Shown in pieces: positions 1 through 64,000 of a DNA stretch of 64,000 bases. Each line of letters begins with the position of its first letter. Within the stretch, counting starts at the first letter, position 1. Source of the stretch: Narthecium ossifragum. Its lineage: Eukaryota; Streptophyta; Magnoliopsida; Dioscoreales; Nartheciaceae. The notes under the pieces are model-generated. The model saw only the letters and a list, made by a program, of their open reading frames with translations, had not been told where the DNA came from and made no database searches. The stretch spans positions 15,796,062 to 15,860,061 of the forward strand of contig OY986973.1 in NCBI GenBank assembly GCA_963920575.1, written 5' to 3'. A program made the position numbers and the translations under genes.

Positions 1-981
1 TTAATCCGAGTTTACTAATTCTTGGACCCTATAAATAGGAAACTTAGGGCTAATCAAAGGGGACTTCTTGGACGTTTTTCGAGGCTTTTTCTGGACGTTC
101 TCCAAGGGAAGAAGATGAAGGAATCTCCATCCATGGCCGAGTAATCCGCGGGCATGGCGGACGGATGATCTAGCGAGGACTAGGGCTTCTTCTCCAACAA
201 TGGTTCATAGTTTTTAATCTTTATTGTTAAACTCTTCTTATGTATTGGATCTTCACAGATTGCTTTGTGGTTAAACATTATTATAAATCCAGTCATGCTT
301 CTTTTATGATATTGTGATCCCATAGTTATCTCCTTCAATTCTCCTACCGAGTCTCGTGAGACCTTTGCTATACATTGCCCGTAGTGACAGCTAGTATTGT
401 ATATTCTTAGGGATCTGGTTAGATAAGGTTGGGGCTCTATACCGTGAGATCTTTGCTATGCATTGCCGATTGTGAGAGTTGGTATTATGTATTCTTAGAG
501 ATCCGGTTAGAGTTAGGGCTTTGTCCTGATGAACTTTTGCTGCGCGTTGCCTGTAGTGACAGCCGGTATCGTGTATTCTTAGGTTTGGTTGGATGAAGTT
601 AGAACTATAAAAAGGAAGAACCAATCATAGGAAGAGACATTTATATTTTATCAGATTCATAATTCTATATCTTCCGTTTAAGGCGATTGGGATGTGAATC
701 CCTTAACTGAGTTTTATATGAACCATTGAGAAGAGAAGGACCTAAATCCGAGTGAAGTGATTCCTGAAGCCTAGCCTCATTCAAATCTTGATTTCTTTCG
801 TTACCTTTATCTTACCATTACATCTCCGATCTATTTTCTTAACTTTTTACGCTCTTGATTGTTTTCAATTCATTGTTATTTGTATTTCTGGATCTTTCCT
901 GCTTGTCTCTCTGTGGGATTCGACCTCTCTTATGCTGTACTGCACCGCGACCGCTGTGCGTGACACATTTGAGTGACATCA
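1..981 (+). mobile_element. 3' part of a family C LTR, cut by the window edge
   Basis: This stretch closely matches the second half of the complete solo LTR at 27013-28817 and ends like it in GACATCA (CA terminus). A TATA box (TATAAATA) lies at 30-37. The element is in plus orientation; its 5' half is outside the window. It sits inside the end of a gypsy B LTR, which resumes at 982. No protein is encoded. Short frames here are repeat shadows, because the same frame recurs in the other copy. Confidence 0.85.
358..597 (+). repeat. three-unit tandem repeat of about 85 bp inside LTR C
   Basis: Three diverged units each run from a CTTTTGCT/CTTTGCTAT start through GTGACAG or GTGAGAG to GTATTCTTAG. 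The same three units recur in the other LTR C copy (about 28192-28437), so the array is part of the family and predates both insertions. Confidence 0.75.
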
Positions 982-1075
982 TCTTTTCCGCTTTGTATCA
1001 CGCCAATTGGAGATGAATAGTGATAGGAACCCTCACGCCCCATCCTGGATGGGTTTTCTAGGTCGGGGTGTGACA
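982..1075 (+). repeat. end fragment of a gypsy B family LTR
   Basis: The sequence matches the last ~90 bases of the B LTR (compare 15245-15334) and ends in GGTCGGGGTGTGACA at 1075. The family C LTR (1-981) interrupts it upstream, so the rest lies outside the window. Plus orientation. Confidence 0.85.
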
Positions 1076-1992
1076 GGTAATGTAGATTCCACTAGATATC
1101 CACCATAGATCCACCTTCTTCCCCGTCGGTCATCGTCTCCGTAGCCGGCTTCACCTTCACCGAAATTTCTCTCTCCCTGTCACTTTCTCTCTCCTACACG
1201 TCAGCGCCACGTCAGCTTCCCTGCCACGTTATCGTCATCTTCTTCTCTCTCCCATGCCCAAACCCTAAGCTACCGCCGTCCATCACCGTTCTCTCCTCTC
1301 CGGCCATCCCCGTCGCCATCCAAGACCTCCATCCTCTTCCCCTAAGCCCCACGACACCGGCCATCTCTTTCCCGTCGCCCTTCACTGTCTCCGGTGAGTT
1401 CCCCTGCAACCCGACCTCCGTGCCCATCGGCGTCAACCCGCGTCCGATCCCTATCCCACCTCCAAACCGTCCTATTCACTTCCCCGACCATCTTCCCGAC
1501 GTCCCAAACCCCAGCCGAGCTCCTCGCCGTCGTTCCCGACGCCGATCCGCCACTAAACCCATCGCCGGCCACACCCGATCCCGTCGATCCAGACCTTCCC
1601 CGGCCAATCCACTACGGTGGATCTCTTTCCCACAGACCCGCGACCCTTCCTGCCAGTATCTGGACCGCCGTCGACGCCCTACGCCAGCGATCCACTCCGG
1701 CGACTCTCAGCCCTCGGATCCAGGCTGGTTCAACCCAACCAAATTAGTTCAACCAGCTTAAGCCGGTTCAGCCAAGCCACTTATCCCAATTCGAGCCAGA
1801 TCCATTTCCTTGAGCCAATCAACCCGTCAGACTTGACCCAGTCAAGTCTTATCTAATCAGGCTCAGTCAGATTCAAACCAGCTCAAGCCAGATCAGCCAA
1901 TTGGACTCAATCAGGTCCGATCAGGCCAATTTTGATCGATTGGAGCAGTAGAGACCCGATACGAGAGGATTACGAGTAGACCGCTCATATCA
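1076..1992 (-). repeat. pyrimidine-rich LTR-like fragment
   Basis: About 900 bases of C/T-rich DNA without a convincing gene. Its right part (about 1865-1992) matches 61918-62074 closely, and both copies stop at the same point, ...CTCRTATCA, consistent with the terminus of one LTR family (TGATAYGAGCGG read on the minus strand). The left boundary is not defined. Overlapping short frames on both strands are low-complexity artefacts. Confidence 0.5.
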
Positions 1993-3705
1993 CCATCGCT
2001 GTCACAGTCGCCGTCGCCCTCAAGCTCGCGGTTGTTCGTGATCCCCTCAAGTTGCGGTCTACTCCGATAGCCGTCACCCCTCTCTCTCTGGTCGCGACCT
2101 CCTCCTGCCACGGTCACCACCGGTGATCTCTCCTCTTGCCGCGGTATCCCTCTCTTACCCGGGGTGGTCGCTGTTGGCTCTCTTCTCTCTCTCTCGCAGT
2201 CGTGCCCTAACGGGAGAAAATGCTAATTAAAGGGGTTTTTATATGCTGGGCTCTGCTCACGATCTCTCTCTTTCTCCGGTCACCCGCTCGACGCCTCGGA
2301 TCGGAACGAGATGAATGATCGGAACGAACAAGGGGCTGGAGAGGGAAAGAGCGGGGAGGTTAGGGAGTCGTGCGCCACGCAAGAACTACTGCCGCAAGAA
2401 CCGCAAAGCATCGTGCGCCACACCCCCTCCCCGCGAACGGCATCAACCGCAATGCCGACTCTGATGCGAAGGACCCACACCGTCCTCGAAACGCCAAGCC
2501 GACGTTGACAACGACGATCGACCTCGAATCGAGTGCTACACTGCCGCAGTCGGGGCAGATCACGAAGGCTTTGTGGACAGAGGGTTGTCGGAGGCGGAGA
2601 GGGGAAGTACAATGAGCACCAGTGGTTGGGGGGGCTCGGTGGCTACGGCTAGCGGTAGGTTTTTCTGGGAGACGGTGTGCTCACGCTTGGGGTCGGGGTA
2701 GGTCTGAGGAGTGGAGAAGTGCCGAAGAGAGATAGAGGCGGTTGGCGAACGGGATGGTTAAGTGGGAGAGAAGGATGGTTTATAAGTGGGGAGAAGGATC
2801 TCTGGCCACACAGAATCACATGCAAGGCTACATGTAGGACACATGAGTGCGTGCTAGTAGGATGTCAGTAGGACAACATAAGTTTAACTTATAATAATAG
2901 TCTCATACAAGGAAATGATGATATATATGAAGGCTATGGTTATAAGTGAAACTTTTGTTATTCTACGTGGCAGATAATCCTCAATTGATGGGGGTTTAGT
3001 GGGAGGGAGTTATTGGGTGATTAGTGGGAGGGAGTTATTGGGTGGTTATTGGGGTGGAGTTGGTGGTTACCATGTCATGTGACAGGGGCACAATTAGTAT
3101 ATTGATATGTATGATTGAATGGACTTGAGAAACAACCGGGACAAATTTTCTGCATTTCTTAATTGAGCATTGAACACTGATTCTTTTCTATGTTGTAGCA
3201 ACTTAACTAGTGTTCCATTTATCTCAAAGTTTCTCGGTACAGTTTGGTGAGTTCTAGAATTTAGACTGGGATCCTCTTTCTGGATGTGCTGCCTGGTAGT
3301 CAAAATACTAAAATAATTTGATGGGCACAATTAATTTATAAAATAAAAAACTGATTTTATAGCCAAGTAAACCGGCTGGATTCGGGTCTGGCTTATGAAA
3401 AGTGAAAGCTAGCTAGGCCCAAACTTAGCTAATTGAATGTAAGACTTCGGGTTTTCCACTCGAGTTTGCTTGTGCTAGTTCTGATCAGACACATTTTTTC
3501 GTGATAACTATTGGCCTAAGACCATATGGATCAAGCCTTGCTTATTGAGTTACAGACCGAGATTGATTTTGACCCCAACCAAGCCGAATTCGATGCACAA
3601 CGAGCTTCAACCTCTCAAATTAGAGAAATATTGAAAATTTGAAATAAAAAACAATGATAAGTATCAAAACCTTGCTAGGTGAAATATTTACACCGTAATA
3701 CATAG
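1993..3705. other. non-coding stretch without recognised gene
   Basis: 1993-2280 is CT-rich. 2290-2900 is GC-rich with overlapping short frames on both strands, none with a recognisable domain. 2900-3705 is AT-rich. A short tandem repeat lies at 2996-3047. The end at ~3690-3705 looks like a pyrimidine/AG splice acceptor for the possible exon that follows. Confidence 0.5.
2996..3047 (+). repeat. two tandem copies of a ~26-bp unit
   Basis: The unit contains TTAGTGGGAGGGAGTTATT followed by GGGTG and is repeated head to tail with almost no change. A degenerate third piece follows (GGTTATTGGGGTGGAG). Confidence 0.7.
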
Positions 3706-4031
3706 ATTTAGTGCTCTACCATCATATTAAGCTTCTGCACTGGATGTCGTCTCATGTGAGAACTCTGGAACTTGGGAGAAATGTTGATGCCTCAAGGACA
3801 ACAGGATCACCGGACGCCGGTGATCGGCCTCCGGGGTTCAGAGGACCACGTATGGGATTGAAGGGTATTTGGTTTGAGAAAGTGATGAGAAAATCTTACG
3901 TAGCAGCTGCTGCGAAGTTGAAGCCTAAGTCAAGGATGGTAACCCCGGAGGAACGGGCGAGGCTTGAACCGCTATATGCCGAAGAGATCTATCTGGTTGA
4001 TGATATGATGAACCGATGTTGCAAAGGGTAG
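3706..4031 (+). CDS. possible last exon of a host gene, unrecognised
   Basis: An open frame of roughly 108 codons ends at TAG (4029-4031). It is preceded by ...ATACATAG, which could be a splice acceptor at 3704-3705; the next in-frame stop upstream is at 3696. The protein looks like ordinary globular sequence, unlike its surroundings: it has the runs GDRPPGFRGPRMGLKGIWF and RARLEPLYAEEIYLVDDMM, balanced charge and no low complexity. I do not recognise a retroelement domain. A plant Golgi glycosyltransferase-like C-terminus is only a vague association and is not claimed. No upstream exon could be found in 1993-3700, so it may be a gene fragment captured or stranded by transposons. There is no internal methionine start of note; translation would come from an upstream exon. 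Confidence 0.45.
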
Positions 4032-4083
4032 GAGTATGCATTGTTTGGGAAAGTTTTGTTGGGATCTTGGGTGTATGGATGTT

Positions 4084-4800
4084 ACCCAAATCCTAAAACG
4101 TCGGTACTGCAGGGAAAAAAAACAGAGAAAAACAAACCAAACCAAAACAACAGATTTACATGGAAAAACCTCTCAGCAAACCACTGAGGAGGAAAACCAC
4201 GGGGCGGAGGAGAATCTCATTATGATTGAAGGTGGATTACAAGGGTTCTTCTAAAAGAGAACAAGTCCTCTCTCTCTAGGGTTTTAAGTAACAAGAAGAT
4301 GACCTAAAAGATCACATAACCCCTATTTATATGTTCCAAGTTAATTAGGATCGGAATAATCCTAACCGTCCAAAAAATCCGGTCTGCCGTTTTTGGATTG
4401 ATAAGAGAAAACTTGGATCGATCCAACTATGCGTCGGCCAAACCAGTTCTCTGTCAACTGGTCTGGGATCGATCCACTGTGGATTTGGATCGATCCAGGT
4501 TTGGGTTTGGATCGATCCAAGATGGGTTGGATCGATCCACTGGGTGTTACTTCAATCCATGTCTCTAGAAACTGAGTATGGTTCGATCCACTGTAGATTT
4601 GGATCGATCCAACTGTCCAGACATGCAACCACGTCTCTGTGAGAGATTCACAGATCGATCCAACTAGGTCTGGATCGATCCCACTTCAACTTGGATCGAT
4701 CCAGAGGCACCTTGGATCGATCCAAAGGCATCTTGGATCGATCCCAAATCCCCAGATTTGGATTCCACGTTCTGTTTCTTCACAGCTCCTTCTTCTCCTC
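4084..4800 (-). repeat. LTR-like non-coding piece, minus orientation
   Basis: Read on the minus strand it has a palindrome array, then a TATA-like ATATAAATAGGGG (about 4317-4333), then a leader with GTGGTTTTCC-type sequence like that in the copia A LTR. This is the order of an LTR: U3, TATA box, R and U5. No boundary duplication was found, so limits are approximate. No gene. Confidence 0.45.
4385..4745. repeat. array of TGGATCGATCCA palindromes
   Basis: The perfect palindrome TGGATCGATCCA or one-base variants occurs about a dozen times with irregular 10-45-base spacing. Some arms pair with neighbours (CACTGTGGATTTGGATCG...). The array lies upstream of the TATA-like box of the LTR-like piece, so it would be in U3. 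Frames reading SGSIQIHSGS-type repeats through it are artefacts. Confidence 0.8.
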
Positions 4801-5330
4801 TTGTGCCGCATCAAGTTGCTCTACGGAACCAGATTCCGTTCGTTGAGGTCTCATGAGGAGAAAAACCCCAATAAGTTTCTAAGTGGTAGTATTGACCTAA
4901 AAACTCTAAAGTTCAAGCTTTCTCTACTTTGGGGTACTTCTGAAAATTTCAGTATTATCGATTTAGATGGAGTGATTTTTGTGTTTAAATTGTCCAACGA
5001 GGTGGATATGCATTATGTACAATCGGGATGTCCATGGTCGGTGGGCTGATGCTATCCTTGATCCGATGGGAGGAGGATTTCTATCTTGAAGCATAGGATT
5101 TCAACATAGCTCCGGTTAAAGTTCAATTACATAAACTGCCAATTGAGAAAGTTGATAGAGAAGTGGTACAAAAGATTGTGGCTTCAATTGGTCTTCCCCT
5201 AGAGGTAGACCTTGTCACCATGGATGATGCGAGAGGGAAGTATGCTAAGGCTACAGTTGAAGTTGATCTAAATAAACCAATTAAGTTGGGCATTACTGTC
5301 AATAGCCTGAAGGGGCCTCGGTTTGTACTA

Positions 5331-5606
5331 GGGTGCGGCTATCCGCACCACAAAATGAACTCAATACACCACAGAAATTATTTTTTGTAAAAAAAAATTA
5401 TAAAAATCCTAAACTACCCCCCTCTCTCTCTCCCGACCTCTCTCTCTCCCGGCGACAGCGGCAGCCTCCCTCCCTCTTCCCTCTCTCTCTCCCGGCGGCG
5501 GCGGCCTCCCTCCCTCTTCCCTCTCTCTCTCTCCCGGCACCGGCAGCGGCAGCGGCGGCCTCCTTCCCTCCCTCTTCCCTCTCTCCCGGTGGCGCCGGCC
5601 TCCCTC

Positions 5607-5660
<54 letters not shown>

Positions 5661-6383
5661 GGCGGCACCAGCCTCCCTCTTCCCCCCCTCCTCGCCTTCT
5701 CTCCCTCCCGCGGCCGGCCGCCCTCCTCTCTCCCGCGGCCGGCCGCCCTCTCTTTCCCCCCACCTCTCTCTCGCCTTCTCTCTCTCCCGCCTCCCTCTTC
5801 CCTCTTCCTCTCGCCTTCTCTCTCGCTCGCGGCCGGCCGGCCTCGTCTCTCCCGCGGCTGGCCGCCCTCCCTTTCTCTCCCGCAGTCGGCCGCCCGCCCT
5901 TTTCCCCCTCTATCTCGCCTTTCTCTCTCTCACGCCTCCCTCTTCCCTCTTCCCTCTTCCCTATTCCTCTCACCTTATCTCTCTCTCACGGGCGGCCGAC
6001 CTCCTCTCTCCCGCGACCGGCCGCCCTCCCCTCTTCCCCCCCTCCCTTTCTCTCCCACGGCCGACCGGCCTCCTCTCTCCCGCAGCCGGCCGCCCTCCCT
6101 TTTCCCCCTCTCTCTCGCCTTCTCTCTCTTCTTCTCCCTCTTCCCTCTTCTCTCTCGCAGCCGGCCGGCGTTCCTCTTCCCCCCCTCCTCTCTCCCTCGG
6201 CCGGCGGTGGCTGCCGGGGTGGAGAGGTGGTGGAGGACCGGGGGTGGCTACCGGAGTGGTGGTGGTGGGGGTGGTAGAGAGGGAGGGAGGGAAGGGGTAG
6301 TTTAGGATTTTTATAATTTTTTTTTACAAAAAATAATTTCTGTGGTGTATTGAGTTCATTTTGTGGTGCGGATAGCCGCCCCC
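5331..6383. mobile_element. non-autonomous Mutator-like element (foldback type)
   Basis: Terminal inverted repeats of about 88 bases start GGGTGCGGCTATCCGCACC on the left and GGGGGCGGCTATCCGCACC on the right (minus strand). The flanks carry a 9-base target duplication: TTTGTACTA (5322-5330) and TTTATACTA (6384-6392), one mismatch. A 9-base duplication with long inverted repeats is the Mutator signature. The 850-base interior is almost pure pyrimidine on the plus strand with CCGGC/GGCCGGCC islands and a long CT run. It encodes no transposase, so it must be mobilised in trans. Long frames on both strands (up to 314 codons of S, L, P, R) are composition artefacts. Confidence 0.85.
5606..5657 (+). 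repeat. (CT)n microsatellite
   Basis: An uninterrupted CT dinucleotide run of about 50 bases inside the Mutator-like element. It is likely length-variable and slippage-prone. Confidence 0.9.
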
Positions 6384-6482
6384 TTTATACTATTCATATA
6401 TGAACACGTAACTATTTTTGCAAGTTGTGTTTGCATTGGACATGATATAAGTGTTTGTAAGGCGAGGAAAGAGGATGGTGGC

Positions 6483-8023
6483 TTGGCGGTGCAGGGACAG
6501 TCGCTGGGGAGGAGTCGGAGAGCTATCCTGATGGATCGGAAGAAGGGATGGATGCAATGAAGGTGCAAGAAAAGGGAGGAGAAGAGGTAATTGGTGGGAT
6601 GTCAAATGTAAGCGGTGGCTTAGAGGTGACTGCTCTGGCCATTGTTGTCGCGGCCTACCGGTAATTGGCACATCGTCCGATGAAGCAGGTTCGGAAGGGG
6701 AGGCTTGCGTCACACCACTGCTAGTCTCAGGTGGGAGAGAGAAGATGTCAGGAAGGATGTGCCACGTGGAGACTCTCGTATGGTTGGGCGTCTTGGAGAT
6801 GAGCGGCGGCAGCCCATCGATGCTCAGAAGTCATCGATCGTGGGCGGCGATGGCATGGGAGTGGGTCCGCCTCGAAGATAAGGTGTCGGTGGGGAGAAGA
6901 GCTGAGCCACTGAGGGGAAAGGGGATGGCGCAGGATGAGCGTGAAAACCTCTCAACGGGAGAGACTATTGTCCTTTTTGTGAGAGAGAAAATCAGAATTC
7001 TCAAGAGGATAAAACTACTCAAAATCTCATTAATCCAAAAAACCGTCTAATTATAAACCCTAATCTCCTTTTATAGAGTAAGGAGAGACATAATTATAGA
7101 AGAACTCAGACTGTTTAAAGATAGCAACTAATCCCAATCAAACTATTAATCAAACTGCTAAAAGTGAAAAAAACCTAGTTATGAAAAAACTGTCAAATAT
7201 GGAAAGTTTTAATAAAACAGAATTTTGGGGCATCAGAAAAAGGAATCTGGGCTCGGAACACCTTTGTTCATGAGGTGACTCTTGCAGAGCTCGACGAGCC
7301 GGTCGATTCGACACCTCATACGCCCCGATCGGACACCGTGATCAAAAGTTGTGTCATCCGACGGCCACGGTCGTCCGAAGACCTAATTCGGACTGACGGA
7401 AACAAGGTTCGCTCTGATCGCCTTGGCTGTCTCGCTGGTTCAGCCTCCTCTGCTGGTTCAGCCTGTTCAGTTTCTCGACCTCCATCAGGGGGCCGCCTCG
7501 AAGATAAGGTGTCAGTGTTTCTTACTTAATAATGCTGCTCCTTTATGGTTCACATGGCATTCTTGTATTTTATGCTTTTGTTTTGAGATATTGTATTACG
7601 TACCGTCGAATTGGTAGATGAATGTATAACATAAATATGGCGTGGTGATTGGGTAAATCACCGATCCGAGGTTCTCGATTAGCTCGAATCTAGATGAGTC
7701 TAGGCCAGGGGTCTGGTCTAGGTGCTTACGATCGAGGCTACGGGTAGACATGGGTTCCCGTGATCGATCGAGGCTTTAGGACAATGAATCTACAATTCAA
7801 TTTAAAAGAGAAGAATTCAAGTATTAATGCTTCGAGGATTGATTAATCCTCTAGAACCGTAGTCTTAGTGGCTATTAGGAGGTGGCCTAATGTATGTTGG
7901 TCGACGCCGATACAGTTGGGCCAACAGCTGGTAGGGTAGTAGCCCGGACTCTGGTGGAGAGCGATGAGTCGATTGCGAGCTTGGGCTTAGATTACGATTT
8001 CCCTTGAGATAAGACTTAGGCTG
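6483..8023. other. non-coding stretch, LTR-like pieces and a 21-bp direct repeat
   Basis: No gene is recognised. 6950-7080 resembles an LTR leader (AAAACCTCTCAACGGG...). A perfect 21-base direct repeat occurs at 6867-6887 and 7493-7513. 7640-7990 is a distant match to the middle of the gypsy B LTR (CCGATCCGAGGTTCTCG-type block). Confidence 0.5.
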
Positions 8024-8235
8024 TGTGGAACTGTCCCTCTACTCCTGGGTCGACCGTCTGGGTCGGGTCCATGGCTCGCTTGCTTGTTTAGCATCGAGCG
8101 CGCGATCCGGTGGATCGTATTGTTTCTTGAGTCGCAATGACAATTTGGTAAATCACTCCTTGCCAGTTTGTTTCACACCCGCGCGTGCACACATTGACTG
8201 TGTTTGTGATAATGTTTGTTTAGAACGGTTAGTTG
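8024..8235 (+). repeat. start of a diverged gypsy LTR (G), host site of copia A
   Basis: TGTGGAACTGTCCC through GTTTCACACCCGCG aligns, with divergence, to the first ~215 bases of the gypsy B LTR at 12919. Copia A interrupts it; the remainder resumes at 45601 after a duplicated AGTTG (8231-8235 and 45596-45600). Confidence 0.6.
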
Positions 8236-9113
8236 TGAAAATAAATCTATACCTCACGAATTACCTGAAAAATATGAAAGCATATATAAGTAGGGAATTA
8301 AATACGCTTGAAACAAGAGATAAGACACACGATTTTTAACGTGGAAAAACACTAACAGGAAAAAAACCACGGGTCCAATGCAGGATCAAGCGAAACCAAT
8401 ATACTAAAAGCAAGAGTACCGTTTACATAAGTTAATATTAACGCACTGTACCGACTCCTCACGTACACACCGTCGTCTTTGAACTTGCTGGACTCCTCGA
8501 AATACGGTCCATAACTCTTGTTTTTTTGATTGTTCGCCTCCGCACGTACTCGTATCACCACGTCCCCACTATGCACCTAAAATCACCTTCCCCTTCCTCT
8601 CTTGTGCTGCTCTCTCTCCTCTTCCATCTCTCACTTTTTCATCTCTATCACTTTCTTTCGTCATTAATGCACTCTCATTAATGCCACACTTCTCTCCTTT
8701 TCCTTTCTCTGTTCACCCAATTAGTCGAGCGTCGCCCCCTCTTCTCTAGCATATCAGCCAAGCATGCCCTCTCTTTCTTCCGCTCGCCGCCGCTCTCCTC
8801 TTTATCTCCCTTGATTCCTTATTTTAGCCGAGAGCCGTCCCCCTCCGTATGCAACCTACCTTTATATATATACAGGTAGCAACTAGATTATCTATCCAAG
8901 CTATCCGATTCCGCTTCCCTCCAATCCAATGGCAGTGATTAAACTTTGTTAATCACTTGATCAAATTTGATGTGACTTGAGCCAATTTGATCCCACTTGA
9001 TTCAATTTGCCTTCAATTAGTCTTGTATGAACCATATAACAAATCTAGCCAATTTAAAGATTAAATCAACAAAATTTGCCAACATATATGGAATCTAGAC
9101 ATGATTCCTTACA
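8236..9113 (-). repeat. copia A 3' LTR
   Basis: 878 bases, TGAAAATAAATC... to ...GATTCCTTACA on the plus strand. It is a close match to the other LTR at 44686-45595, including the CACGGGTCCAATGCAGGA block. Being identical at insertion, the pair's divergence would date copia A. Confidence 0.9.
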
Positions 9114-9128
9114 ATCTCCCCCTTTCGC
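9114..9128 (-). promoter_or_regulatory. copia A polypurine tract
   Basis: On the minus strand GCGAAAGGGGGAGAT ends exactly at the LTR, as expected for the plus-strand DNA primer of an LTR retrotransposon. Further GGGGGAG tracts lie at about 9302, 9580 and 9642. Confidence 0.8.
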
Positions 9129-11100
9129 AATTTTGTGACAAAACAATAAAGCTAGATACAAAACGCAAACTAAGAACAATTCTAATATGATTCAATACAA
9201 TAACTAATAGGAATGACCAAATTGTCACTATATATGCACCACAACAGAATACCATGAAATGCATAGTGAATATAAGAAGAATAAGAATATCATATATTGA
9301 GCTCCCCCTCAACAATAACCAATGTCAACAATAAAGCGCAACAAGCATATGCATACATAATCTGATAAAGTTCAATAAGCATATGCACGTATATACTCTC
9401 CCTCAAGTCAGCAGTAATTTCAGCATACAGATTAATGCATTGTGAAGATAAACAAAGAAGACATGAGCATGTATAGCAACTGAATATAGCTTACGGAATA
9501 TAGTAGCTGAGAATATAGCTTATGGATTATAGCAGCTGATAAGAAGTACATATTCCCATTCAAAAAATATAACTTAGCTCCCCCTCAATAGTATAACAGA
9601 TCTGTGGCAGTATTACTCCTCAATGCATACTAATGATACCAATCTCCCCCTTTTTGTCACAAATTGATCAAAGAAAAATAGAGAGGAAGAACCACACAGA
9701 GCCTTAATGTAGACAAGGCTTATGAGCACACCAGCCACGAAACATTATCTAAGGAGCTTAGTATACCTCTTGACCAATAATCAATGCACCAACCCAGCAT
9801 ATTAGAAGAAGAAATATTGAGTAAACCATAATGAATCTAAACAAGTTGAAACAAGCAGCATATCCTCCAAAAGTTCAGTCAAGCCATAAATCAAACATGT
9901 GGTGTGCAAGTGAGAAAGCAACCCAACAAAAATGATCTTGAAAATTGAAATCCAGGGACAAACCTTTACAAATCCATGCAAACTACTCAACAAAGTTGCA
10001 TAGGAACACTCTGTGCCCAAGTCATGCACACAATCCATCATCCATCACACGAAATCAAGAACACAAGATTCCTAAACAGGTCATGCTGAAGAGAGAGATG
10101 TATCACATACATAAAAATATGGTAGGATAAAAACAGATTTAGCTCAAGAAAACTTTTGGTCGCTTGAGCAAGAGTAGTTTATGCAGAACTAAATAAACAC
10201 CACCTTAACCAAAAAGAAAATCAACTTGTCAATCATCACATAGACATAGTATGTACAAGACTGAAGAGGCATAGGACAAAATACTCAGTAAATTGATACA
10301 TATAGTGGACAGCTAGACATGAGTGTGTGTGTGTGACGTTCAAATACATAATGCACTGTCCACAACTACTTGAATAATAAAACTCAGGTTATCGACCAGG
10401 GGATTGTAAGTAGATTATGGTGACCTCGACTAATAAGAGCTCTAAACTCAGGACGGACCCCGACATGGTCGGTGTAAAAGGCCCTAATAGCATTGTGACG
10501 GCTTCACTCATGGGGAGGCAACCTTCTCCCCCTTTTTTTTTTTAAATAAGTGAAGTGAACATTGCACATTCACACATTGGGTAGCTTCGTTCTCATTTCC
10601 TGGCAACCTTTTCCACATACACATAGGGTTAGCCTTAGCACATAGCAACATGAGCTTGTCCTGAGATTATTGTCCCTAAATGTTTCAGTCTCCATAAAAT
10701 GTGAACATAATAGGATGGATGATATAAAATGATACAAGAAGGGTAACCCGGTTTTCATCTTCAAGGTTGTAAACAAGGCACCACATACAGAAGCCGTGCA
10801 CTAGAGAAAAAACATGAACTGAATGTCCAGCAAAATAAGTATCAAAATCCAAGTAACGTCACATGTCCTTCAAGAAAATGCACAAAACTATCCTTACTGA
10901 TGAAATAAAGTGTTCAGTTATAAGGTATGTTTATTATCCATTTGCAACAATGACCCAATTTTTTTTTCTTGAACATCAAACTACACACTGAACACAAACC
11001 ATGAAATAAAAAAACACACACACAAAAATAAAGAAAAACAACAGAGACTAGGAAAACATAACCATGAAAACCTCCTAGTTTGCATGAGAGTCAAATAGAA
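9129..11100 (-). other. copia A 3' non-coding region
   Basis: About 2 kb, AT-rich, between the pol stop and the polypurine tract. No frame over ~80 codons and no recognised domain. A third gene comparable to that in elements D, E and F is not visible. Several internal polypurine-like tracts and a T11 run near 10539 are present. Confidence 0.6.
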
Positions 11101-12913
11101 TTACTCATAAGTACAAATCCCTAAAGTCGTCCTAAGATCTTCAAATCTACGGACATCTAGAGGTTTTGTAAACAAATCAGCAAGTTGTTTCTCAGTAGAG
11201 ATATGATCAAGAGCAATCACATTAGATTCAATCAAGTCTCTGATGAAATGATGTTGAATGTCAATGTGTTTGGTCCTCGAATGCTGAACATGATTCTTAG
11301 AGATACTAATGGTACTCATATTGTCACAAAACAACGTCATAGTGTCCTGTTCTAAACCATAGTCAGCAAGAATTTGTTTCATCCATAGCAATTGAGTACA
11401 CGCACTACCAGCAGCAATATATTCAGATTCTGCAGTAGATAGTGAAATAGAATTCTACTTCTTACTATGCCATGAAACTAAATTGTTACCAACATAGAAG
11501 CAACCCCCAGTAGTACTCTTCCTATCTTCAGTGCATCCAGCTGTGTCGGCATCAGAATAGCCAGTAATATTTGTAGTAGTGTCAGTAGAGAAGAAGATGC
11601 CAAAATTTACAGTTCCATGCACATATTTAATGATACGTTGGACAACATGCAAATGTGACTCTTTGGGAAATGATTGAAATCGTGCACATACACCAACACT
11701 GAAAGAGATGTCAGGTCGACTTGCATATAAGTATAAGAGACTACCAATATTGCTTCTGTATAGAGTTGGATCAACATCAATGCCAGCACTATCCTTAGAG
11801 AATTTAGACGTGGTACTCATAGGCGACCTAGCATTCTTAGCAGATTCCAGACCAAATTTCTTGACTAGATCTTTAGCATACTTTGATTGTGAGACAAAAA
11901 TCCCACCATCAAACTGTTTAACTTGAAGGCCTATAAGATAATTTAGTTCGCCCATCATACTCATTTCAAATTGTGTTTTCATCAGATCAACAAATTCATT
12001 GGCTAATTTCACAGACGATGAACCAAAAATAATGTCATCAACATAAATTTAAGCAATAGTAAAGTTATTCGTAGTAGTTTTAACAAAGAGTGTCCTATCA
12101 ACTCCCCCTCGAGAAAATCCGGAATCAAGCAAAAACCTAGTCAACCTTTCATACCAAGCTCTCGGAGCTTGTTTCAATCAATATAGGGCTTTCTTTAGTT
12201 TATAAACATGATTGGGAAATTTAGGATCAGTAAAACCTTTAGGTTGCTCAACATAAACCTCTTCTTTTAGAAAACTATTCAAAAACGCGCTTTTAACATC
12301 CATATGAAACAGTTTAAATTTGAGATAGCATGAAACATCAAACAAAATGTGAATAAACTTAAGTCCAGCTACAGTTGCGAAAGTCTCATCAAAATCAATG
12401 CCCTCAACCTGAGTATATCCTTGTGCTACAAGCCTAGCCTTGTTTCTAACTATGGCACCATACTCATCAGTCTTATTCTTAAAAATCCACTTAGTGCCAA
12501 TGACATTAACTTGTGAAGGTCTAGGTACAAGCACCCATACATCATTACGCACAAATTGCTCAAGTTCTTCATGTATAGCATTCACCCAACTATCATCAGA
12601 TAAAGGTTCCTTAACATTTTTGGGCTCATGTAAAAAAGTATAACAAACACAATTTACCTCACTTAGGGCTTTACTTCTAGTATGCATAGGGTCTGTAATT
12701 TCACCAATAACCTGAGAAGCTGGATGATGAAGCTTGACTCTAGTAGAAGGCTGAAGAGGTCCATACGAGTCAATTGGGGGTTCCTCCTCACTGTTTCTGC
12801 AACAATAGTATCCTTGACAGTAAGTTCCTGCTCGGAGTCTATAACCTCTGTATCTGCAGGAGATCCTATTACCATATAATCAATACCATCTAAGGAAGAA
12901 TCATGAGAAGATA
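11101..12913 (-). pseudogene. copia A pol: reverse transcriptase and RNase H
   Basis: The frame reads copia [74 protein letters not shown], then the catalytic [10 protein letters not shown] and MGELNYLIGLQV. RNase H follows: YSDADTAGCTEDRKSTTGG, the ESEYIAAGSACTQLLW region, and SRTKHIDIQHHFIRD near the end. The protein stops at 11101. Decay is clear: a stop after KKALY (~12178), a stop just before IYVDD (~12050), and a stop after LVSWHSKK (~11455). The upstream (N-terminal) part continues across a gypsy solo LTR at 12919. Enzyme role: copying element RNA into DNA inside cytoplasmic particles. Confidence 0.9.
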
Positions 12914-13203
12914 GATCATGTGAGGGTCCGTCCCTTTGACCTGGCTCGACTGCGTGGGTCGAGAGCCGGTTTCCTGTTGGTTTGGTTCCGCGTCGGGCAC
13001 GATCGGGCGATCATGTGGCGGTTTGGACCCCGGGGGCATTTTGGTAAATATGCCCTCTGGTGGTCGGTTTCACACCCGCGTTGCACCCACGGCCTTGGAT
13101 TGATGTGTGTGTTTGATTAGAATCTCTAGGGTGCGTCCGATCGGAAGATCGGAGCTCGATCGGGAAAGATCGAATCGGACGGCTGAGATAGATCCGGATT
13201 TTC

Positions 13204-13210
13204 TATATAA
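13204..13210 (+). promoter_or_regulatory. TATA box of gypsy B LTR (B1 copy)
   Basis: TATATAA in the context TTTTCTATATAAGCCCTG, followed by a C/T-rich start region. The same motif occurs in the other B LTR copies, reversed (for example near 24473, CTTATATAGAGG). Confidence 0.7.
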
Positions 13211-13734
13211 GCCCTGTCCCTTTCTTCTCCTTCCTTCTCTTCTCCTGTCATTTTCTCTCCTTCTCTCTCTCCTTCGGCTGACCTAGGGCTCGGAGACGCG
13301 GCTTTTGGAGTGCGGATCTTGGCGGCTCGACTGGTGGGACGCGTGGAGGAGCTACCCTACTTGCTCATGTAGGTGTTTCTACCTCGATCTTAGGATCGGG
13401 TTCTCCTAGGATAGGTTTTATGTACCTTCGCTGTAGGAATACATGTTAGAATGCTTTGTAGCTCCTTGCACATGTAGTGTAGCTCATTTCCTGTATTTCT
13501 ACATTGCGAATTCGGTATTTTAACCGTTGGTTTCCGTATTATCGTCGTTTTGTCGGTTTTCGCCCATTTGGACCTAGATAGGAGATTTAACCGTCAAAAA
13601 TGTAATTTTGTTATACCATTGGATTCCCCATCGAGAATTACAGTTGCTTGCGAAATTTCATCTTATTCCAACTTGATTTGATCCTTGAAATCCAAGGAAA
13701 TGGATTTTCGGCACTATTCTGATGAACTGTGCCT

Positions 13735-14090
13735 AAGGCTCGACGGTCGATCGGTGCATCGACCGTCAAGTATTGTTTGGCTCTTTCTGGGCCTGACGGT
13801 CGACCGTCGGATCGACCGTCAGGCTCTGTCGGGATTTTGGACTCCCACGGTCGATGGATCGATTGACCGCGGGCTTCCCCCTTTTTCACCCCGCCTCACG
13901 GTCGACCGTCGCATCGTCCGTGAGGCTCTGTCCCGTTTTGGGCTTCCCAGGGTCGATGGGAGGATCGACCGTCGCCCTTGGGGTTTTCCTCGTTTTGGTC
14001 CCACGGTCGACCGCCGGATCGACCGTGACATCGACCGTGGCCTCACGGTTGATCGCCGGATCGACCGTCACATCGACCGTGGGCCCTTGA
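13735..14090. repeat. palindrome array, gypsy B1 LTR
   Basis: Repeated half-units ACGGTCGA and TCGACCGT in alternating orientation, separated by 3-30 bases, with spacers such as AGGCTCTGTCCCG and GGCTTCCCA. It lies downstream of the TATA box, so it should be present in the transcript and could fold into a series of hairpins. Confidence 0.9.
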
Positions 14091-15339
14091 ACAGTGTTTT
14101 CTGGTTTTTCTTAAATAGCTTTCACTTGGGTTTGGTATCTAAACATGTTGGGAGGTTGGTATGGGGTTTTCATGAAGTTTTCAAGGGATTTTCCATTGAG
14201 ATTAAGGATTGAATCGCATGTTAATTTCCTTTGTGTAAATTGATATTGTGGCTTGCTTTTAAATACATGTGTGGTTGGTATGAGTGCTAGTTAATGGTTT
14301 GCTTAGCCATTAGCTAGCTATGAGTGCTAGTTAATGTGGAATTGTTGAACCTTAGCCTCTTGCCGGCGAGTGCCGAGGGCTATTGTATATCTGTTGGACT
14401 TATAATTGATGTTGTGGCATGTAGAGACATCTAGGATAGATGTTTGCCTAAGTTCATGCATTGTATGCATTAGAAGCATTTGAGGTTAGGCGGGCGATGG
14501 TTTGGGTCGCCGATTCGAGGCTCTCGGGTAGCTCGGAGCTAGCCTTAGGACCGTGGCTGGGTAGTCAGGTTTAGGGTGTGATTGTTTAATTGAATCTCAT
14601 GTCCTTTGAGGATTTGCGATAGTTGACTCTGATCAGTGTTTGAGGTTTAGAGGTCGTGTTGTCTTCCAAGGCTAAGTCTTAAGGATGGGTGTCGATGTCC
14701 CTGACTTGGTCCCCAGGCAGTGGTTTCCCGCTGGGTAGAGGTGATCCTACTGGTTCTGGTCCTTTTCCTCCCAGCGTGTTGGTTGATGTTCCCAGCGTGG
14801 TCGGTTGAGAAAGTAGGATCCCTTGGGGAGTCGACAGGGGTCGTGGGACCCCGTGGCATTCCTTAGGCTTGAGCGGGGAGACAACACTGTTGTTGTTTTC
14901 CTCCCTTCAGTGTGCCGTAGAGTAAAACCCTACTAAGCTTATCGCTCACTCCTACCCGGGCTGCGTTTGCAGGTGCAGGCGGCAGTTCTTCTTCAGTGGA
15001 GCCGGCAGGATCGGCCTTTGGCGACGCTAGTACATCCAGAGGCGCTTGAGGTTTTGCTGGAGGATAAAATGGTTGTACCTTTTTTATATGTATATGTTGT
15101 AAACATTTTGAGGATTTTTTTGGGATCATGTATTATATCTTTACCTTGGAAGTATTAGAATGGAATTTTGTAACTGTACAACTGATGTTATATAAATTGA
15201 ATATCTGTTCACCTCTGGAATACAATTGTTTAAATTATCCGTCTTTTTCGCTTGTATCGCGCCGATTGAAGATGAATAGTGATAGGAGCCCTCATGCCCC
15301 GTCCTGGATGGATTTTCTGGGTCGGGGTGTGACAGATCA

Positions 15340-17512
15340 TCTATGACTACATTAATAGACTCCATAACAGTAGAGGTGCGTGAATTGAAAACTCTATAAG
15401 CTCTACTATTCAAGGATTACCCCACAAATATTCCTTCATCGCTTCGGGAGTCAAACTTACCGAGTTGCTCTCTATCCCTTAGCCCCCGTTTGGTTCGGGG
15501 TTAGAAAAAGTGGGGTTAAGGAGGAATAGGGTTAGAAAAAGTGGGGTTAAGGAATGGGGATAGGAAAAAGTAGAGTGGTGGTGGTAGGTGAAATGGAAAT
15601 AAACCCGTAATGATTACTTTTGGTGTTTGGGGTAGGAATGGGGATAACCTCATTAAAAACGGGGATAACCCCAAACCAAACAAGGCCTTAGGATGTAGCA
15701 TTTACTCCCAAAAACTTTGAAATATTTAACAGTGGGTTTCTTACCATACCACCAATGATATGGAGTCTTATTTGTGCTATGTCTGATGTAAGCCCTATTG
15801 GCGATGTAGCATGCTGTGTTAATCGCTTCATCCCAAAATCTCAAAGGCAGAGACTTGCCATGAATCATCACCCGTGCCATCTCCTGTAGTACTCTATTTT
15901 TTCGCTCCACGACCCCAGTCTGTTGTGGTCTATGAGGTGCAGAAAACTCCTGTTTGATGCCATGAGTAGCACAAAAACCATCAAAGTTAGAATTTTCAAA
16001 CTCTTTACCATGGTCTGATTGAATCATCCTGATTTTCACAGCAGTAGATCCTTTCTCCATTTTCAGCCTCAAACATAGATGTTTCTCTAATAAACTCTAC
16101 CCAAGTAAATCTAGAGAAATAATCTACGACAACAAAAATATATTTCTTACCTCCTAAGCTTTCAGTACGTGTAGGACCCATCAAATCCATGTGTATGAGC
16201 TCTAACGATTATGAGATAATAGTAGAATTCACCTTTTTATGTGCAGTTCTGATTTGCTTACCTTTTTGACAAGGTCCACATATAGTTTTTGGGGGAGAAC
16301 CTACTTTAGGCATTCTTCTAACAATCTCAGCATTAGACAATTTTGACAAATCTTGAAAGTTAGTGTGTCCTAGACGTTGATGCCAAAGATCAAAGTTATC
16401 TAATGTAGCTAAATTGCAAGCTGGACCAAAATATGCATAAATGCCATAACAGTTATTTAAAGTTCTCATTCCACTCATCAAAGTAGTTCCAAAATTCTTA
16501 TAGATACAACAATCATCTTTAGTGAATAGAACTTTCAAACCAGAATCACATATCTAGCTAATGCTTATAAGATTGGCTTTTAAGCCATCAACATAAAGCA
16601 CATCTAAAAGGTCAGGCATGCCAGGTACATGAATAGTTCCTTTACCAAAAAATTTTGAACACTTGCCATCTCCAAAGGTAACAATGCCACTAGCATATTT
16701 TTCAATGGAAGAGAAAAGAGCCTTATTACCACTCATATGCCTTGAACAACCACTGTCCAGGTACCAAACATTAGTATCATGGGTCTTTAAGGCAGTGTAA
16801 ACAACTAATGCTTTAAGATTAGATTTTCTAACCCATCTGGCCTTAGTATTTGGTTTAGCAAGGGCATATTGTCTCTATAGTGCAGCAGCTGTGTAATACC
16901 TAGTAAATTGAGGCCTATAATTTACAGTATAAGGATATCCATACAATATGTAGCAAAAGGGCATAATGTGTCTAGATTTACCACAATAATGGCATGCAGA
17001 AGAATGAGATTTTGTAATTTTACATGCAGTAACTTGAGGAATAGTAGCATGAACAAACTTGGTAATACCTTGAGTGTCGGAAGATGAAGCTCTAGCAGTG
17101 TAACCAAGACCAAATTTGACCGTATTCATCCTTTGGGCCTTCAAGATTTCATCCAGCTTTTGAGAACCTGCATTCATCTTCTCAACCGATCGGTTAGTAG
17201 CATCAAGTTTTTCTTCAAGAGATTTAACATGAGCACTAAGTTCAGTTTTTGCCACTTCCAATTCATGTAGATCTATCCGCCATTTTTCAAGTTCAACACG
17301 AAGAGACTCATTTTCAGATTTTGCTTTAGTCATCTCTAGTTCAATAACTACTCATTCTTTATCAGAAACTTTGAGCTTGCACTTTAATTCAGATATAGAT
17401 TTTTTTAGCTCATCATACTTGTCAGCCAAATCATTCTAAGCATTATTAACCTTTTATAAAGAGCATGAATAGTCTCAACATCCTCACTACCTAAATCATC
17501 ATCAGACTCAGG
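15340..17512 (-). pseudogene. copia A pol: second zinc knuckle, protease and integrase
   Basis: From the right: a coiled-coil-like stretch (ENESLRVELEKWRIDLHELE), a CCHC knuckle CHYCGKSRHIMPFC, then protease WYLDSGCSRHMSGNKALF. The GAG-pre-integrase zinc region has WHQRLGHTNFQDLSKL and CGPCQKGKQIR. The integrase core shows LMGPTRTESLGGKKYIF (first D), IQSDHGKEFENSNF (second D) and QQTGVVERKNRVLQEMARV (E). A frameshift splits the core near 16060, a stop replaces Y in FVGYS near 15425, and a MITE interrupts at 15482. The left end continues at 12913 across solo LTR B1; the right end continues into gag at 43525 across gypsy B. Confidence 0.9.
15482..15687. mobile_element. Tourist-like (PIF/Harbinger) MITE
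   Basis: 206 bases with imperfect ~22-base inverted ends, GCCCCCGTTTGGTTCGGGG on the left and GGCCTTGTTTGGTTTGGGG on the right (minus strand). They are flanked by TTA duplications at 15479-15481 and 15688-15690. This is the classic TTA target and terminal sequence of Tourist-type MITEs. It encodes nothing and sits between integrase and RT of copia A. Confidence 0.9.
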
Positions 17513-18175
17513 ATCAGTGTCACACTCCGACCCAGAAAACCCGTCCAGGACGGGGCGTGAGGGTTCCTATCACTATTCATCTCCAATTGACGCGATACAA
17601 AGCAGAAAAGACAGATAAATTTAAACAATTTATATTCCAGAGGAGAAACAGAAATTCAATTCATATATATACATCAAGTTGTACTGATACAAAATTCTTT
17701 ATCAAACTCCTCCAAGGGAAAGATTTTATACAATAATTTAAAACTCCTCGAAAGATGTTTATAATATACAAACTATAAAAAAGGTACAACAGTCGTCCTT
17801 CAGCAACCTCAAGTGCCTCTGGAAGTACTCGTGCCGCCAAACGCAGATCCCGCCGGCTCTACTGAAGAAGAACTGGCGCCTGCACCTGCAAACGCAGCCC
17901 GGGTAGGAGTGAGCGATAAGCTCAGTAGGGTTCTACTCTATGGCACACATAAAGGAGGAAAACAACAACAGTGTTGTCTCCCCGGTCAAGTCTAACGGAT
18001 GCCACGGGTCCCATAACCCTATCGATGTCCCAAGGGCTCCTGCATGAAACCTCTCTCCTGAACATGTTACCAGGAGGCCAAGGAACAATAACATGCAAGA
18101 TCACCCTTACCCAAGCAGGAATACCATGCCTTGGGGAACCACGTCGGGAACGCATCGATAACCATCCTTAGTACT

Positions 18176-19573
18176 TGATCGCTCGCAAATGCGTCGTTAA
18201 ATCAGATGCAAAACGCAATTTAGAATTTATAATCCTTCAATCAATACTACTCTACAAACGTAGAACAGTGGTGAGATCCGGAGTCGAACCACAGGGAAAG
18301 ATTGTTTAACAAAAGAAGAAATCAAATTAAATCTCTAAACTCAAGTCCTAAGGCGAAGAAAAGGAGTTTCAATAGTTTTGTTATCTAAGGAATTAAACTA
18401 CTGAAAAAGCAATAAAAATGTTGGGATAAGTCAATGAGAGAAAACCTAGGGATTACTCAATCCACTTTAGTTTCACTTCCTGTATTCTCTAGTTATCCTC
18501 TTGTTTTCTTATCTCGACATTATGGATTCACAGCTTCTTAAGCTTACATGGATCCAAACTTAGCATAGATTGTCTTCGAACTTAATCTGAGTACAACATA
18601 TCTTCATCTAGCATAGATTATCTCAAAGGCATACACAAAAGCAACATAAAAACCTTCCTACGAATCTCTACCATCAAGCACAGCAATCAAGTAGGAGTCA
18701 AAATACGTCAAGGAACTCTGTTCCCTCAACTCTTTATAAAATAAAACCATATTCATAGGATCATGTCTTTGAAAAGATAACAAGAATCAAACTAGAAAAT
18801 ACAAAGAAGATCTACTAAAGCTTCATGAGATCCCTAAGTACAGAATTAGCTACTCATCTTTGTGATGGAAGCCTTAGATTCGATGAAGAATGATTGGGAT
18901 CCACGTTGTAGCTCAATCTTCTCCAGAGAATCCTCCAAACCCTAGTTCTCTCTTTTCTCTCTATGGGAACCTCCAATTTTCGACTAGCAAACACCCTCTT
19001 ATAGGTGTATTCCCGGAATTAGGGTTTTGGTTTGAGTTGGACCTCAAGTGCAACTCGGATTTCTTAGTTCAAGTTTGACAGCCTCTTCCGGTCGCGACTG
19101 GGTTCAACCCGTCCGGAATTTGAGAATGAGTCCAACACGAAAGATGTAGATTAGGAAGTCTTCTATACTGTCCCGAAGATTTGATAATATTTGGACTTAT
19201 CTGGAATATTTGGTGAATATTCTCCCGCACGTTGACGGACCAGTCTTCCAGCAGCTAAATATTTTCATCTTCTTCAAAACTGCTATCCAGCCATCAGGAA
19301 TCTCTAAAAGTGTCCAATATGAATGTTGTACGTCTTGATGTCTTCTACATGTCACCAAAATTTCAGAATAGTTGGACATAATAATAATTTCTGATGAATA
19401 TTATGCTAACAGTCAACAGAGCAGTGTATTTCAGCATATTAACCCTTTTTTGTAATTTCTAGGTTGAATCTTCATTAAAACTGAAATCAACTAACAAACT
19501 ATCAAATACAAACACTTTCGGCCTAACAAAGGTAAATTAAGGGGTTTAATTATGAATATTTAGTGACTCATCA
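18176..19573. mobile_element. solo LTR, unassigned family
   Basis: 1,398 bases from TGATCGCTCGCAAATGCG to GACTCATCA, flanked by perfect GTACT duplications (18171-18175, 19574-19578). Near the left end GAGATCCGGAGTCGAACCAC followed by AGGGAA resembles a block common near the start of some plant LTRs. No gene; orientation not assigned. Confidence 0.85.
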
Positions 19574-19598
19574 GTACTTAGCCTTGGGAAGACAAAAC

Positions 19599-20614
19599 TG
19601 TTGGCCCAGATATTGTTTTGATGATGTCAATATATGTTTGATGATAAAACAATGATTTAATATTATTATCCTTTAATTTGGAAAGCATTAAAATCATATT
19701 TAATGAGTTTTTGTACTGACGGTCGATGCGACGGACGATGCATGGATCGACCGTGGGGAATGGCGGTTGATGCGTGGATCGACCGCGGAAGTTGTTCTTG
19801 GGAAAATAGGCTGACGGTCGATGGACCGATCGACCGTGGCCTATGTGACTTGGCTCAAAGGAGTGATGGTCGATCGGTGCATTGACCGTGGGAAGCGGTT
19901 TTCTAGACAGAGGCTGACGGACGATGTCACGGTCGATGGGACGGTCGACCGTGAGGCTTGATGGTCGATAGGTGGATCGATCGTGGCTCAAGGAAAGCCT
20001 GGCGGACGATGTCACGGACAATGCGACGGTCGACCGTGAGTCCAGAATAGAGCCGTTAAAGAGCCGTTGCAGGAGAAAAAAATAGCCGTTGGGAGGCTAT
20101 TTGGAAGGGTTGGAAGCTCAGCTATAAAAGAAAAAGTCCAGCAAACTTGTCAAGTACTTAGAGGGAGCTAAGGGATTATTGTAATCATATTCTAGCAAGT
20201 TTCTATCTCTTATTAGCGAACTAAACCTTTGTAAAACTACTTCAAGTGTGAAGTAGACTTTGAGAGAAATATCTTAGAGAGATATTAGAGTGATTGTAAG
20301 GTTGCCAAGCACCCGTAAGCTTGGTGGATAGGTTGCCAAGCACCCGAAAGCTTGGTGGGCAACTTGTAAGAGGTCTTGCAAGTAGTGGAACCTCAAGGAG
20401 GACCTTGAGTGAAGTGGACGTAGGCAAGGTTTGCCGAACCATTATAAATCTGGTGCAATCTCTCTAACTCTCTTCTCATATCCCTTGTTTAAATGTTTAT
20501 TATCTGCTCTTATCTTTAGCAAGCATATGGTTTAATTAGACTCCTCCTATTTTGATTTCTTTAATTGATTTTAACATATAAAGCCTAAGATAAACCCGCT
20601 CTCTTAGAGCTTCA
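19599..20614 (+). mobile_element. solo LTR of the copia D/E/F family (diverged)
   Basis: 1,016 bases beginning TGTTGGCCCAGATATTG and ending CTTAGAGCTTCA. It parallels TGTTGATCCTAACCTTG and CTTGGACCTTCA of element E. Flanks are AAAAC (19594-19598) and AACAC (20615-20619); the undisturbed site in the 5' LTR reads GACAACACGACC, so the left copy has one mutation. It carries the palindrome array (19718-20041) and a TATAAAAG box near 20123. Confidence 0.85.
19718..20041. repeat. palindrome array, solo copia LTR
   Basis: ACGGTCGA/TCGACCGT half-units with spacers including GGGAAGCGGTTTTCTAGACA and GAGGCTGACGGACGATG, as in element E. It lies upstream of the TATA box. Confidence 0.85.
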
Positions 20615-21187
20615 AACACGACCTCTAAACCTCAAAACATTGATCAGAGTCAACTATAAGACATCCTCGATAACATAAGATTCAATTATAATCACGCCCT
20701 AATCCTCACTACCCAACCACGGTCCTAAGGCTAGATCCGAGCTACCCGAGAGCCTCGGATCGGCGATCAACCCATCACCCATCTAACCTCATATGCCTCT
20801 AATGCATACAATGCATGAACCTATACAAACATCTACCCTAGATGTCTCTATATGCCACATCATCAGTTATAGGTTCAACAGATATACAATAGCCCTCGGC
20901 ACTCGCCGACAAGAGGCTAAGGTTCCATAATTCCTCATTAGCTAGCACTCATAGCTAGCTAACGGCTAGGCAACCAAATAAGCATTTAACTACTTATCAA
21001 ACCAAGTATTAAATGCACTTAAAACCACAATTCACCCAAAAGGGATAAGCACGCAATTCAATCCTCCATTTCAAAAGAAATCCCTTGAAAACGCCATGAA
21101 AACAACGTGCATGCTTCCAAACATGCTTAAGGATCTATCGCAAACGAAATCCCTTTAAGAAAGGCCAAGAAACAGTGTTTAAGGGCT

Positions 21188-21535
21188 CAGGGTCGATGCG
21201 AAGATCTATCCGACGATCGATCCGACAGTCGACCGTGAGGCCACGGTCGATCCGACGATCGACCGTGAGACCAAAAAGAGGAAAAAACACATGGGCGACG
21301 GTCGATCGGTGTATCGACCCGGGGAAGCCAAAATGGAGACAGAGCCTGACGGTCGATGCGACGGTCGACCATGAGGCGAAATGGAAAAAGAGAAGATCCC
21401 GCGGTCGATCCGAGCATCGACCATGGGAGACCAAAAACCAGACAGACCCTGACGGTCGATGCAACGGTCGACCGTCAGGCCTAGAAAAAGCGTATCAACG
21501 CTTGACGGTTGATCCACCGATCGACCGTCGAGCCT
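21188..21535. repeat. palindrome array, gypsy B 3' LTR
   Basis: Alternating ACGGTCGA/TCGACCGT half-units. Positions 21301-21370 align without gaps to 47464-47533 in the copia E LTR, including the non-palindromic spacer ACAGAGCCTGACG. Confidence 0.9.
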
Positions 21536-21855
21536 AATGCACGGTTCATCAGAACATTGCCGAAAATCTAATTTCTTGGATTTGAATGATCAAATCAAGT
21601 TGAAAGTTGATGAAACTTTGCAAGCATGCATAATAGATGATGGAGAAGCTAATGATATGAATAAAACACGATTTTGATGGTTAAATCTCAAACCTAGGTC
21701 TCAATGGCCGAAAACTGATAAAACGACGATAATACGGAAATCGCCCGATAAAATACAGAAACCAAGTTATAGAGCTACTCTACAGAAGCCATAACACACA
21801 TGCTACAACTTACACAAGATTCTAACATGTATTTCTACAGCGAAAGCACATAAAG

Positions 21856-24252
21856 TGTCACACCCCGACCCAGAAAAGCCATCCAGGACGGGGCGTGAGG
21901 GTTCCTATCACTATTCATCTCCAATTGGCGCGATACAAAACGGAAAAGACAGATAAATTTAAACAATTTATATTTCAGAGGCGAAATAGAAATTCAATTC
22001 ATATATATACATCAAGTTGTACTGATACAGAATTCTTTATCAAACTCCTCCGAAGCAAAGATTTTATACAATGATCCAAAATTTCTCAAAGGATGTTTAT
22101 AATATACAAACTATCAAAAAGATACAACAGTCGTCCTCCGCCAACTACAAGCGCCTCTGGAAGTACTTGCGCCGCCAAACGCAGATCCCGCCGGCTCGAC
22201 TGAAGAAGAACTGGCGCATGCACCTGCAAACGCAGCCCGGGTAGGAGTGAGCGATAAGCTCAGTAGGGTACTACTCTATGGCACACAGAAAGGAGGAAAA
22301 CAACAACAGTGTTGTCTGCCCGCTCAAGCCTAAGGAATGCCACGGGGTCCCACAACCCCTATCGACTCCCGAAGGGATCCTACTCTTCTCAACCGACCAC
22401 GCTGGGAACATCAACCAACACGCTGGGAGGAAAAGGACCAGAACCAGTAGGATTACCGTTACCCAGCAGGAAACCACTGCCTGGGGACCATGTCAGGGAC
22501 ATCGACAACCATCCTTAACACTTAGCCTTGGGAAGACAACACGACCTCTAAACCTCAAAACATTGATCAGAGTCAACTATAACATATCCTCGATAACAAG
22601 AGATTCAATTATAATCATGCCCTAAGGCTAGATCCGAGCTACCCGAGAGCCTCGGATAGGCGATCAACCCATCGCCCGCCTAACCTCATATGCCTCTAAT
22701 GCATACAATGCATGAACCTATACAAACATCTACCCTAGATGTCTCTAAATACCACCACATCAGTTATAGGTTCAACAGATATACAATAGCCCTCGACACT
22801 CGCCGGCAAGGGCCTAGGTTCCACAATTCCTCATTAGCTAGCACTCATAGCTAGCTAATGGCTAGGCAACCAAATAAGCATTTAACTACTTATCAAACCA
22901 AGCATTAAGTGCTAATAAAACCACAATTCACCCAAAAGGGTAAGCACGCGATTAAATCCTCCATTTCAATAGAAATCCCTTGAAAACCCCATGAAAACAA
23001 CGCGCATGCATCCCAACATGCTTAAATACTTATCACAAACGAAGTCCGTTTAAGAAAGGCCAAGAAACAGTGTTTAAGGGCTCACGGTCGATCCGACAGT
23101 CGACCGTACGGTCGATGTCACGGTCGATCCGACGGTCGACTGTGAGACCAAAACGAGGAAAAACACATGGGTGACGGTTGATCGGTACATCGACCGTGGG
23201 AAGCCGAAAACGGGACATAGCCTCATGGACGATGCGACGGTCGATCTGACGGTCGACCGTGAGGCGGAATGAAAAGGTGAGGGAGTCCGCGGTCAATCGG
23301 TACATCGACCGTGGGAAATCAAAAACCCGACAGAGCCTGACGGACGAAGCGACGGTCGATTTGACGGTCGACCGTCAGGCTCAAAAGAAGAGTATCAACA
23401 ATTGACGGTCGATCCACCGATCCACCGTCGAGCCTACTGCACAGTTCATCAGAACAGTGCCGGAAATCCAATTTCTTGGATTTGAATGATCAAATCAAGT
23501 TGGAAGTTGATGAAACTTTGCAAGCATGTGTAAAAGATAACCAGGAAGCTAATGGTATGATCAAAACACGATTGTGATGGTTAAATCTCAAACCTAGGTC
23601 TCAATGGCCGAAAACCGACAAAACGGCGATAATACGGGAATCATCCGATAAAATATGAAAAACGACTGATAGGAAAACAAGAAGCAAGGTAGACAACACA
23701 TGCTACAAGCTACACAACATTCTAACATGTATTCCTACAGCGAAAGCACATAAAACCTATCCTAGGAGAACCCGATCATAAGATCGAGGTAGAAACACCT
23801 ACTTGGGCAAGTAGGGCAGCTCCTCCTCCGATCCCTCAACTCCGATCGCCGAAATCCGCTAATCGAAAGCCGCGCTCCGAAGCCCTAGCACAGCCGTAGG
23901 AGAGAGAGAGAGAGAAAACGACAGGAGGGAAGAAAGAAAGAGAGAGAGAAAGGGGCATGCCTTATATAGAGATTAGGATTGATCTCAGCCGTCCGATTCG
24001 ATCTTTCCTGATCGAGCTCCGATCTTCCGATCGGACGCGCCCTGAAGGTTCTAATCAAACACATACATCAATCCAAGGCCGTGTGTGAAACGCCAGTGTG
24101 AAACTGACCACCAGGGAGCATATTTACCAAAATGCCCATGGGGTCGAAATCGCCACACGATTGCCCGATCGTGCACGACGCGGAAACAAATCAACAGGAA
24201 AACGACCCTCGACCCACGCGGTAGAGCCAAGTCAGAGGGATGGGCCCTCACA
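21856..24252 (-). mobile_element. solo LTR of gypsy B inserted into a gypsy B LTR (B2)
   Basis: 2,397 bases from TGTCACACCCCGACCC to GGGCCCTCACA, flanked by perfect TAAAG duplications (21851-21855, 24253-24257). It lies within the 3' LTR of the same family, which resumes at CCTATCCTAGGAG. Same orientation as its host. It carries its own palindrome array. Confidence 0.95.
23080..23435. repeat. palindrome array, solo LTR B2
   Basis: The same ACGGTCGA/TCGACCGT architecture as at 21188-21535 but with different unit losses and base changes, showing how the array drifts between copies of one family. Confidence 0.85.
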
Positions 24253-24869
24253 TAAAGCCTATCCTAGGAGAACCCGATCATAAGATTTAGGTAGAAACAC
24301 CTACTTGGGCAAGTAGGCCAGCTCCTCCACCGATCCCTCAACTCCGATCGCCGAAATCCGCTCCTCGAAAGCCGCGCTCTGAAGCCCTAGCACAGCCGTA
24401 GGAAAGAGAGAGAGAGAGAGAAAACGACAGGAGAGAAGAGAAAGAAAGAGAGAGAAAGGGACATGCCTTATATAGAGGTTAGGATCGATCTCAGCTGTCC
24501 GATTCGATCTTTCCTGATCGAGCACCGATCTTCCGATCGGACGCGCCCTTAAGGTTCTAATCAAACATATACATCAATCCAAGGCCGTGTGTGAATCACG
24601 GGTGTGAAACTGACCACTAGGGAGCATATTTATCAAAATGCCCCTGGGTCGAAATTGCCATACGATCACCCGATTGCACCCGACGCGGAAACAAACCAAC
24701 AAAAAAATGGCCCTCGACCCACGCGGTCGAGCCAGGTCAGAGGGATGGGCCCTCACAACCTAACAACCTTAAAAAGAATTTCGTGCCGAAATTCAATAAG
24801 GATGAAGCCGGGGAAAAAGAATCAACTAGGCCTACCTGCACAACCAAAGCTACAACTAGGGGCGCCAAC

Positions 24870-25320
24870 ACCCATAACGAGGAACTACCTGAAGATGTGA
24901 ACAGTCGGGGAAACTCCCGACGCATGCGATCCTCTCATTCCCATGTCAGACTCTCTGCAGTGCCATACCTCCATCTGACCATGACCAACGGTAACGATCT
25001 GCCTCTCAGCACCTGATCCCGTCTGTCCAAGATCTGCACTGGCTGTTCGATGTAGGTGGCATCCTCCTCCACCTCGATGTCATCGTGTCTGATCACGTGA
25101 GATGGATCTGGAATGTACTTTCTCAGCATCGATACATGGAAGGTGGGGTGGACTGCTGACATGTGCAGGGGTAGACCCAACTGGTAGGCGACTACTCCAA
25201 TGCGCCTGACGATCTCAAATGGGCCAGTGAACCTCGGCGCTAACTTGCCCCTGTTACCAAACCTGATCGACCCTCTGCGCGGGGACACCTTCAGTAGCAC
25301 TCTGTCGCCAACTGCGAACT
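24870..25320 (-). pseudogene. gypsy B integrase C-terminus with chromodomain-like end
   Basis: Read on the minus strand from the Cassandra insertion: LEFAVGDRVLLKVSPRRGSI then GKLAPRFTGPFEIVRRIG (integrase C-terminal domain), LPLHMSAVHPTFHVSMLRKY, then LRGRSLPLVMVRWRYGTAES and LTWERESDMRGSYPELF. The last part matches the chromodomain of Tekay/Del chromoviruses (VKVQWKHHS..ATWEREDDM pattern), thought to steer integration into heterochromatin. The stop lies around 24870; the frame is otherwise open here. Upstream coding continues at 26546 once the Cassandra element is removed. Confidence 0.85.
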
Positions 25321-25495
25321 CCAGGTGTGAGGCCCGCTGGGTCTATCGTGGGACAAGATGCCTGCGCCTGGAGGGCGGGGCTAAGTCGGGTAGCCGGGTA
25401 AGCAATCCCACAACGCCTGGGTATGGTCCGGGTTCGATATAAGTATATAGTAAGCCCTTAATTGGCACAACGCGTTTTAAAGCCGTGCTGGCAGT

Positions 25496-25572
25496 GATCC
25501 ATCAGAAAACTCCATGGTTAAGCGTGTTCGACCTGGAGTAGTCACACGATGGGTGACCTACTGGGAAGTTTT
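25496..25572 (+). promoter_or_regulatory. 5S-rRNA-derived pol III promoter, Cassandra LTR 1
   Basis: ATCAGAAAACTCCATGGTTA, AGCGTG and then GATGGGTGACCTACTGGGAA parallel plant 5S rRNA (box A, intermediate element, box C). In Cassandra this region drives RNA polymerase III transcription of the element. Confidence 0.9.
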
Positions 25573-25920
25573 CTCAGATTTCTACGGTGAGCCAAAAGCG
25601 GAGAATATTGTGTCGGGTGGATCATGGTCGGACTGGGAGCCCGCGGGTCGAGGCCCAGTGGAGGGCCGGGGTGTTACAGTATCGTATCAGAGCCAGTTCC
25701 CAGCCGAAAATTGTGCCAGCGAGGACGCTGGGCCTCAAAGGGGGTGGATTGTAAGGGCCACTGGGTCTACCGTGGGACAAGATGCCTGCGCTTGGAGGGC
25801 GAGGCTGAGTCGGGTAGCCGGGTAAGCAATCCCACAACGCCTGGGTATGGTCCGGGGTTCGATATAAGTATATAGTAAGCCCTTAATAGACACAACGCGT
25901 TTTAAAGCCGTGCTGGCAGT

Positions 25921-25997
25921 GATCCGCCAGAAAACTCCAAGGTTAAGCGTGCTTGCTTTGGAGCGGTCCCGGGATGGGTGACCCACTGGGAAGTTTT
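25921..25997 (+). promoter_or_regulatory. 5S-rRNA-derived pol III promoter, Cassandra LTR 2
   Basis: GGTTAAGCGTGCTTG and GGGATGGGTGACCCACTGGG. This middle copy stays closest to true 5S rRNA in box A and box C. Confidence 0.9.
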
Positions 25998-26119
25998 CCT
26001 AGATTTCTGCGGTGAGCCAAAAGTGGACAATATTGTGTCGGGTGGGGCCCTCGGGTGGATCCTGGTTGGACCGGGAGCCCGCGGGCCGGGGCCCAGTGGA
26101 GGGTCGGGGCGTTACAGTA

Positions 26120-26132
26120 TGGTATCAGAGCC
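26120..26132 (+). promoter_or_regulatory. Cassandra primer binding site
   Basis: TGGTATCAGAGCC just after LTR 2 is the standard plant site for initiator-methionine tRNA priming. The copy after LTR 1 (25682-25694) reads TCGTATCAGAGCC, one base different. Confidence 0.85.
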
Positions 26133-26357
26133 GGTTCCCAGCCAGAAATTGTGCCGGCGAGGACGCTGGGCCTCTAAGGGGGTGGATTGTGAGGCCCGCT
26201 GGGTCTACCGTGGGACAAGATGCCTGCGCCTGGACGGCGGGGCTGAGTCGGGTAGCCGGGTAAGCAATCCCACAACGCCTGGGTATGGTCCGGGTTCGAT
26301 ATAAGTATATAGTAAGCCCGTAATTGACACAACGCGTTTTAAAGCCGTGCTGGCAAT

Positions 26358-26434
26358 GATCCGTCAGAAAACTCCATGGTTAAGCGTGTTCGACCTGGAG
26401 TAGTCACACGATGGGTGACCTATTGGGAAGTTTT
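26358..26434 (+). promoter_or_regulatory. 5S-rRNA-derived pol III promoter, Cassandra LTR 3
   Basis: Nearly the same as in LTR 1 (GGTTAAGCGTGTTCGACC, GATGGGTGACCTATTGGGAA). The shared changes argue that outer LTRs 1 and 3 are the original pair and LTR 2 came from another copy. Confidence 0.9.
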
Positions 26435-26545
26435 CCCAGATTTCTACGGTGAGCCAAAAGCGGACAATATTGTGTCGGGTGGATCCTGGTCGGACTGGGA
26501 GCCCGCGGGTCGGGGCCCAGTGGAGGGCCGGGGTGTTACACCAGG

Positions 26546-27012
26546 GGACGTCGCCTGCGGTCTGCGTAGCTCTGCCGACTCTGCACCGTCAGAAGCCTCT
26601 GCTTGATCTGAGCCAACCTCTCTGATGACTGTCTGATGATGTCCGGACCGGTAAGGGATGCCTGCCCAACCTCCGTCCAACACACAGGTGGGCGACACAG
26701 TCTGCCGTACAACGCCTCACAGGGTGCAAAACCCAAACTGCCCTAAAAGCTGTTGTTGTAGGCAAACTCCACCAGAGTCACGTGCTGCTCCCTTGTACCT
26801 CCAGCGTCTAGCACACATGCTCTGAGCATGTCCTCCAAGATCTGGATAGTCTGCTCCGACTGCCCGCCTGTCTGAGGGTGGAAAGCTGTGCTGAAAGTCA
26901 GTGTCGTCCCCAAGGAGTCCTGGAAGCTGCTCCAGAACCTGCCGGTGAATCTGGGATCTCTTTCTGACACTATCGACACGGGGATGCCGTGCAGTCGTAC
27001 CATGTCGTTGAC
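26546..27012 (-). pseudogene. gypsy B integrase core, second half
   Basis: MVRLHGIPVSIVSERDPRFT (second catalytic D), FHPQTGGQSEQTIQILEDML (catalytic E), VEFAYNNSF, a stop, then GSLGFAPCEALYGRLCRPPV. These are the hallmarks of a Ty3/gypsy chromovirus integrase. A stop follows NNSF at ~26743. On the right the frame is cut by solo LTR C at 27013 and continues at 28823; on the left by Cassandra at 26541. This enzyme would insert the DNA copy into chromosomes. Confidence 0.9.
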
Positions 27013-27369
27013 TGATGAGTGCATGAAAGTGTACTCTGAACAACCTTAAAACCATCTCAATTGCTATATTTTCACCCTTAATCAACTTCTTTAGCACTAT
27101 TTTTATACTTTTATATGCTTCACATAGTTGTTTGGAAAATGCAGAAAATTGGAGCTAAAAGAAGCTGAAAAGAGCATATGGATCAACTTCAAAAATTAAT
27201 CTGTACCTTCTCATGAAGAACCAGATGATGTGCCATATATGGTTGGAAAGTTCTTGAAGTCTAGATTCTGGAGAATTTTACGGTTCGTGATTCCGAGTTT
27301 CCTAAAGGAAGTTACGGCAATTTTAGTACCGATGGCGCAGTCTGAATGGCAGAACAGAAAATAAGCTGG

Positions 27370-27805
27370 AAGTCCGAGCGATCCGCCGATCGATCGGACC
27401 ACGCAGAATCGTGACAGAACATGTGTTTTTTGGCTGAACATGGTCCGATCGATCCATCCATCCCTCCTATGGGGTCCGATCGATCCGACACCAATGGTCC
27501 GATCGATCGGACTCGGGAAAAGCCAAAAATAGCGGATTTTTACTCAACCGATCGATCCAACACTCATAGTTCGATCGATCGGACTTGGGAATTAAAGGTT
27601 GACAGAACGTATGCTTTTTAGAGGAACACAGTTCGATCGATCCATCCATCGATCGGACTCGGGAATAGCCAGAGACGGAGGATTTTTACGAAATCGATCG
27701 ATCCGACTCCCTTAGTCCGATTGATCGGACACGGGCGAAAATAGAAGTTGAAGATTTTAATGAGACCGATCGATCCAACATCCCGAGAAGGATCGATCGG
27801 ACGTT
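27370..27805. repeat. GATCGATC palindrome array, LTR C
   Basis: TCCGATCGATCGGAC, GGTCCGATCGATCC and similar palindromes occur roughly a dozen times, upstream of the TATA box. The core differs from the ACGGTCGA arrays of families B and D, but the architecture is the same. Confidence 0.85.
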
Positions 27806-27862
27806 CCCAGTGAATTAAATCAACGGGTTAGATCAAATCCGTTGATGGAGAGACTTTGGGGC

Positions 27863-27870
27863 TATAAATA
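27863..27870 (+). promoter_or_regulatory. TATA box of LTR C
   Basis: TATAAATA in GGGGCTATAAATAGGACTC. The same box lies at 30-37 in the other copy. Confidence 0.75.
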
Positions 27871-28822
27871 GGACTCTTTCTAGGGTTTGAGGGGGACTTC
27901 TTGGACGTTTTTGGAGGCTCTTTTCTGGGTGTTTTCCCAAAGGAAGAAGATGGAGGAATCTCCATCCATGACTGAGTAATCCGCGGGCATGGCGGACGGA
28001 TGATCTAGCAAGGATTAGGGTTTCTTCTCCAACAATGGTTCATAGTTTTTAATCTTTATTGTTAAACTCTTCTTATGTATTGGATCTTCACAGATTGCTT
28101 TGTGGTTAAACATTATTATAAATCCAGTCATGCTTCTTTTATGATATTGTGATCCCATAGCTATCTCCTTTGATTCTCCTACCGAGTCTCGTGAGACCTT
28201 TGCTATGCATTGCCCGTAGTGACAGCTGGTATTGTGTATTCTTAGGGATCTGGTTAGATAAGGTTGGGGTTCTATACCGTGAGATCTTTGCTATGCATTG
28301 CCGATTGTGAGAGTTGGTATTGTGTATTCTTAGAGATCCAGTTAGAGTTAGGGCTTTGTCCCGATGAACTTTTGCTGCGCGTTGCCTGTAGTGACAGCCG
28401 GTATCGTGTATTCTTAGGTTTGGTTGGATGAAGTTAGCACTATAAAAAGGAAGAACCAATCGTAGGAAGATACATTTATATATTTTATCAGATTCATCAT
28501 TCTATATCTTCCGGTTAAGGTGATTGGGATGTGAATCCCTTAACTGAGTACCATATGAACCAGTGAGAAGAGAAGAACCTAAATCCGAGTGAAGTGATTC
28601 CTGAAGCCAAGCCTCATTCAAACCTTGATTTCTTTCGTTAACTTTATCTTACCATCACATCTACGATCTATTTTCTTAACTTTTACGCTCTTGATTGTTT
28701 TCGATACATTGTTATCTGTGTTTCTGGATCTTTCCTGCTTGTCTCTTTGTGGGATTCGACCTCTCTTATGCTGTACTGCACCGCGACCGCTGTGCGTGAC
28801 ACATTTGAACGACATCATTGAC

Positions 28823-30011
28823 GTACCTCTGGGTCAGTCTGGCAACTGGATCTGTCGTCCTCATGGGGAGGAAATGAGCCGATTTGGTCAGTCGATCGAC
28901 AATGACCCAAATCGCATCATTCCCCCTCGGTGTCCTGGATAGCCCGGTGACGAAGTCCATAGCTATATGTTCCCACTTCCACTCTGGCACAGGAAGTGGC
29001 TGCAACAAACCTGGTGTCCGTCGGTGCTCTGCCTTCACCTTCTGACAGGTGAGGCATCTGGAAACAACTCTGCCACTGACCTCTTCATCCCGCACCACCA
29101 AAACTGTCGGCGCAGATCGTGGTACATCTTTGTGCTCCCGGGTTGAACGGCGAAACAGGAGTGGTGGAACTCGTGAAGGATCTCCTCTCGTAGCGCGGGG
29201 TCTGCTGGAACTGCAACTCTGCCTCTGATGAGTAGACCACTGTCTGCCGACACTGTCCAGCCCTCAACCGCGTGCTCGGTGCCGACCGGAGCACGGGTCT
29301 CCACAAGCTCTGGATCTCCAACCTGTGCCTCGATCACTCTGGCCAAAAGAACTGGAATGCTGCGAACAACATATAGGAAACTACCTGCCGCCCGGTGCTC
29401 AAAGTCAAGCCCGAACTGACCCACTGTCTCTAGCATCTGCCACTGCCGAGCTGACATCACTGCCAAGGTCACCCGACTGTCTCTGATCTGCCTGCTGAGA
29501 GCGTCTGCTACGACGTTTGCCTTACCAGGGTGGTAATGCAACTCGAAGTCGTAGTCCTCTAAAAGTTCCATCCACCGCCGCTGCCTGAGGTTGAGGTCAC
29601 GCTGGGTGAACACGTGCCTCAAACTCTTATGATCAAAGTACACCAGGAACCGCTCCCCGTAGAGATAGTGCCACCACGTCTTCAGAGCGAAGACAACCGC
29701 TGCAAGCTCGAGGTCGTGAACTGGATAGTTCCTCTCATGGGTCTTCAGCTGCCTGGAACCGTAGGCCACCACATAGCCCTCCTGCGTAAGCACACAGCCT
29801 AGACCCTCCCCACTGGCGTCGCAAAAGACACTGTAGCTGACGCCTCGCTCTGGAACTATCAGGATCGGTGCACTCGTCAGTCTGGTTCTCAACTGGATGA
29901 ACGCCTACTCGCAAGCCTCACCCCAAACAAATGGGACCGCCTTCTGTGTCAATCTGGTCAGCGGGGCTGCACCCCTGGAGAAGTCCCGCACGAACCTCCG
30001 GTAGTATCCTG
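28823..30011 (-). pseudogene. gypsy B RT end, RNase H and integrase N-terminus
   Basis: Starts at the copia D junction with [20 protein letters not shown] (end of RT/connection). RNase H follows: VFCDASGEGLGCVLTQEGYV, VHDLELAAVVFALKTWWHYL, YFDHKSLRHVFTQRDLNLRQ and the ADALSRQ end. Then the integrase zinc domain (HEFHHSCFAVQPGSTKMY, VSRCLTCQKVKAEHRRTPGL) and the first catalytic D in IAMDFVTGLSRTPRGNDAIW. A stop or frameshift lies before MRTRLTSAP (~29893) and a frame change near 29060 (AEL/FPDA). The RT core that should precede it is missing. Confidence 0.9.
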
Positions 30012-31179
30012 CCAAGAGGGGGGTGAATTGGACTCTTTTTCCAAAATCTAGATCAATGAAAAAACCAGGTAGGAGAGAACTAATACCTTAAAAGCTTGTA
30101 GATGGAATGAAACTAAAGCAAAATAGCATGCAAGAATAATATTAAGAAGGTTAGAGAGATGGCACCGATTTTATAGTGGTTCGACCCAACTCTTGGTCTA
30201 CGTCCACTTCTCCCAAGGCTCCCCTTGAGGTTTCACTACTTGCAAATTCTTTACAAGCTTTTCCTCCAAGCTTCTTGGTGCTTGGTGACCTTACACTCAC
30301 AACCACTTGCTGTTGAATATCTCTCAAGATACCTCTTCACACTTGAAGAAGGTTTACAAAAGGTTGTAGAACAAAAGAGAATAAGTAGAAAGCTTCTCTA
30401 AAACTTGCTCAGATGATCTCAATAATAATGATCAAAGTTGTGGCAAGTTTACATCAAGGAATTACTTATATTTGGGCTTCAACCAGCTCAACAAGGAGCT
30501 CCAACGGCTGTCTCCAACTCTCCAACGGCTAGTTTTTTACTCTGCGCGTTGCTGGCGGTCGATCCATGCATCGTCTGTTACGTATAAAAACTCAGCCTTT
30601 TTGCTCGACGGTCGATCCACGCATCGTCCGTCACTCTCACGGTTGACCGTGACATCTATTGTCACATCGTCCGTCAGCCTCTGTTGAGAGAATCGCTTCC
30701 CAGGGTCGATGCTCGGATCGACCGTCGTTCCTTTACTTTTCTTCATAAGTGCGCCACGGTCGACCGCCGCATCAACCGTCGCATCGACCGTCGCATCCTC
30801 CGTCAGGCTCTGTCAAGAAAAATGCTTCCCACGGTCGATGCACCGATCGACTGTCGCTTCTTCACTTTTCTTCATTAATGCGCCACGGTCGACCGCCGCA
30901 TCGACCGTCGAATCGTCCGTCAGGCTCTGTGAAGAAAAACGCTTTCCACGGTTGATGCACCGATCGATCGTGAGCCAATAACGCATATTTCCAAGTATGA
31001 TGCATTCAACACATGGATCGACCGTCACATTTCCACGGTCGATCCTTGCATCGACCGTCAGTACAAAAATGACTTAAATATTGAATTTAAGATTTCCAAT
31101 TAAAGGAGTAATAAATATTAGACATATATTTTATCATTTAATGTATATTGGCATCATCAAAACAAGGTTAGGATCAACA
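30012..31179 (-). repeat. copia D 3' LTR, lacking 7 terminal bases
   Basis: 1,168 bases from CCAAGAGGGGGGTGAATTGG to GTTAGGATCAACA. The other copy starts TGAAGGTCGAAGAGG, so TGAAGGT is missing here. It contains the palindrome array 30550-31060. Confidence 0.9.
30550..31060. repeat. palindrome array, copia D 3' LTR
   Basis: Half-units TCGACCGT/ACGGTCGA with spacers CAGGCTCTGTCAAGAAAAA and GCTTCCCACGGTCGATGC, repeated three times with a ~100-base period. On the element's own strand it lies upstream of the TATA box. Confidence 0.9.
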
Positions 31180-31194
31180 ATCTCCCCCTTTTTG
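31180..31194 (-). promoter_or_regulatory. copia D polypurine tract
   Basis: On the minus strand CAAAAAGGGGGAGAT abuts the 3' LTR. Further GGGGGAG tracts lie at ~31238, ~31662 and ~31948. Confidence 0.8.
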
Positions 31195-31708
31195 ATGATG
31201 ACAATCCTTTTAAATGTGATGATAAAATATTTTGACTCCCCCTTAACCAATGCATCCTTTTCCTTCAAAAAATGTGTTCTAAAGTGAATTTTCAAGATGC
31301 ATATAAGTCATATATCTTTAAAATGATATTAAAAGTTCCATTCAAGATATGTTGACATAATAGTTTGGATTTTAGCTTCTTCACTTCTTTTCAATAATAA
31401 CATTTAAGCTTTTATGAAGTGATTTCATATTGATCATTGAGATTAAAACATTGTACCAGTACATCATACCAATATCCAAACACATCTGCATTTCATTCAA
31501 AAGATTCCAATATTTGCATACAATACTTCCATTCAAAATCATTCGGAAAAACTTGAATTTACAAGACTTTCATTTCAAAACAAAGTTTTCCAAAATACAT
31601 AAAGATATGAAATGTAGAAATGTAGGGCTATTGTTCATATTCATTCATCACACTTTTTCTCCCCCTTTGGCATAATCAAAAAGAAGTAAGAAGGATGAGG
31701 AATTAGGA

Positions 31709-32935
31709 TCAATCAACTGAAGGAGTGGTAGGTGGGAATTCAGTCTTGATGTAGGCGAAAATGTCTTCAAGTTGCTTAGACATCTTGGCTTGATCTCCGG
31801 TGATTGTTGCTTGGGAAGTCATGATGTCTCCTAGACTTACTTCCATTCTTCCCAACCTTGCTTCAAGCTCATCAAGTCTTTGTGCCGTGTTGCGACGAGA
31901 TCGGCTACTGGAAGATTCTCCTTGATGTCATTCAAGTAAAGGCTCTCCCCCTAAATTTTCCTCCTCATGCTCTTCTTGATGCTCATCTTCTTCATCTCCA
32001 CTGACATCAGGCCAACCGAGGCCTAAGGCTCGTTTGGCGGCCTTCATCCTTTTGTAGGTAGACTTGTTGAAGGGTTGAGAAAGGGGTTTTCGTTCATCAA
32101 CTACTTAGTTTAGGGTGAGGGCTTGGAAAATTTTTGTTAGAAGCCCCCCAAAAGGAAGTGATTGCCTAGCATTAAGATTAAGCATCTCCTTGATAAGGAG
32201 ATAACCTAGGTTAAGAGGCTTCTTCCTAACCATGCAAGAAAGAACATAGGCATGGATGGGTTTCAAGTGATCATGATGGCCAAGCTTAGGAAAAAGGTTT
32301 ATTCCTAGGAAGTGGGCAAGCTCCCTAAATTGTTGGTGTAGGCTATTTAATTCTATAGGGTTTTTCTCAACTAGGAGAGCCTTAAGGATTGTCTTTCTCC
32401 CTTATTTATCCTTATCAATTTGGTTGAGGTCCTCATAGGAAGTAAAGTAAATGCACTCTCCTTGATTTAGTGCATCTAGTAACTCATTCAACCATTCTAT
32501 GGTAATTTTGATTTCATTTCCATAGACATAGCTACTAAGAGCTACACAACCTTCATCATCTATATCCTCAGTCATATTGCAATAAAAATATCTAACTATT
32601 TCGGGATAAATGTACTGAGGCATCTCTAAGTATTTGTTCCAACCTATATCAGTGAAAAATTGTTCAACTACATGTTTCTTTCTTATAGGCAATTGTAGAG
32701 CTCTACCTGAGACAACAAATTTATCCTTAAATTTAGGCCAGGAGTTATACCTATCCTTATTTAGGAAGAGGTAGTCGTCGTAGGAAGGGGTAGGTTGAGG
32801 ATTGGATGAAGAGCCGCCTTCCAAACCTTTGGCTTTCTTCGTCCCGGTTGGCTTCTTTGCTGCTACCGTCTTCCTTTTCCCAGCTTGACTTGGTTCCTCA
32901 GGTGGAGGAGGGCCGGCATTCTTGGTACGAGGCAT
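31709..32935 (-). pseudogene. extra 3' gene of copia D (408 codons, broken)
   Basis: Same start (MPRTKNAGPPPPEEPS), same end (PSVD) and same span of 1,227 bases as the copies at 53753 and 59197. Visible blocks: a basic Pro/Lys-rich N-terminus, TPSYDDYLFLNKDRYNSWPK, FKDKFVVSGRALQLPI, IGWNKYLEMPQYIYPEIVRY, then a C-terminal acidic and coiled-coil part. Stops include TAA after NQIDKDK (CAA in the sister, near 32402) and one near 31930. No transmembrane segment is seen. The middle region resembles the 'putative plant transposon protein' domain by layout; this is recollection, not a search. Function unknown. Confidence 0.8.
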
Positions 32936-33061
32936 GGTGCACCGACTGGTTAGGATTTTGAGAGGGGAAGAGGAGATCGTGGTTTGAGAGAGAGGAGGAG
33001 CACGGTCGTTTGAAGAAGTTAGGGCACGGTCGAACCAGGAGAAGAATGAAGGGTTAATCGG

Positions 33062-33330
33062 GAGTTATAAGGGGAGATTAGAGAGGAAATGACTTAAATA
33101 GCCCCTACTTAAGTTGTCACACGGTCCGTGGCGGTCGATCGTAAGAACTTGGCGGTCGACCGTCGCAAACATTTTGTGTAAAAAGGCAATCACACGGTCG
33201 ACCGTGGCACACAATAGGTTTAATTGTCTAAAAATGAAAGCCCACGGTCGTTCCGAGGAAGTTGGCGGTCGACCGTCCAGTGCGAATGTACGCACGGTCG
33301 ACCGTTAAGAAGTCTGGATCGGCCATCAGT
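33062..33330 (-). promoter_or_regulatory. palindrome cluster and TATA-like box before the extra gene (D)
   Basis: On the minus strand a cluster of GGTCGACCG-type palindromes (33118-33330) is followed by CTCCCCTTATAACTCCC (TTATAA at ~33064-33069). A C/T-rich leader with AAACCCTAA-like sequence then runs to the ATG at 32935. Copies E and F keep the same order. Confidence 0.6.
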
Positions 33331-33538
33331 TCTAGAAAGTGAGTTTTGAAATTCAATTTAAAATCATTTTTAAATCAAAACATCACAAAACTTTGCATGC
33401 ACATGTAACTGAATATTATGAGACAAAAATCACTCATCAATCATGATATTAACTTAATTTACCAAAATTTAGCATTCAAGTTGGATATGGTATGAAAAAC
33501 AGATAAAGAGCTGACCATACTTTTTTCTTTTAGCTCCT

Positions 33539-36500
33539 TTATTTTGGACATCCATTGGACATCCCAAGCTCCCTTAGTAGATATAGAAATCTGTTTTCAC
33601 TCAAGGGTTTGTTTAGAATATCCGCAATTTGATGTTCGGTGCTAACAAATTCAAGTGCTATATCTCCTTCCTGTGTATGATCACGGAGGAAATGGTGTCT
33701 AATTTCTATGTGCTTTGTTCTAGAATGAAGGATGGGATTTTTAGATAAGTTTATGGCACTAGTGTTGTCACATCTGATGGGCATTTTTCCTACATGTATG
33801 TTGTAATCTTCCAATTGCATTTTCATCCAAAGTAATTTTGCACAACAACTACCCACCGCAATGTATTCCGCTTCGGCGATGGATAAAGCAACTGAATTTT
33901 GCTTCTTGGAGAACCAAGAAACAAGTGCATGACCAAGAAAGTGACATGCACCACTTGTGCTTTTTCTATCAAGCCTACATCCGGCAAAATCCGCATCGGA
34001 GTAGCCAATTAGATCAAAAGATGATCTTCTAGGATACCACAAACCATAATTTTGGGTTCCTATTAGATATCTAAAGATCCTCTTGACCGCAACCAAATGA
34101 GATTCCTTAGGACAAGATTGATATCTAGCACAAAGGGAAACACTAAACATGATGTCCGGTCTACTAGCGGTTAAATAGAGTAGAGAACCAATCATCCCTC
34201 TATAAAGTGTTTGTTCAACTGGTTTCCCATCTTCGTCCTTGTCTAATTTGAGTATTGTACACATGGGGCTTCTATAAATTTTGGATTCAACAAAATGATA
34301 TTTCTTGAGTAGGTCTCTAGTGTATTTGGCTTGATTTAGAATGATTCCTTCACGAGTTTGCATGATTTGTAATCCAAGAAAATAATTCAACTCTCCCATC
34401 AAGCTCATCTCAAACTCACTTTGCATACATGTGGCAAATTCATCACAAAGTTTATCATTTGTAGACCCAAAAATAATATCATCAACATAAATTTGAACCA
34501 AGAGCAAATCTTTTCCTTTTGATTTGGTAAATAATGTAGTATCAATTTTTCCTCTACAAAAATCATTATCCATCAAGAATTTACTAAGCCTTTCATACCA
34601 AGCTCTAGGAGCTTGTTTTAATCCATACAAGGCTTTAGTGAGTTTGAATACATGATCTTTCAATTTGTAGTCTTCAAATCCGGGGGGTTGTTCAACATAG
34701 ACTTCTTCTTTTAGTAAACCATTCAAAAAAGCACTCTTAACATCTATTTGATATAATTTGAAATCTTTGTAAGATGCAAAAGCTAGAAGTAGTCTTATTG
34801 CCTCAAGTCTAGCTACCGGTGCAAAAGTTTCATCAAAATCAATTCCTTCTTGTTGGTTGAAACCTTTTGCAACTAGTCAAGCTTTATTCCTTGTAATTGT
34901 TCCCGATTCATCCATTTTGTTTCTAAAAACTCATTTAGTACCAATAACGAGATGATCATAAGGTCTAGGTACCAAATTTCAAACTTCATTTCTTTCAAAT
35001 TGATTCAACTCTTCTTGCATTGCTAAGATCCAATGATCATCCTCTAGTCCTTCCTCAATCGTTTTAGGCTCAATTTGAGATAGGAAGGCTAGATTTGCAC
35101 ATGCATTTAACGAAGATCTAGTTTGGATTCCTCTTGATGGCTCACCAATTATCATTTCCTTTGGGTGTGAAGATGCATATTTCCAATCTTTTGGCAAATC
35201 ATGATGTTGATCACTAAGTATAATCTCAAGGGATTCCTCAAATCTATCATTAAATTCTTCAACATCATGTTGGGTTTCATCCAATAAGTCTTTTGATTTG
35301 TCATTTGGGATTTCCTCATCTTTACCATTATCAATTCTACTAGGAATTAAAATCATTTCATCAAATATAACATGCATTGATTCTTCAACCACCAAGGTCC
35401 TTTTATTGAAGATTCTATAACTTTTGTTTCTTCTCGAGTATCCAAGAAAAACTCCTTCATCGGATCTAGCATCAAATTTTCCAAGACTATCCTTGCCATT
35501 GTTCAAGATAAAGCATTTGCAACCAAAAGCTCTAAAGTACCCAATATTTGGAATTCTTCCTTTCCAAAGCTCATAAGGGGCTTTCTTCAAAATGAGTCTC
35601 AAAGTTACTCTATTTATCACATGGTAAGAAGTATTAATTGCTTCGGCCCAAAAATACTTAAGAAGATTATTTTCACATAATAAGGTTCTAGCCATGTCTT
35701 GTAGGGTTCTATTTTTCCTTTCAAGAACAATATTTTCTTGAGGGGTTTTAGGTGATGAGAAGTTATGGGAAATCCCGTTGTTATTGCAAACTTTTTCTAG
35801 ATAGGAATTCTTGAATTCTCCTCTATGGTCACTTCTAATGCATCTAATGAGAATACCTTTCTCATTTTGGACTCTTCTACAAAAGTTGAATTCCTCAAAG
35901 ACTTCATCTTTGTGTGCAAGGAAAATCACCCAAGTGTATCTAGTGTAGTCATCTACTAAAACAAATCCATATGAGCTACCACCTAAGCTAGTTGGTTTAG
36001 TAGGCCCAAAAAGGTCCATATGAATGAGTTCTAGTGCTCTTGTTGTGGAAACTATATCTTTAGACTTGAAAGAGGATTTTACTTGTTTTCCTCTTTGACA
36101 TGCTTCACAAATCTTATCTTTCCCAAATTTGATCTTGGGAAGTTCAAGAACAGGGTCTTTTCGAGAGAGTTTGGAAATTAAATTCATGTGAGCATGTCCA
36201 AGTCTCCTATGCCATAACCAAGAATTATCATTTAAAGCACTAAGACATAAATTATCATGGCAAATAAGATCATTAAGATAAAATGTATACACATTACCAT
36301 CACGATGACCAACTAGTATCATTTTATCATTAATAGCATTCTTAACATAGTATTTTGAATTTTCAAAAATGACTTTGTTACCTCTATCACATAATTGACT
36401 AATGCTAAGTAAATTATGTTTCAAATCTTCTACCAAAAGGACGTTTTCAATAATAGTGGAAGAGGTTTTACCAATATTGCCAATGCCAATTATTTTTCCT

Positions 36501-36646
36501 TTTGCATTGTCTCCAAAGGTCACAATTCCTCCATCTTTGGATTGGAAGGTTGAGAACATGCTCCTTTCTCCCGTCATGTGTCTTGAGCATCCACTATCAA
36601 GGTACCATCTTTTAGCCTTTGTGTTGGTCTTGATCTTGGATCTCAT
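33539..36646 (-). pseudogene. copia D pol: protease, integrase, RT and RNase H
   Basis: Protease WYLDSGCSRHMTGERSMFST; zinc region WLWHRRLGHAHMNLISKLSR and CEACQRGKQVKSSF; integrase core LIHMDLFGPTKPTSLGGSSY, CIRSDHRGEFKNS and [80 protein letters not shown]. RNase [60 protein letters not shown]. The last 395 codons (34726-33539) are open. Stops cluster at 34979-34860: TGA for W in VWNL and TKWVF, and TGA for R in KARLV. Pol ends with SNGCPK. Nearly complete but dead. Confidence 0.92.
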
Positions 36647-36666
36647 GCATTCCTACAAATAGGAGA

Positions 36667-37591
36667 TCAAACCTTGATTTTTGGTACCCAAATTTTTTTG
36701 GGTCCATTTGCATTAGTACTATGCATAAGAGAAGAAGATGAATGTCTAGGTGCCCAAATTTTTTTAGCATTAGCATTCCTCATTAGATAGCAACTAGGTG
36801 CAATGTGACCTACTTTGCAACAATAATGACATATAGGTGCTTGTGTTACCTTAGGAGGATGAGAAGAAGCTTTAACAAAGTTAGTCTTCTTTTGGTTGTT
36901 CACCTTCCTAGGGTTGTAGCCAATTCCTTCCTTGTTTAAGGAGTTCCTTTGGCTATCAAGGATCTCATCTAACTTGTCTCTACTCTTCACGAATTTTGGT
37001 ATAGTGATTTTTAAGTCATTTACCTCAAGAGTGAGATCTCTCTTGGATTTCCTCAAGAAGATAAGTTCCCTTTGCATATCATAGTTTGTGTTCTTCAATA
37101 TGGTGAGCTCATATTGAGTGTCCTTGAGTTCATCCTCAAGTGTGTCATTTGTGTCACAAGACTTGTTATCTAACATACATTTGTTTTCTTTTTCTAAAGT
37201 TCCAATCCTTACAAGTAGCATAGTATTTTTTTTTAAGGTCTTTGAAATCATTAGCTAAAGCATGATAAGCATAAAAAAGTTCTTCAAATGCAAGCTCATC
37301 CTCTACCTCATTTTCCTCTTCTTCCTCATCTCCATGTGCCATTAAGCATATGTTGGCTACCCCTTATTCTTCTTCATCGGATGAAGTATCCACATCACTT
37401 TCTCCCCAAGTAGCCATCATTGCTTTCTTTTTCTTGAACTCCTTCTTGGAGGGCTTCTTGAGTTGAGGACAATCAAACTTGATGTGTCCGGGTTTCCCAC
37501 ACTCATAACATATGATTTCATTTGAGTTAGAAGAAGTAGGATTGTATTTTTCACCTTTGGGGAATTTCTTCTTGAAGAATTTCTTTCCTCC
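36667..37591 (-). pseudogene. copia D gag C-terminal part with two zinc knuckles
   Basis: First knuckle CYECGKPGHIKFDC (near 37467-37509) lies in a lysine-rich stretch, then an acidic region (EEEEENEVEDELAFEELF). A coiled-coil-like segment follows (IGTLEKENKCMLDNKSCDTN, LTLEVNDLKITIPKFVKS), and a second knuckle CHYCCKVGHIAPSC lies near 36820-36861. A stop interrupts the acidic part (DEE* before VANIC, ~37362), and the frame changes near 37235 in a run of A/T. Zinc knuckles bind element RNA for packaging. Confidence 0.85.
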
Positions 37592-38371
37592 TTAGCGCTT
37601 GAAGATCTTTTGTATTCTTCTTGATATCATCACCAACTCCTCATCGTCATCTCTATCACTTGAATCGGATGAGTCTTTGTTAGATGACTTGAAGGCAACC
37701 GTCTTCTTCTTTTTATCTCCCTCTTCGTTGCTTCTCTTCAAATTCATCTCATAGGTCATGAGGGAACTCATGAGCTCATCTAGTGACAATTTTGATAGAT
37801 CCTTGGCTTCTTCGATCGCTGTCACTTTTGGATCCCAAGACTTAGGTAGACACCTAAGAATCTTCCTCACAACCTCATCGTTAGCATAAATTCTTCCAAG
37901 AGATTCACGAATATTCAATATGTTGGTAAAATGTGTAAACATCTCATTAATAGTTTCATCATTCTTCATGCAAAAGAGTTCATACTCATGTACAAGCATA
38001 CTGATTTTTGACTCTTTAACACGACTTCTTCCCTCGTAAGTAACCTCATGTTTGTCCCATATCCCTTTTGCGGATTTGCATGTAGAGACCCTATTGAATT
38101 CACTAGGGCTAAGGGCACAAAATAGAAAGCTTTTGGCCTTGGCATTAGTTTGAAGGTTCTTGAGGTCAATCGGGGTGTAGTCACTCTTTGCCTTTGGGAC
38201 TTCTTTCCCATCAACAATTTTAGTAGGGATATAAGGTCCATCCTCTATTACTAACCAGGCCTCATAGTCCATTGACTGAACAAAAATTTCCATTTTTGTT
38301 TTCCAGTAATTATAGTTTGAACCATTGAAGTAGGGTGGCCTATTGGTAGCTTGTCCCTCTATGTTTTCCAT
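37592..38371 (-). pseudogene. copia D gag N-terminal part
   Basis: The start MENIEGQATNRPPYFNGSNY is placed at 38371 because copy E has the same start 65 bases after its LTR; an upstream in-frame methionine lies in the leader and is unlikely. Conserved gag blocks: YWKTKMEIFVQSMDYEAWLV, FCALSPSEFNRVSTCKSAKG, IWDKHEVTYEGRSRVKESKI and ILRCLPKSWDPKVTAIEEAK (the UBN2/copia gag pattern). The frame ends in a stop after RIQKIFKR where E reads KCQGGKKFF. Role: capsid protein of the virus-like particle. Confidence 0.88.
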
Positions 38372-38420
38372 CTCTAGATAGGATCCTCTAAGGGTTGTTA
38401 CACCACTAAAATAGAGACAT

Positions 38421-38433
38421 AGCTTTGATACCA
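38421..38433 (-). promoter_or_regulatory. copia D primer binding site
   Basis: Minus strand TGGTATCAAAGCT, two bases inside the 5' LTR, resembles the initiator-methionine tRNA site TGGTATCAGAGC. Confidence 0.8.
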
Positions 38434-38435
38434 AT

Positions 38436-39607
38436 TGAAGGTCGAAGAGGGGGGTGAATTGGACTCTTTTTCGAAAATCTAGATCAATGGAAAAACCAGG
38501 TAGGAGAGAACTAATACCTTAAAAGCTTGTAGATGGAATGAAACTAAAGCAAAATAGCATGCAAGAATAATATTAAGAAGGTTAGAGAGATGGCACCGAT
38601 TTTATAGTGGTTCGACCCAACTCTTGGTCTACGTCCACTTCTCCCAAGGCTCCCCTTGAGGTTCCACTACTTGCAAATTCTTTACAAGCTTTTCCTCTAA
38701 GCTTCTTGGTGCTTGATGACCTTACACTCACAACCACTTGCTGTTGAATATCTCTCAAGATACCTCTTCACGCTTGAAGAAGGTTTACAAAAGGTTGTAG
38801 CACAAAAGAGAATAAGTAGAAAGCTTCTCTAAAACTTACTCAGATGATCTCAATAATAATGATCAAAGTTGTGGCAAGTTTACATCAAGGAATTACTTAT
38901 ATTTGGGCTTCAACCAACTCAACAAGGAGCTCCAACGGCTCTCTGCAACTCTCCACCGGCTAGTTTTTTACTCTGCGCGTTGCTGGTGGTCGATCCATGC
39001 ATCGTCCGTCACGTATAAAAACTCAGCCTTTTTGCTCGACGATCGATCCACGCATCGTCCATCACTCTCACGGTCGACCGTGACATCGACCGTCACATCG
39101 TCCGTCAGCCTCTGTTGAGAGAATCACTTCCCAGGGTCGATGCTCGGATCGACCTTCACTCCTTTACTTTTCTTCATAAGTGCGCCACGGTCGACCGCCG
39201 CATCGACCATCGCATCGTCCGTCAGGCTCTGTCAAGAAAAACGCTTCCCACGGTCGATGCACCGATCAACCGTCGCTTCTTCACTTTTCTTCATTAATGC
39301 GCCACGGTCGACTGCCGCATCGACCGTCGCATCGTCCGTCAGGCTCTGTGAAGAAAAACGGTTCCCACGGTCGATGCACCGATCGACCGTGAGCGAATAA
39401 TGAATATTTCCAAGTATGACGCATTCAACACGGTAGATCCATGGATCGACCGTCACATTCCCACGGTCAATCCTTGCCTCGATTGTCAGTACAAAAATGA
39501 CTTAAATATTGAATTTAAGATTTCCAATTAAAGGGGTAATAAGTATTAAACGTATATTTTATCATTTAATGGATATTGGCATCATCAAAACAAGGTTAGG
39601 ATCAACA
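38436..39607 (-). repeat. copia D 5' LTR
   Basis: 1,172 bases from TGAAGGTCGAAGAGG to TTAGGATCAACA on the plus strand, near-identical to 30012-31179. Contains the palindrome array 38985-39490. Confidence 0.9.
38985..39490. repeat. palindrome array, copia D 5' LTR
   Basis: Same unit order as in the 3' LTR, with scattered point changes in the palindrome arms and one unit fewer in the middle block. Confidence 0.9.
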
Positions 39608-39612
39608 AAACA

Positions 39613-40179
39613 AGGTTTAAAATCTATCTGGAAGTCTACTGCTCTGGAAGGAGGAAGGACCGGTAGCTCGTCTGGGAAGTCGTCAGTAAACTCACAAACT
39701 ACTGCCGGCAAACTGCTCTCTCGACTGCCCTCTGTAGTGAACAAGGAAAGACGCGCCAGTAAAGCTGACAGCTGGCCCTCACGCCTGGGAAAGCAACCAC
39801 ACATGAGGGAACCGGTCGACTGGCGATCCCCCAGCAAAACAAAACGAGCACCGTCAGGTGTCCAAGCAGTCACCCTGCGACTGCCACAGTCGATGACGGC
39901 TCGGTATGAAGTCAGCCAATCCATATCGAGGATCACGTCGAACCCGACCATGTCTAGCACCCGAAGGTCTAGAAAGACACGGAGGCCCCCAACCTCCAAC
40001 TCGCAAGAACGGCAAATCTGACCGGTGTGTCTAGGTGTAGTGTGACTCTAAGGGGCTCAGTCTCTAGCCCTAGCGATGCCACACACTCGCTAGCTACAAA
40101 GGAATGAGACGCCCCAGAATCTATCAGAATATCTACAAATGAATTGAAAAGCTGAAAGGTACCTCTGAGGACTGGAGGG
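39613..40179 (-). pseudogene. gypsy B protease and start of RT
   Basis: The protease catalytic motif appears in FVDILIDSGASHSFVASECV (near 40085-40140). TPRHTGQICRSCELEVGGLR, VGFDVILDMDWLTSYRAVID and RRVTAWTPDGARFVLLGD follow, then the RT leader AVVCEFTDDFPDELPVLPPS RAVDFQIDF. A frameshift lies near 40045 between the DSGAS block and CRSCELEV. The RT is cut at 39612 by the copia D LTR; the part between FQIDF and AGYYRRF (about 29990) is deleted, so the RT core including YVDD is absent. Confidence 0.88.
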
Positions 40180-41140
40180 TCAACTGGGGCTGGTGGAAGA
40201 GCTAAAGTCTGCTGGGGTGGCGGGTACTGGTAGGGCTGGAAAGGTGGCTGAACCCGGTCTGGGTACTCGCGGTCTGGAAGTGCGTAGACTCCCCCTCTGG
40301 GCCTGCCTCGACCTCCGCCGCGACCTCTGCCTCTCCCGGCTCCTGGTGTCCGCCAACCTCAGCCTGCTCCGCCACGAACGGAATGTGCCTTCAACGTCGG
40401 ACAGTCTCGGTGAAAGTGCCCTGGCTGCTGGCACTCGAAGCACACGGGAGGTCCAAGCGCTAGCTGCTGGCTCTGGCCTTCTCCCCCGGACGTCTGCCCC
40501 TGAGGCCCAACTGTAAGGAGTGGCTGGCCTCCCTGCCTGGGCTGCTGCTGGTACTGGGTTGGGTGACGCTGGTATGGCTGCTGGTGTCCTGAGAATCTTC
40601 GCTGCCTCCACGAACCTCCTCTGCCCTGAGCTGCTCTCTATGGCTGCCCTCTGCCACTGGCACTCGCAGACGACGTCGGCTAGACTGCCCTGGGCCCAGG
40701 CTCCTGCAACTGGGCCTCAACAGCTAAGGCACAGTCCAGCGCCTCTGCGTACGTGCTAGCGTGTTGAGCCGCGATCAAACACCTTAGCTCGGGCCTAAGC
40801 CCCCACTGGAACTGCTCTACTCTGGCAAGAGGGTCCGCCGACACCGCTCCGGCAAATCTGGCTAGTCTAGTGAACCTAGCTGCATACTGCACTACCGACT
40901 GAGTACCCTGAGAAAGGGTCTGGTACTCACGGACAAGGGCCGAGCGCGCACTGCGGGGAAAGAATGCGCCGAGAAAAGACGAACGAAACAGGGCCCACGA
41001 TGGGTCACTCCCGTCCCTGGTGGCCTGAACAGAGCGCCACCAGTCCAAATTGTCCCCGTCGATCTGGAACGTGGCAAGTCTGACCCGAATCCGGTCATCC
41101 TGGATGAACAGAGTGTCAAGGACGCGACTGACTCCCTCCA
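40180..41140 (-). pseudogene. gypsy B gag, N-terminus deleted
   Basis: Gag blocks: RVLDTLFIQDDRIRVRLATF, DNLDWWRSVQATRDGSDPSW, SFLGAFFPRSARSALVREYQ, LSQGTQSVVQYAARFTRLAR (the retrotrans_gag pattern), and YAEALDCALAVEAQLQEPGP. A stop or frameshift lies near 40680, then a CCHC knuckle CFECQQPGHFHRDC near 40390-40433. The N-terminus is missing: at ~41140 the frame passes directly into LTR sequence, with no primer site or leader. This is a deletion joining the end of the 5' LTR to mid-gag. Confidence 0.88.
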
Positions 41141-43519
41141 CCAAGAAAACCCATCCAGGACGGGGCGTGAGGGTTCCTATCACTATTCATCTCCAATTGG
41201 CGCGATACAAAGCGAAAAAGACAGATAAATTTAAACAATTTATATTCCAGAGGTAAAACAGAAATTCAATTCATATATATACATCAAGTTGTACTGATAC
41301 AAAATTCTTTATGAAACTCCTTCAAGGGAAAGATTTTATACAATAATCTAAAATTCCTCGAAAGATGTTTATAATATACAAACTATCATAAAGGTACAAC
41401 AGTCGTCCTCCAGCAACCTCAAGCGCCTCTGGAAGTACTCGCGCTGCCAAACGCAGATCCCGCTAGCTCTTTTGAAGAAGAACTGGCGCCTGCACCTGCA
41501 AACGCAACCCAGGTTGGAGTGAGCGATATGCTCAGTAGGGTTCTACTCTACGACACACAGAAAGGAGAAAAATAACAACAGTGTTGTCTCCCCGCTCAAG
41601 TCTAACGGATGCCATGGGTCCCATAACCCTATCGATGTCCCAAGGGCTCCTGCATGAAACCTCTCTCCTGAACATGTTACCAGGAGGCCAAGGAACAGTA
41701 ACATGCAGGATCACCCTTACCCAAACAGGAATACCATGACTTGGGGAACCACGTCGGGAACGCATCGATAACCATCCTTAGTACTTAGCCTTGGGAAGAC
41801 AACACGACCTCTAAACCTCAAAACATTGATCAGAGTCAACTATAACACATCGTCAACAACATAAGATTCAATTATAATCACGGCCTAATCCTCATTTCCC
41901 AACCACGGTCCTACGGCTAGATCCGAGCTACCCGAGAGCCTCGGATCGGCAATCAACCCATCGCCCGCCTAACCTCATATGCCTCAAATGCATACAATGC
42001 ATGAACCTATACAAACATCTACCCTAGATACCTCTATATGCCAAATCATCAGTTATAGGTTCAACAGATATACAATAGCCCTCGGCACTCGCCTGCAAGA
42101 GATTAAGGTTCCACAATTCCTCATTAGCTAGCACTCATAGCTAGCTAATGGCTAGGCAACCAAAGAAACATTTAACTACTTATCAAACCAAGTATTAAAT
42201 GCACTTAAAACCACAATTCGCCCAAAGGGGATAAGCACGCAATTCAATCCTCCATTTCAATAGAAATCCCTTGAAAACTCTATGAAAACAACGTGCATGC
42301 TTCCAAACATGCCTAAGGATCTATCACAAACAAAATCCATTTAAGAAAAGCCAAGAAACAGTGTTTAAGGGCTGACGGTCGATGCGACGATCGACCGTGA
42401 AGCCACGATCGATATCACGGTCGATCCGACGGTCGACTGTGAGACCAAAAAGAGGAAAAACACATGGGCGACGGTCGATCGGTGCGTCGACTCTGGAAAG
42501 CCAAAATGGAGACAGAGCCTGACGGTCGACCGTGAGGCAAAATGGAAAAAAGAGAAGATCCCGCGGTCGATTCGAGCATCGAGCCTGGGATACCAAAAAC
42601 CAGACAGAGCCTGACGGTCGATGCAACGGTCGATCCGACGATCGACGGTCAGGCCCAGAAAAAGCGTATCAACGCTTGACGGTCGATCCACCGATCGACT
42701 ATCGAGCCTAATGCACAGTTCATCAGAACAGTGCCGGAAATCCAATTTCTTGGATTTGAATGATCAAATCAAGTTGGAAGTTGATGAAACTTTGCAAGCA
42801 TGCGTAATAGATGATGGAGAAGCTAATTATATGAATAAAGCACGATTTTGATGATTAAATCTCAAACCTAGGTCTCAATGGCCAAAAACTGACAAAACGG
42901 CGATAATACGAAAATCGTCCGATAAAATACGAAAACCAAGTTATAGAGCTACTCTACACAAGCCACACACATGCTACAAGTTACACAACATTCAAACATG
43001 TATTTCTACAGCGAAAGCACATAAAGCCTATCCTAGGAGAATCCGATCATAAGATCGAGGTAGAAACACCTACTTGGGCAAGTAGGGCAGCTCCTCCACC
43101 GATCCCTCAACTCCGATCCCCGAAATCCGCTCCTCGAAAGCCGCACTCCGAAGCCCTAGCATAGCCGTAGGAGAGAGAGAGAAAACGACATGAGAGAAGA
43201 GAAAGAAAGAGAGAGAAAGGGACATGCCTTATATAGAGATTAGGATTGATCTCAGCCGTCCGATTTGATCTTTCCTGATCGAGCTCCGATATTCCGATCG
43301 GACGCGCCCTTAATGTTCTAATCAAACACATAGATCAATCCAAGGCCGTGTGTGAAACGCGGGTTTGAAACTGACCACTAGGGATCATATTTACAAAAAT
43401 GCCCTTGGGGTCGAAATTGCCATACGATCGGCCGATCGCACCCGACGCGGAAACAAACCAACAGAAAAATGGCCCTCGACCCACGCGGTCAAGCCAGATC
43501 AGAGGGACGGACCCTCACA
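41141..43519 (-). repeat. gypsy B 5' LTR, lacking ~16 terminal bases
   Basis: About 2,379 bases. The outer end CCCTCACA (43519) is intact. The inner end begins CCAAGAAAACCCATCC where other copies read TGTCACACCCCGACCCAGAAAAC. No large insertion lies inside. The palindrome array is at 42375-42705. Confidence 0.88.
42375..42705. repeat. palindrome array, gypsy B 5' LTR
   Basis: Matches the array at 21188-21535 unit by unit, with some losses. Spacers GACAGAGCCTGACGG and GGGCGACGGTCGATCGG are kept. Confidence 0.9.
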
Positions 43520-43524
43520 ACCAG

Positions 43525-44602
43525 TGTCAGCAATAGAACAATAAGCATTATGAATAATAGTAGGAAAGGCAGTAAAATTATCAGAATTGTCATGTTCATA
43601 CTCATCCTCACTAGAATCAGAAGAATCAGTGTCATCCCATGTCACGTTCAAAGCTTTACTTTTCTTGTCTTTGTTTCTAGTGTCATTTTTACTAAGATAG
43701 CCCTTTGTAATGTGCCCCATTCCATGACACTCATAGCACCTCACTTTCTTTGCTTGAGATTTCCTGTCAGGTTTCCTAGCAGTATAGTCTTTCAAACTCT
43801 CGCTTTTGTCCTTGCCTTTATTTAGCAACAAGGTTTTTATATTTTTCTTTCTCATAATCTACTTAAGGCGTTTGGTTAACAAAGCCGTTTCCTCAGTACC
43901 ACTAGAGTCACTCTCAGAATCTCTATTCATCTTTAAAGCAAGATTTTTCTATTTTCTAGGACGCTCAAAGGTAGTTTCATAAGTCTGCAGTGCAACAACA
44001 AGATCATCAACATCAGTGTTATCAATATCCCTACTTTTTTCAAGTGCAGTAACTTTAGGCCTAAATCGTTCAGGCAGAGACCTCAAAATCTTCCTAACAA
44101 TTTTGGATTTTGACATAGGTTCTCCAAGATTATGACAAAAATTAACAATATCACTCAACTTAGCATAAAATTGATCAAAAGATTCATGCTCATCCATACA
44201 CAAAAGTTCAAAAGAAGTAATAAGACACTGAAGCTTAGCAATTTTAACCGAAGAGGTACCCTCATGGGTAACATCAAGTATGCGCCAGACATCCCTAGCA
44301 ACCGAACAGGTGAAAGCTCTCCTAAACTCTTCAACTGTCAAAGCACTATGAATAGAATTCATTGGTTTATTATTCTATCCACTTTCTTCTAATTCCTTGT
44401 TATCTCAGGAAGTAAAAGGTTTGGGTCCAGTCATATCATCTATAGTAATAGTAGGGTGAGCCCAGCCTGTCACAACAGACATCCAAACTTTATCATTAAG
44501 GGATTTTAGAAATATGGTCATACAGACTTTCCAATAGGTATAATTAGAACCATCAAATAAAGGTGGTCTACCAGAAGAACCTCCTTCTCGGGGTAAATTC
44601 AT
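43525..44602 (-). pseudogene. copia A gag
   Basis: Starts MNLPREGGSSGRPPLFDGSN at 44602. Then YWKVCMTIFLKSLNDKVWMS, EEFRRAFTCSVARDVWRILD, THEGTSSVKIAKLQCLITSF and ILRSLPERFRPKVTALEKSR (copia gag pattern). The first knuckle reads CYECHGMGHITKGY, with tyrosine in place of the last cysteine. Stops lie near 44405, 44375 and 43948, and there is a frame change near 43858. The frame then runs into gypsy B at 43519 and continues at 17512 as PESDDDLGSEDVE. It resembles gag of SIRE/Maximus elements. Confidence 0.88.
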
Positions 44603-44670
44603 GGGTGCTATATGACACTAGGATCACTTTCTGTCTTCTAGCCTTAAAGTCTAGCAATTATAGATAGTAC

Positions 44671-44683
44671 TGCTCTAATACCA
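44671..44683 (-). promoter_or_regulatory. copia A primer binding site
   Basis: Minus strand TGGTATTAGAGCA, two bases inside the LTR; initiator-methionine tRNA type with one change from TGGTATCAGAGC. Confidence 0.8.
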
Positions 44684-44685
44684 AT

Positions 44686-45595
44686 TGAAAATAAATCCAC
44701 ACCTCACGAATTATCTGAAAATACAAAACATACATAAGCAGGGAATTAAACACGCATGAAACAAGAGAGAAGACACAATTTTTAACGTGGAAAAACCCTA
44801 ACGGGAAAAAAACCACGGGTCCAATGCAGGACCAAGCAAAACCAATCCACTAAAAAACAAGAGTACTGTTTATACAAGTTAATACGAACTCACTGCACCG
44901 ACTCCTCACGTACACGCCGTCGTCCTCAAACTTGCTTGACTCCTCGAAACACGGTCCGCAACTCTTGTTTTCTTGATTGTTCGCCTTGGCACGTATTCGT
45001 ATCACCACATCCCCACTATGCACATGAAATCACCTTTCCCTTCCTCTCTTCTGCTGCTTACTCTCTCTCCTCTTCGATCTCTCACTTTTTCCTCTCTAGC
45101 ACTTTTTTTCATCATTAATGTCGTTCCCATTAATTCACTCTCTCGTTAATGCACGCTCATTAATGCCGCACTTCTCTCCTTTTCCTTTCTCTGTCCACCC
45201 AAGTAGCTGAGCGTCACCCCCTCTTCTCTAGCATATCAGCCAAGCATGCCCTCTCTTTCTTCCGCTCGCTACCACTCTCCTCTTTATCTCCCTTAATTCC
45301 TCATTTTAGCCGAGAGCCGTCCCCCTCCGTATGCAACCTACCTTTATATATATGTAGGTAGCAACTAGGTTATCTATCCAAGCTGTCTGATTCAGCTTCC
45401 CTCCAATCCAACGGCAGTGATTAAACTTTGTTATTAACTTGATCAAACTTGATGTGACATGAGCCAATTTGATCCCACTTGATACAATTTGCCTTCAATT
45501 AGTCTTGTATGAACCATATAACCAATCTAGCCAATTTAAAGATTAGATAAACAAAATTTGCCAACATATATGGAATCTAGACATGATTCCTTACA
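44686..45595 (-). repeat. copia A 5' LTR
   Basis: 910 bases from TGAAAATAAATCCACACC to GATTCCTTACA, followed by the duplicated AGTTG (45596-45600). It differs from the 3' LTR (878 bases) by small indels such as an extra CATTAATTCACTCTC-type repeat near 45120-45160. Confidence 0.9.
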
Positions 45596-45600
45596 AGTTG

Positions 45601-46692
45601 GACCCGGGATCAAAAGATCCTGGCTTGGGCTTGTGTTTTACCCCAAGTCTAGCTTTCTGCACAAAAGGAAGAGAAGATCATTTGGTGCCAGAAAGACTTT
45701 GCATCGCCATCGATCATTCATAAGTCAATTCGTCCGTCTATAAAACGGACGCAACCCCTTCTCTTTTTATCCTTTTGAAATTCGCCGTTCTTTAGCTTAG
45801 ATCTGGCAAAATTTTGGAGGAGATTGAGGACGATCTTAGGCTCAACAACGCAGATTGAAGCTGTTCTAGTCTAGTTAGGGATGCTACCTACATGTCTTTC
45901 TGATTTTGAGAGTTTTGAGCTTGTCTGTGTTTGTTTTGAGTAGATCTCCTTGCATGCTTGTTGGTTTTCAGTGCAAGTACTGGTTTTGAACTCGTGGTCC
46001 TTCGTACTACCAGATCCCAGGATTTTGTGGGATTTGGTAGAGTTTTATGGCGGTATTCTCCTTCTCCGGTTAGCCGGAGAACCTATGAGGATCGATCTTC
46101 CTTGAGGAAGGATCGATCATTCTTGGGCCGTCATGCCTGGCCCGTGCATAATCGATCTTCTGGTGGAAGAAGATTGATCATTTGCTTGGTGGCATGGACG
46201 GGGGTCGATCCTTTTTGGCTTGACATGGACAGAACCTTCCCATCACTAGGAAGATCGATCATTTCCCTTATGTGACAGGGAGGTATTTTCATTGGTTTTT
46301 GCCTGAGGGGCTTCATATGTACTAATTTTCTTTACCGCTTTATAACTTGTACATACCTTTGAGCATATCAGCTCCATAATGTGGGGTAGTGGTGAATCGG
46401 GAGAGTGACGACTCTCGGGATGTGTAGATAGCATGTTGTATTATTAGCCGTATTTGTCGGGGTTGCTTCCCGTAACATGCTATTCTTTTGTGGACTGGCT
46501 GTAGTTGGTGGGATTACCACTGCAGCAGTTCCTTGGCCTGTATTACATGTTCATCACCCCGGGCCGGCAGGGTGTCGAGCCTAAACCATGTTCTTTATCG
46601 TCACATATGTTGCATGCTTATCTACTTTCCTATGTATGTTCATAGCATGCATCTGGTTGTGCATTAGCTGCATAAAATTAGGACGTGGGCGA
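45601..46692 (+). repeat. remainder of diverged gypsy LTR (G)
   Basis: Continuation of 8024-8235 after copia A. A TATA box TATAAAA lies at 45739-45745, followed by a C/T-rich start region. A GATCGATC array (46086-46265) lies downstream of the TATA box, the same position as in family B. No gene. The right edge is set by the next LTR at 46693. Confidence 0.55.
46086..46265. repeat. GATCGATCTTCC palindrome pairs, LTR G
   Basis: Pairs such as GATCGATCTTCCTTGAGGAA with GGATCGATCAT, and ATCGATCTTCTGGTGGAAGA with AGATTGATCAT, form long inverted repeats with short loops. Confidence 0.75.
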
Positions 46693-47064
46693 TGTCGCGT
46701 CCCGACCCGCGACGGCCCAACCGGGTCAGGCGACGCGAACCGGAACCTAACTAAATGCGGAATAATTTTGACGAGGGTTCCCTCTAGCTTACTGGTTTCC
46801 CTAAACATTTCATAAGCACCCTTATTTAACAATAATTCCAAACCTCAACAATAAAACAAACATATATTCAAATCTTCAAAAGGGTTTACATTCATATACA
46901 TTACACTCCTGTAGGAAACTAATTATAACAAAAAGGTAGACGACAATCACCGCTCCTCAAGCACCACCAAACACCTGCCCGGTAGGGGCCACTGAAGAAG
47001 AGTTGACGCCTGCACCTGGAAAACGTAACCCGGGTAGGAGTGAACACTCAGCTCAGTAGGGTTC
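46693..47064 (-). repeat. diverged gypsy LTR (H), left part
   Basis: TGTCGCGTCCCGACCCGCG start. An inner block (CGCCTGCACCTGGAAAACG, AACCCGGGTAGGAGTGA) matches family B LTRs at lower identity. It is probably continued at 56601-56880, which ends GGTCCTCACA. No matching target duplication was found (GGCGA against TCACT). Confidence 0.6.
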
Positions 47065-47138
47065 TGATGAATAAATTTTATATCTCGCAAGTATACGAAT
47101 CGGTGTGATCAGTATAGTAGCAAGACGAGTATCGTACC
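47065..47138. repeat. short LTR-start fragment
   Basis: TGATGAATAAATTTTATATC then CTCGCAAGTATACGAATCGG and AGTATCGTACC resemble the start of the solo LTR at 18176 in type. It is cut at 47138 by copia E, so only 74 bases remain. Confidence 0.45.
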
Positions 47139-48264
47139 TGTTAATCCTAACCTTGTTTTGATGATGCCAATATACATTAAATGATAAAATATATGTTTAA
47201 TACTTATTACCCCTTTAATTGGAAATCTTAAATTCAATATTTAAGTTATTTTTGTATTGACGGTCGATGCAAGGATCGACCGTGAGAATGTGACGGTCGA
47301 TCCATGGATCGACCGTGTTGAATGCAAATAAGCGTCATTGGCTCACGGTCGATCGGTGCATCGACCCTGGGAAGCATTTTTCTTCACAGAGCCTCACGGA
47401 CGATGCGACAGTCGATGCGGTGGTCAACCGTGGCGCATTAATGAAGAAAGTGAAGAAGCGACGGTCGATCGGTGCATCGACCGTGGGAAGCGTTTTTCTT
47501 CACAGAGCCTGACGATCGATGCGGCGGTCGACCGTGGCGCATATATGAAGAAAAATCAAGGAGCAACGGTGGATCCGAGTATCGACCATGGGAAGCGACT
47601 TTCTCAACAGAGGCTCACGGACAATGTGACGGTCGATGTCACGGTCGACCGTGAGAGTGACGGACGATGCGTGGATCGACCGTCGAGCAAAAAGGCTGAG
47701 TTTTTATACGTGACGGACGATGCATGGATCGACTGCTAGCAATGCGCAGAGTAAAAAACTAGCCGTTGGAGCTCCTTGTTGAGCTGGTTGAAGCCCATGT
47801 ATAAGTAGTTCCTTCATGTAAACTTGCTAGAACTTTTATCATCATTATTGAGATCATCTGAGCAAGTGTTAGAGAAGTTTTCTACTTATTCTCTTTTGTG
47901 CTACAACCTTTGTAAACCTTCTTCAAGTGTGAAGAGGTATCTTGAGAGATAGTCAACAGCAAGTGGTTGTGAGTGTAAGGTCACCAAGCACCAGGAAACT
48001 TGGAGGAAAAGCTTCTAAGGGATTTGCATGTAGTGGAACCTCAAGGGGAGCCTTGAGAGAAGTGGACGTAGACCAAGAGTTGGGTTGAACCACAATGAAA
48101 TCTGTGCCATCTCTCTAACCCTCTTTACTGTATTCTTGCATGCCTCTTTGCTTTAGTTTCATCTCATCTACAAGCATTCAAAGTATTGTTTCTCTCGTAC
48201 CTGGTTTTTTCCATGAAACTAGATTTTCGAAAAGATTCCAATTCACCCCCCTCTTGGACCTTCA
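47139..48264 (+). repeat. copia E 5' LTR
   Basis: 1,126 bases from TGTTAATCCTAACCTTG to CTCTTGGACCTTCA. Palindrome array at 47258-47735; TATA-like TATAAG at 47800-47805. Confidence 0.9.
47258..47735. repeat. palindrome array, copia E 5' LTR
   Basis: ACGGTCGA/TCGACCGT half-units with a ~100-base higher period. 47464-47533 aligns ungapped to 21301-21370 of gypsy B. It lies upstream of the TATA box, hence U3. Confidence 0.9.
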
Positions 48265-48266
48265 AT

Positions 48267-48278
48267 TGATATCAGAGC
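48267..48278 (+). promoter_or_regulatory. copia E primer binding site
   Basis: TGATATCAGAGC follows the LTR by two bases; it differs from TGGTATCAGAGC by one G-to-A change. Confidence 0.8.
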
Positions 48279-48328
48279 TAGGTTTCTAATTTAGTGGTAT
48301 AACAACCCTTAGAGGATCCTATCTAGAA

Positions 48329-49440
48329 ATGGAAAACATAGAGGGACAAGCTACCAATAGGCCACCCTACTTCAATGGTTCAAACTATAATTACTGGAAA
48401 ACAAAAATGGAAATTTTTGTTCAATCAATGGACTATGAGGCATGGTTAGTAATAGAGCATGGACCTTATGTCCCTATTAAAATTGTTGATGGGAAAGATG
48501 TCCCAAAGACAAAGAGTGACTACACCCCAATTGACCTCAAGGACCTTCAAACTAATACCAAGGCCAAAAGCTTTGTATTTTGTGTCCTTAGCCCTAGTGA
48601 ATTCAATAGAGACTCTACATGCAAATCAGCAAAAGAGATATGGGACAAACTTGAGGTCACTTATGAGGGAACAAGTCGTGTTAAAGAGTCAAAAATCAGT
48701 ATGCTTTGACATGAGTATTAACTCTTTTGCATGAAGAATGATGAAACTATTAGTGAGATGTTTACACGTTTTACTAACATATTAAATATGCTTGAATCTC
48801 TTGGAAGAATTTATGCTAACGATGAGGTTGTGACGAAGATTCTTAGGTGTTTACCTAAGTCGTGGGATCCTAAAGTGACAGCGATAGAAGAAGCCAAGGA
48901 TCTATCCAAATTGCCACTAGATGAGCTTATGGGTTCCCTCATGACCTATGAGATGAAGGAGATAAAAAGAAGAAGACGGTTGCCTTCAAGTCGTCTAACA
49001 AAGACTCATCCGATTCAAGTGAAGGAGATGATGATGAGGAGTTGGCGATGATATCAAGAAGAATACAAAAGATCTTCAAGTGCCAAGGGGGAAAGAAATT
49101 CTTCAAGAAACAATTATTCGAAGGTGAAAAGTATAATTCTACTTCTTCTAACTCAAATGAAATCATATGTTATGAGTGTAGGAAGCCCGGACACATCAAG
49201 TTTGATTGTCCTCAACTCAAGAGGCCATCCAAGAAGGAGTTCAAGAAAAAGAAAGCAATGATGGCTACTTGGGGAGAAAGTGATGTGGAGACTTCATCCG
49301 ATGAAGAAGAACAAGAGGTAGCCAATATATGCTTAATGGCACATGGAGATGAGGGAGAAGAAGAAAATGAGGTAGAGGATGAGCTTGCCTTTGAAGAACT
49401 CTTTGATGCTTATCATGCTTTAGCTAATGATTCAAATTCC
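48329..49440 (+). pseudogene. copia E gag
   Basis: MENIEGQATNRPPYFNGSNY start, YWKTKMEIFVQSMDYEAWLV, IWDKLEVTYEGTSRVKESKI, stop (TGA) at 48707-48709 where D reads LVHEYE. Then ILRCLPKSWDPKVTAIEEAK, a small deletion with frame change near 48955 (D has NLKRSNEEGD), and the knuckle CYECRKPGHIKFDC at 49167-49208 in a lysine-rich stretch. It ends in an acidic region and a stop at 49441. Apart from the lesions it is co-linear with D gag. Confidence 0.9.
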
Positions 49441-49472
49441 TGAAAAAGAAATACTATGCTACTTGTAAGGAC

Positions 49473-52400
49473 TTGAAGAAAGTAGAAGAAGAAAAAGTAG
49501 ATGCCATGCATAGGATTGGAACTTTAGAAAAAGAAAACAAATGCATGCTAGAGAACAAGTCTTGTGACACAAATGACACACTTAAGGATGGACTCAAGGA
49601 CACTCAATATGAGCTCACCATATTGAAGAATACAAACTATGATATGCAAAGAGAACTTATCTTCTTGAGGAAATCCAAGAGAGATCTCACTCTTGAGGTA
49701 AATGACTTAAAAATCACTATAGCAAAATTTGTGAAAAGTGGAGACAAGTTAGATGAAATTCTTGATAGCCAAAGGAACTCCTTAAATAAAGAAGGAATTG
49801 GCTACAACCCTAGGAAGGTGAACAACTAAAAGAAGACTAACTTTGTTAAAGCTTCTTCTCATCCTCCTAAGGTAACACAAGCACCTATATGTCATTATTG
49901 TTGCAAAGTAGGTCACATTGCACCAAGTTGATATTTAATGAGGAATGCTAATGCTAAGAAAATCTGGGCACCTAGACATTCATCTTCTTCTTGTATGCAT
50001 AGTACTAATGCAAATGGACCCAAAAAGATTTGGGTACCAAAAATTAAGGTTTGATCTCCTATTTGTAGGAATGCATGAGATCCAAGATCAAGACCAACAC
50101 AAAGGCTAAAATATGGTACCTTGATAGTGGATGTTCAAGACACATGACGGGAGAAAGGAGCATGTTCTCAACCTTCCAATCCAAAGATGGAGGAATGGTG
50201 ACCTTTGGAGATAATGCAAAAGGAAAAATAATTGGCATTGACAATATTGGTAAAACCTCTTCCACTATTATTGAAAATGTTCTTTTGGTAGAAGGCTTGA
50301 AACATAATTTGCTTAGCATTAGTCAATTATGTGATAGAGGTAACAAAGTCATTTTTGAAAATTCAAAATGCTATGTTAAGAATGCTATTAATGATAAAAT
50401 CATACTAGTTGGTCATCGTGATGGTAATGTGTATATATTTTATCTTAATGATCTTATTTGCCATGATGATTTATGTCTTAGTGCTTTAAATGATAATTCT
50501 TGGTTATGGCATAGGAGACTTGGACATGCTCACATGGATTTAATTTCCAAACTCTCTTGAAAAGACCTTGTTCTTCGACTTCCCAAGATCAAATTCGAGA
50601 AAGATAAGATTTGTGATGCATGTCAAAGAGGAAAAGAAGTAAAATCCTCTTTCAAGTCTAAAGATATAGTTTCCACCACAAGAGCACTAGAACTCATTCA
50701 TATGGACCTTTTTGGGCCTAATAAATCAACTTGCTTAGGTGGTAGCTCATATGGATTTGTTTTAGTAGATCACTATATTAGATACACTTTGGTGATTTTC
50801 CTTGCACACAAAGATGAAATCTTTGAGGAATTCACCAACTTTTGTAGAAGAGTCCAAAATGAGAAAGGTATTCTCATTACATGCATTAGAAGTGATAATG
50901 AAGGAGAATTCAAGAATTCCCATCTAGAAAAGTTTTGCAATGACAACGGGATTTTCCATAACTTCTCTTCACTAGAACCTCTCAACAAAATAGTGTTGTT
51001 GAAAGGAAAAATAGAACCCTACAAGACATGGCTAGAACTTTATTATGTGAAAATAATCTTCCTAAGTATTTTTGGGTCGAAGCAATTAATACTTCTTGCC
51101 ATGTGATAAATAGAGTAACCTTGAGACCCATTTTGAAGAAAACCCCTTATGAACTTTGGAAAGGAAAAATTCCAAATATTGGGTACTTTAGAGCTTTTGG
51201 TTGCAAATGTTTTATCTTGAACAATGGCAAGGATAGTCTTGGAAAATTTGATGCTAGATCCGATGAAGGAGTTTTTCTTGGATATTCGGGTAGAAGCAAA
51301 AGTTATAGAATCTTCAATAAAAGGACCTTAGTGGTTGAAGAATCAATGCATGTTACATTTGATGAAATGATTTTAATTCCTATTAGAATTGATAATGGTA
51401 AAGATGAGGAAATCCCAAATGAAAAATCAAAAGATTTATTGGATGAAACCCAAAATGATGTTGAAGAATTGAATAATAGATTTGAGGAATCCCTTGAGAT
51501 TATACCTAGTGATCAACATCATGATTTGCCAAAAGATTGGAAGTATGCATCTTCACACCCAAAGGAATTGATAATTGGTGAACCATCAAGAGGAATCCAA
51601 TCTAGATCTTCATTAAATGCATGTGGAAATCTAGCCTTCCTATCTCAAATTGAGCCTAAAACGTTTGAGGAAGCACTAGAGGATGATCTTGGATCTTAGC
51701 AATGCAAGAAGAGTTGAATCAATTTGAAAAAAATAAAGTTTGGAATTTGATACCTAGACCTTATGATCATCCCGTTATTGGTACTAAATGGGTTTTTAGA
51801 AACAAGATGGATGAATCGGGAACAATTACAAGGAATAAAGCTAGACTAGTTGCAAAAGGTTTCAACCAACAAGAAGGAATTGATTTTGATGAGACTTTTG
51901 CACCGGTAGCTAGACTTGAGGCAATAAGAATACTTCTAGCTTTTGCATCTTACAAAGATTTCAAATTATATCAAATGGATGTTAAGAGTGCTTTCTTGAA
52001 TGGTTTACTAAAAGAAGAAGTCTATGTTGAACAACCCCCTGGTTTTAAAGTCTATAAATTGAGAGATCATGTATTCAAACTCACTAAAGCCTTGTATGGA
52101 TTAAAACAAGCTCCTAGAGCTTGGTATGAAAGGCTTAGCAAATTCTTGATGGATAATGATTTTTGTAGATGAAAAATTAATACTACATTGTTTACCAAAT
52201 CAAAAGGCAAAGGTTTGCTCTTGGTTCAAATTTATGTTGATGATATTATTTTTGGTTCTACAAATGATAAACTTTGTGAAGAATTTACCACATGCATGCA
52301 AAGTGAGTTTGAGATGAGTTTAATGGGTGAACTTAATTATTTTCTTGGTTTACAAATCATGCAAACTCGAGGAGGGATCTTATTAATCAAGCCAAATACA

Positions 52401-53182
52401 CGAGAGACCTACTCAAGAAATATGATTTCGTAGAATCCAAAATTTATAGAACCCCCATGTGTACAACACTAAAATTAGACAAAGATGAAGATGGGAAACC
52501 CGTTGAACAAACACTTTATATAGGGATGATTGGTTCTTTACTCTATTTGACCGCTAGTAGACCGGACATCATGTTTAGTGCTTGCCTTTATGCTAGATAT
52601 CAATCTTTTTCTAAGGAAGCTCATTTAGTTGCGGTCAAGAGGATCTTTAGATATCTAATAGGAACCCAAAATTATAGTTTGTGGTATCCTAGAAGATCAT
52701 CTTTTGATCTAATTGGCTACTCCGATACGGATTTTGCCGGATGTAGACTTGATAGAAAAAGCACAAGTGGTACATGTCACTTTCTTGGTCATGCACTTGT
52801 TTCTTGGTTCTCCAAGAAGCAAAATTCAGTTGCTTTATCCACCGCCGAAGCGGAATACATTGCGGCGGGTAGTTGTTGTGCAAAATTACTTTGGATGAAA
52901 ATGCAATTGGAAGATTACAACATACATGTAGGAAAAATGCCCATTAGATGTGACAACACTAGTGCCATAAACTTATCTAAAAATCCCATCCTTCATTCTA
53001 GAACAAAGCACATAGAAATTAGACACCATTTCCTCCGTGATCATACACAAAAAGGAGATATAGCACTTGAATTTGTTAGCACCGAACATCAAATTGCGGA
53101 TATTCTAACCAAACCCTTGAGTGAAGACAGATTTCTATATCTACTAAGGGAGCTTGGGATGTCCAATGGATGTCCAAAATAA
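49473..53182 (+). pseudogene. copia E pol region
   Basis: A coiled-coil-like segment (IGTLEKENKCMLENKSCDTN) is followed by the second knuckle CHYCCKVGHIAPS with TGA replacing the last cysteine codon (~49928). Protease WYLDSGCSRHMTGERSMFST; integrase [81 protein letters not shown]. RNase [41 protein letters not shown]. Lesions: TGA at 50558, frame change near 51000, 2-base loss near 51685 (DDHW to DDLG), TGA at 52170 (G in CRGK), 1-base loss near 52380. Ends SNGCPK at 53182, like D. Confidence 0.92.
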
Positions 53183-53394
53183 AGGAGCTAAAAGAAAAAA
53201 GTATGGTCACCTCTTTATCTGTTTTTCATACCATATCCAACTTGAATGCTAAATTTTGGTAAATTAAGTTAATATCATGATTGATGAGTGATTTTTGTCT
53301 CATAATATTCAGTTACATGTGCATGCAAAGTTTTGTGATGTTTTGATTTAAAAATGATTTTAAATTGAATTTCAAAACTCACTTTCTGGAACTG

Positions 53395-53752
53395 ATGGCC
53401 GATCCAGACTTCTTAACGGTCGACCGCCAACTTCCTCGGATCGACCATGGATTTCATTTTTAAACCCATTGTGCTCCACGATCGACCGCTAACGCTTTGG
53501 ATCGATCGTGGGCTTGTCTTTTTACACAAAATGTGTGCGACGGTCGACCGCCCCGGACTGTGTGACAACTTATGTAGGGGCTTTTTCGTCATTTCCTCTC
53601 CAATCTCCCCTTATAACTCCCGATCAACCCTTCATTCACCTCCTGGTTCGACCATGCCCTAAGCTCCTCAAACGTCCGCAGCCACTGCTCCTCCTCTCTC
53701 TCAAGCCACGATCTCCTATTCCCCTCTCAAAACCCTAACCAGCTGGTGCACC
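53395..53752 (+). promoter_or_regulatory. palindrome cluster, TATA-like box and leader before the extra gene (E)
   Basis: ACGGTCGACCGCCAAC, GGATCGACCATGG, CACGATCGACCGCTAACG and GACGGTCGACCGCC lie within 53415-53560. TTATAA follows in CCCCTTATAACTCCC (53611-53616), then a C/T-rich leader with AAAACCCTAACC (telo-box-like) just before the ATG at 53753. The order and spacing are kept in D and F, which supports a separate promoter for the extra gene. This is inference; no transcript is known to me. Confidence 0.6.
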
Positions 53753-54979
53753 ATGCCTCGTACCAAGAATGCCGGGCCTCCTCCACCTGAGGAACCAAGT
53801 CCAGTCGGGAAAAGGAAGCCGGCAGCAGCAAAGAAGCAACCCGGGTCAAAGAAAGCCAAAGGTGTGCAAGGCGGTTCTTCATCCAATCCTCCACCTACCC
53901 CTTCCTACGACGACTACTTCTTCCTAGATAAGGATAGGTATAAATCCTGGCCTGGATTTAAGGATAAATTCGTTGTCTCCGGTAGAGCTTTACAATTGCC
54001 CATAAACAAGAAACATGTAGTTGAACATTTCTTCACTGATATGGGTTGGAACAAATACTTAGAGATGCCTCAGTACATCTATTCCGAAATGGCTAGATAT
54101 TTTTATTGCAATATGACTGAGGATATAGATAATGAAGGTTATGTAGCTATTAGTAGCTATGTCTATCGTAATAAATTCAAAATTACCATAGAATGGTTGA
54201 ATGAGTTACTAGATGCACCAAATCAAAGAGAGTGCATATACTTTACTTCTTATGAAGATTTCAATAGAGTTGATAAGGATAAACAAGGGAGAAAGGCAAT
54301 CCTCAAGGCTCTACTAGTTGAGAAAAACCCTATAGAGCTAAATAGCCTACACCAACAATTTAGGGAGCTTGCCCACTTCCCAGGAACAAACCTATTTCCT
54401 AAGCTTGGCCATCCTGATCACTTGAAACCCATCCATGCCTATGTTCTTTCTTGCATGGTTAGGAAGAAGCCTCTTAACCTAGGTTATCTCCTTATCAAGG
54501 AGATGCTTAATCTAAATGCTAGGCAATCACTTCCTTTTGGGGGGCTTCTAACAAAAATTTTCCAAGCCCACACCCTAAACTTAGCCGATGATGAACGGAA
54601 ACCCCTTTCTCAACCCTTCAACAAGTCTACCTACAAGAGGATGAAGGCCGCCAAACGAGCTTTAGTCCTCGGTTGGCCTGATGTCAGTGGAGATGAAGAT
54701 GATGAGCATCAAGAAGAGCATGAAGAAGAAAATTTAGGGGGAGAGCCTTTACCTGAAGGACATCAAGGAGAATCCTCTAGTAGCTGAGTTCGTCGCAACA
54801 CGGCACAAAGGCTTGATGAGCTTGAAGCTAGATTGAGAAGAATGAAACTAAGTCTAGGACACATCAAGTCTTCCCAAGCAACAATCACCGGAGATCAAGC
54901 CAAGATGTCTAAGCATCTTGAAGAGATTTTCGCCTACATCAAGAATGAATCCCCACCTGACACTCCTTCAGTTGATTGA
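53753..54979 (+). pseudogene. extra 3' gene of copia E (408 codons, one stop)
   Basis: Best-preserved copy: open from ATG 53753 for 344 codons to TGA at 54785, then open in the same frame to TGA at 54977. Copy F reads CGA at that stop, so it is a CGA-to-TGA change. Residues 1-50 are Pro/Lys-rich, with a likely nuclear signal in the KRK/KK run. 51-80 has SYDDYFFLDKDRYKSWPGFK. 95-155 has MGWNKYLEMPQYIYSEMARY, FYCN and ITIEWLNELLDAPNQ. 222-275 has HLKPIHAYVLSCMVRKKPLN and PFGGLLTKIF. 310-335 is acidic. 350-395 is a heptad-like coiled coil (RLDELEARLRRMKLSLGHIK). No membrane segment or signal peptide is seen. The layout resembles plant 'putative plant transposon protein' domains and sits where Sireviruses carry an env-like gene; function unknown. 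Confidence 0.85.
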
Positions 54980-55465
54980 TCATAATTCCCCATCCTTCTT
55001 ACTTCTTTTTGATAATGCCAAAGGGGGAGAAAAAGTGTGATGAATGTGAACAATAGCCCTACATTTCTACATTTCAGATCTTTACCTTGTTTTGAAATGA
55101 AAGTCTTGTAATTTCAAGTTTTTCCGAATGATTTTGAATGGAAGTATTGTATGCAAATGTTGGAATCTTTTGAATGAAATGCAAATGTGTTTGGATATTG
55201 CTATGATGTATTAATACAATGTTATAAATCAATATAAAATCACTTCATGAAAGCATAAATGTTATTATTGAAAAGAAGTGAACATGGTAAAATCCAAACT
55301 ATTTTGTCAACATATCTTGAATGGAACTTTTAATATCATTTTAAAGATATATGACTTATGTGCATCTTGAAAATTAACTTTAGAACACATTTTTTGAAAG
55401 AAAAGGATGCATTGGTTAAGGGCGAGTCAAAATATTTTATCATCACATTTAAAAGGATTGTCATC
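54980..55465 (+). other. copia E 3' non-coding region
   Basis: AT-rich stretch between the extra gene and the polypurine tract. It has a further AAAGGGGGAGAAAAAG tract at ~55018-55034 and a degenerate one near 55418. No gene. Confidence 0.7.
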
Positions 55466-55482
55466 ATCAAAAAGGGGGAGAT
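55466..55482 (+). promoter_or_regulatory. copia E polypurine tract
   Basis: ATCAAAAAGGGGGAGAT ends at the 3' LTR start TGTTGATCC (55483). Confidence 0.8.
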
Positions 55483-56598
55483 TGTTGATCCTAACCTTGT
55501 TTTGATGATGCCAATGTACATTAAATGATAAAATATATGTTAATATTTATTACCCCTTTAATTGGAAATCTTAAATTCAATATTTAAGTTATTTTTGTAC
55601 TGACAGTCGATGCAAGGATCGACCGTGGGAATGTGACGGTTGATCCATGGATCGACCGTGTTGAATGCAAATATGCGTCATTGGCTCACGGTCGATTGGT
55701 GCGTCGACCGTGGAAAGCGTTTTTCTTCACAGAGCCTCACGGACCATACGACGGTCGATGCGGCGGTCGACCGTGGCGCATTAATGAAGAAAGTGAAGAA
55801 GCGACGGTTGATCGGTGCATCGACCGTGGAAAGCGGTTTTCTTCACAGAGCCTGACGGACGATGCGACGGTCGATGCGGCGGTCGACCGTGGCGCATATA
55901 TGAAGAAAAATTAAGGAGCGACGGTCGATTCGAGTATCGACCATGGGAAGCGACTTTCTCAACAGAGGCTCACGGACGATATGACGGTCGATGTCACGGT
56001 CGACCGTGAGAGTGACGGACGATGCGTGGATCGACCGTCGAGCAAAAAGGCTGAGTTTTTATACGTGACGGACGATGCATGGATCGACCGCCAGCAATGC
56101 GCAGAGTAAAAAACTAGCCGTTGGAGAGTTGCAGAGAGCCGTTGGAGCTCCTTGTTGAGCTGGTTGAAGCCCATGTATAAGTAGTTCCTTCATGTAAACT
56201 TGCTAAAACTTTTATCATCATTATTGAGATCATCTGAGCAAGTGTTAGAGAAATTTTCTACTTATTCTCTTTTGTGCTACAACCTTTGTAAGCCTTCTTC
56301 AAGTGTGAAGAGGTATCTTGAGAGATAGTCAACAGCAAGTGGCTGTGAGTGTAAGGTCACCAAGCACCAGGAAGCTTGGAGGAAAAGCTTGTAAGGGATT
56401 TGCAAGTAGTGAAACTTCAAGGGGAGCCTTGATAGAAGTAGATGTAGACCAAGAGTTGGGTCGAACCATTATAAAATCAGTGCCATCTCTCTAACTCTCT
56501 TTACTGTATTCTTGCATGCCTCTTTGCTTTAGTTTCATCTCATCTACAAGCATTCAAAGTGTTGTTTCTCTCCTACCTGGTTTTTTCCATTAAACTAG
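55483..56598 (+). repeat. copia E 3' LTR, truncated at its end
   Basis: TGTTGATCCTAACCTTG start. The match to the 5' LTR stops at AAACTAGAT (56598); the expected final ~45 bases ending CTTGGACCTTCA are missing. The palindrome array is at 55600-56095. Confidence 0.88.
55600..56095. repeat. palindrome array, copia E 3' LTR
   Basis: Same units as at 47258-47735 with a different set of point changes, so half-sites lost in one LTR are often intact in the other. Confidence 0.9.
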
Positions 56599-56880
56599 AT
56601 CGATCTCCCTTGCTCAGAACGGCGACCACTAGGCACAGAGAGATCGATCTTCATTGCCATGGAGATCGATCTCCCTTGCCCAAAACGACAACCTTGGGCT
56701 GAGCCACAAGCCCAAGCACAGGACTACCGAACCAGGGTCCACCTAACCTTTCTAACAACACAAGAACCAAACAAGGTCTGTGTGTGCACACCCAGTGTGA
56801 AACGGCCGCCAAGGCGCAATTTCCCAAATTGCCCTTGGGGCAAACAGCAAGCCACAGGGATGGAGGGGCAGGTCCTCACA
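56599..56880 (-). repeat. diverged gypsy LTR (H), right part, with AGATCGATCT repeats
   Basis: AGATCGATCTCC palindromes at about 56597-56608, 56639-56650 and 56661-56672, then a block (GTGTGAAACGGCCGCC, AAATTGCCCTTGGGG) like the end of family B LTRs. Ends GCAGGTCCTCACA at 56880. Probably one LTR with 46693-47064. Confidence 0.6.
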
Positions 56881-57575
56881 TCACTTAATAGTTGCTTCGG
56901 CGTAGCTTGATCAAGCTCCGGTTTTTTTTTTCTGCATGCAATACTCAACATACTATCTAAAGTTGAAATTATGGTCCAGATTACAATAGCATGCTCATTC
57001 CTTTGGTGAATATGATTGCCACCGCACATAACGTGTTCGTGTGTGAATCACATGATGTTCTACCTTCAGGTTATCACACATGCAATCAATGTATAGGTCA
57101 ATCAATGTGAAAACAACATGTATAATAAGCATAAACATTTCAGCTCATGTACAACTTACCACTATTAAACCCACAAGGTAGTATGAATATGGTCATGAAT
57201 GTCTACCCCCCCCCCCCCCCCCCCACCTGAAATCAACATTGTCCTCAATGTGTGCATCCTAAGCAATAACATATGTAGGAGGTGGCTATCCAAAAATTCC
57301 ATGCAAAGGAAATATAGATAATTTAAATAAGAAGGAGGGCACCTGAAAGAGTAAGCGGACATCTCCTCAAGAATCCTCAGGGTGGTTAAAAACCTAAAAA
57401 AAAACAAAAGAGAAAACATAAAACTGAAAACTAAAACTTAAAAACAAGTTACCTTGGTGGATTGCCTCCCACCTAACGCTTTATTTAACGTCTATGCAAG
57501 ACGTAGTGCAAAACCTTAGGGTTCAACAAAATCTACCGCATCCACATGTCCAAACGATTGTCCTTCCAAATACAC
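56881..57575 (-). other. non-coding region downstream of Athila-type pol
   Basis: AT-rich. A run of 17-18 C bases lies at ~57207-57224. GGATTGCCTCCCACCTAACG with AACGTCTATGCAAGACGT near 57460-57505 is a block often seen just after integrase in Athila/Tat elements. No gene. Confidence 0.55.
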
Positions 57576-58606
57576 CTACAAACGATGACTATTGACTTTG
57601 AACTTGTTTCTTATCTTCTCATTCTCAATTTCCACAGCGCCATGAGGAGATACTTGTATCACCTTGAATGGGCCCGTCCATCTTGACCATAATTTACCTT
57701 AAAAGAATTTTAGTCTTGAGTTATGAAGTAAAACTTTCATACCAGGTGTAAACTCCTTCCGTTGTATTGCTTTATCATGATAAAGCTTGGTCCTTTCCTT
57801 GTAAATTTTCGCGTTCTCATAGGCTTCATTTCACAGTTCATCTAATTCATTCAATTGCATCTTTCTCATATCCCCAGCTTCTCTCATGTCAAAATTCAGC
57901 TGCTTGATTGCCCAATATGCCCTATACTCCAACTCCACAGGTAAGTGACATGCTTTTCCAAACACAATTCGATAAGGGCTCATACCAATAGGGGTCTTAT
58001 AAGCGGTGCGATACGGCCAAAGAACATCATTCAATTTCGCCGCCCAGTCCTTCCTTGTAGTGCCAACAACTCGTTCCAAGATCATCTTTATTTGCCTATT
58101 GCTCACCTCCACTTGCCCCGATGTTTGAGGGTGGTACGGAGTTGCGACCCGATGAGTGATGTTGTACTTCTTCAACAATGCATCAAACGCTCTATTGCAA
58201 AAGTGTGAACCCCCATCACTTATAATCGCCCGAGGGGTGCCAAACCTTGTAAAAATCATATATTTCAAAAAACCCAGCACGGTCTTACTGTCATTGTTCC
58301 TAGCTGCAATTGCTTCAATCCACTTAGATACATAATTTACAGCAATAAGAATATAAGTGTACCCGTATGATGGACGAAATGGTCTCATGAAGTCTATGCC
58401 CCAAACATTGAACAATTCCACCACTAGATTATTTGTAAGAGGCATCTCATTCCTTTTGCTTATGTTCCCTGACCTTTGACATCTTTCACACTTAGCAACA
58501 AAATTGAATGCATCTTTGAATAATGTAGGCCAAAAGAAACCAGATTGAAGAACTTTAAAAGCAGTTTTCTTACCTCCAAAGTGTCATCCACAAGTTAATT
58601 CATGAC
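57576..58606 (-). pseudogene. Athila/Tat-type Ty3/gypsy integrase fragment
   Basis: From the right: [20 protein letters not shown] with one stop for G, zinc part [20 protein letters not shown], core [20 protein letters not shown] (D), [20 protein letters not shown] (D), [20 protein letters not shown] (E). Then [40 protein letters not shown], and after a stop near 57828 the C-terminus [20 protein letters not shown] ending NSHRL and TAG at 57576. This signature is of the non-chromodomain Athila/Tat group. No RT or gag is present; the right side is cut by element F at ~58607. Mostly open, but a fragment. Confidence 0.9.
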
Positions 58607-58794
58607 TAAATTATCTGCTTTTTATACAATATCCTACTTGAATACTAAATTTTGGTAAATTGAGTAATTTTCATGATTTAAGAGTTGTTTTTAGCTCATA
58701 ATATTTAGTTACACGTGTATGCAAAGTTTTGTGATGTTTTGATTTAAAAATGTTTTTAAATTGAATTTCAAAACTCACTTTCGGGAACTGACAG

Positions 58795-59196
58795 TCGATC
58801 CAGACTTCCTGACGGTCGACCGTGCGTAAATTTGCACTGGACGGTCGACCGCCAACTCTTTGGATCTGTCGTGGGCTTTCATTTTTAGACCTATTGTGTG
58901 CCACGGTCGACCGCCAACGTCCTCGGATCGACCGTGCGACTTAAATACTACACATATTGCTCGCGACGGTTGACCGCCAACTTCTTACGGTCGGCCGCCA
59001 CGGATTGTGTGACAATAAGTGAGGGCATTTCAGTCATTTTAACTCAATCTCCCCTTATAACCCCCGATCAAAGCCTCCTCATTTCCCCTGGTTCGACCGT
59101 GCCCTAGCTCCTTCAACGACCGCAGCCCGCTGCTCTTCCTCTCTCAAAACCACGATCTACTCCTCCCCTCTCAAAACCCTAACCAGCCCATGCACC
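58795..59196 (+). promoter_or_regulatory. palindrome cluster, TATA-like box and leader before the extra gene (F)
   Basis: GACGGTCGACCGTGCG, GGACGGTCGACCGCC, CACGGTCGACCGCCAACG and GACGGTTGACCGCC (58810-59005), TTATAA in CTCCCCTTATAACCCCC (59055-59060), and a C/T-rich leader with AAAACCCTAACCAG before ATG 59197. Same order as D and E. Confidence 0.6.
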
Positions 59197-60423
59197 ATGC
59201 CTCGCACCAAGAATGTCGGCCCTCCTCCACCTGAGGAACCAAGTCAAGTTAGGAAAAGGAAGACTGCAGTAGCAAGGCAAAAGACCGGGACGAAGAAAAC
59301 CAAAGGTTCGCTTGGCGAGTCTTCATCTAATCCTCCACCTACTCCTTCCTACGACGACTACTTCTTCCCAGATAAGGATAGGTATAACTCCTGGCCTAAA
59401 TTTAAGGATAAGTTTGTAGTCTCGGGTAGAGCTCTTCAATTGCCCATAGGAAAGGAATACGTAGTTGAAATATTTTTCGTTCATATGGGTTGGAAGAAAT
59501 TCTTAGAGACGCCTCAGTACATTTATCCTGAAATGGTTCGATATTTTTATTGCAATCTTACTGAAAGTATTGATGAAGAAGGATGTGTGGCCCTTAGTAG
59601 CTATATCCATGGAAATGAATTCAAGATTACCGTAGAACGGTTGAATGAGTTACTAGATGCACCAAATCAATGAGAGTGCATATACTTTACTTCTTATGAG
59701 GATCTCAACAGAATTGATAAGGATAAACAAGGGAGAAAGGCAATCCTTAAGGCTGTCCTAGTTGAGAAAAATCCTATAGAATTAAATAGCCTACAAGAAC
59801 AATTTAGGGAGCTTGCCCACTTTCTAGGAACAAATCTTTTTCCTAAGCTTGGCCACCATGATCACTTGAAGCCCATCCATGCCTATGTTCTTTCTTGCAT
59901 GGTTAGGAGGAAGCCTCTAAACCTAGGTTATCTCATTATCAAGGAGATGCTTAACCTTAATGCTAGGCAATCACTACCTTTTGGGGGGCTTCTAACAAGA
60001 ATTTTCCAAGCCCTTACCCTCAACCTAGCTGTTGATGAAAGAAAACCCATTTTTCAACCTTTCAACAAATCTACCTATAAAAGGATGAAGGCCGCCAAAC
60101 GTGCTTTAGGCCTCGGTTTTCCTGATATCAGTGGTGAAGAGGAAGGCGAGCATCAAGAAGAGCATGATGAGGAAAATTTAGGGGGAAAAGAAGATGGGCC
60201 TAGATTTCAAGGTGACCCCTCCAGTAGCCGAGCTCGTCGCAACACGACACAAAGACTTGATGAGCTTAAAGAAAGATTGGGAAGAATGGAAGTAAATCTA
60301 GGTGACATCAAGACTTCCCAAACAACACTCACCCAAGATCACGCCAAGATATCCAACCAAATTGAAGACATTTTTTCCTACATCAAAACTGAATTCCCAC
60401 CTTCCACACCTTCAGTTGATTGA
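59197..60423 (+). pseudogene. extra 3' gene of copia F (408 codons, one stop)
   Basis: MPRTKNVGPPPPEEPSQVRK start and PSVD end, 1,227 bases, co-linear with E without gaps. One in-frame TGA at 59671-59673 (D reads GGA, E reads AGA after APNQ). The rest is open, including the C-terminal coiled coil that E has behind a stop (RLDELKERLGRMEVNLGDIK, QIEDIFSYIKTEF). Blocks HLKPIHAYVLSCMVRRKPLN and KSTYKRMKAAKRALGLGFPD are conserved. The coding-like conservation here contrasts with the heavily broken gag-pol of D and E. Function unknown; see the E copy for the domain layout. Confidence 0.85.
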
Positions 60424-60941
60424 TCCTAAATCCACATGCTTCTTACTTCTTTTTTATGATGCCGAAGGGGGAGAAAAAAATGTGATGAATGAATGTTGAA
60501 CAATAGCCCTACATTTCATATTTTTACTCTTGTATTTTGGAAAATCTTGTTTTGAAATGAAAGTCTTGTAAATCCAAAGTTTTCCGAATGATTTTGAAAG
60601 GAAGTATTGTATGTAAGTGTTGGAATCTTTTGAATGAAACACAAATGTGTTTGGATATTGTTATGTACAATGTTTTAATCTCAATGTTGAATATGAAATC
60701 ACTTCATAAAACCTTAAATGTTGTTATTGTAAAGAAGTGAACATGCTAAAATCCAAACTATTCTGTCAACATATCTTAAATGGAACTTCTCATATCATTT
60801 TAGAGATATATGACTTATGTGTATATTGATAATTCACTTTAGAACACATTTCTTGAAAAAAAATGGATGCATTGATTAAGGGGAGTCAAAATATTTTATC
60901 ATCACATTTAAAAGGATTGTCATCATCAAAAAGGGGGAGAT
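60424..60941 (+). other. copia F 3' non-coding region with polypurine tracts
   Basis: GAAGGGGGAGAAAAAAATG at ~60465 and the terminal AAAAAGGGGGAGAT (60928-60941) beside the LTR. No gene. Confidence 0.75.
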
Positions 60942-61917
60942 TGTTGATCCTAACATTGTTTTGATGATGCCAATATACATTAAATGATAAAATATATGTT
61001 TAATATTTATTACCCATTTAATTGGAAATCTTAAATTCAATATTTAAGTCACTTTTGTACTGACGGTCGATGCATGGATCGACCGTGTGGTTGCACGTTG
61101 GATGCACCATACTTGGCAAAATGTATTGTTGGCTCACGGTCGATCGGTGCATCGACCGTGGGAAGCTATTTTCTTGACAAAGCCTGACAGACGATGCGGC
61201 GGTCGGCCGTGGAGCATTTATGAAGAAAAGTGAAGAAGTGACGGTTGATTGGAGCATCAACCGTGGGAAGCTTTTTTCTTGACAGAGGCTGACGGACGAT
61301 GTGACAGTCGATGTCACAGTCGATCGTGAGACGTGACGGACGATGCATGGATCGACCGTCGTTCAAAAACGCTGAGTTTTTGTACATGACGGACGATGCA
61401 TGGATCGACCGCCAGCAAAGCACAGAGTAAAAAACTAGCCGTTGGAGAGTTGCCGAGAGCTGTTGGAGGTCATCTTTGAGCTTGTTGAAGGCTAGATAAG
61501 TAGTTCTATGTTGTAAACTTGCCATAACTTCTATCATTATTATTGAGATCATCTGAGCAAGTATTAGCAAGAGTTACTACTTATTCTCTTTAGAGCTACA
61601 ACCTTTGTAAATCTTCTTCGAGTGTGAAGAAGTACTTTGAGAGTTATCCAACAACAAGTGGCTGTGATTGTAAGGTCACCAAGCACCGGGAAGCTTGGAG
61701 GAAAGGCTTGTAAACGATTTGCAAGTAGTGGAACCTCAAGGGAAGCCTTGAGAGAAGTGGACATAGACCAAGAGTTGGGTCAAACCACTATAAAATCGGT
61801 GCCATCTCTCTAACCTTTCCTTGATATAACTCTTGCATGATAGTTCTCTTCTACCTGATTTTTCCATTAATCTAGTTTTTCGAAAAGAGTCAAATTCACC
61901 CCTCTCTTGGACCTTCA
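60942..61917 (+). repeat. copia F 3' LTR
   Basis: 976 bases from TGTTGATCCTAACATTG to CTCTTGGACCTTCA. Shorter than the E LTR because the palindrome array (61060-61412) has fewer units. Confidence 0.9.
61060..61412. repeat. palindrome array, copia F LTR
   Basis: Includes a perfect hairpin at 61135-61160: arms CACGGTCGAT and ATCGACCGTG with a CGGTGC loop. Confidence 0.9.
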
Positions 61918-62074
61918 AATTGACTCAGCCAGATCTGAACCAGCTCAAGCCAGATCCGATCCAGCTACCCAGATTCAGCCAATTGGACTCAATCAAGTTT
62001 GATTAGGTCAATTCTGATCGATTGGAGAAGTAGAGACCCGATACAAGAGGATTACGAGTAGACCGCTCGTATCA
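61918..62074 (-). repeat. LTR end fragment shared with 1865-1992
   Basis: Matches the right part of 1076-1992 and ends at the same ...CTCGTATCA. Read on the minus strand it begins TGATACGAGCGGTC. It is inserted in a copia integrase frame right after FWAEA; its other end was lost at the copia F junction. Confidence 0.7.
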
Positions 62075-63611
62075 GCCTCAGCCCAAAATTCTTTTTCCAA
62101 GCCAGCATTAGACAACATACACCGTACTTTCTCTAGTAACGTACTGTTCATACATTCTGCAATCCCATTTTGTTGTGGTGTCTCCATAACAGTGAAGTGT
62201 CTAACAATGCATTCATCCTCACATACCTCCAAGAAGGGATCTGATTTGAACTCACCACCATAATCCGATCAAAGACATTTAATTCTTATGCCAGTTTGAG
62301 TTTCTATCATCTTCTTCCACTTCAAGAAAATATCTAACACTTCACCCTTATGTTTCATAGGATAGACCCAAACTCTTTTAGAATAATCATCAAAAAAAGA
62401 AACAAACCAATGCATACCTCCTAAAGATGTTGTCTTGGTAGGACCCCAAACATCTATGTGTATACAATCCAAAATACCTTGAGATTAATGATTTGTAGTG
62501 CCAAACTTTACTCTCGTTTGCTTACTCAAAACACAATGCTCACAGAAGCTTGCATGTCCTTGCTCCTTTTAAGAGACATTGCTTCATCAATCCATTCAAG
62601 GCTTTTTCTCCTGCATGTCCCAAACACATATGACATAGTTTGGTAGTTTCTATCTCAAAATTTTACGAAAAACAACTGTCCCTTCACTTACTATAGTCCT
62701 ACCTTGTAGGAAATACAAATTTTTCCTTCTAATTCCCTTCATCAAAACAAGAGCACCTGAAACAATTTTAAGAACTCCACCTTTCATTGTAACTGTGAAG
62801 CCTTTAGTTTCCAAAACACCTAATGAGATGAGATTCGTCTTCAAATCCGGGGCATACCGTACTTCTGTTAACTCTTTGACTGTTCCATCATGCATCTCCA
62901 GTCGGATTTTACCTATCTCTTTCGTCATACAGGCGTTATCATTGCCTATATAGATTAATCCACCATCCAGCTCCTCAAAGCTGGAAAACCAATTCCTATT
63001 CGGACACATATGATAGGTGCAACCCGAATCCAAAATTCACTCCTCAGTATCACAAACCAATGCTGAACCAGTCAAAGCTATATCTGAATCTTCATCATCT
63101 GAGTGTGCTATATTTGCTTTCGAATTTTTCTTGTCCTTGCTCTTCATCAAAAGCGGACAATCTTTCTTCCAATGCCCTTCATTATGATAGTAGAAACACT
63201 CATCCTACGCAGGAATTTTTCTTTCAGCCAATGCACCTCTTGACTTCGATCGGGACTTGCCATGCTTACCAAATTTCTTCTTCTCTGATCTACCTCTCAC
63301 TGGCAAAGCTTCTAATCCTGAATCTTGATGAACTTGCTTGTCCAACTTCCGATACTCATTGTTTATCAAAGCATTAGCAACATCTTCATACTTGATCTCA
63401 CTTTTCCTATACAGTAAACTAGTAGTCAAGTGCTCATAGAAATCAGGTAATGAATTCAACAATAGAAGAGATTTGTCTTCATCTAATATTTCAACTTCGA
63501 AATTTTATAGATCAACAAGTATCTTATTATAATCATTCAGATGCTCAGACATGGAAGTACATGTTTTGTATTGGAAACGGAAGAGCTTCTTCTTCAGATA
63601 AAGCCGATTAT
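62075..63611 (-). pseudogene. Tork/Tnt1-type copia gag-protease-integrase fragment
   Basis: From the right: gag (YLKKKLFRFQYKTCTSMSEH, LLNSLPDFYEHLTTSLLYRK), knuckle CFYYHNEGHWKKDC with tyrosine replacing the second cysteine, a stop before ILDSGCTYHMCPNRNWFSS (protease), GNDNACMTKEIGKIRLEMHD and YAPDLKTNLISLGVLETKGF. After a frameshift comes the integrase: HIDVWGPTKTTSLGGMHWFV (D), a stop near 62270 just before the second-D block, then QQNGIAECMNSTLLEKVRCM (E) and EFWAEA. RT and RNase H are absent. The left end is cut by an LTR fragment at 62074 and the right by a family C LTR at 63612. The motif set is of the Tnt1/Tork lineage, unlike A, D and E. Confidence 0.88.
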
Positions 63612-64000
63612 TGATGATTGCACGAAAGTGCAATCTAAACATGACTAAGAGCAGCTTATTTACTTAGTTTTCATGATTAATATAGATGATTTCGTCCATA
63701 TATGTTGCTTCACAAAGTTATTTGTATTATGCAGGAAATTGAAGCAAAGATGGGTCTTTAACGCCAACACTGTACCTTCTCGGCACAAACCAGATGAAGC
63801 ATACATGGTTGGAAAGCTCTTGAAGTCTAGTTTCTGGAGAATTTTACGGTTCGTGATTCCGAGTTTTCTAAATGAAGTTATGGCAATATTAGTACCGATG
63901 GCGCAGTCTGGATGGCAAAACAATAAATACTCAGGAAAGATGGATCGATCCTGTTCCCTAGAAGGATCGATCCTTTTATGCAGATAGACCTGACTAAACA
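63612..64000 (+). mobile_element. start of a family C LTR, runs off the window
   Basis: TGATGATTGCACGAAAGTG parallels the start of the solo LTR at 27013. The block GGTTGGAAAGCTCTTGAAGT with TCTGGAGAATTTTACGGTTC matches 27240-27290. GGATCGATCC palindromes begin near 63943. Plus orientation, inserted in the copia gag frame. Confidence 0.85.

Follow-up and report, generated by a model that had tools for sequence, protein, structure and literature searches.

Probable capture of a Sirevirus LTR palindrome array by a Ty3/gypsy lineage in Narthecium ossifragum

The 64,000-nucleotide stretch of Narthecium ossifragum DNA analysed here (the window, on contig C11) contains LTR retrotransposons of two superfamilies. 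The first is represented by a gypsy element, B, which is coded on the minus strand and whose LTR X pairs with LTR R. LTR X (17518..24757, minus) is interrupted, and self-comparison resolves it into three pieces (17518-18176, 20615-21855 and 24249-24757), the disruptions being an insert at 18177-20614 and a solo gypsy LTR at 21856-24252. LTR R (41140..43519, minus) has a TATA-like string, TATATAAGG, at LTR position 285 in the coding sense and its array at ~830-1140; a third copy of the gypsy LTR, A (12918-15334), has the other orientation. Between the two LTRs of B, matches to Retrotrans_gag, zf-CCHC, RVP_2, RT_RNaseH and Integrase_H2C2 occur in pieces, and another gypsy copy, L043, gives RVT_1, RNaseH, H2C2 and SH3_Tf2-1, with a nested insertion separating RNaseH from integrase; the window pieces and L043 together present the gypsy-type order of gag, protease, RT/RNaseH and integrase. 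In L043 the C-terminal piece also matches Chromo (PF00385; E 0.00065, 20.0 bits) under the cut-off of 25.1, and with this sub-threshold match added to the others we call B chromovirus-like. Two further observations concern the surroundings and relatives of B. A 438-bp tandem repeat (2.8 copies, 25326-26540) separates LTR X from the gypsy RNaseH/integrase piece, and at L044 (C9:13200500-13210400) a gypsy LTR end that is 85% like R adjoins internal pieces whose likeness to the window element is only 67-80%, possibly a trace of LTR exchange among gypsy subfamilies.

The second superfamily is represented by copia elements D (30012-39608, minus) and E (47139-56600, plus), the latter 91% identical to D, and by F (58611-61923), a partial 3' part whose pol lay outside the scanned parts. 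D matches Retrotran_gag_2, gag_pre-integrs, rve, SH3_retrovirus and RVT_2, and E matches Pol_BBD, gag_pre-integrs, SH3_retrovirus and Transposase_32, which together provide a copia-type gag and pol. An ORF matching Transposase_32, which we take to be an env-like ORF, is present in D, E and F, that of E alone passing the curated cut-off; the RT core string of D and E is presumably typical of Sireviruses. There is one polypurine tract at the 3' LTR junction in each of E and F. The LTRs of all three elements contain arrays of a palindromic repeated motif with a CGG-CCG core: in E at 47261..47735 (plus; LTR E5), 5' of a TATA-like string placed by eye at ~47800, and at 55619..56090 (plus; LTR E3), in the two LTRs of D at 30556..31057 and 39071..39452 (both minus), and in F at 61064..61411 (plus). 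Extra motif copies lie just 5' of the env-like ORFs, at or upstream of the ORF start in D (33027..33304, minus; the same core with other spacers) and upstream in E (53417..53550, plus) and F (58813..58934, plus). Judged by these features of their sequence, D, E and F fit Sirevirus-type Ty1/copia elements. LTR G (19599 to ~20480), which shares 66% identity with the LTR of F, appears to be a more distant Sirevirus-like LTR, and has an array at 19720..20036 (plus) followed by TATAAAAG at ~20124. Elsewhere in the window a third copia RT, with the RT core motif as in D and E, adjoins gypsy LTR copy A (11455-12879, minus), and a cluster of TTGGATCGATCCAA-type palindromes, of which some of the ~12 copies are at 21-bp spacing, occupies 4413-4743.

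Arrays are likewise found in the gypsy LTRs. That of LTR X (21191..21530, plus), delimited by marked half-sites and by alignment to the E5 and D5 arrays, comprises leading palindromes, then two units spaced by 103 bp, then a terminal palindrome; the others lie in the solo LTR (23085..23430, plus; half-sites and alignment), in LTR R, which is also sampled locus L013 (42376..42700, plus; half-sites and array scores), and in copy A (13744..14085, minus; half-sites and alignment). In R, the solo LTR and A alike the TATA-like site is at LTR position 285 and most half-sites fall at ~830-1165, the array starting ~550 bases past the TATA-like site and being inverted relative to coding, unlike the Sirevirus placement, which is 5' of the TATA box and in the sense of transcription. 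The comparison that gave rise to this study is between a module in LTR X (21301..21370, plus, in an element coded on the minus strand) and its counterpart in the LTR of copia E (47464..47533, plus). The original prediction counted 56 identities in 70 ungapped columns, and a recount gives exactly the same figure. The other particulars of that prediction are borne out as well: the domain matches place B in Ty3/gypsy and D and E in Ty1/copia, the sense of the module relative to the coding strand is opposite in B and in D/E, and the module lies 3' of the TATA-like site in B and 5' of that in E. This pair is above average, in that gypsy-copia unit identity averages 0.71-0.77, and in the 10-base blocks beyond the 70-bp module only 0-8 of 10 positions are identical, the likeness ending at the array.

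How far this likeness is a property of the families was assessed in gypsy and copia LTR loci, 30 of each, which ranked highest among 40 scored per family out of 2,903 gypsy and 1,312 copia first-look candidates; all were found by an anchor outside the array, and both sets include window copies. The array is present in 29 of the 30 gypsy loci; the exception, L017, has lost ~1 kb from within its LTR (R positions 878-1932 in the coding sense), including most of the array and ~800 bases past it. When the 30 gypsy loci were compared with the window's six copia-type arrays (D, E, F and G), all 30 spacer shuffles were beaten in 174 of 180 comparisons, of which L017 supplies six, the six non-winning comparisons not being itemised by locus. 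Similarly, local scores between gypsy and copia arrays are 215 +- 28 in the sense orientation (minimum 117, n=870, that is, 29 x 30), against 78 +- 12 (maximum 115) in antisense, where the palindromes are retained. Against the three env-proximal clusters the gypsy arrays score 40 in sense and 56 in antisense, which is the baseline, and the 8-base-gap palindrome that characterises the LTR arrays was found in none of the three (D, E, F); an env cluster was accordingly rejected as the source of a capture. The LTR flanks, compared between R and E5 as one LTR per family, score no higher than shuffles, and no Sirevirus LTR remnant outside the array was seen in the gypsy flanks in this comparison.

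The cross-family match is thus confined to the array, as had been proposed, and includes the spacers, with 16 of the 20 columns of the two spacer blocks agreeing at a level of at least 0.8; identity restricted to the half-sites, the outcome named in advance as fatal to the proposal, did not occur. At the level of sequence these comparisons establish homology of the arrays, spacers included and limited to the array, in nearly all sampled gypsy LTRs. Convergence of palindromes alone is rejected on the spacer-shuffle, antisense, env-array and flank controls, and shared spacers together with a match limited to the array argue for exchange or capture instead.

The unit that the two families have in common is organised as half-site, 8-base gap, half-site, spacer block 1, a 10-base middle, spacer block 2 and a second palindrome. 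Spacings between units are 115 in nine and 103 in four of the 21 gypsy cases, and 116-117 in 34 and 104-107 in four of the 42 copia cases, with a step of ~12 bp in both families. The middle spacer is 10 bases long in 35/36 gypsy and 59/61 copia units, and its sequence is A-rich in all 36 gypsy units and T-rich in 56 of the 61 copia units, the remaining five being A-rich. Among GTCGA-TCGAC pairs with gaps of 0-19 the gap is exactly 8 in 114/116 gypsy and 173/174 copia pairs, its length being almost constant while part of its filling varies; the next commonest arrangement is an overlapping form (87 gypsy, 77 copia). Gaps above 19 also occur, in gypsy at 20 (30 pairs), 26 (seven) and 30 (one) and in copia at 20 (two) and 27 (21), and are read as half-sites other than nearest partners. 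One loop sequence is common to some last gypsy units and the last copia unit, in a comparison from which L013 and L022, being the same places as window copies, were omitted. Strict unit-by-unit collinearity is not upheld, since in mean identity to the numbered copia units both gypsy units come closest to unit 2, unit 3 being the most distant, which contradicts a match by position, and we claim homology of the arrays alone. L017 was left out of the loop, array-score, variation, CpG, gap, middle-spacer and helical analyses.

The arrays also differ from their surroundings in composition. The CpG observed/expected ratio is 1.56 in the R array and 0.89 in its flanks, and 1.59 in the E5 array and 0.15 in its flanks; the CpG-island trait of Sireviruses is accordingly present in the E5 array, as far as the observed/expected ratio alone defines it. 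One array per family was folded as single-strand RNA, and each does better than its shuffles, with z of -3.4 for gypsy R and -6.1 for copia E5. Within copia the array identity of 0.889 is below that of the flanks (0.957-0.965), and within gypsy the array value of 0.844 is inside the flank range of 0.80-0.92 (pieces with less than 80% coverage being left out), such that neither family gives a sign of simple sequence constraint, and within-family conservation was discarded as evidence for it. Palindrome spacings fall near multiples of 10.5 bp (R of 0.71 in gypsy and 0.86 in copia), a helical phasing that is only suggestive, given that the copies are related and that gypsy prefers a period of 11.0, which fits slightly better (0.74).

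One question then is how widely the module is distributed in the 379.4 Mb genome. The exact spacer pattern matches 1,536 times (795 + 741) and its reversed control not at all. Among 100 listed matches the middle has 10 bases in 98 and 9 bases in two, and is copia-like (T) in 64, gypsy-like (A) in 33 and a third string in three, one of which adjoins copia locus L075. The palindrome pattern is far more abundant, with 29,281 matches against 54 for its reversed control, and the gap is 8 bases in 43 of 52 listed places. The exact spacer pattern misses real units, matching 10 times in the 30 gypsy loci and 29 times in the 30 copia loci, as against 104 and 137 palindrome matches, and an array that it fails to match need not have other spacers. 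At these per-locus ratios the 1,536 spacer matches correspond very roughly to 7,000-16,000 palindromes, fewer than are found, and further families with palindrome arrays are likely on these counts. Among the arrays listed in the first 2.9 Mb of contig C1, the exact spacer pattern matches only one, at 1.52 Mb. Two pairs of 8-base-gap palindrome arrays there, 7.6 kb apart (C1:75583-75950 and 83181-83528) and 7.15 kb apart (C1:2073995-2074118 and 2081143-2081266), have no exact-spacer match and are perhaps LTR pairs of further families. No copia RT core was found between the arrays of these two pairs, which says little, the search pattern failing to cover the D/E core.

It is this excess of exact palindromes over the control, together with the LTR-like C1 pairs, that would be expected if a third source, either another mobile element or a host repeat, had given the array to both families and if many families carried it. 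We consider this unlikely. In the window and in eight longer loci every place of the module is in an LTR of the gypsy family or of Sirevirus type, albeit in loci chosen around gypsy matches, which weakens the point, and the accessible part of one account describes Sireviruses as carrying such motifs widely, in 13 elements (PMC2829016).

The relations among the units themselves were examined in two trees, from which the E and R units of the window, whose loci the set already contained, and three stretches that did not qualify as true units were left out. In a quick tree of 137 units, gypsy and copia fall on either side of one branch (SH-aLRT 94), and the gypsy branch attaches to eight copia units, most of which are second units (95 starred). 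In a careful tree of 136 units (56 gypsy, 80 copia), calculated without the long-branch copia unit cp_L052_u1of2, one branch again separates the families (support 90/79) and is recovered by 93% of the 200 bootstrap trees, from a bootstrap that had not fully settled. The trees are short (73 columns) and unrooted and do not give the direction of transfer. They are therefore compatible with the gypsy lineage having been the donor and the Sireviruses the recipients, a reading that we regard as very improbable on other grounds: in the part of the Sirevirus account at hand, CGG-CCG-core motifs, including an identical core from grapevine, are a Sirevirus feature, found within the LTR as well as ahead of env (PMC2829016), and env clusters are present here too.

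The same separating branch bears on the supposition that gypsy and copia arrays continue to exchange sequence, for instance by gene conversion. Both families are abundant and copia D sits inside the gypsy element of the window, and opportunity would thus exist; nevertheless, with the units sorting by family on a single branch and the middle spacer being largely family-specific, ongoing exchange seems to us highly unlikely. One old transfer fits a one-branch separation better than repeated trade does, and here the original prediction needs amending: its case for exchange or capture over convergence stands, on the spacers and on the array-limited match, and its image of a module traded repeatedly between families does not. 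That the palindromes were selected independently in the two families, the spacers being alike by chance or as further binding sites, is scarcely credible, since order, polarity, period and spacer letters all agree and the antisense and env controls are far lower, even if the env clusters illustrate that the core can multiply without LTR spacers.

The reading that we prefer, and consider probable, is that a Sirevirus LTR repeated-motif array entered the LTR of a chromovirus-like gypsy lineage, most likely once, long ago and in inverted orientation, was then amplified, and would constitute a cluster of sites for a dimeric host factor. Several observations are relevant to the age of the event. 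The units of G are 0.83-0.84 identical to those of D/E, more than the gypsy units are, and gypsy is consequently not clearly nested within Sirevirus diversity; by the same comparison the transfer may be older than the divergence of the Sirevirus subfamilies concerned (D/E and G). Within the gypsy lineage, a diverged LTR stretch (L010:5178-6313) that is 73% identical to R nonetheless has units, 85-88% identical to those of X, which argues for the array being old there. No gypsy relative came to light in which the array is absent and the site empty.

As to mechanism, the passage of the array from Ty1/copia Sirevirus LTR to Ty3/gypsy LTR, a direction that we infer, would have taken place at the level of DNA, either through a nested antisense Sirevirus LTR that was later trimmed or as filler DNA at the repair of a break. 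Entry as DNA is favoured over template switching on sense RNA, because template switching would keep the sense of the array, which is inverted in gypsy. The captured array would then have been amplified together with the gypsy lineage.

In both settings the array could serve as a cluster of putative sites bound by a dimeric host DNA-binding factor. Two features point in this direction, namely the near-constancy of the 8-base gap while part of its filling varies, and the fact that gypsy and copia arrays are oriented and placed differently with respect to the TATA box. A fixed gap also favours contact by a protein dimer over RNA hairpins, which would tolerate other loops; it would, of course, also be kept by common descent alone. 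From the sequence we regard a host-factor role as plausible. A role in escape from silencing is, in contrast, unsupported, and the arrays may instead attract small RNAs, by analogy with such palindromes elsewhere, which the accessible parts of the literature tie to small RNAs (PMC5311732, PMC10760457). More tentatively, one may envisage, as a possibility that we hold somewhat less likely than its opposite, that the palindrome grammar, comprising inverted GGTCGA half-sites, the 8-base gap and near-helical spacings, constitutes a common regulatory currency that is captured between superfamilies and read by one dimeric host factor. Unrelated elements with this grammar would then be switched on, or silenced, together.

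The regulatory regions of LTRs are usually regarded as the property of a family. If the capture of a Sirevirus array by a gypsy LTR is correct, a control array can pass from one superfamily to another and there be retained and multiplied with its sense reversed and its place shifted across the TATA box. The parts retained in both lineages, that is, the half-sites, the 8-base gap, the two spacer blocks and the length, not the sequence, of the middle spacer, would be functional candidates, and the copia/gypsy pair of arrays would offer a natural comparison in which the function of such arrays can be tested.

The copia half of this picture fits what has already been described. According to Bousios et al. 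2010 (PMC2829016), the palindromes of the Sirevirus repeated motif have a CGG-CCG core and cluster 5' of the TATA box, in the LTR's upper half, and again ahead of env; as far as the available part of that paper goes, one of the elements in which it is described lacks the CGG-CCG core and env copies occur only where an env gene exists. The core listed there for a grapevine element, CGGTCGACCG, is the core found here, and the clusters of D, E and F before the TATA box and before env are placed in the same way, such that the arrays of these elements appear to be the described repeated motif. The motif is called Sirevirus-specific and absent from classic (copia) retrotransposons, gypsy elements not being reported on in the part available (PMC2829016). 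The new part is therefore the array, with its spacers, in a gypsy LTR, inverted and downstream of the TATA box. Parts of LTRs are known to move between elements by LTR swapping and template switching (PMC5668417, PMC1950507), although these reports, to the extent available, concern members of the same family or complex joined insertions and not a regulatory array held by copia and gypsy; a search of titles and the beginnings of abstracts, with subscription journals mostly outside it, likewise returned no report of an array common to both. Closer parallels come from maize, where, according to the accessible portions of two papers, Sirevirus palindromes are hotspots of small RNAs in highly variable LTR regions (PMC5311732, PMC10760457). 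The maize motif is another sequence; the copia array described here is similarly more variable than its flanks, and one array of each family surpasses shuffles in folding. The maize palindrome is, moreover, the commonest motif of structured Helitron regions (PMC10760457, available in part), an earlier case of one motif occurring in two superfamilies.
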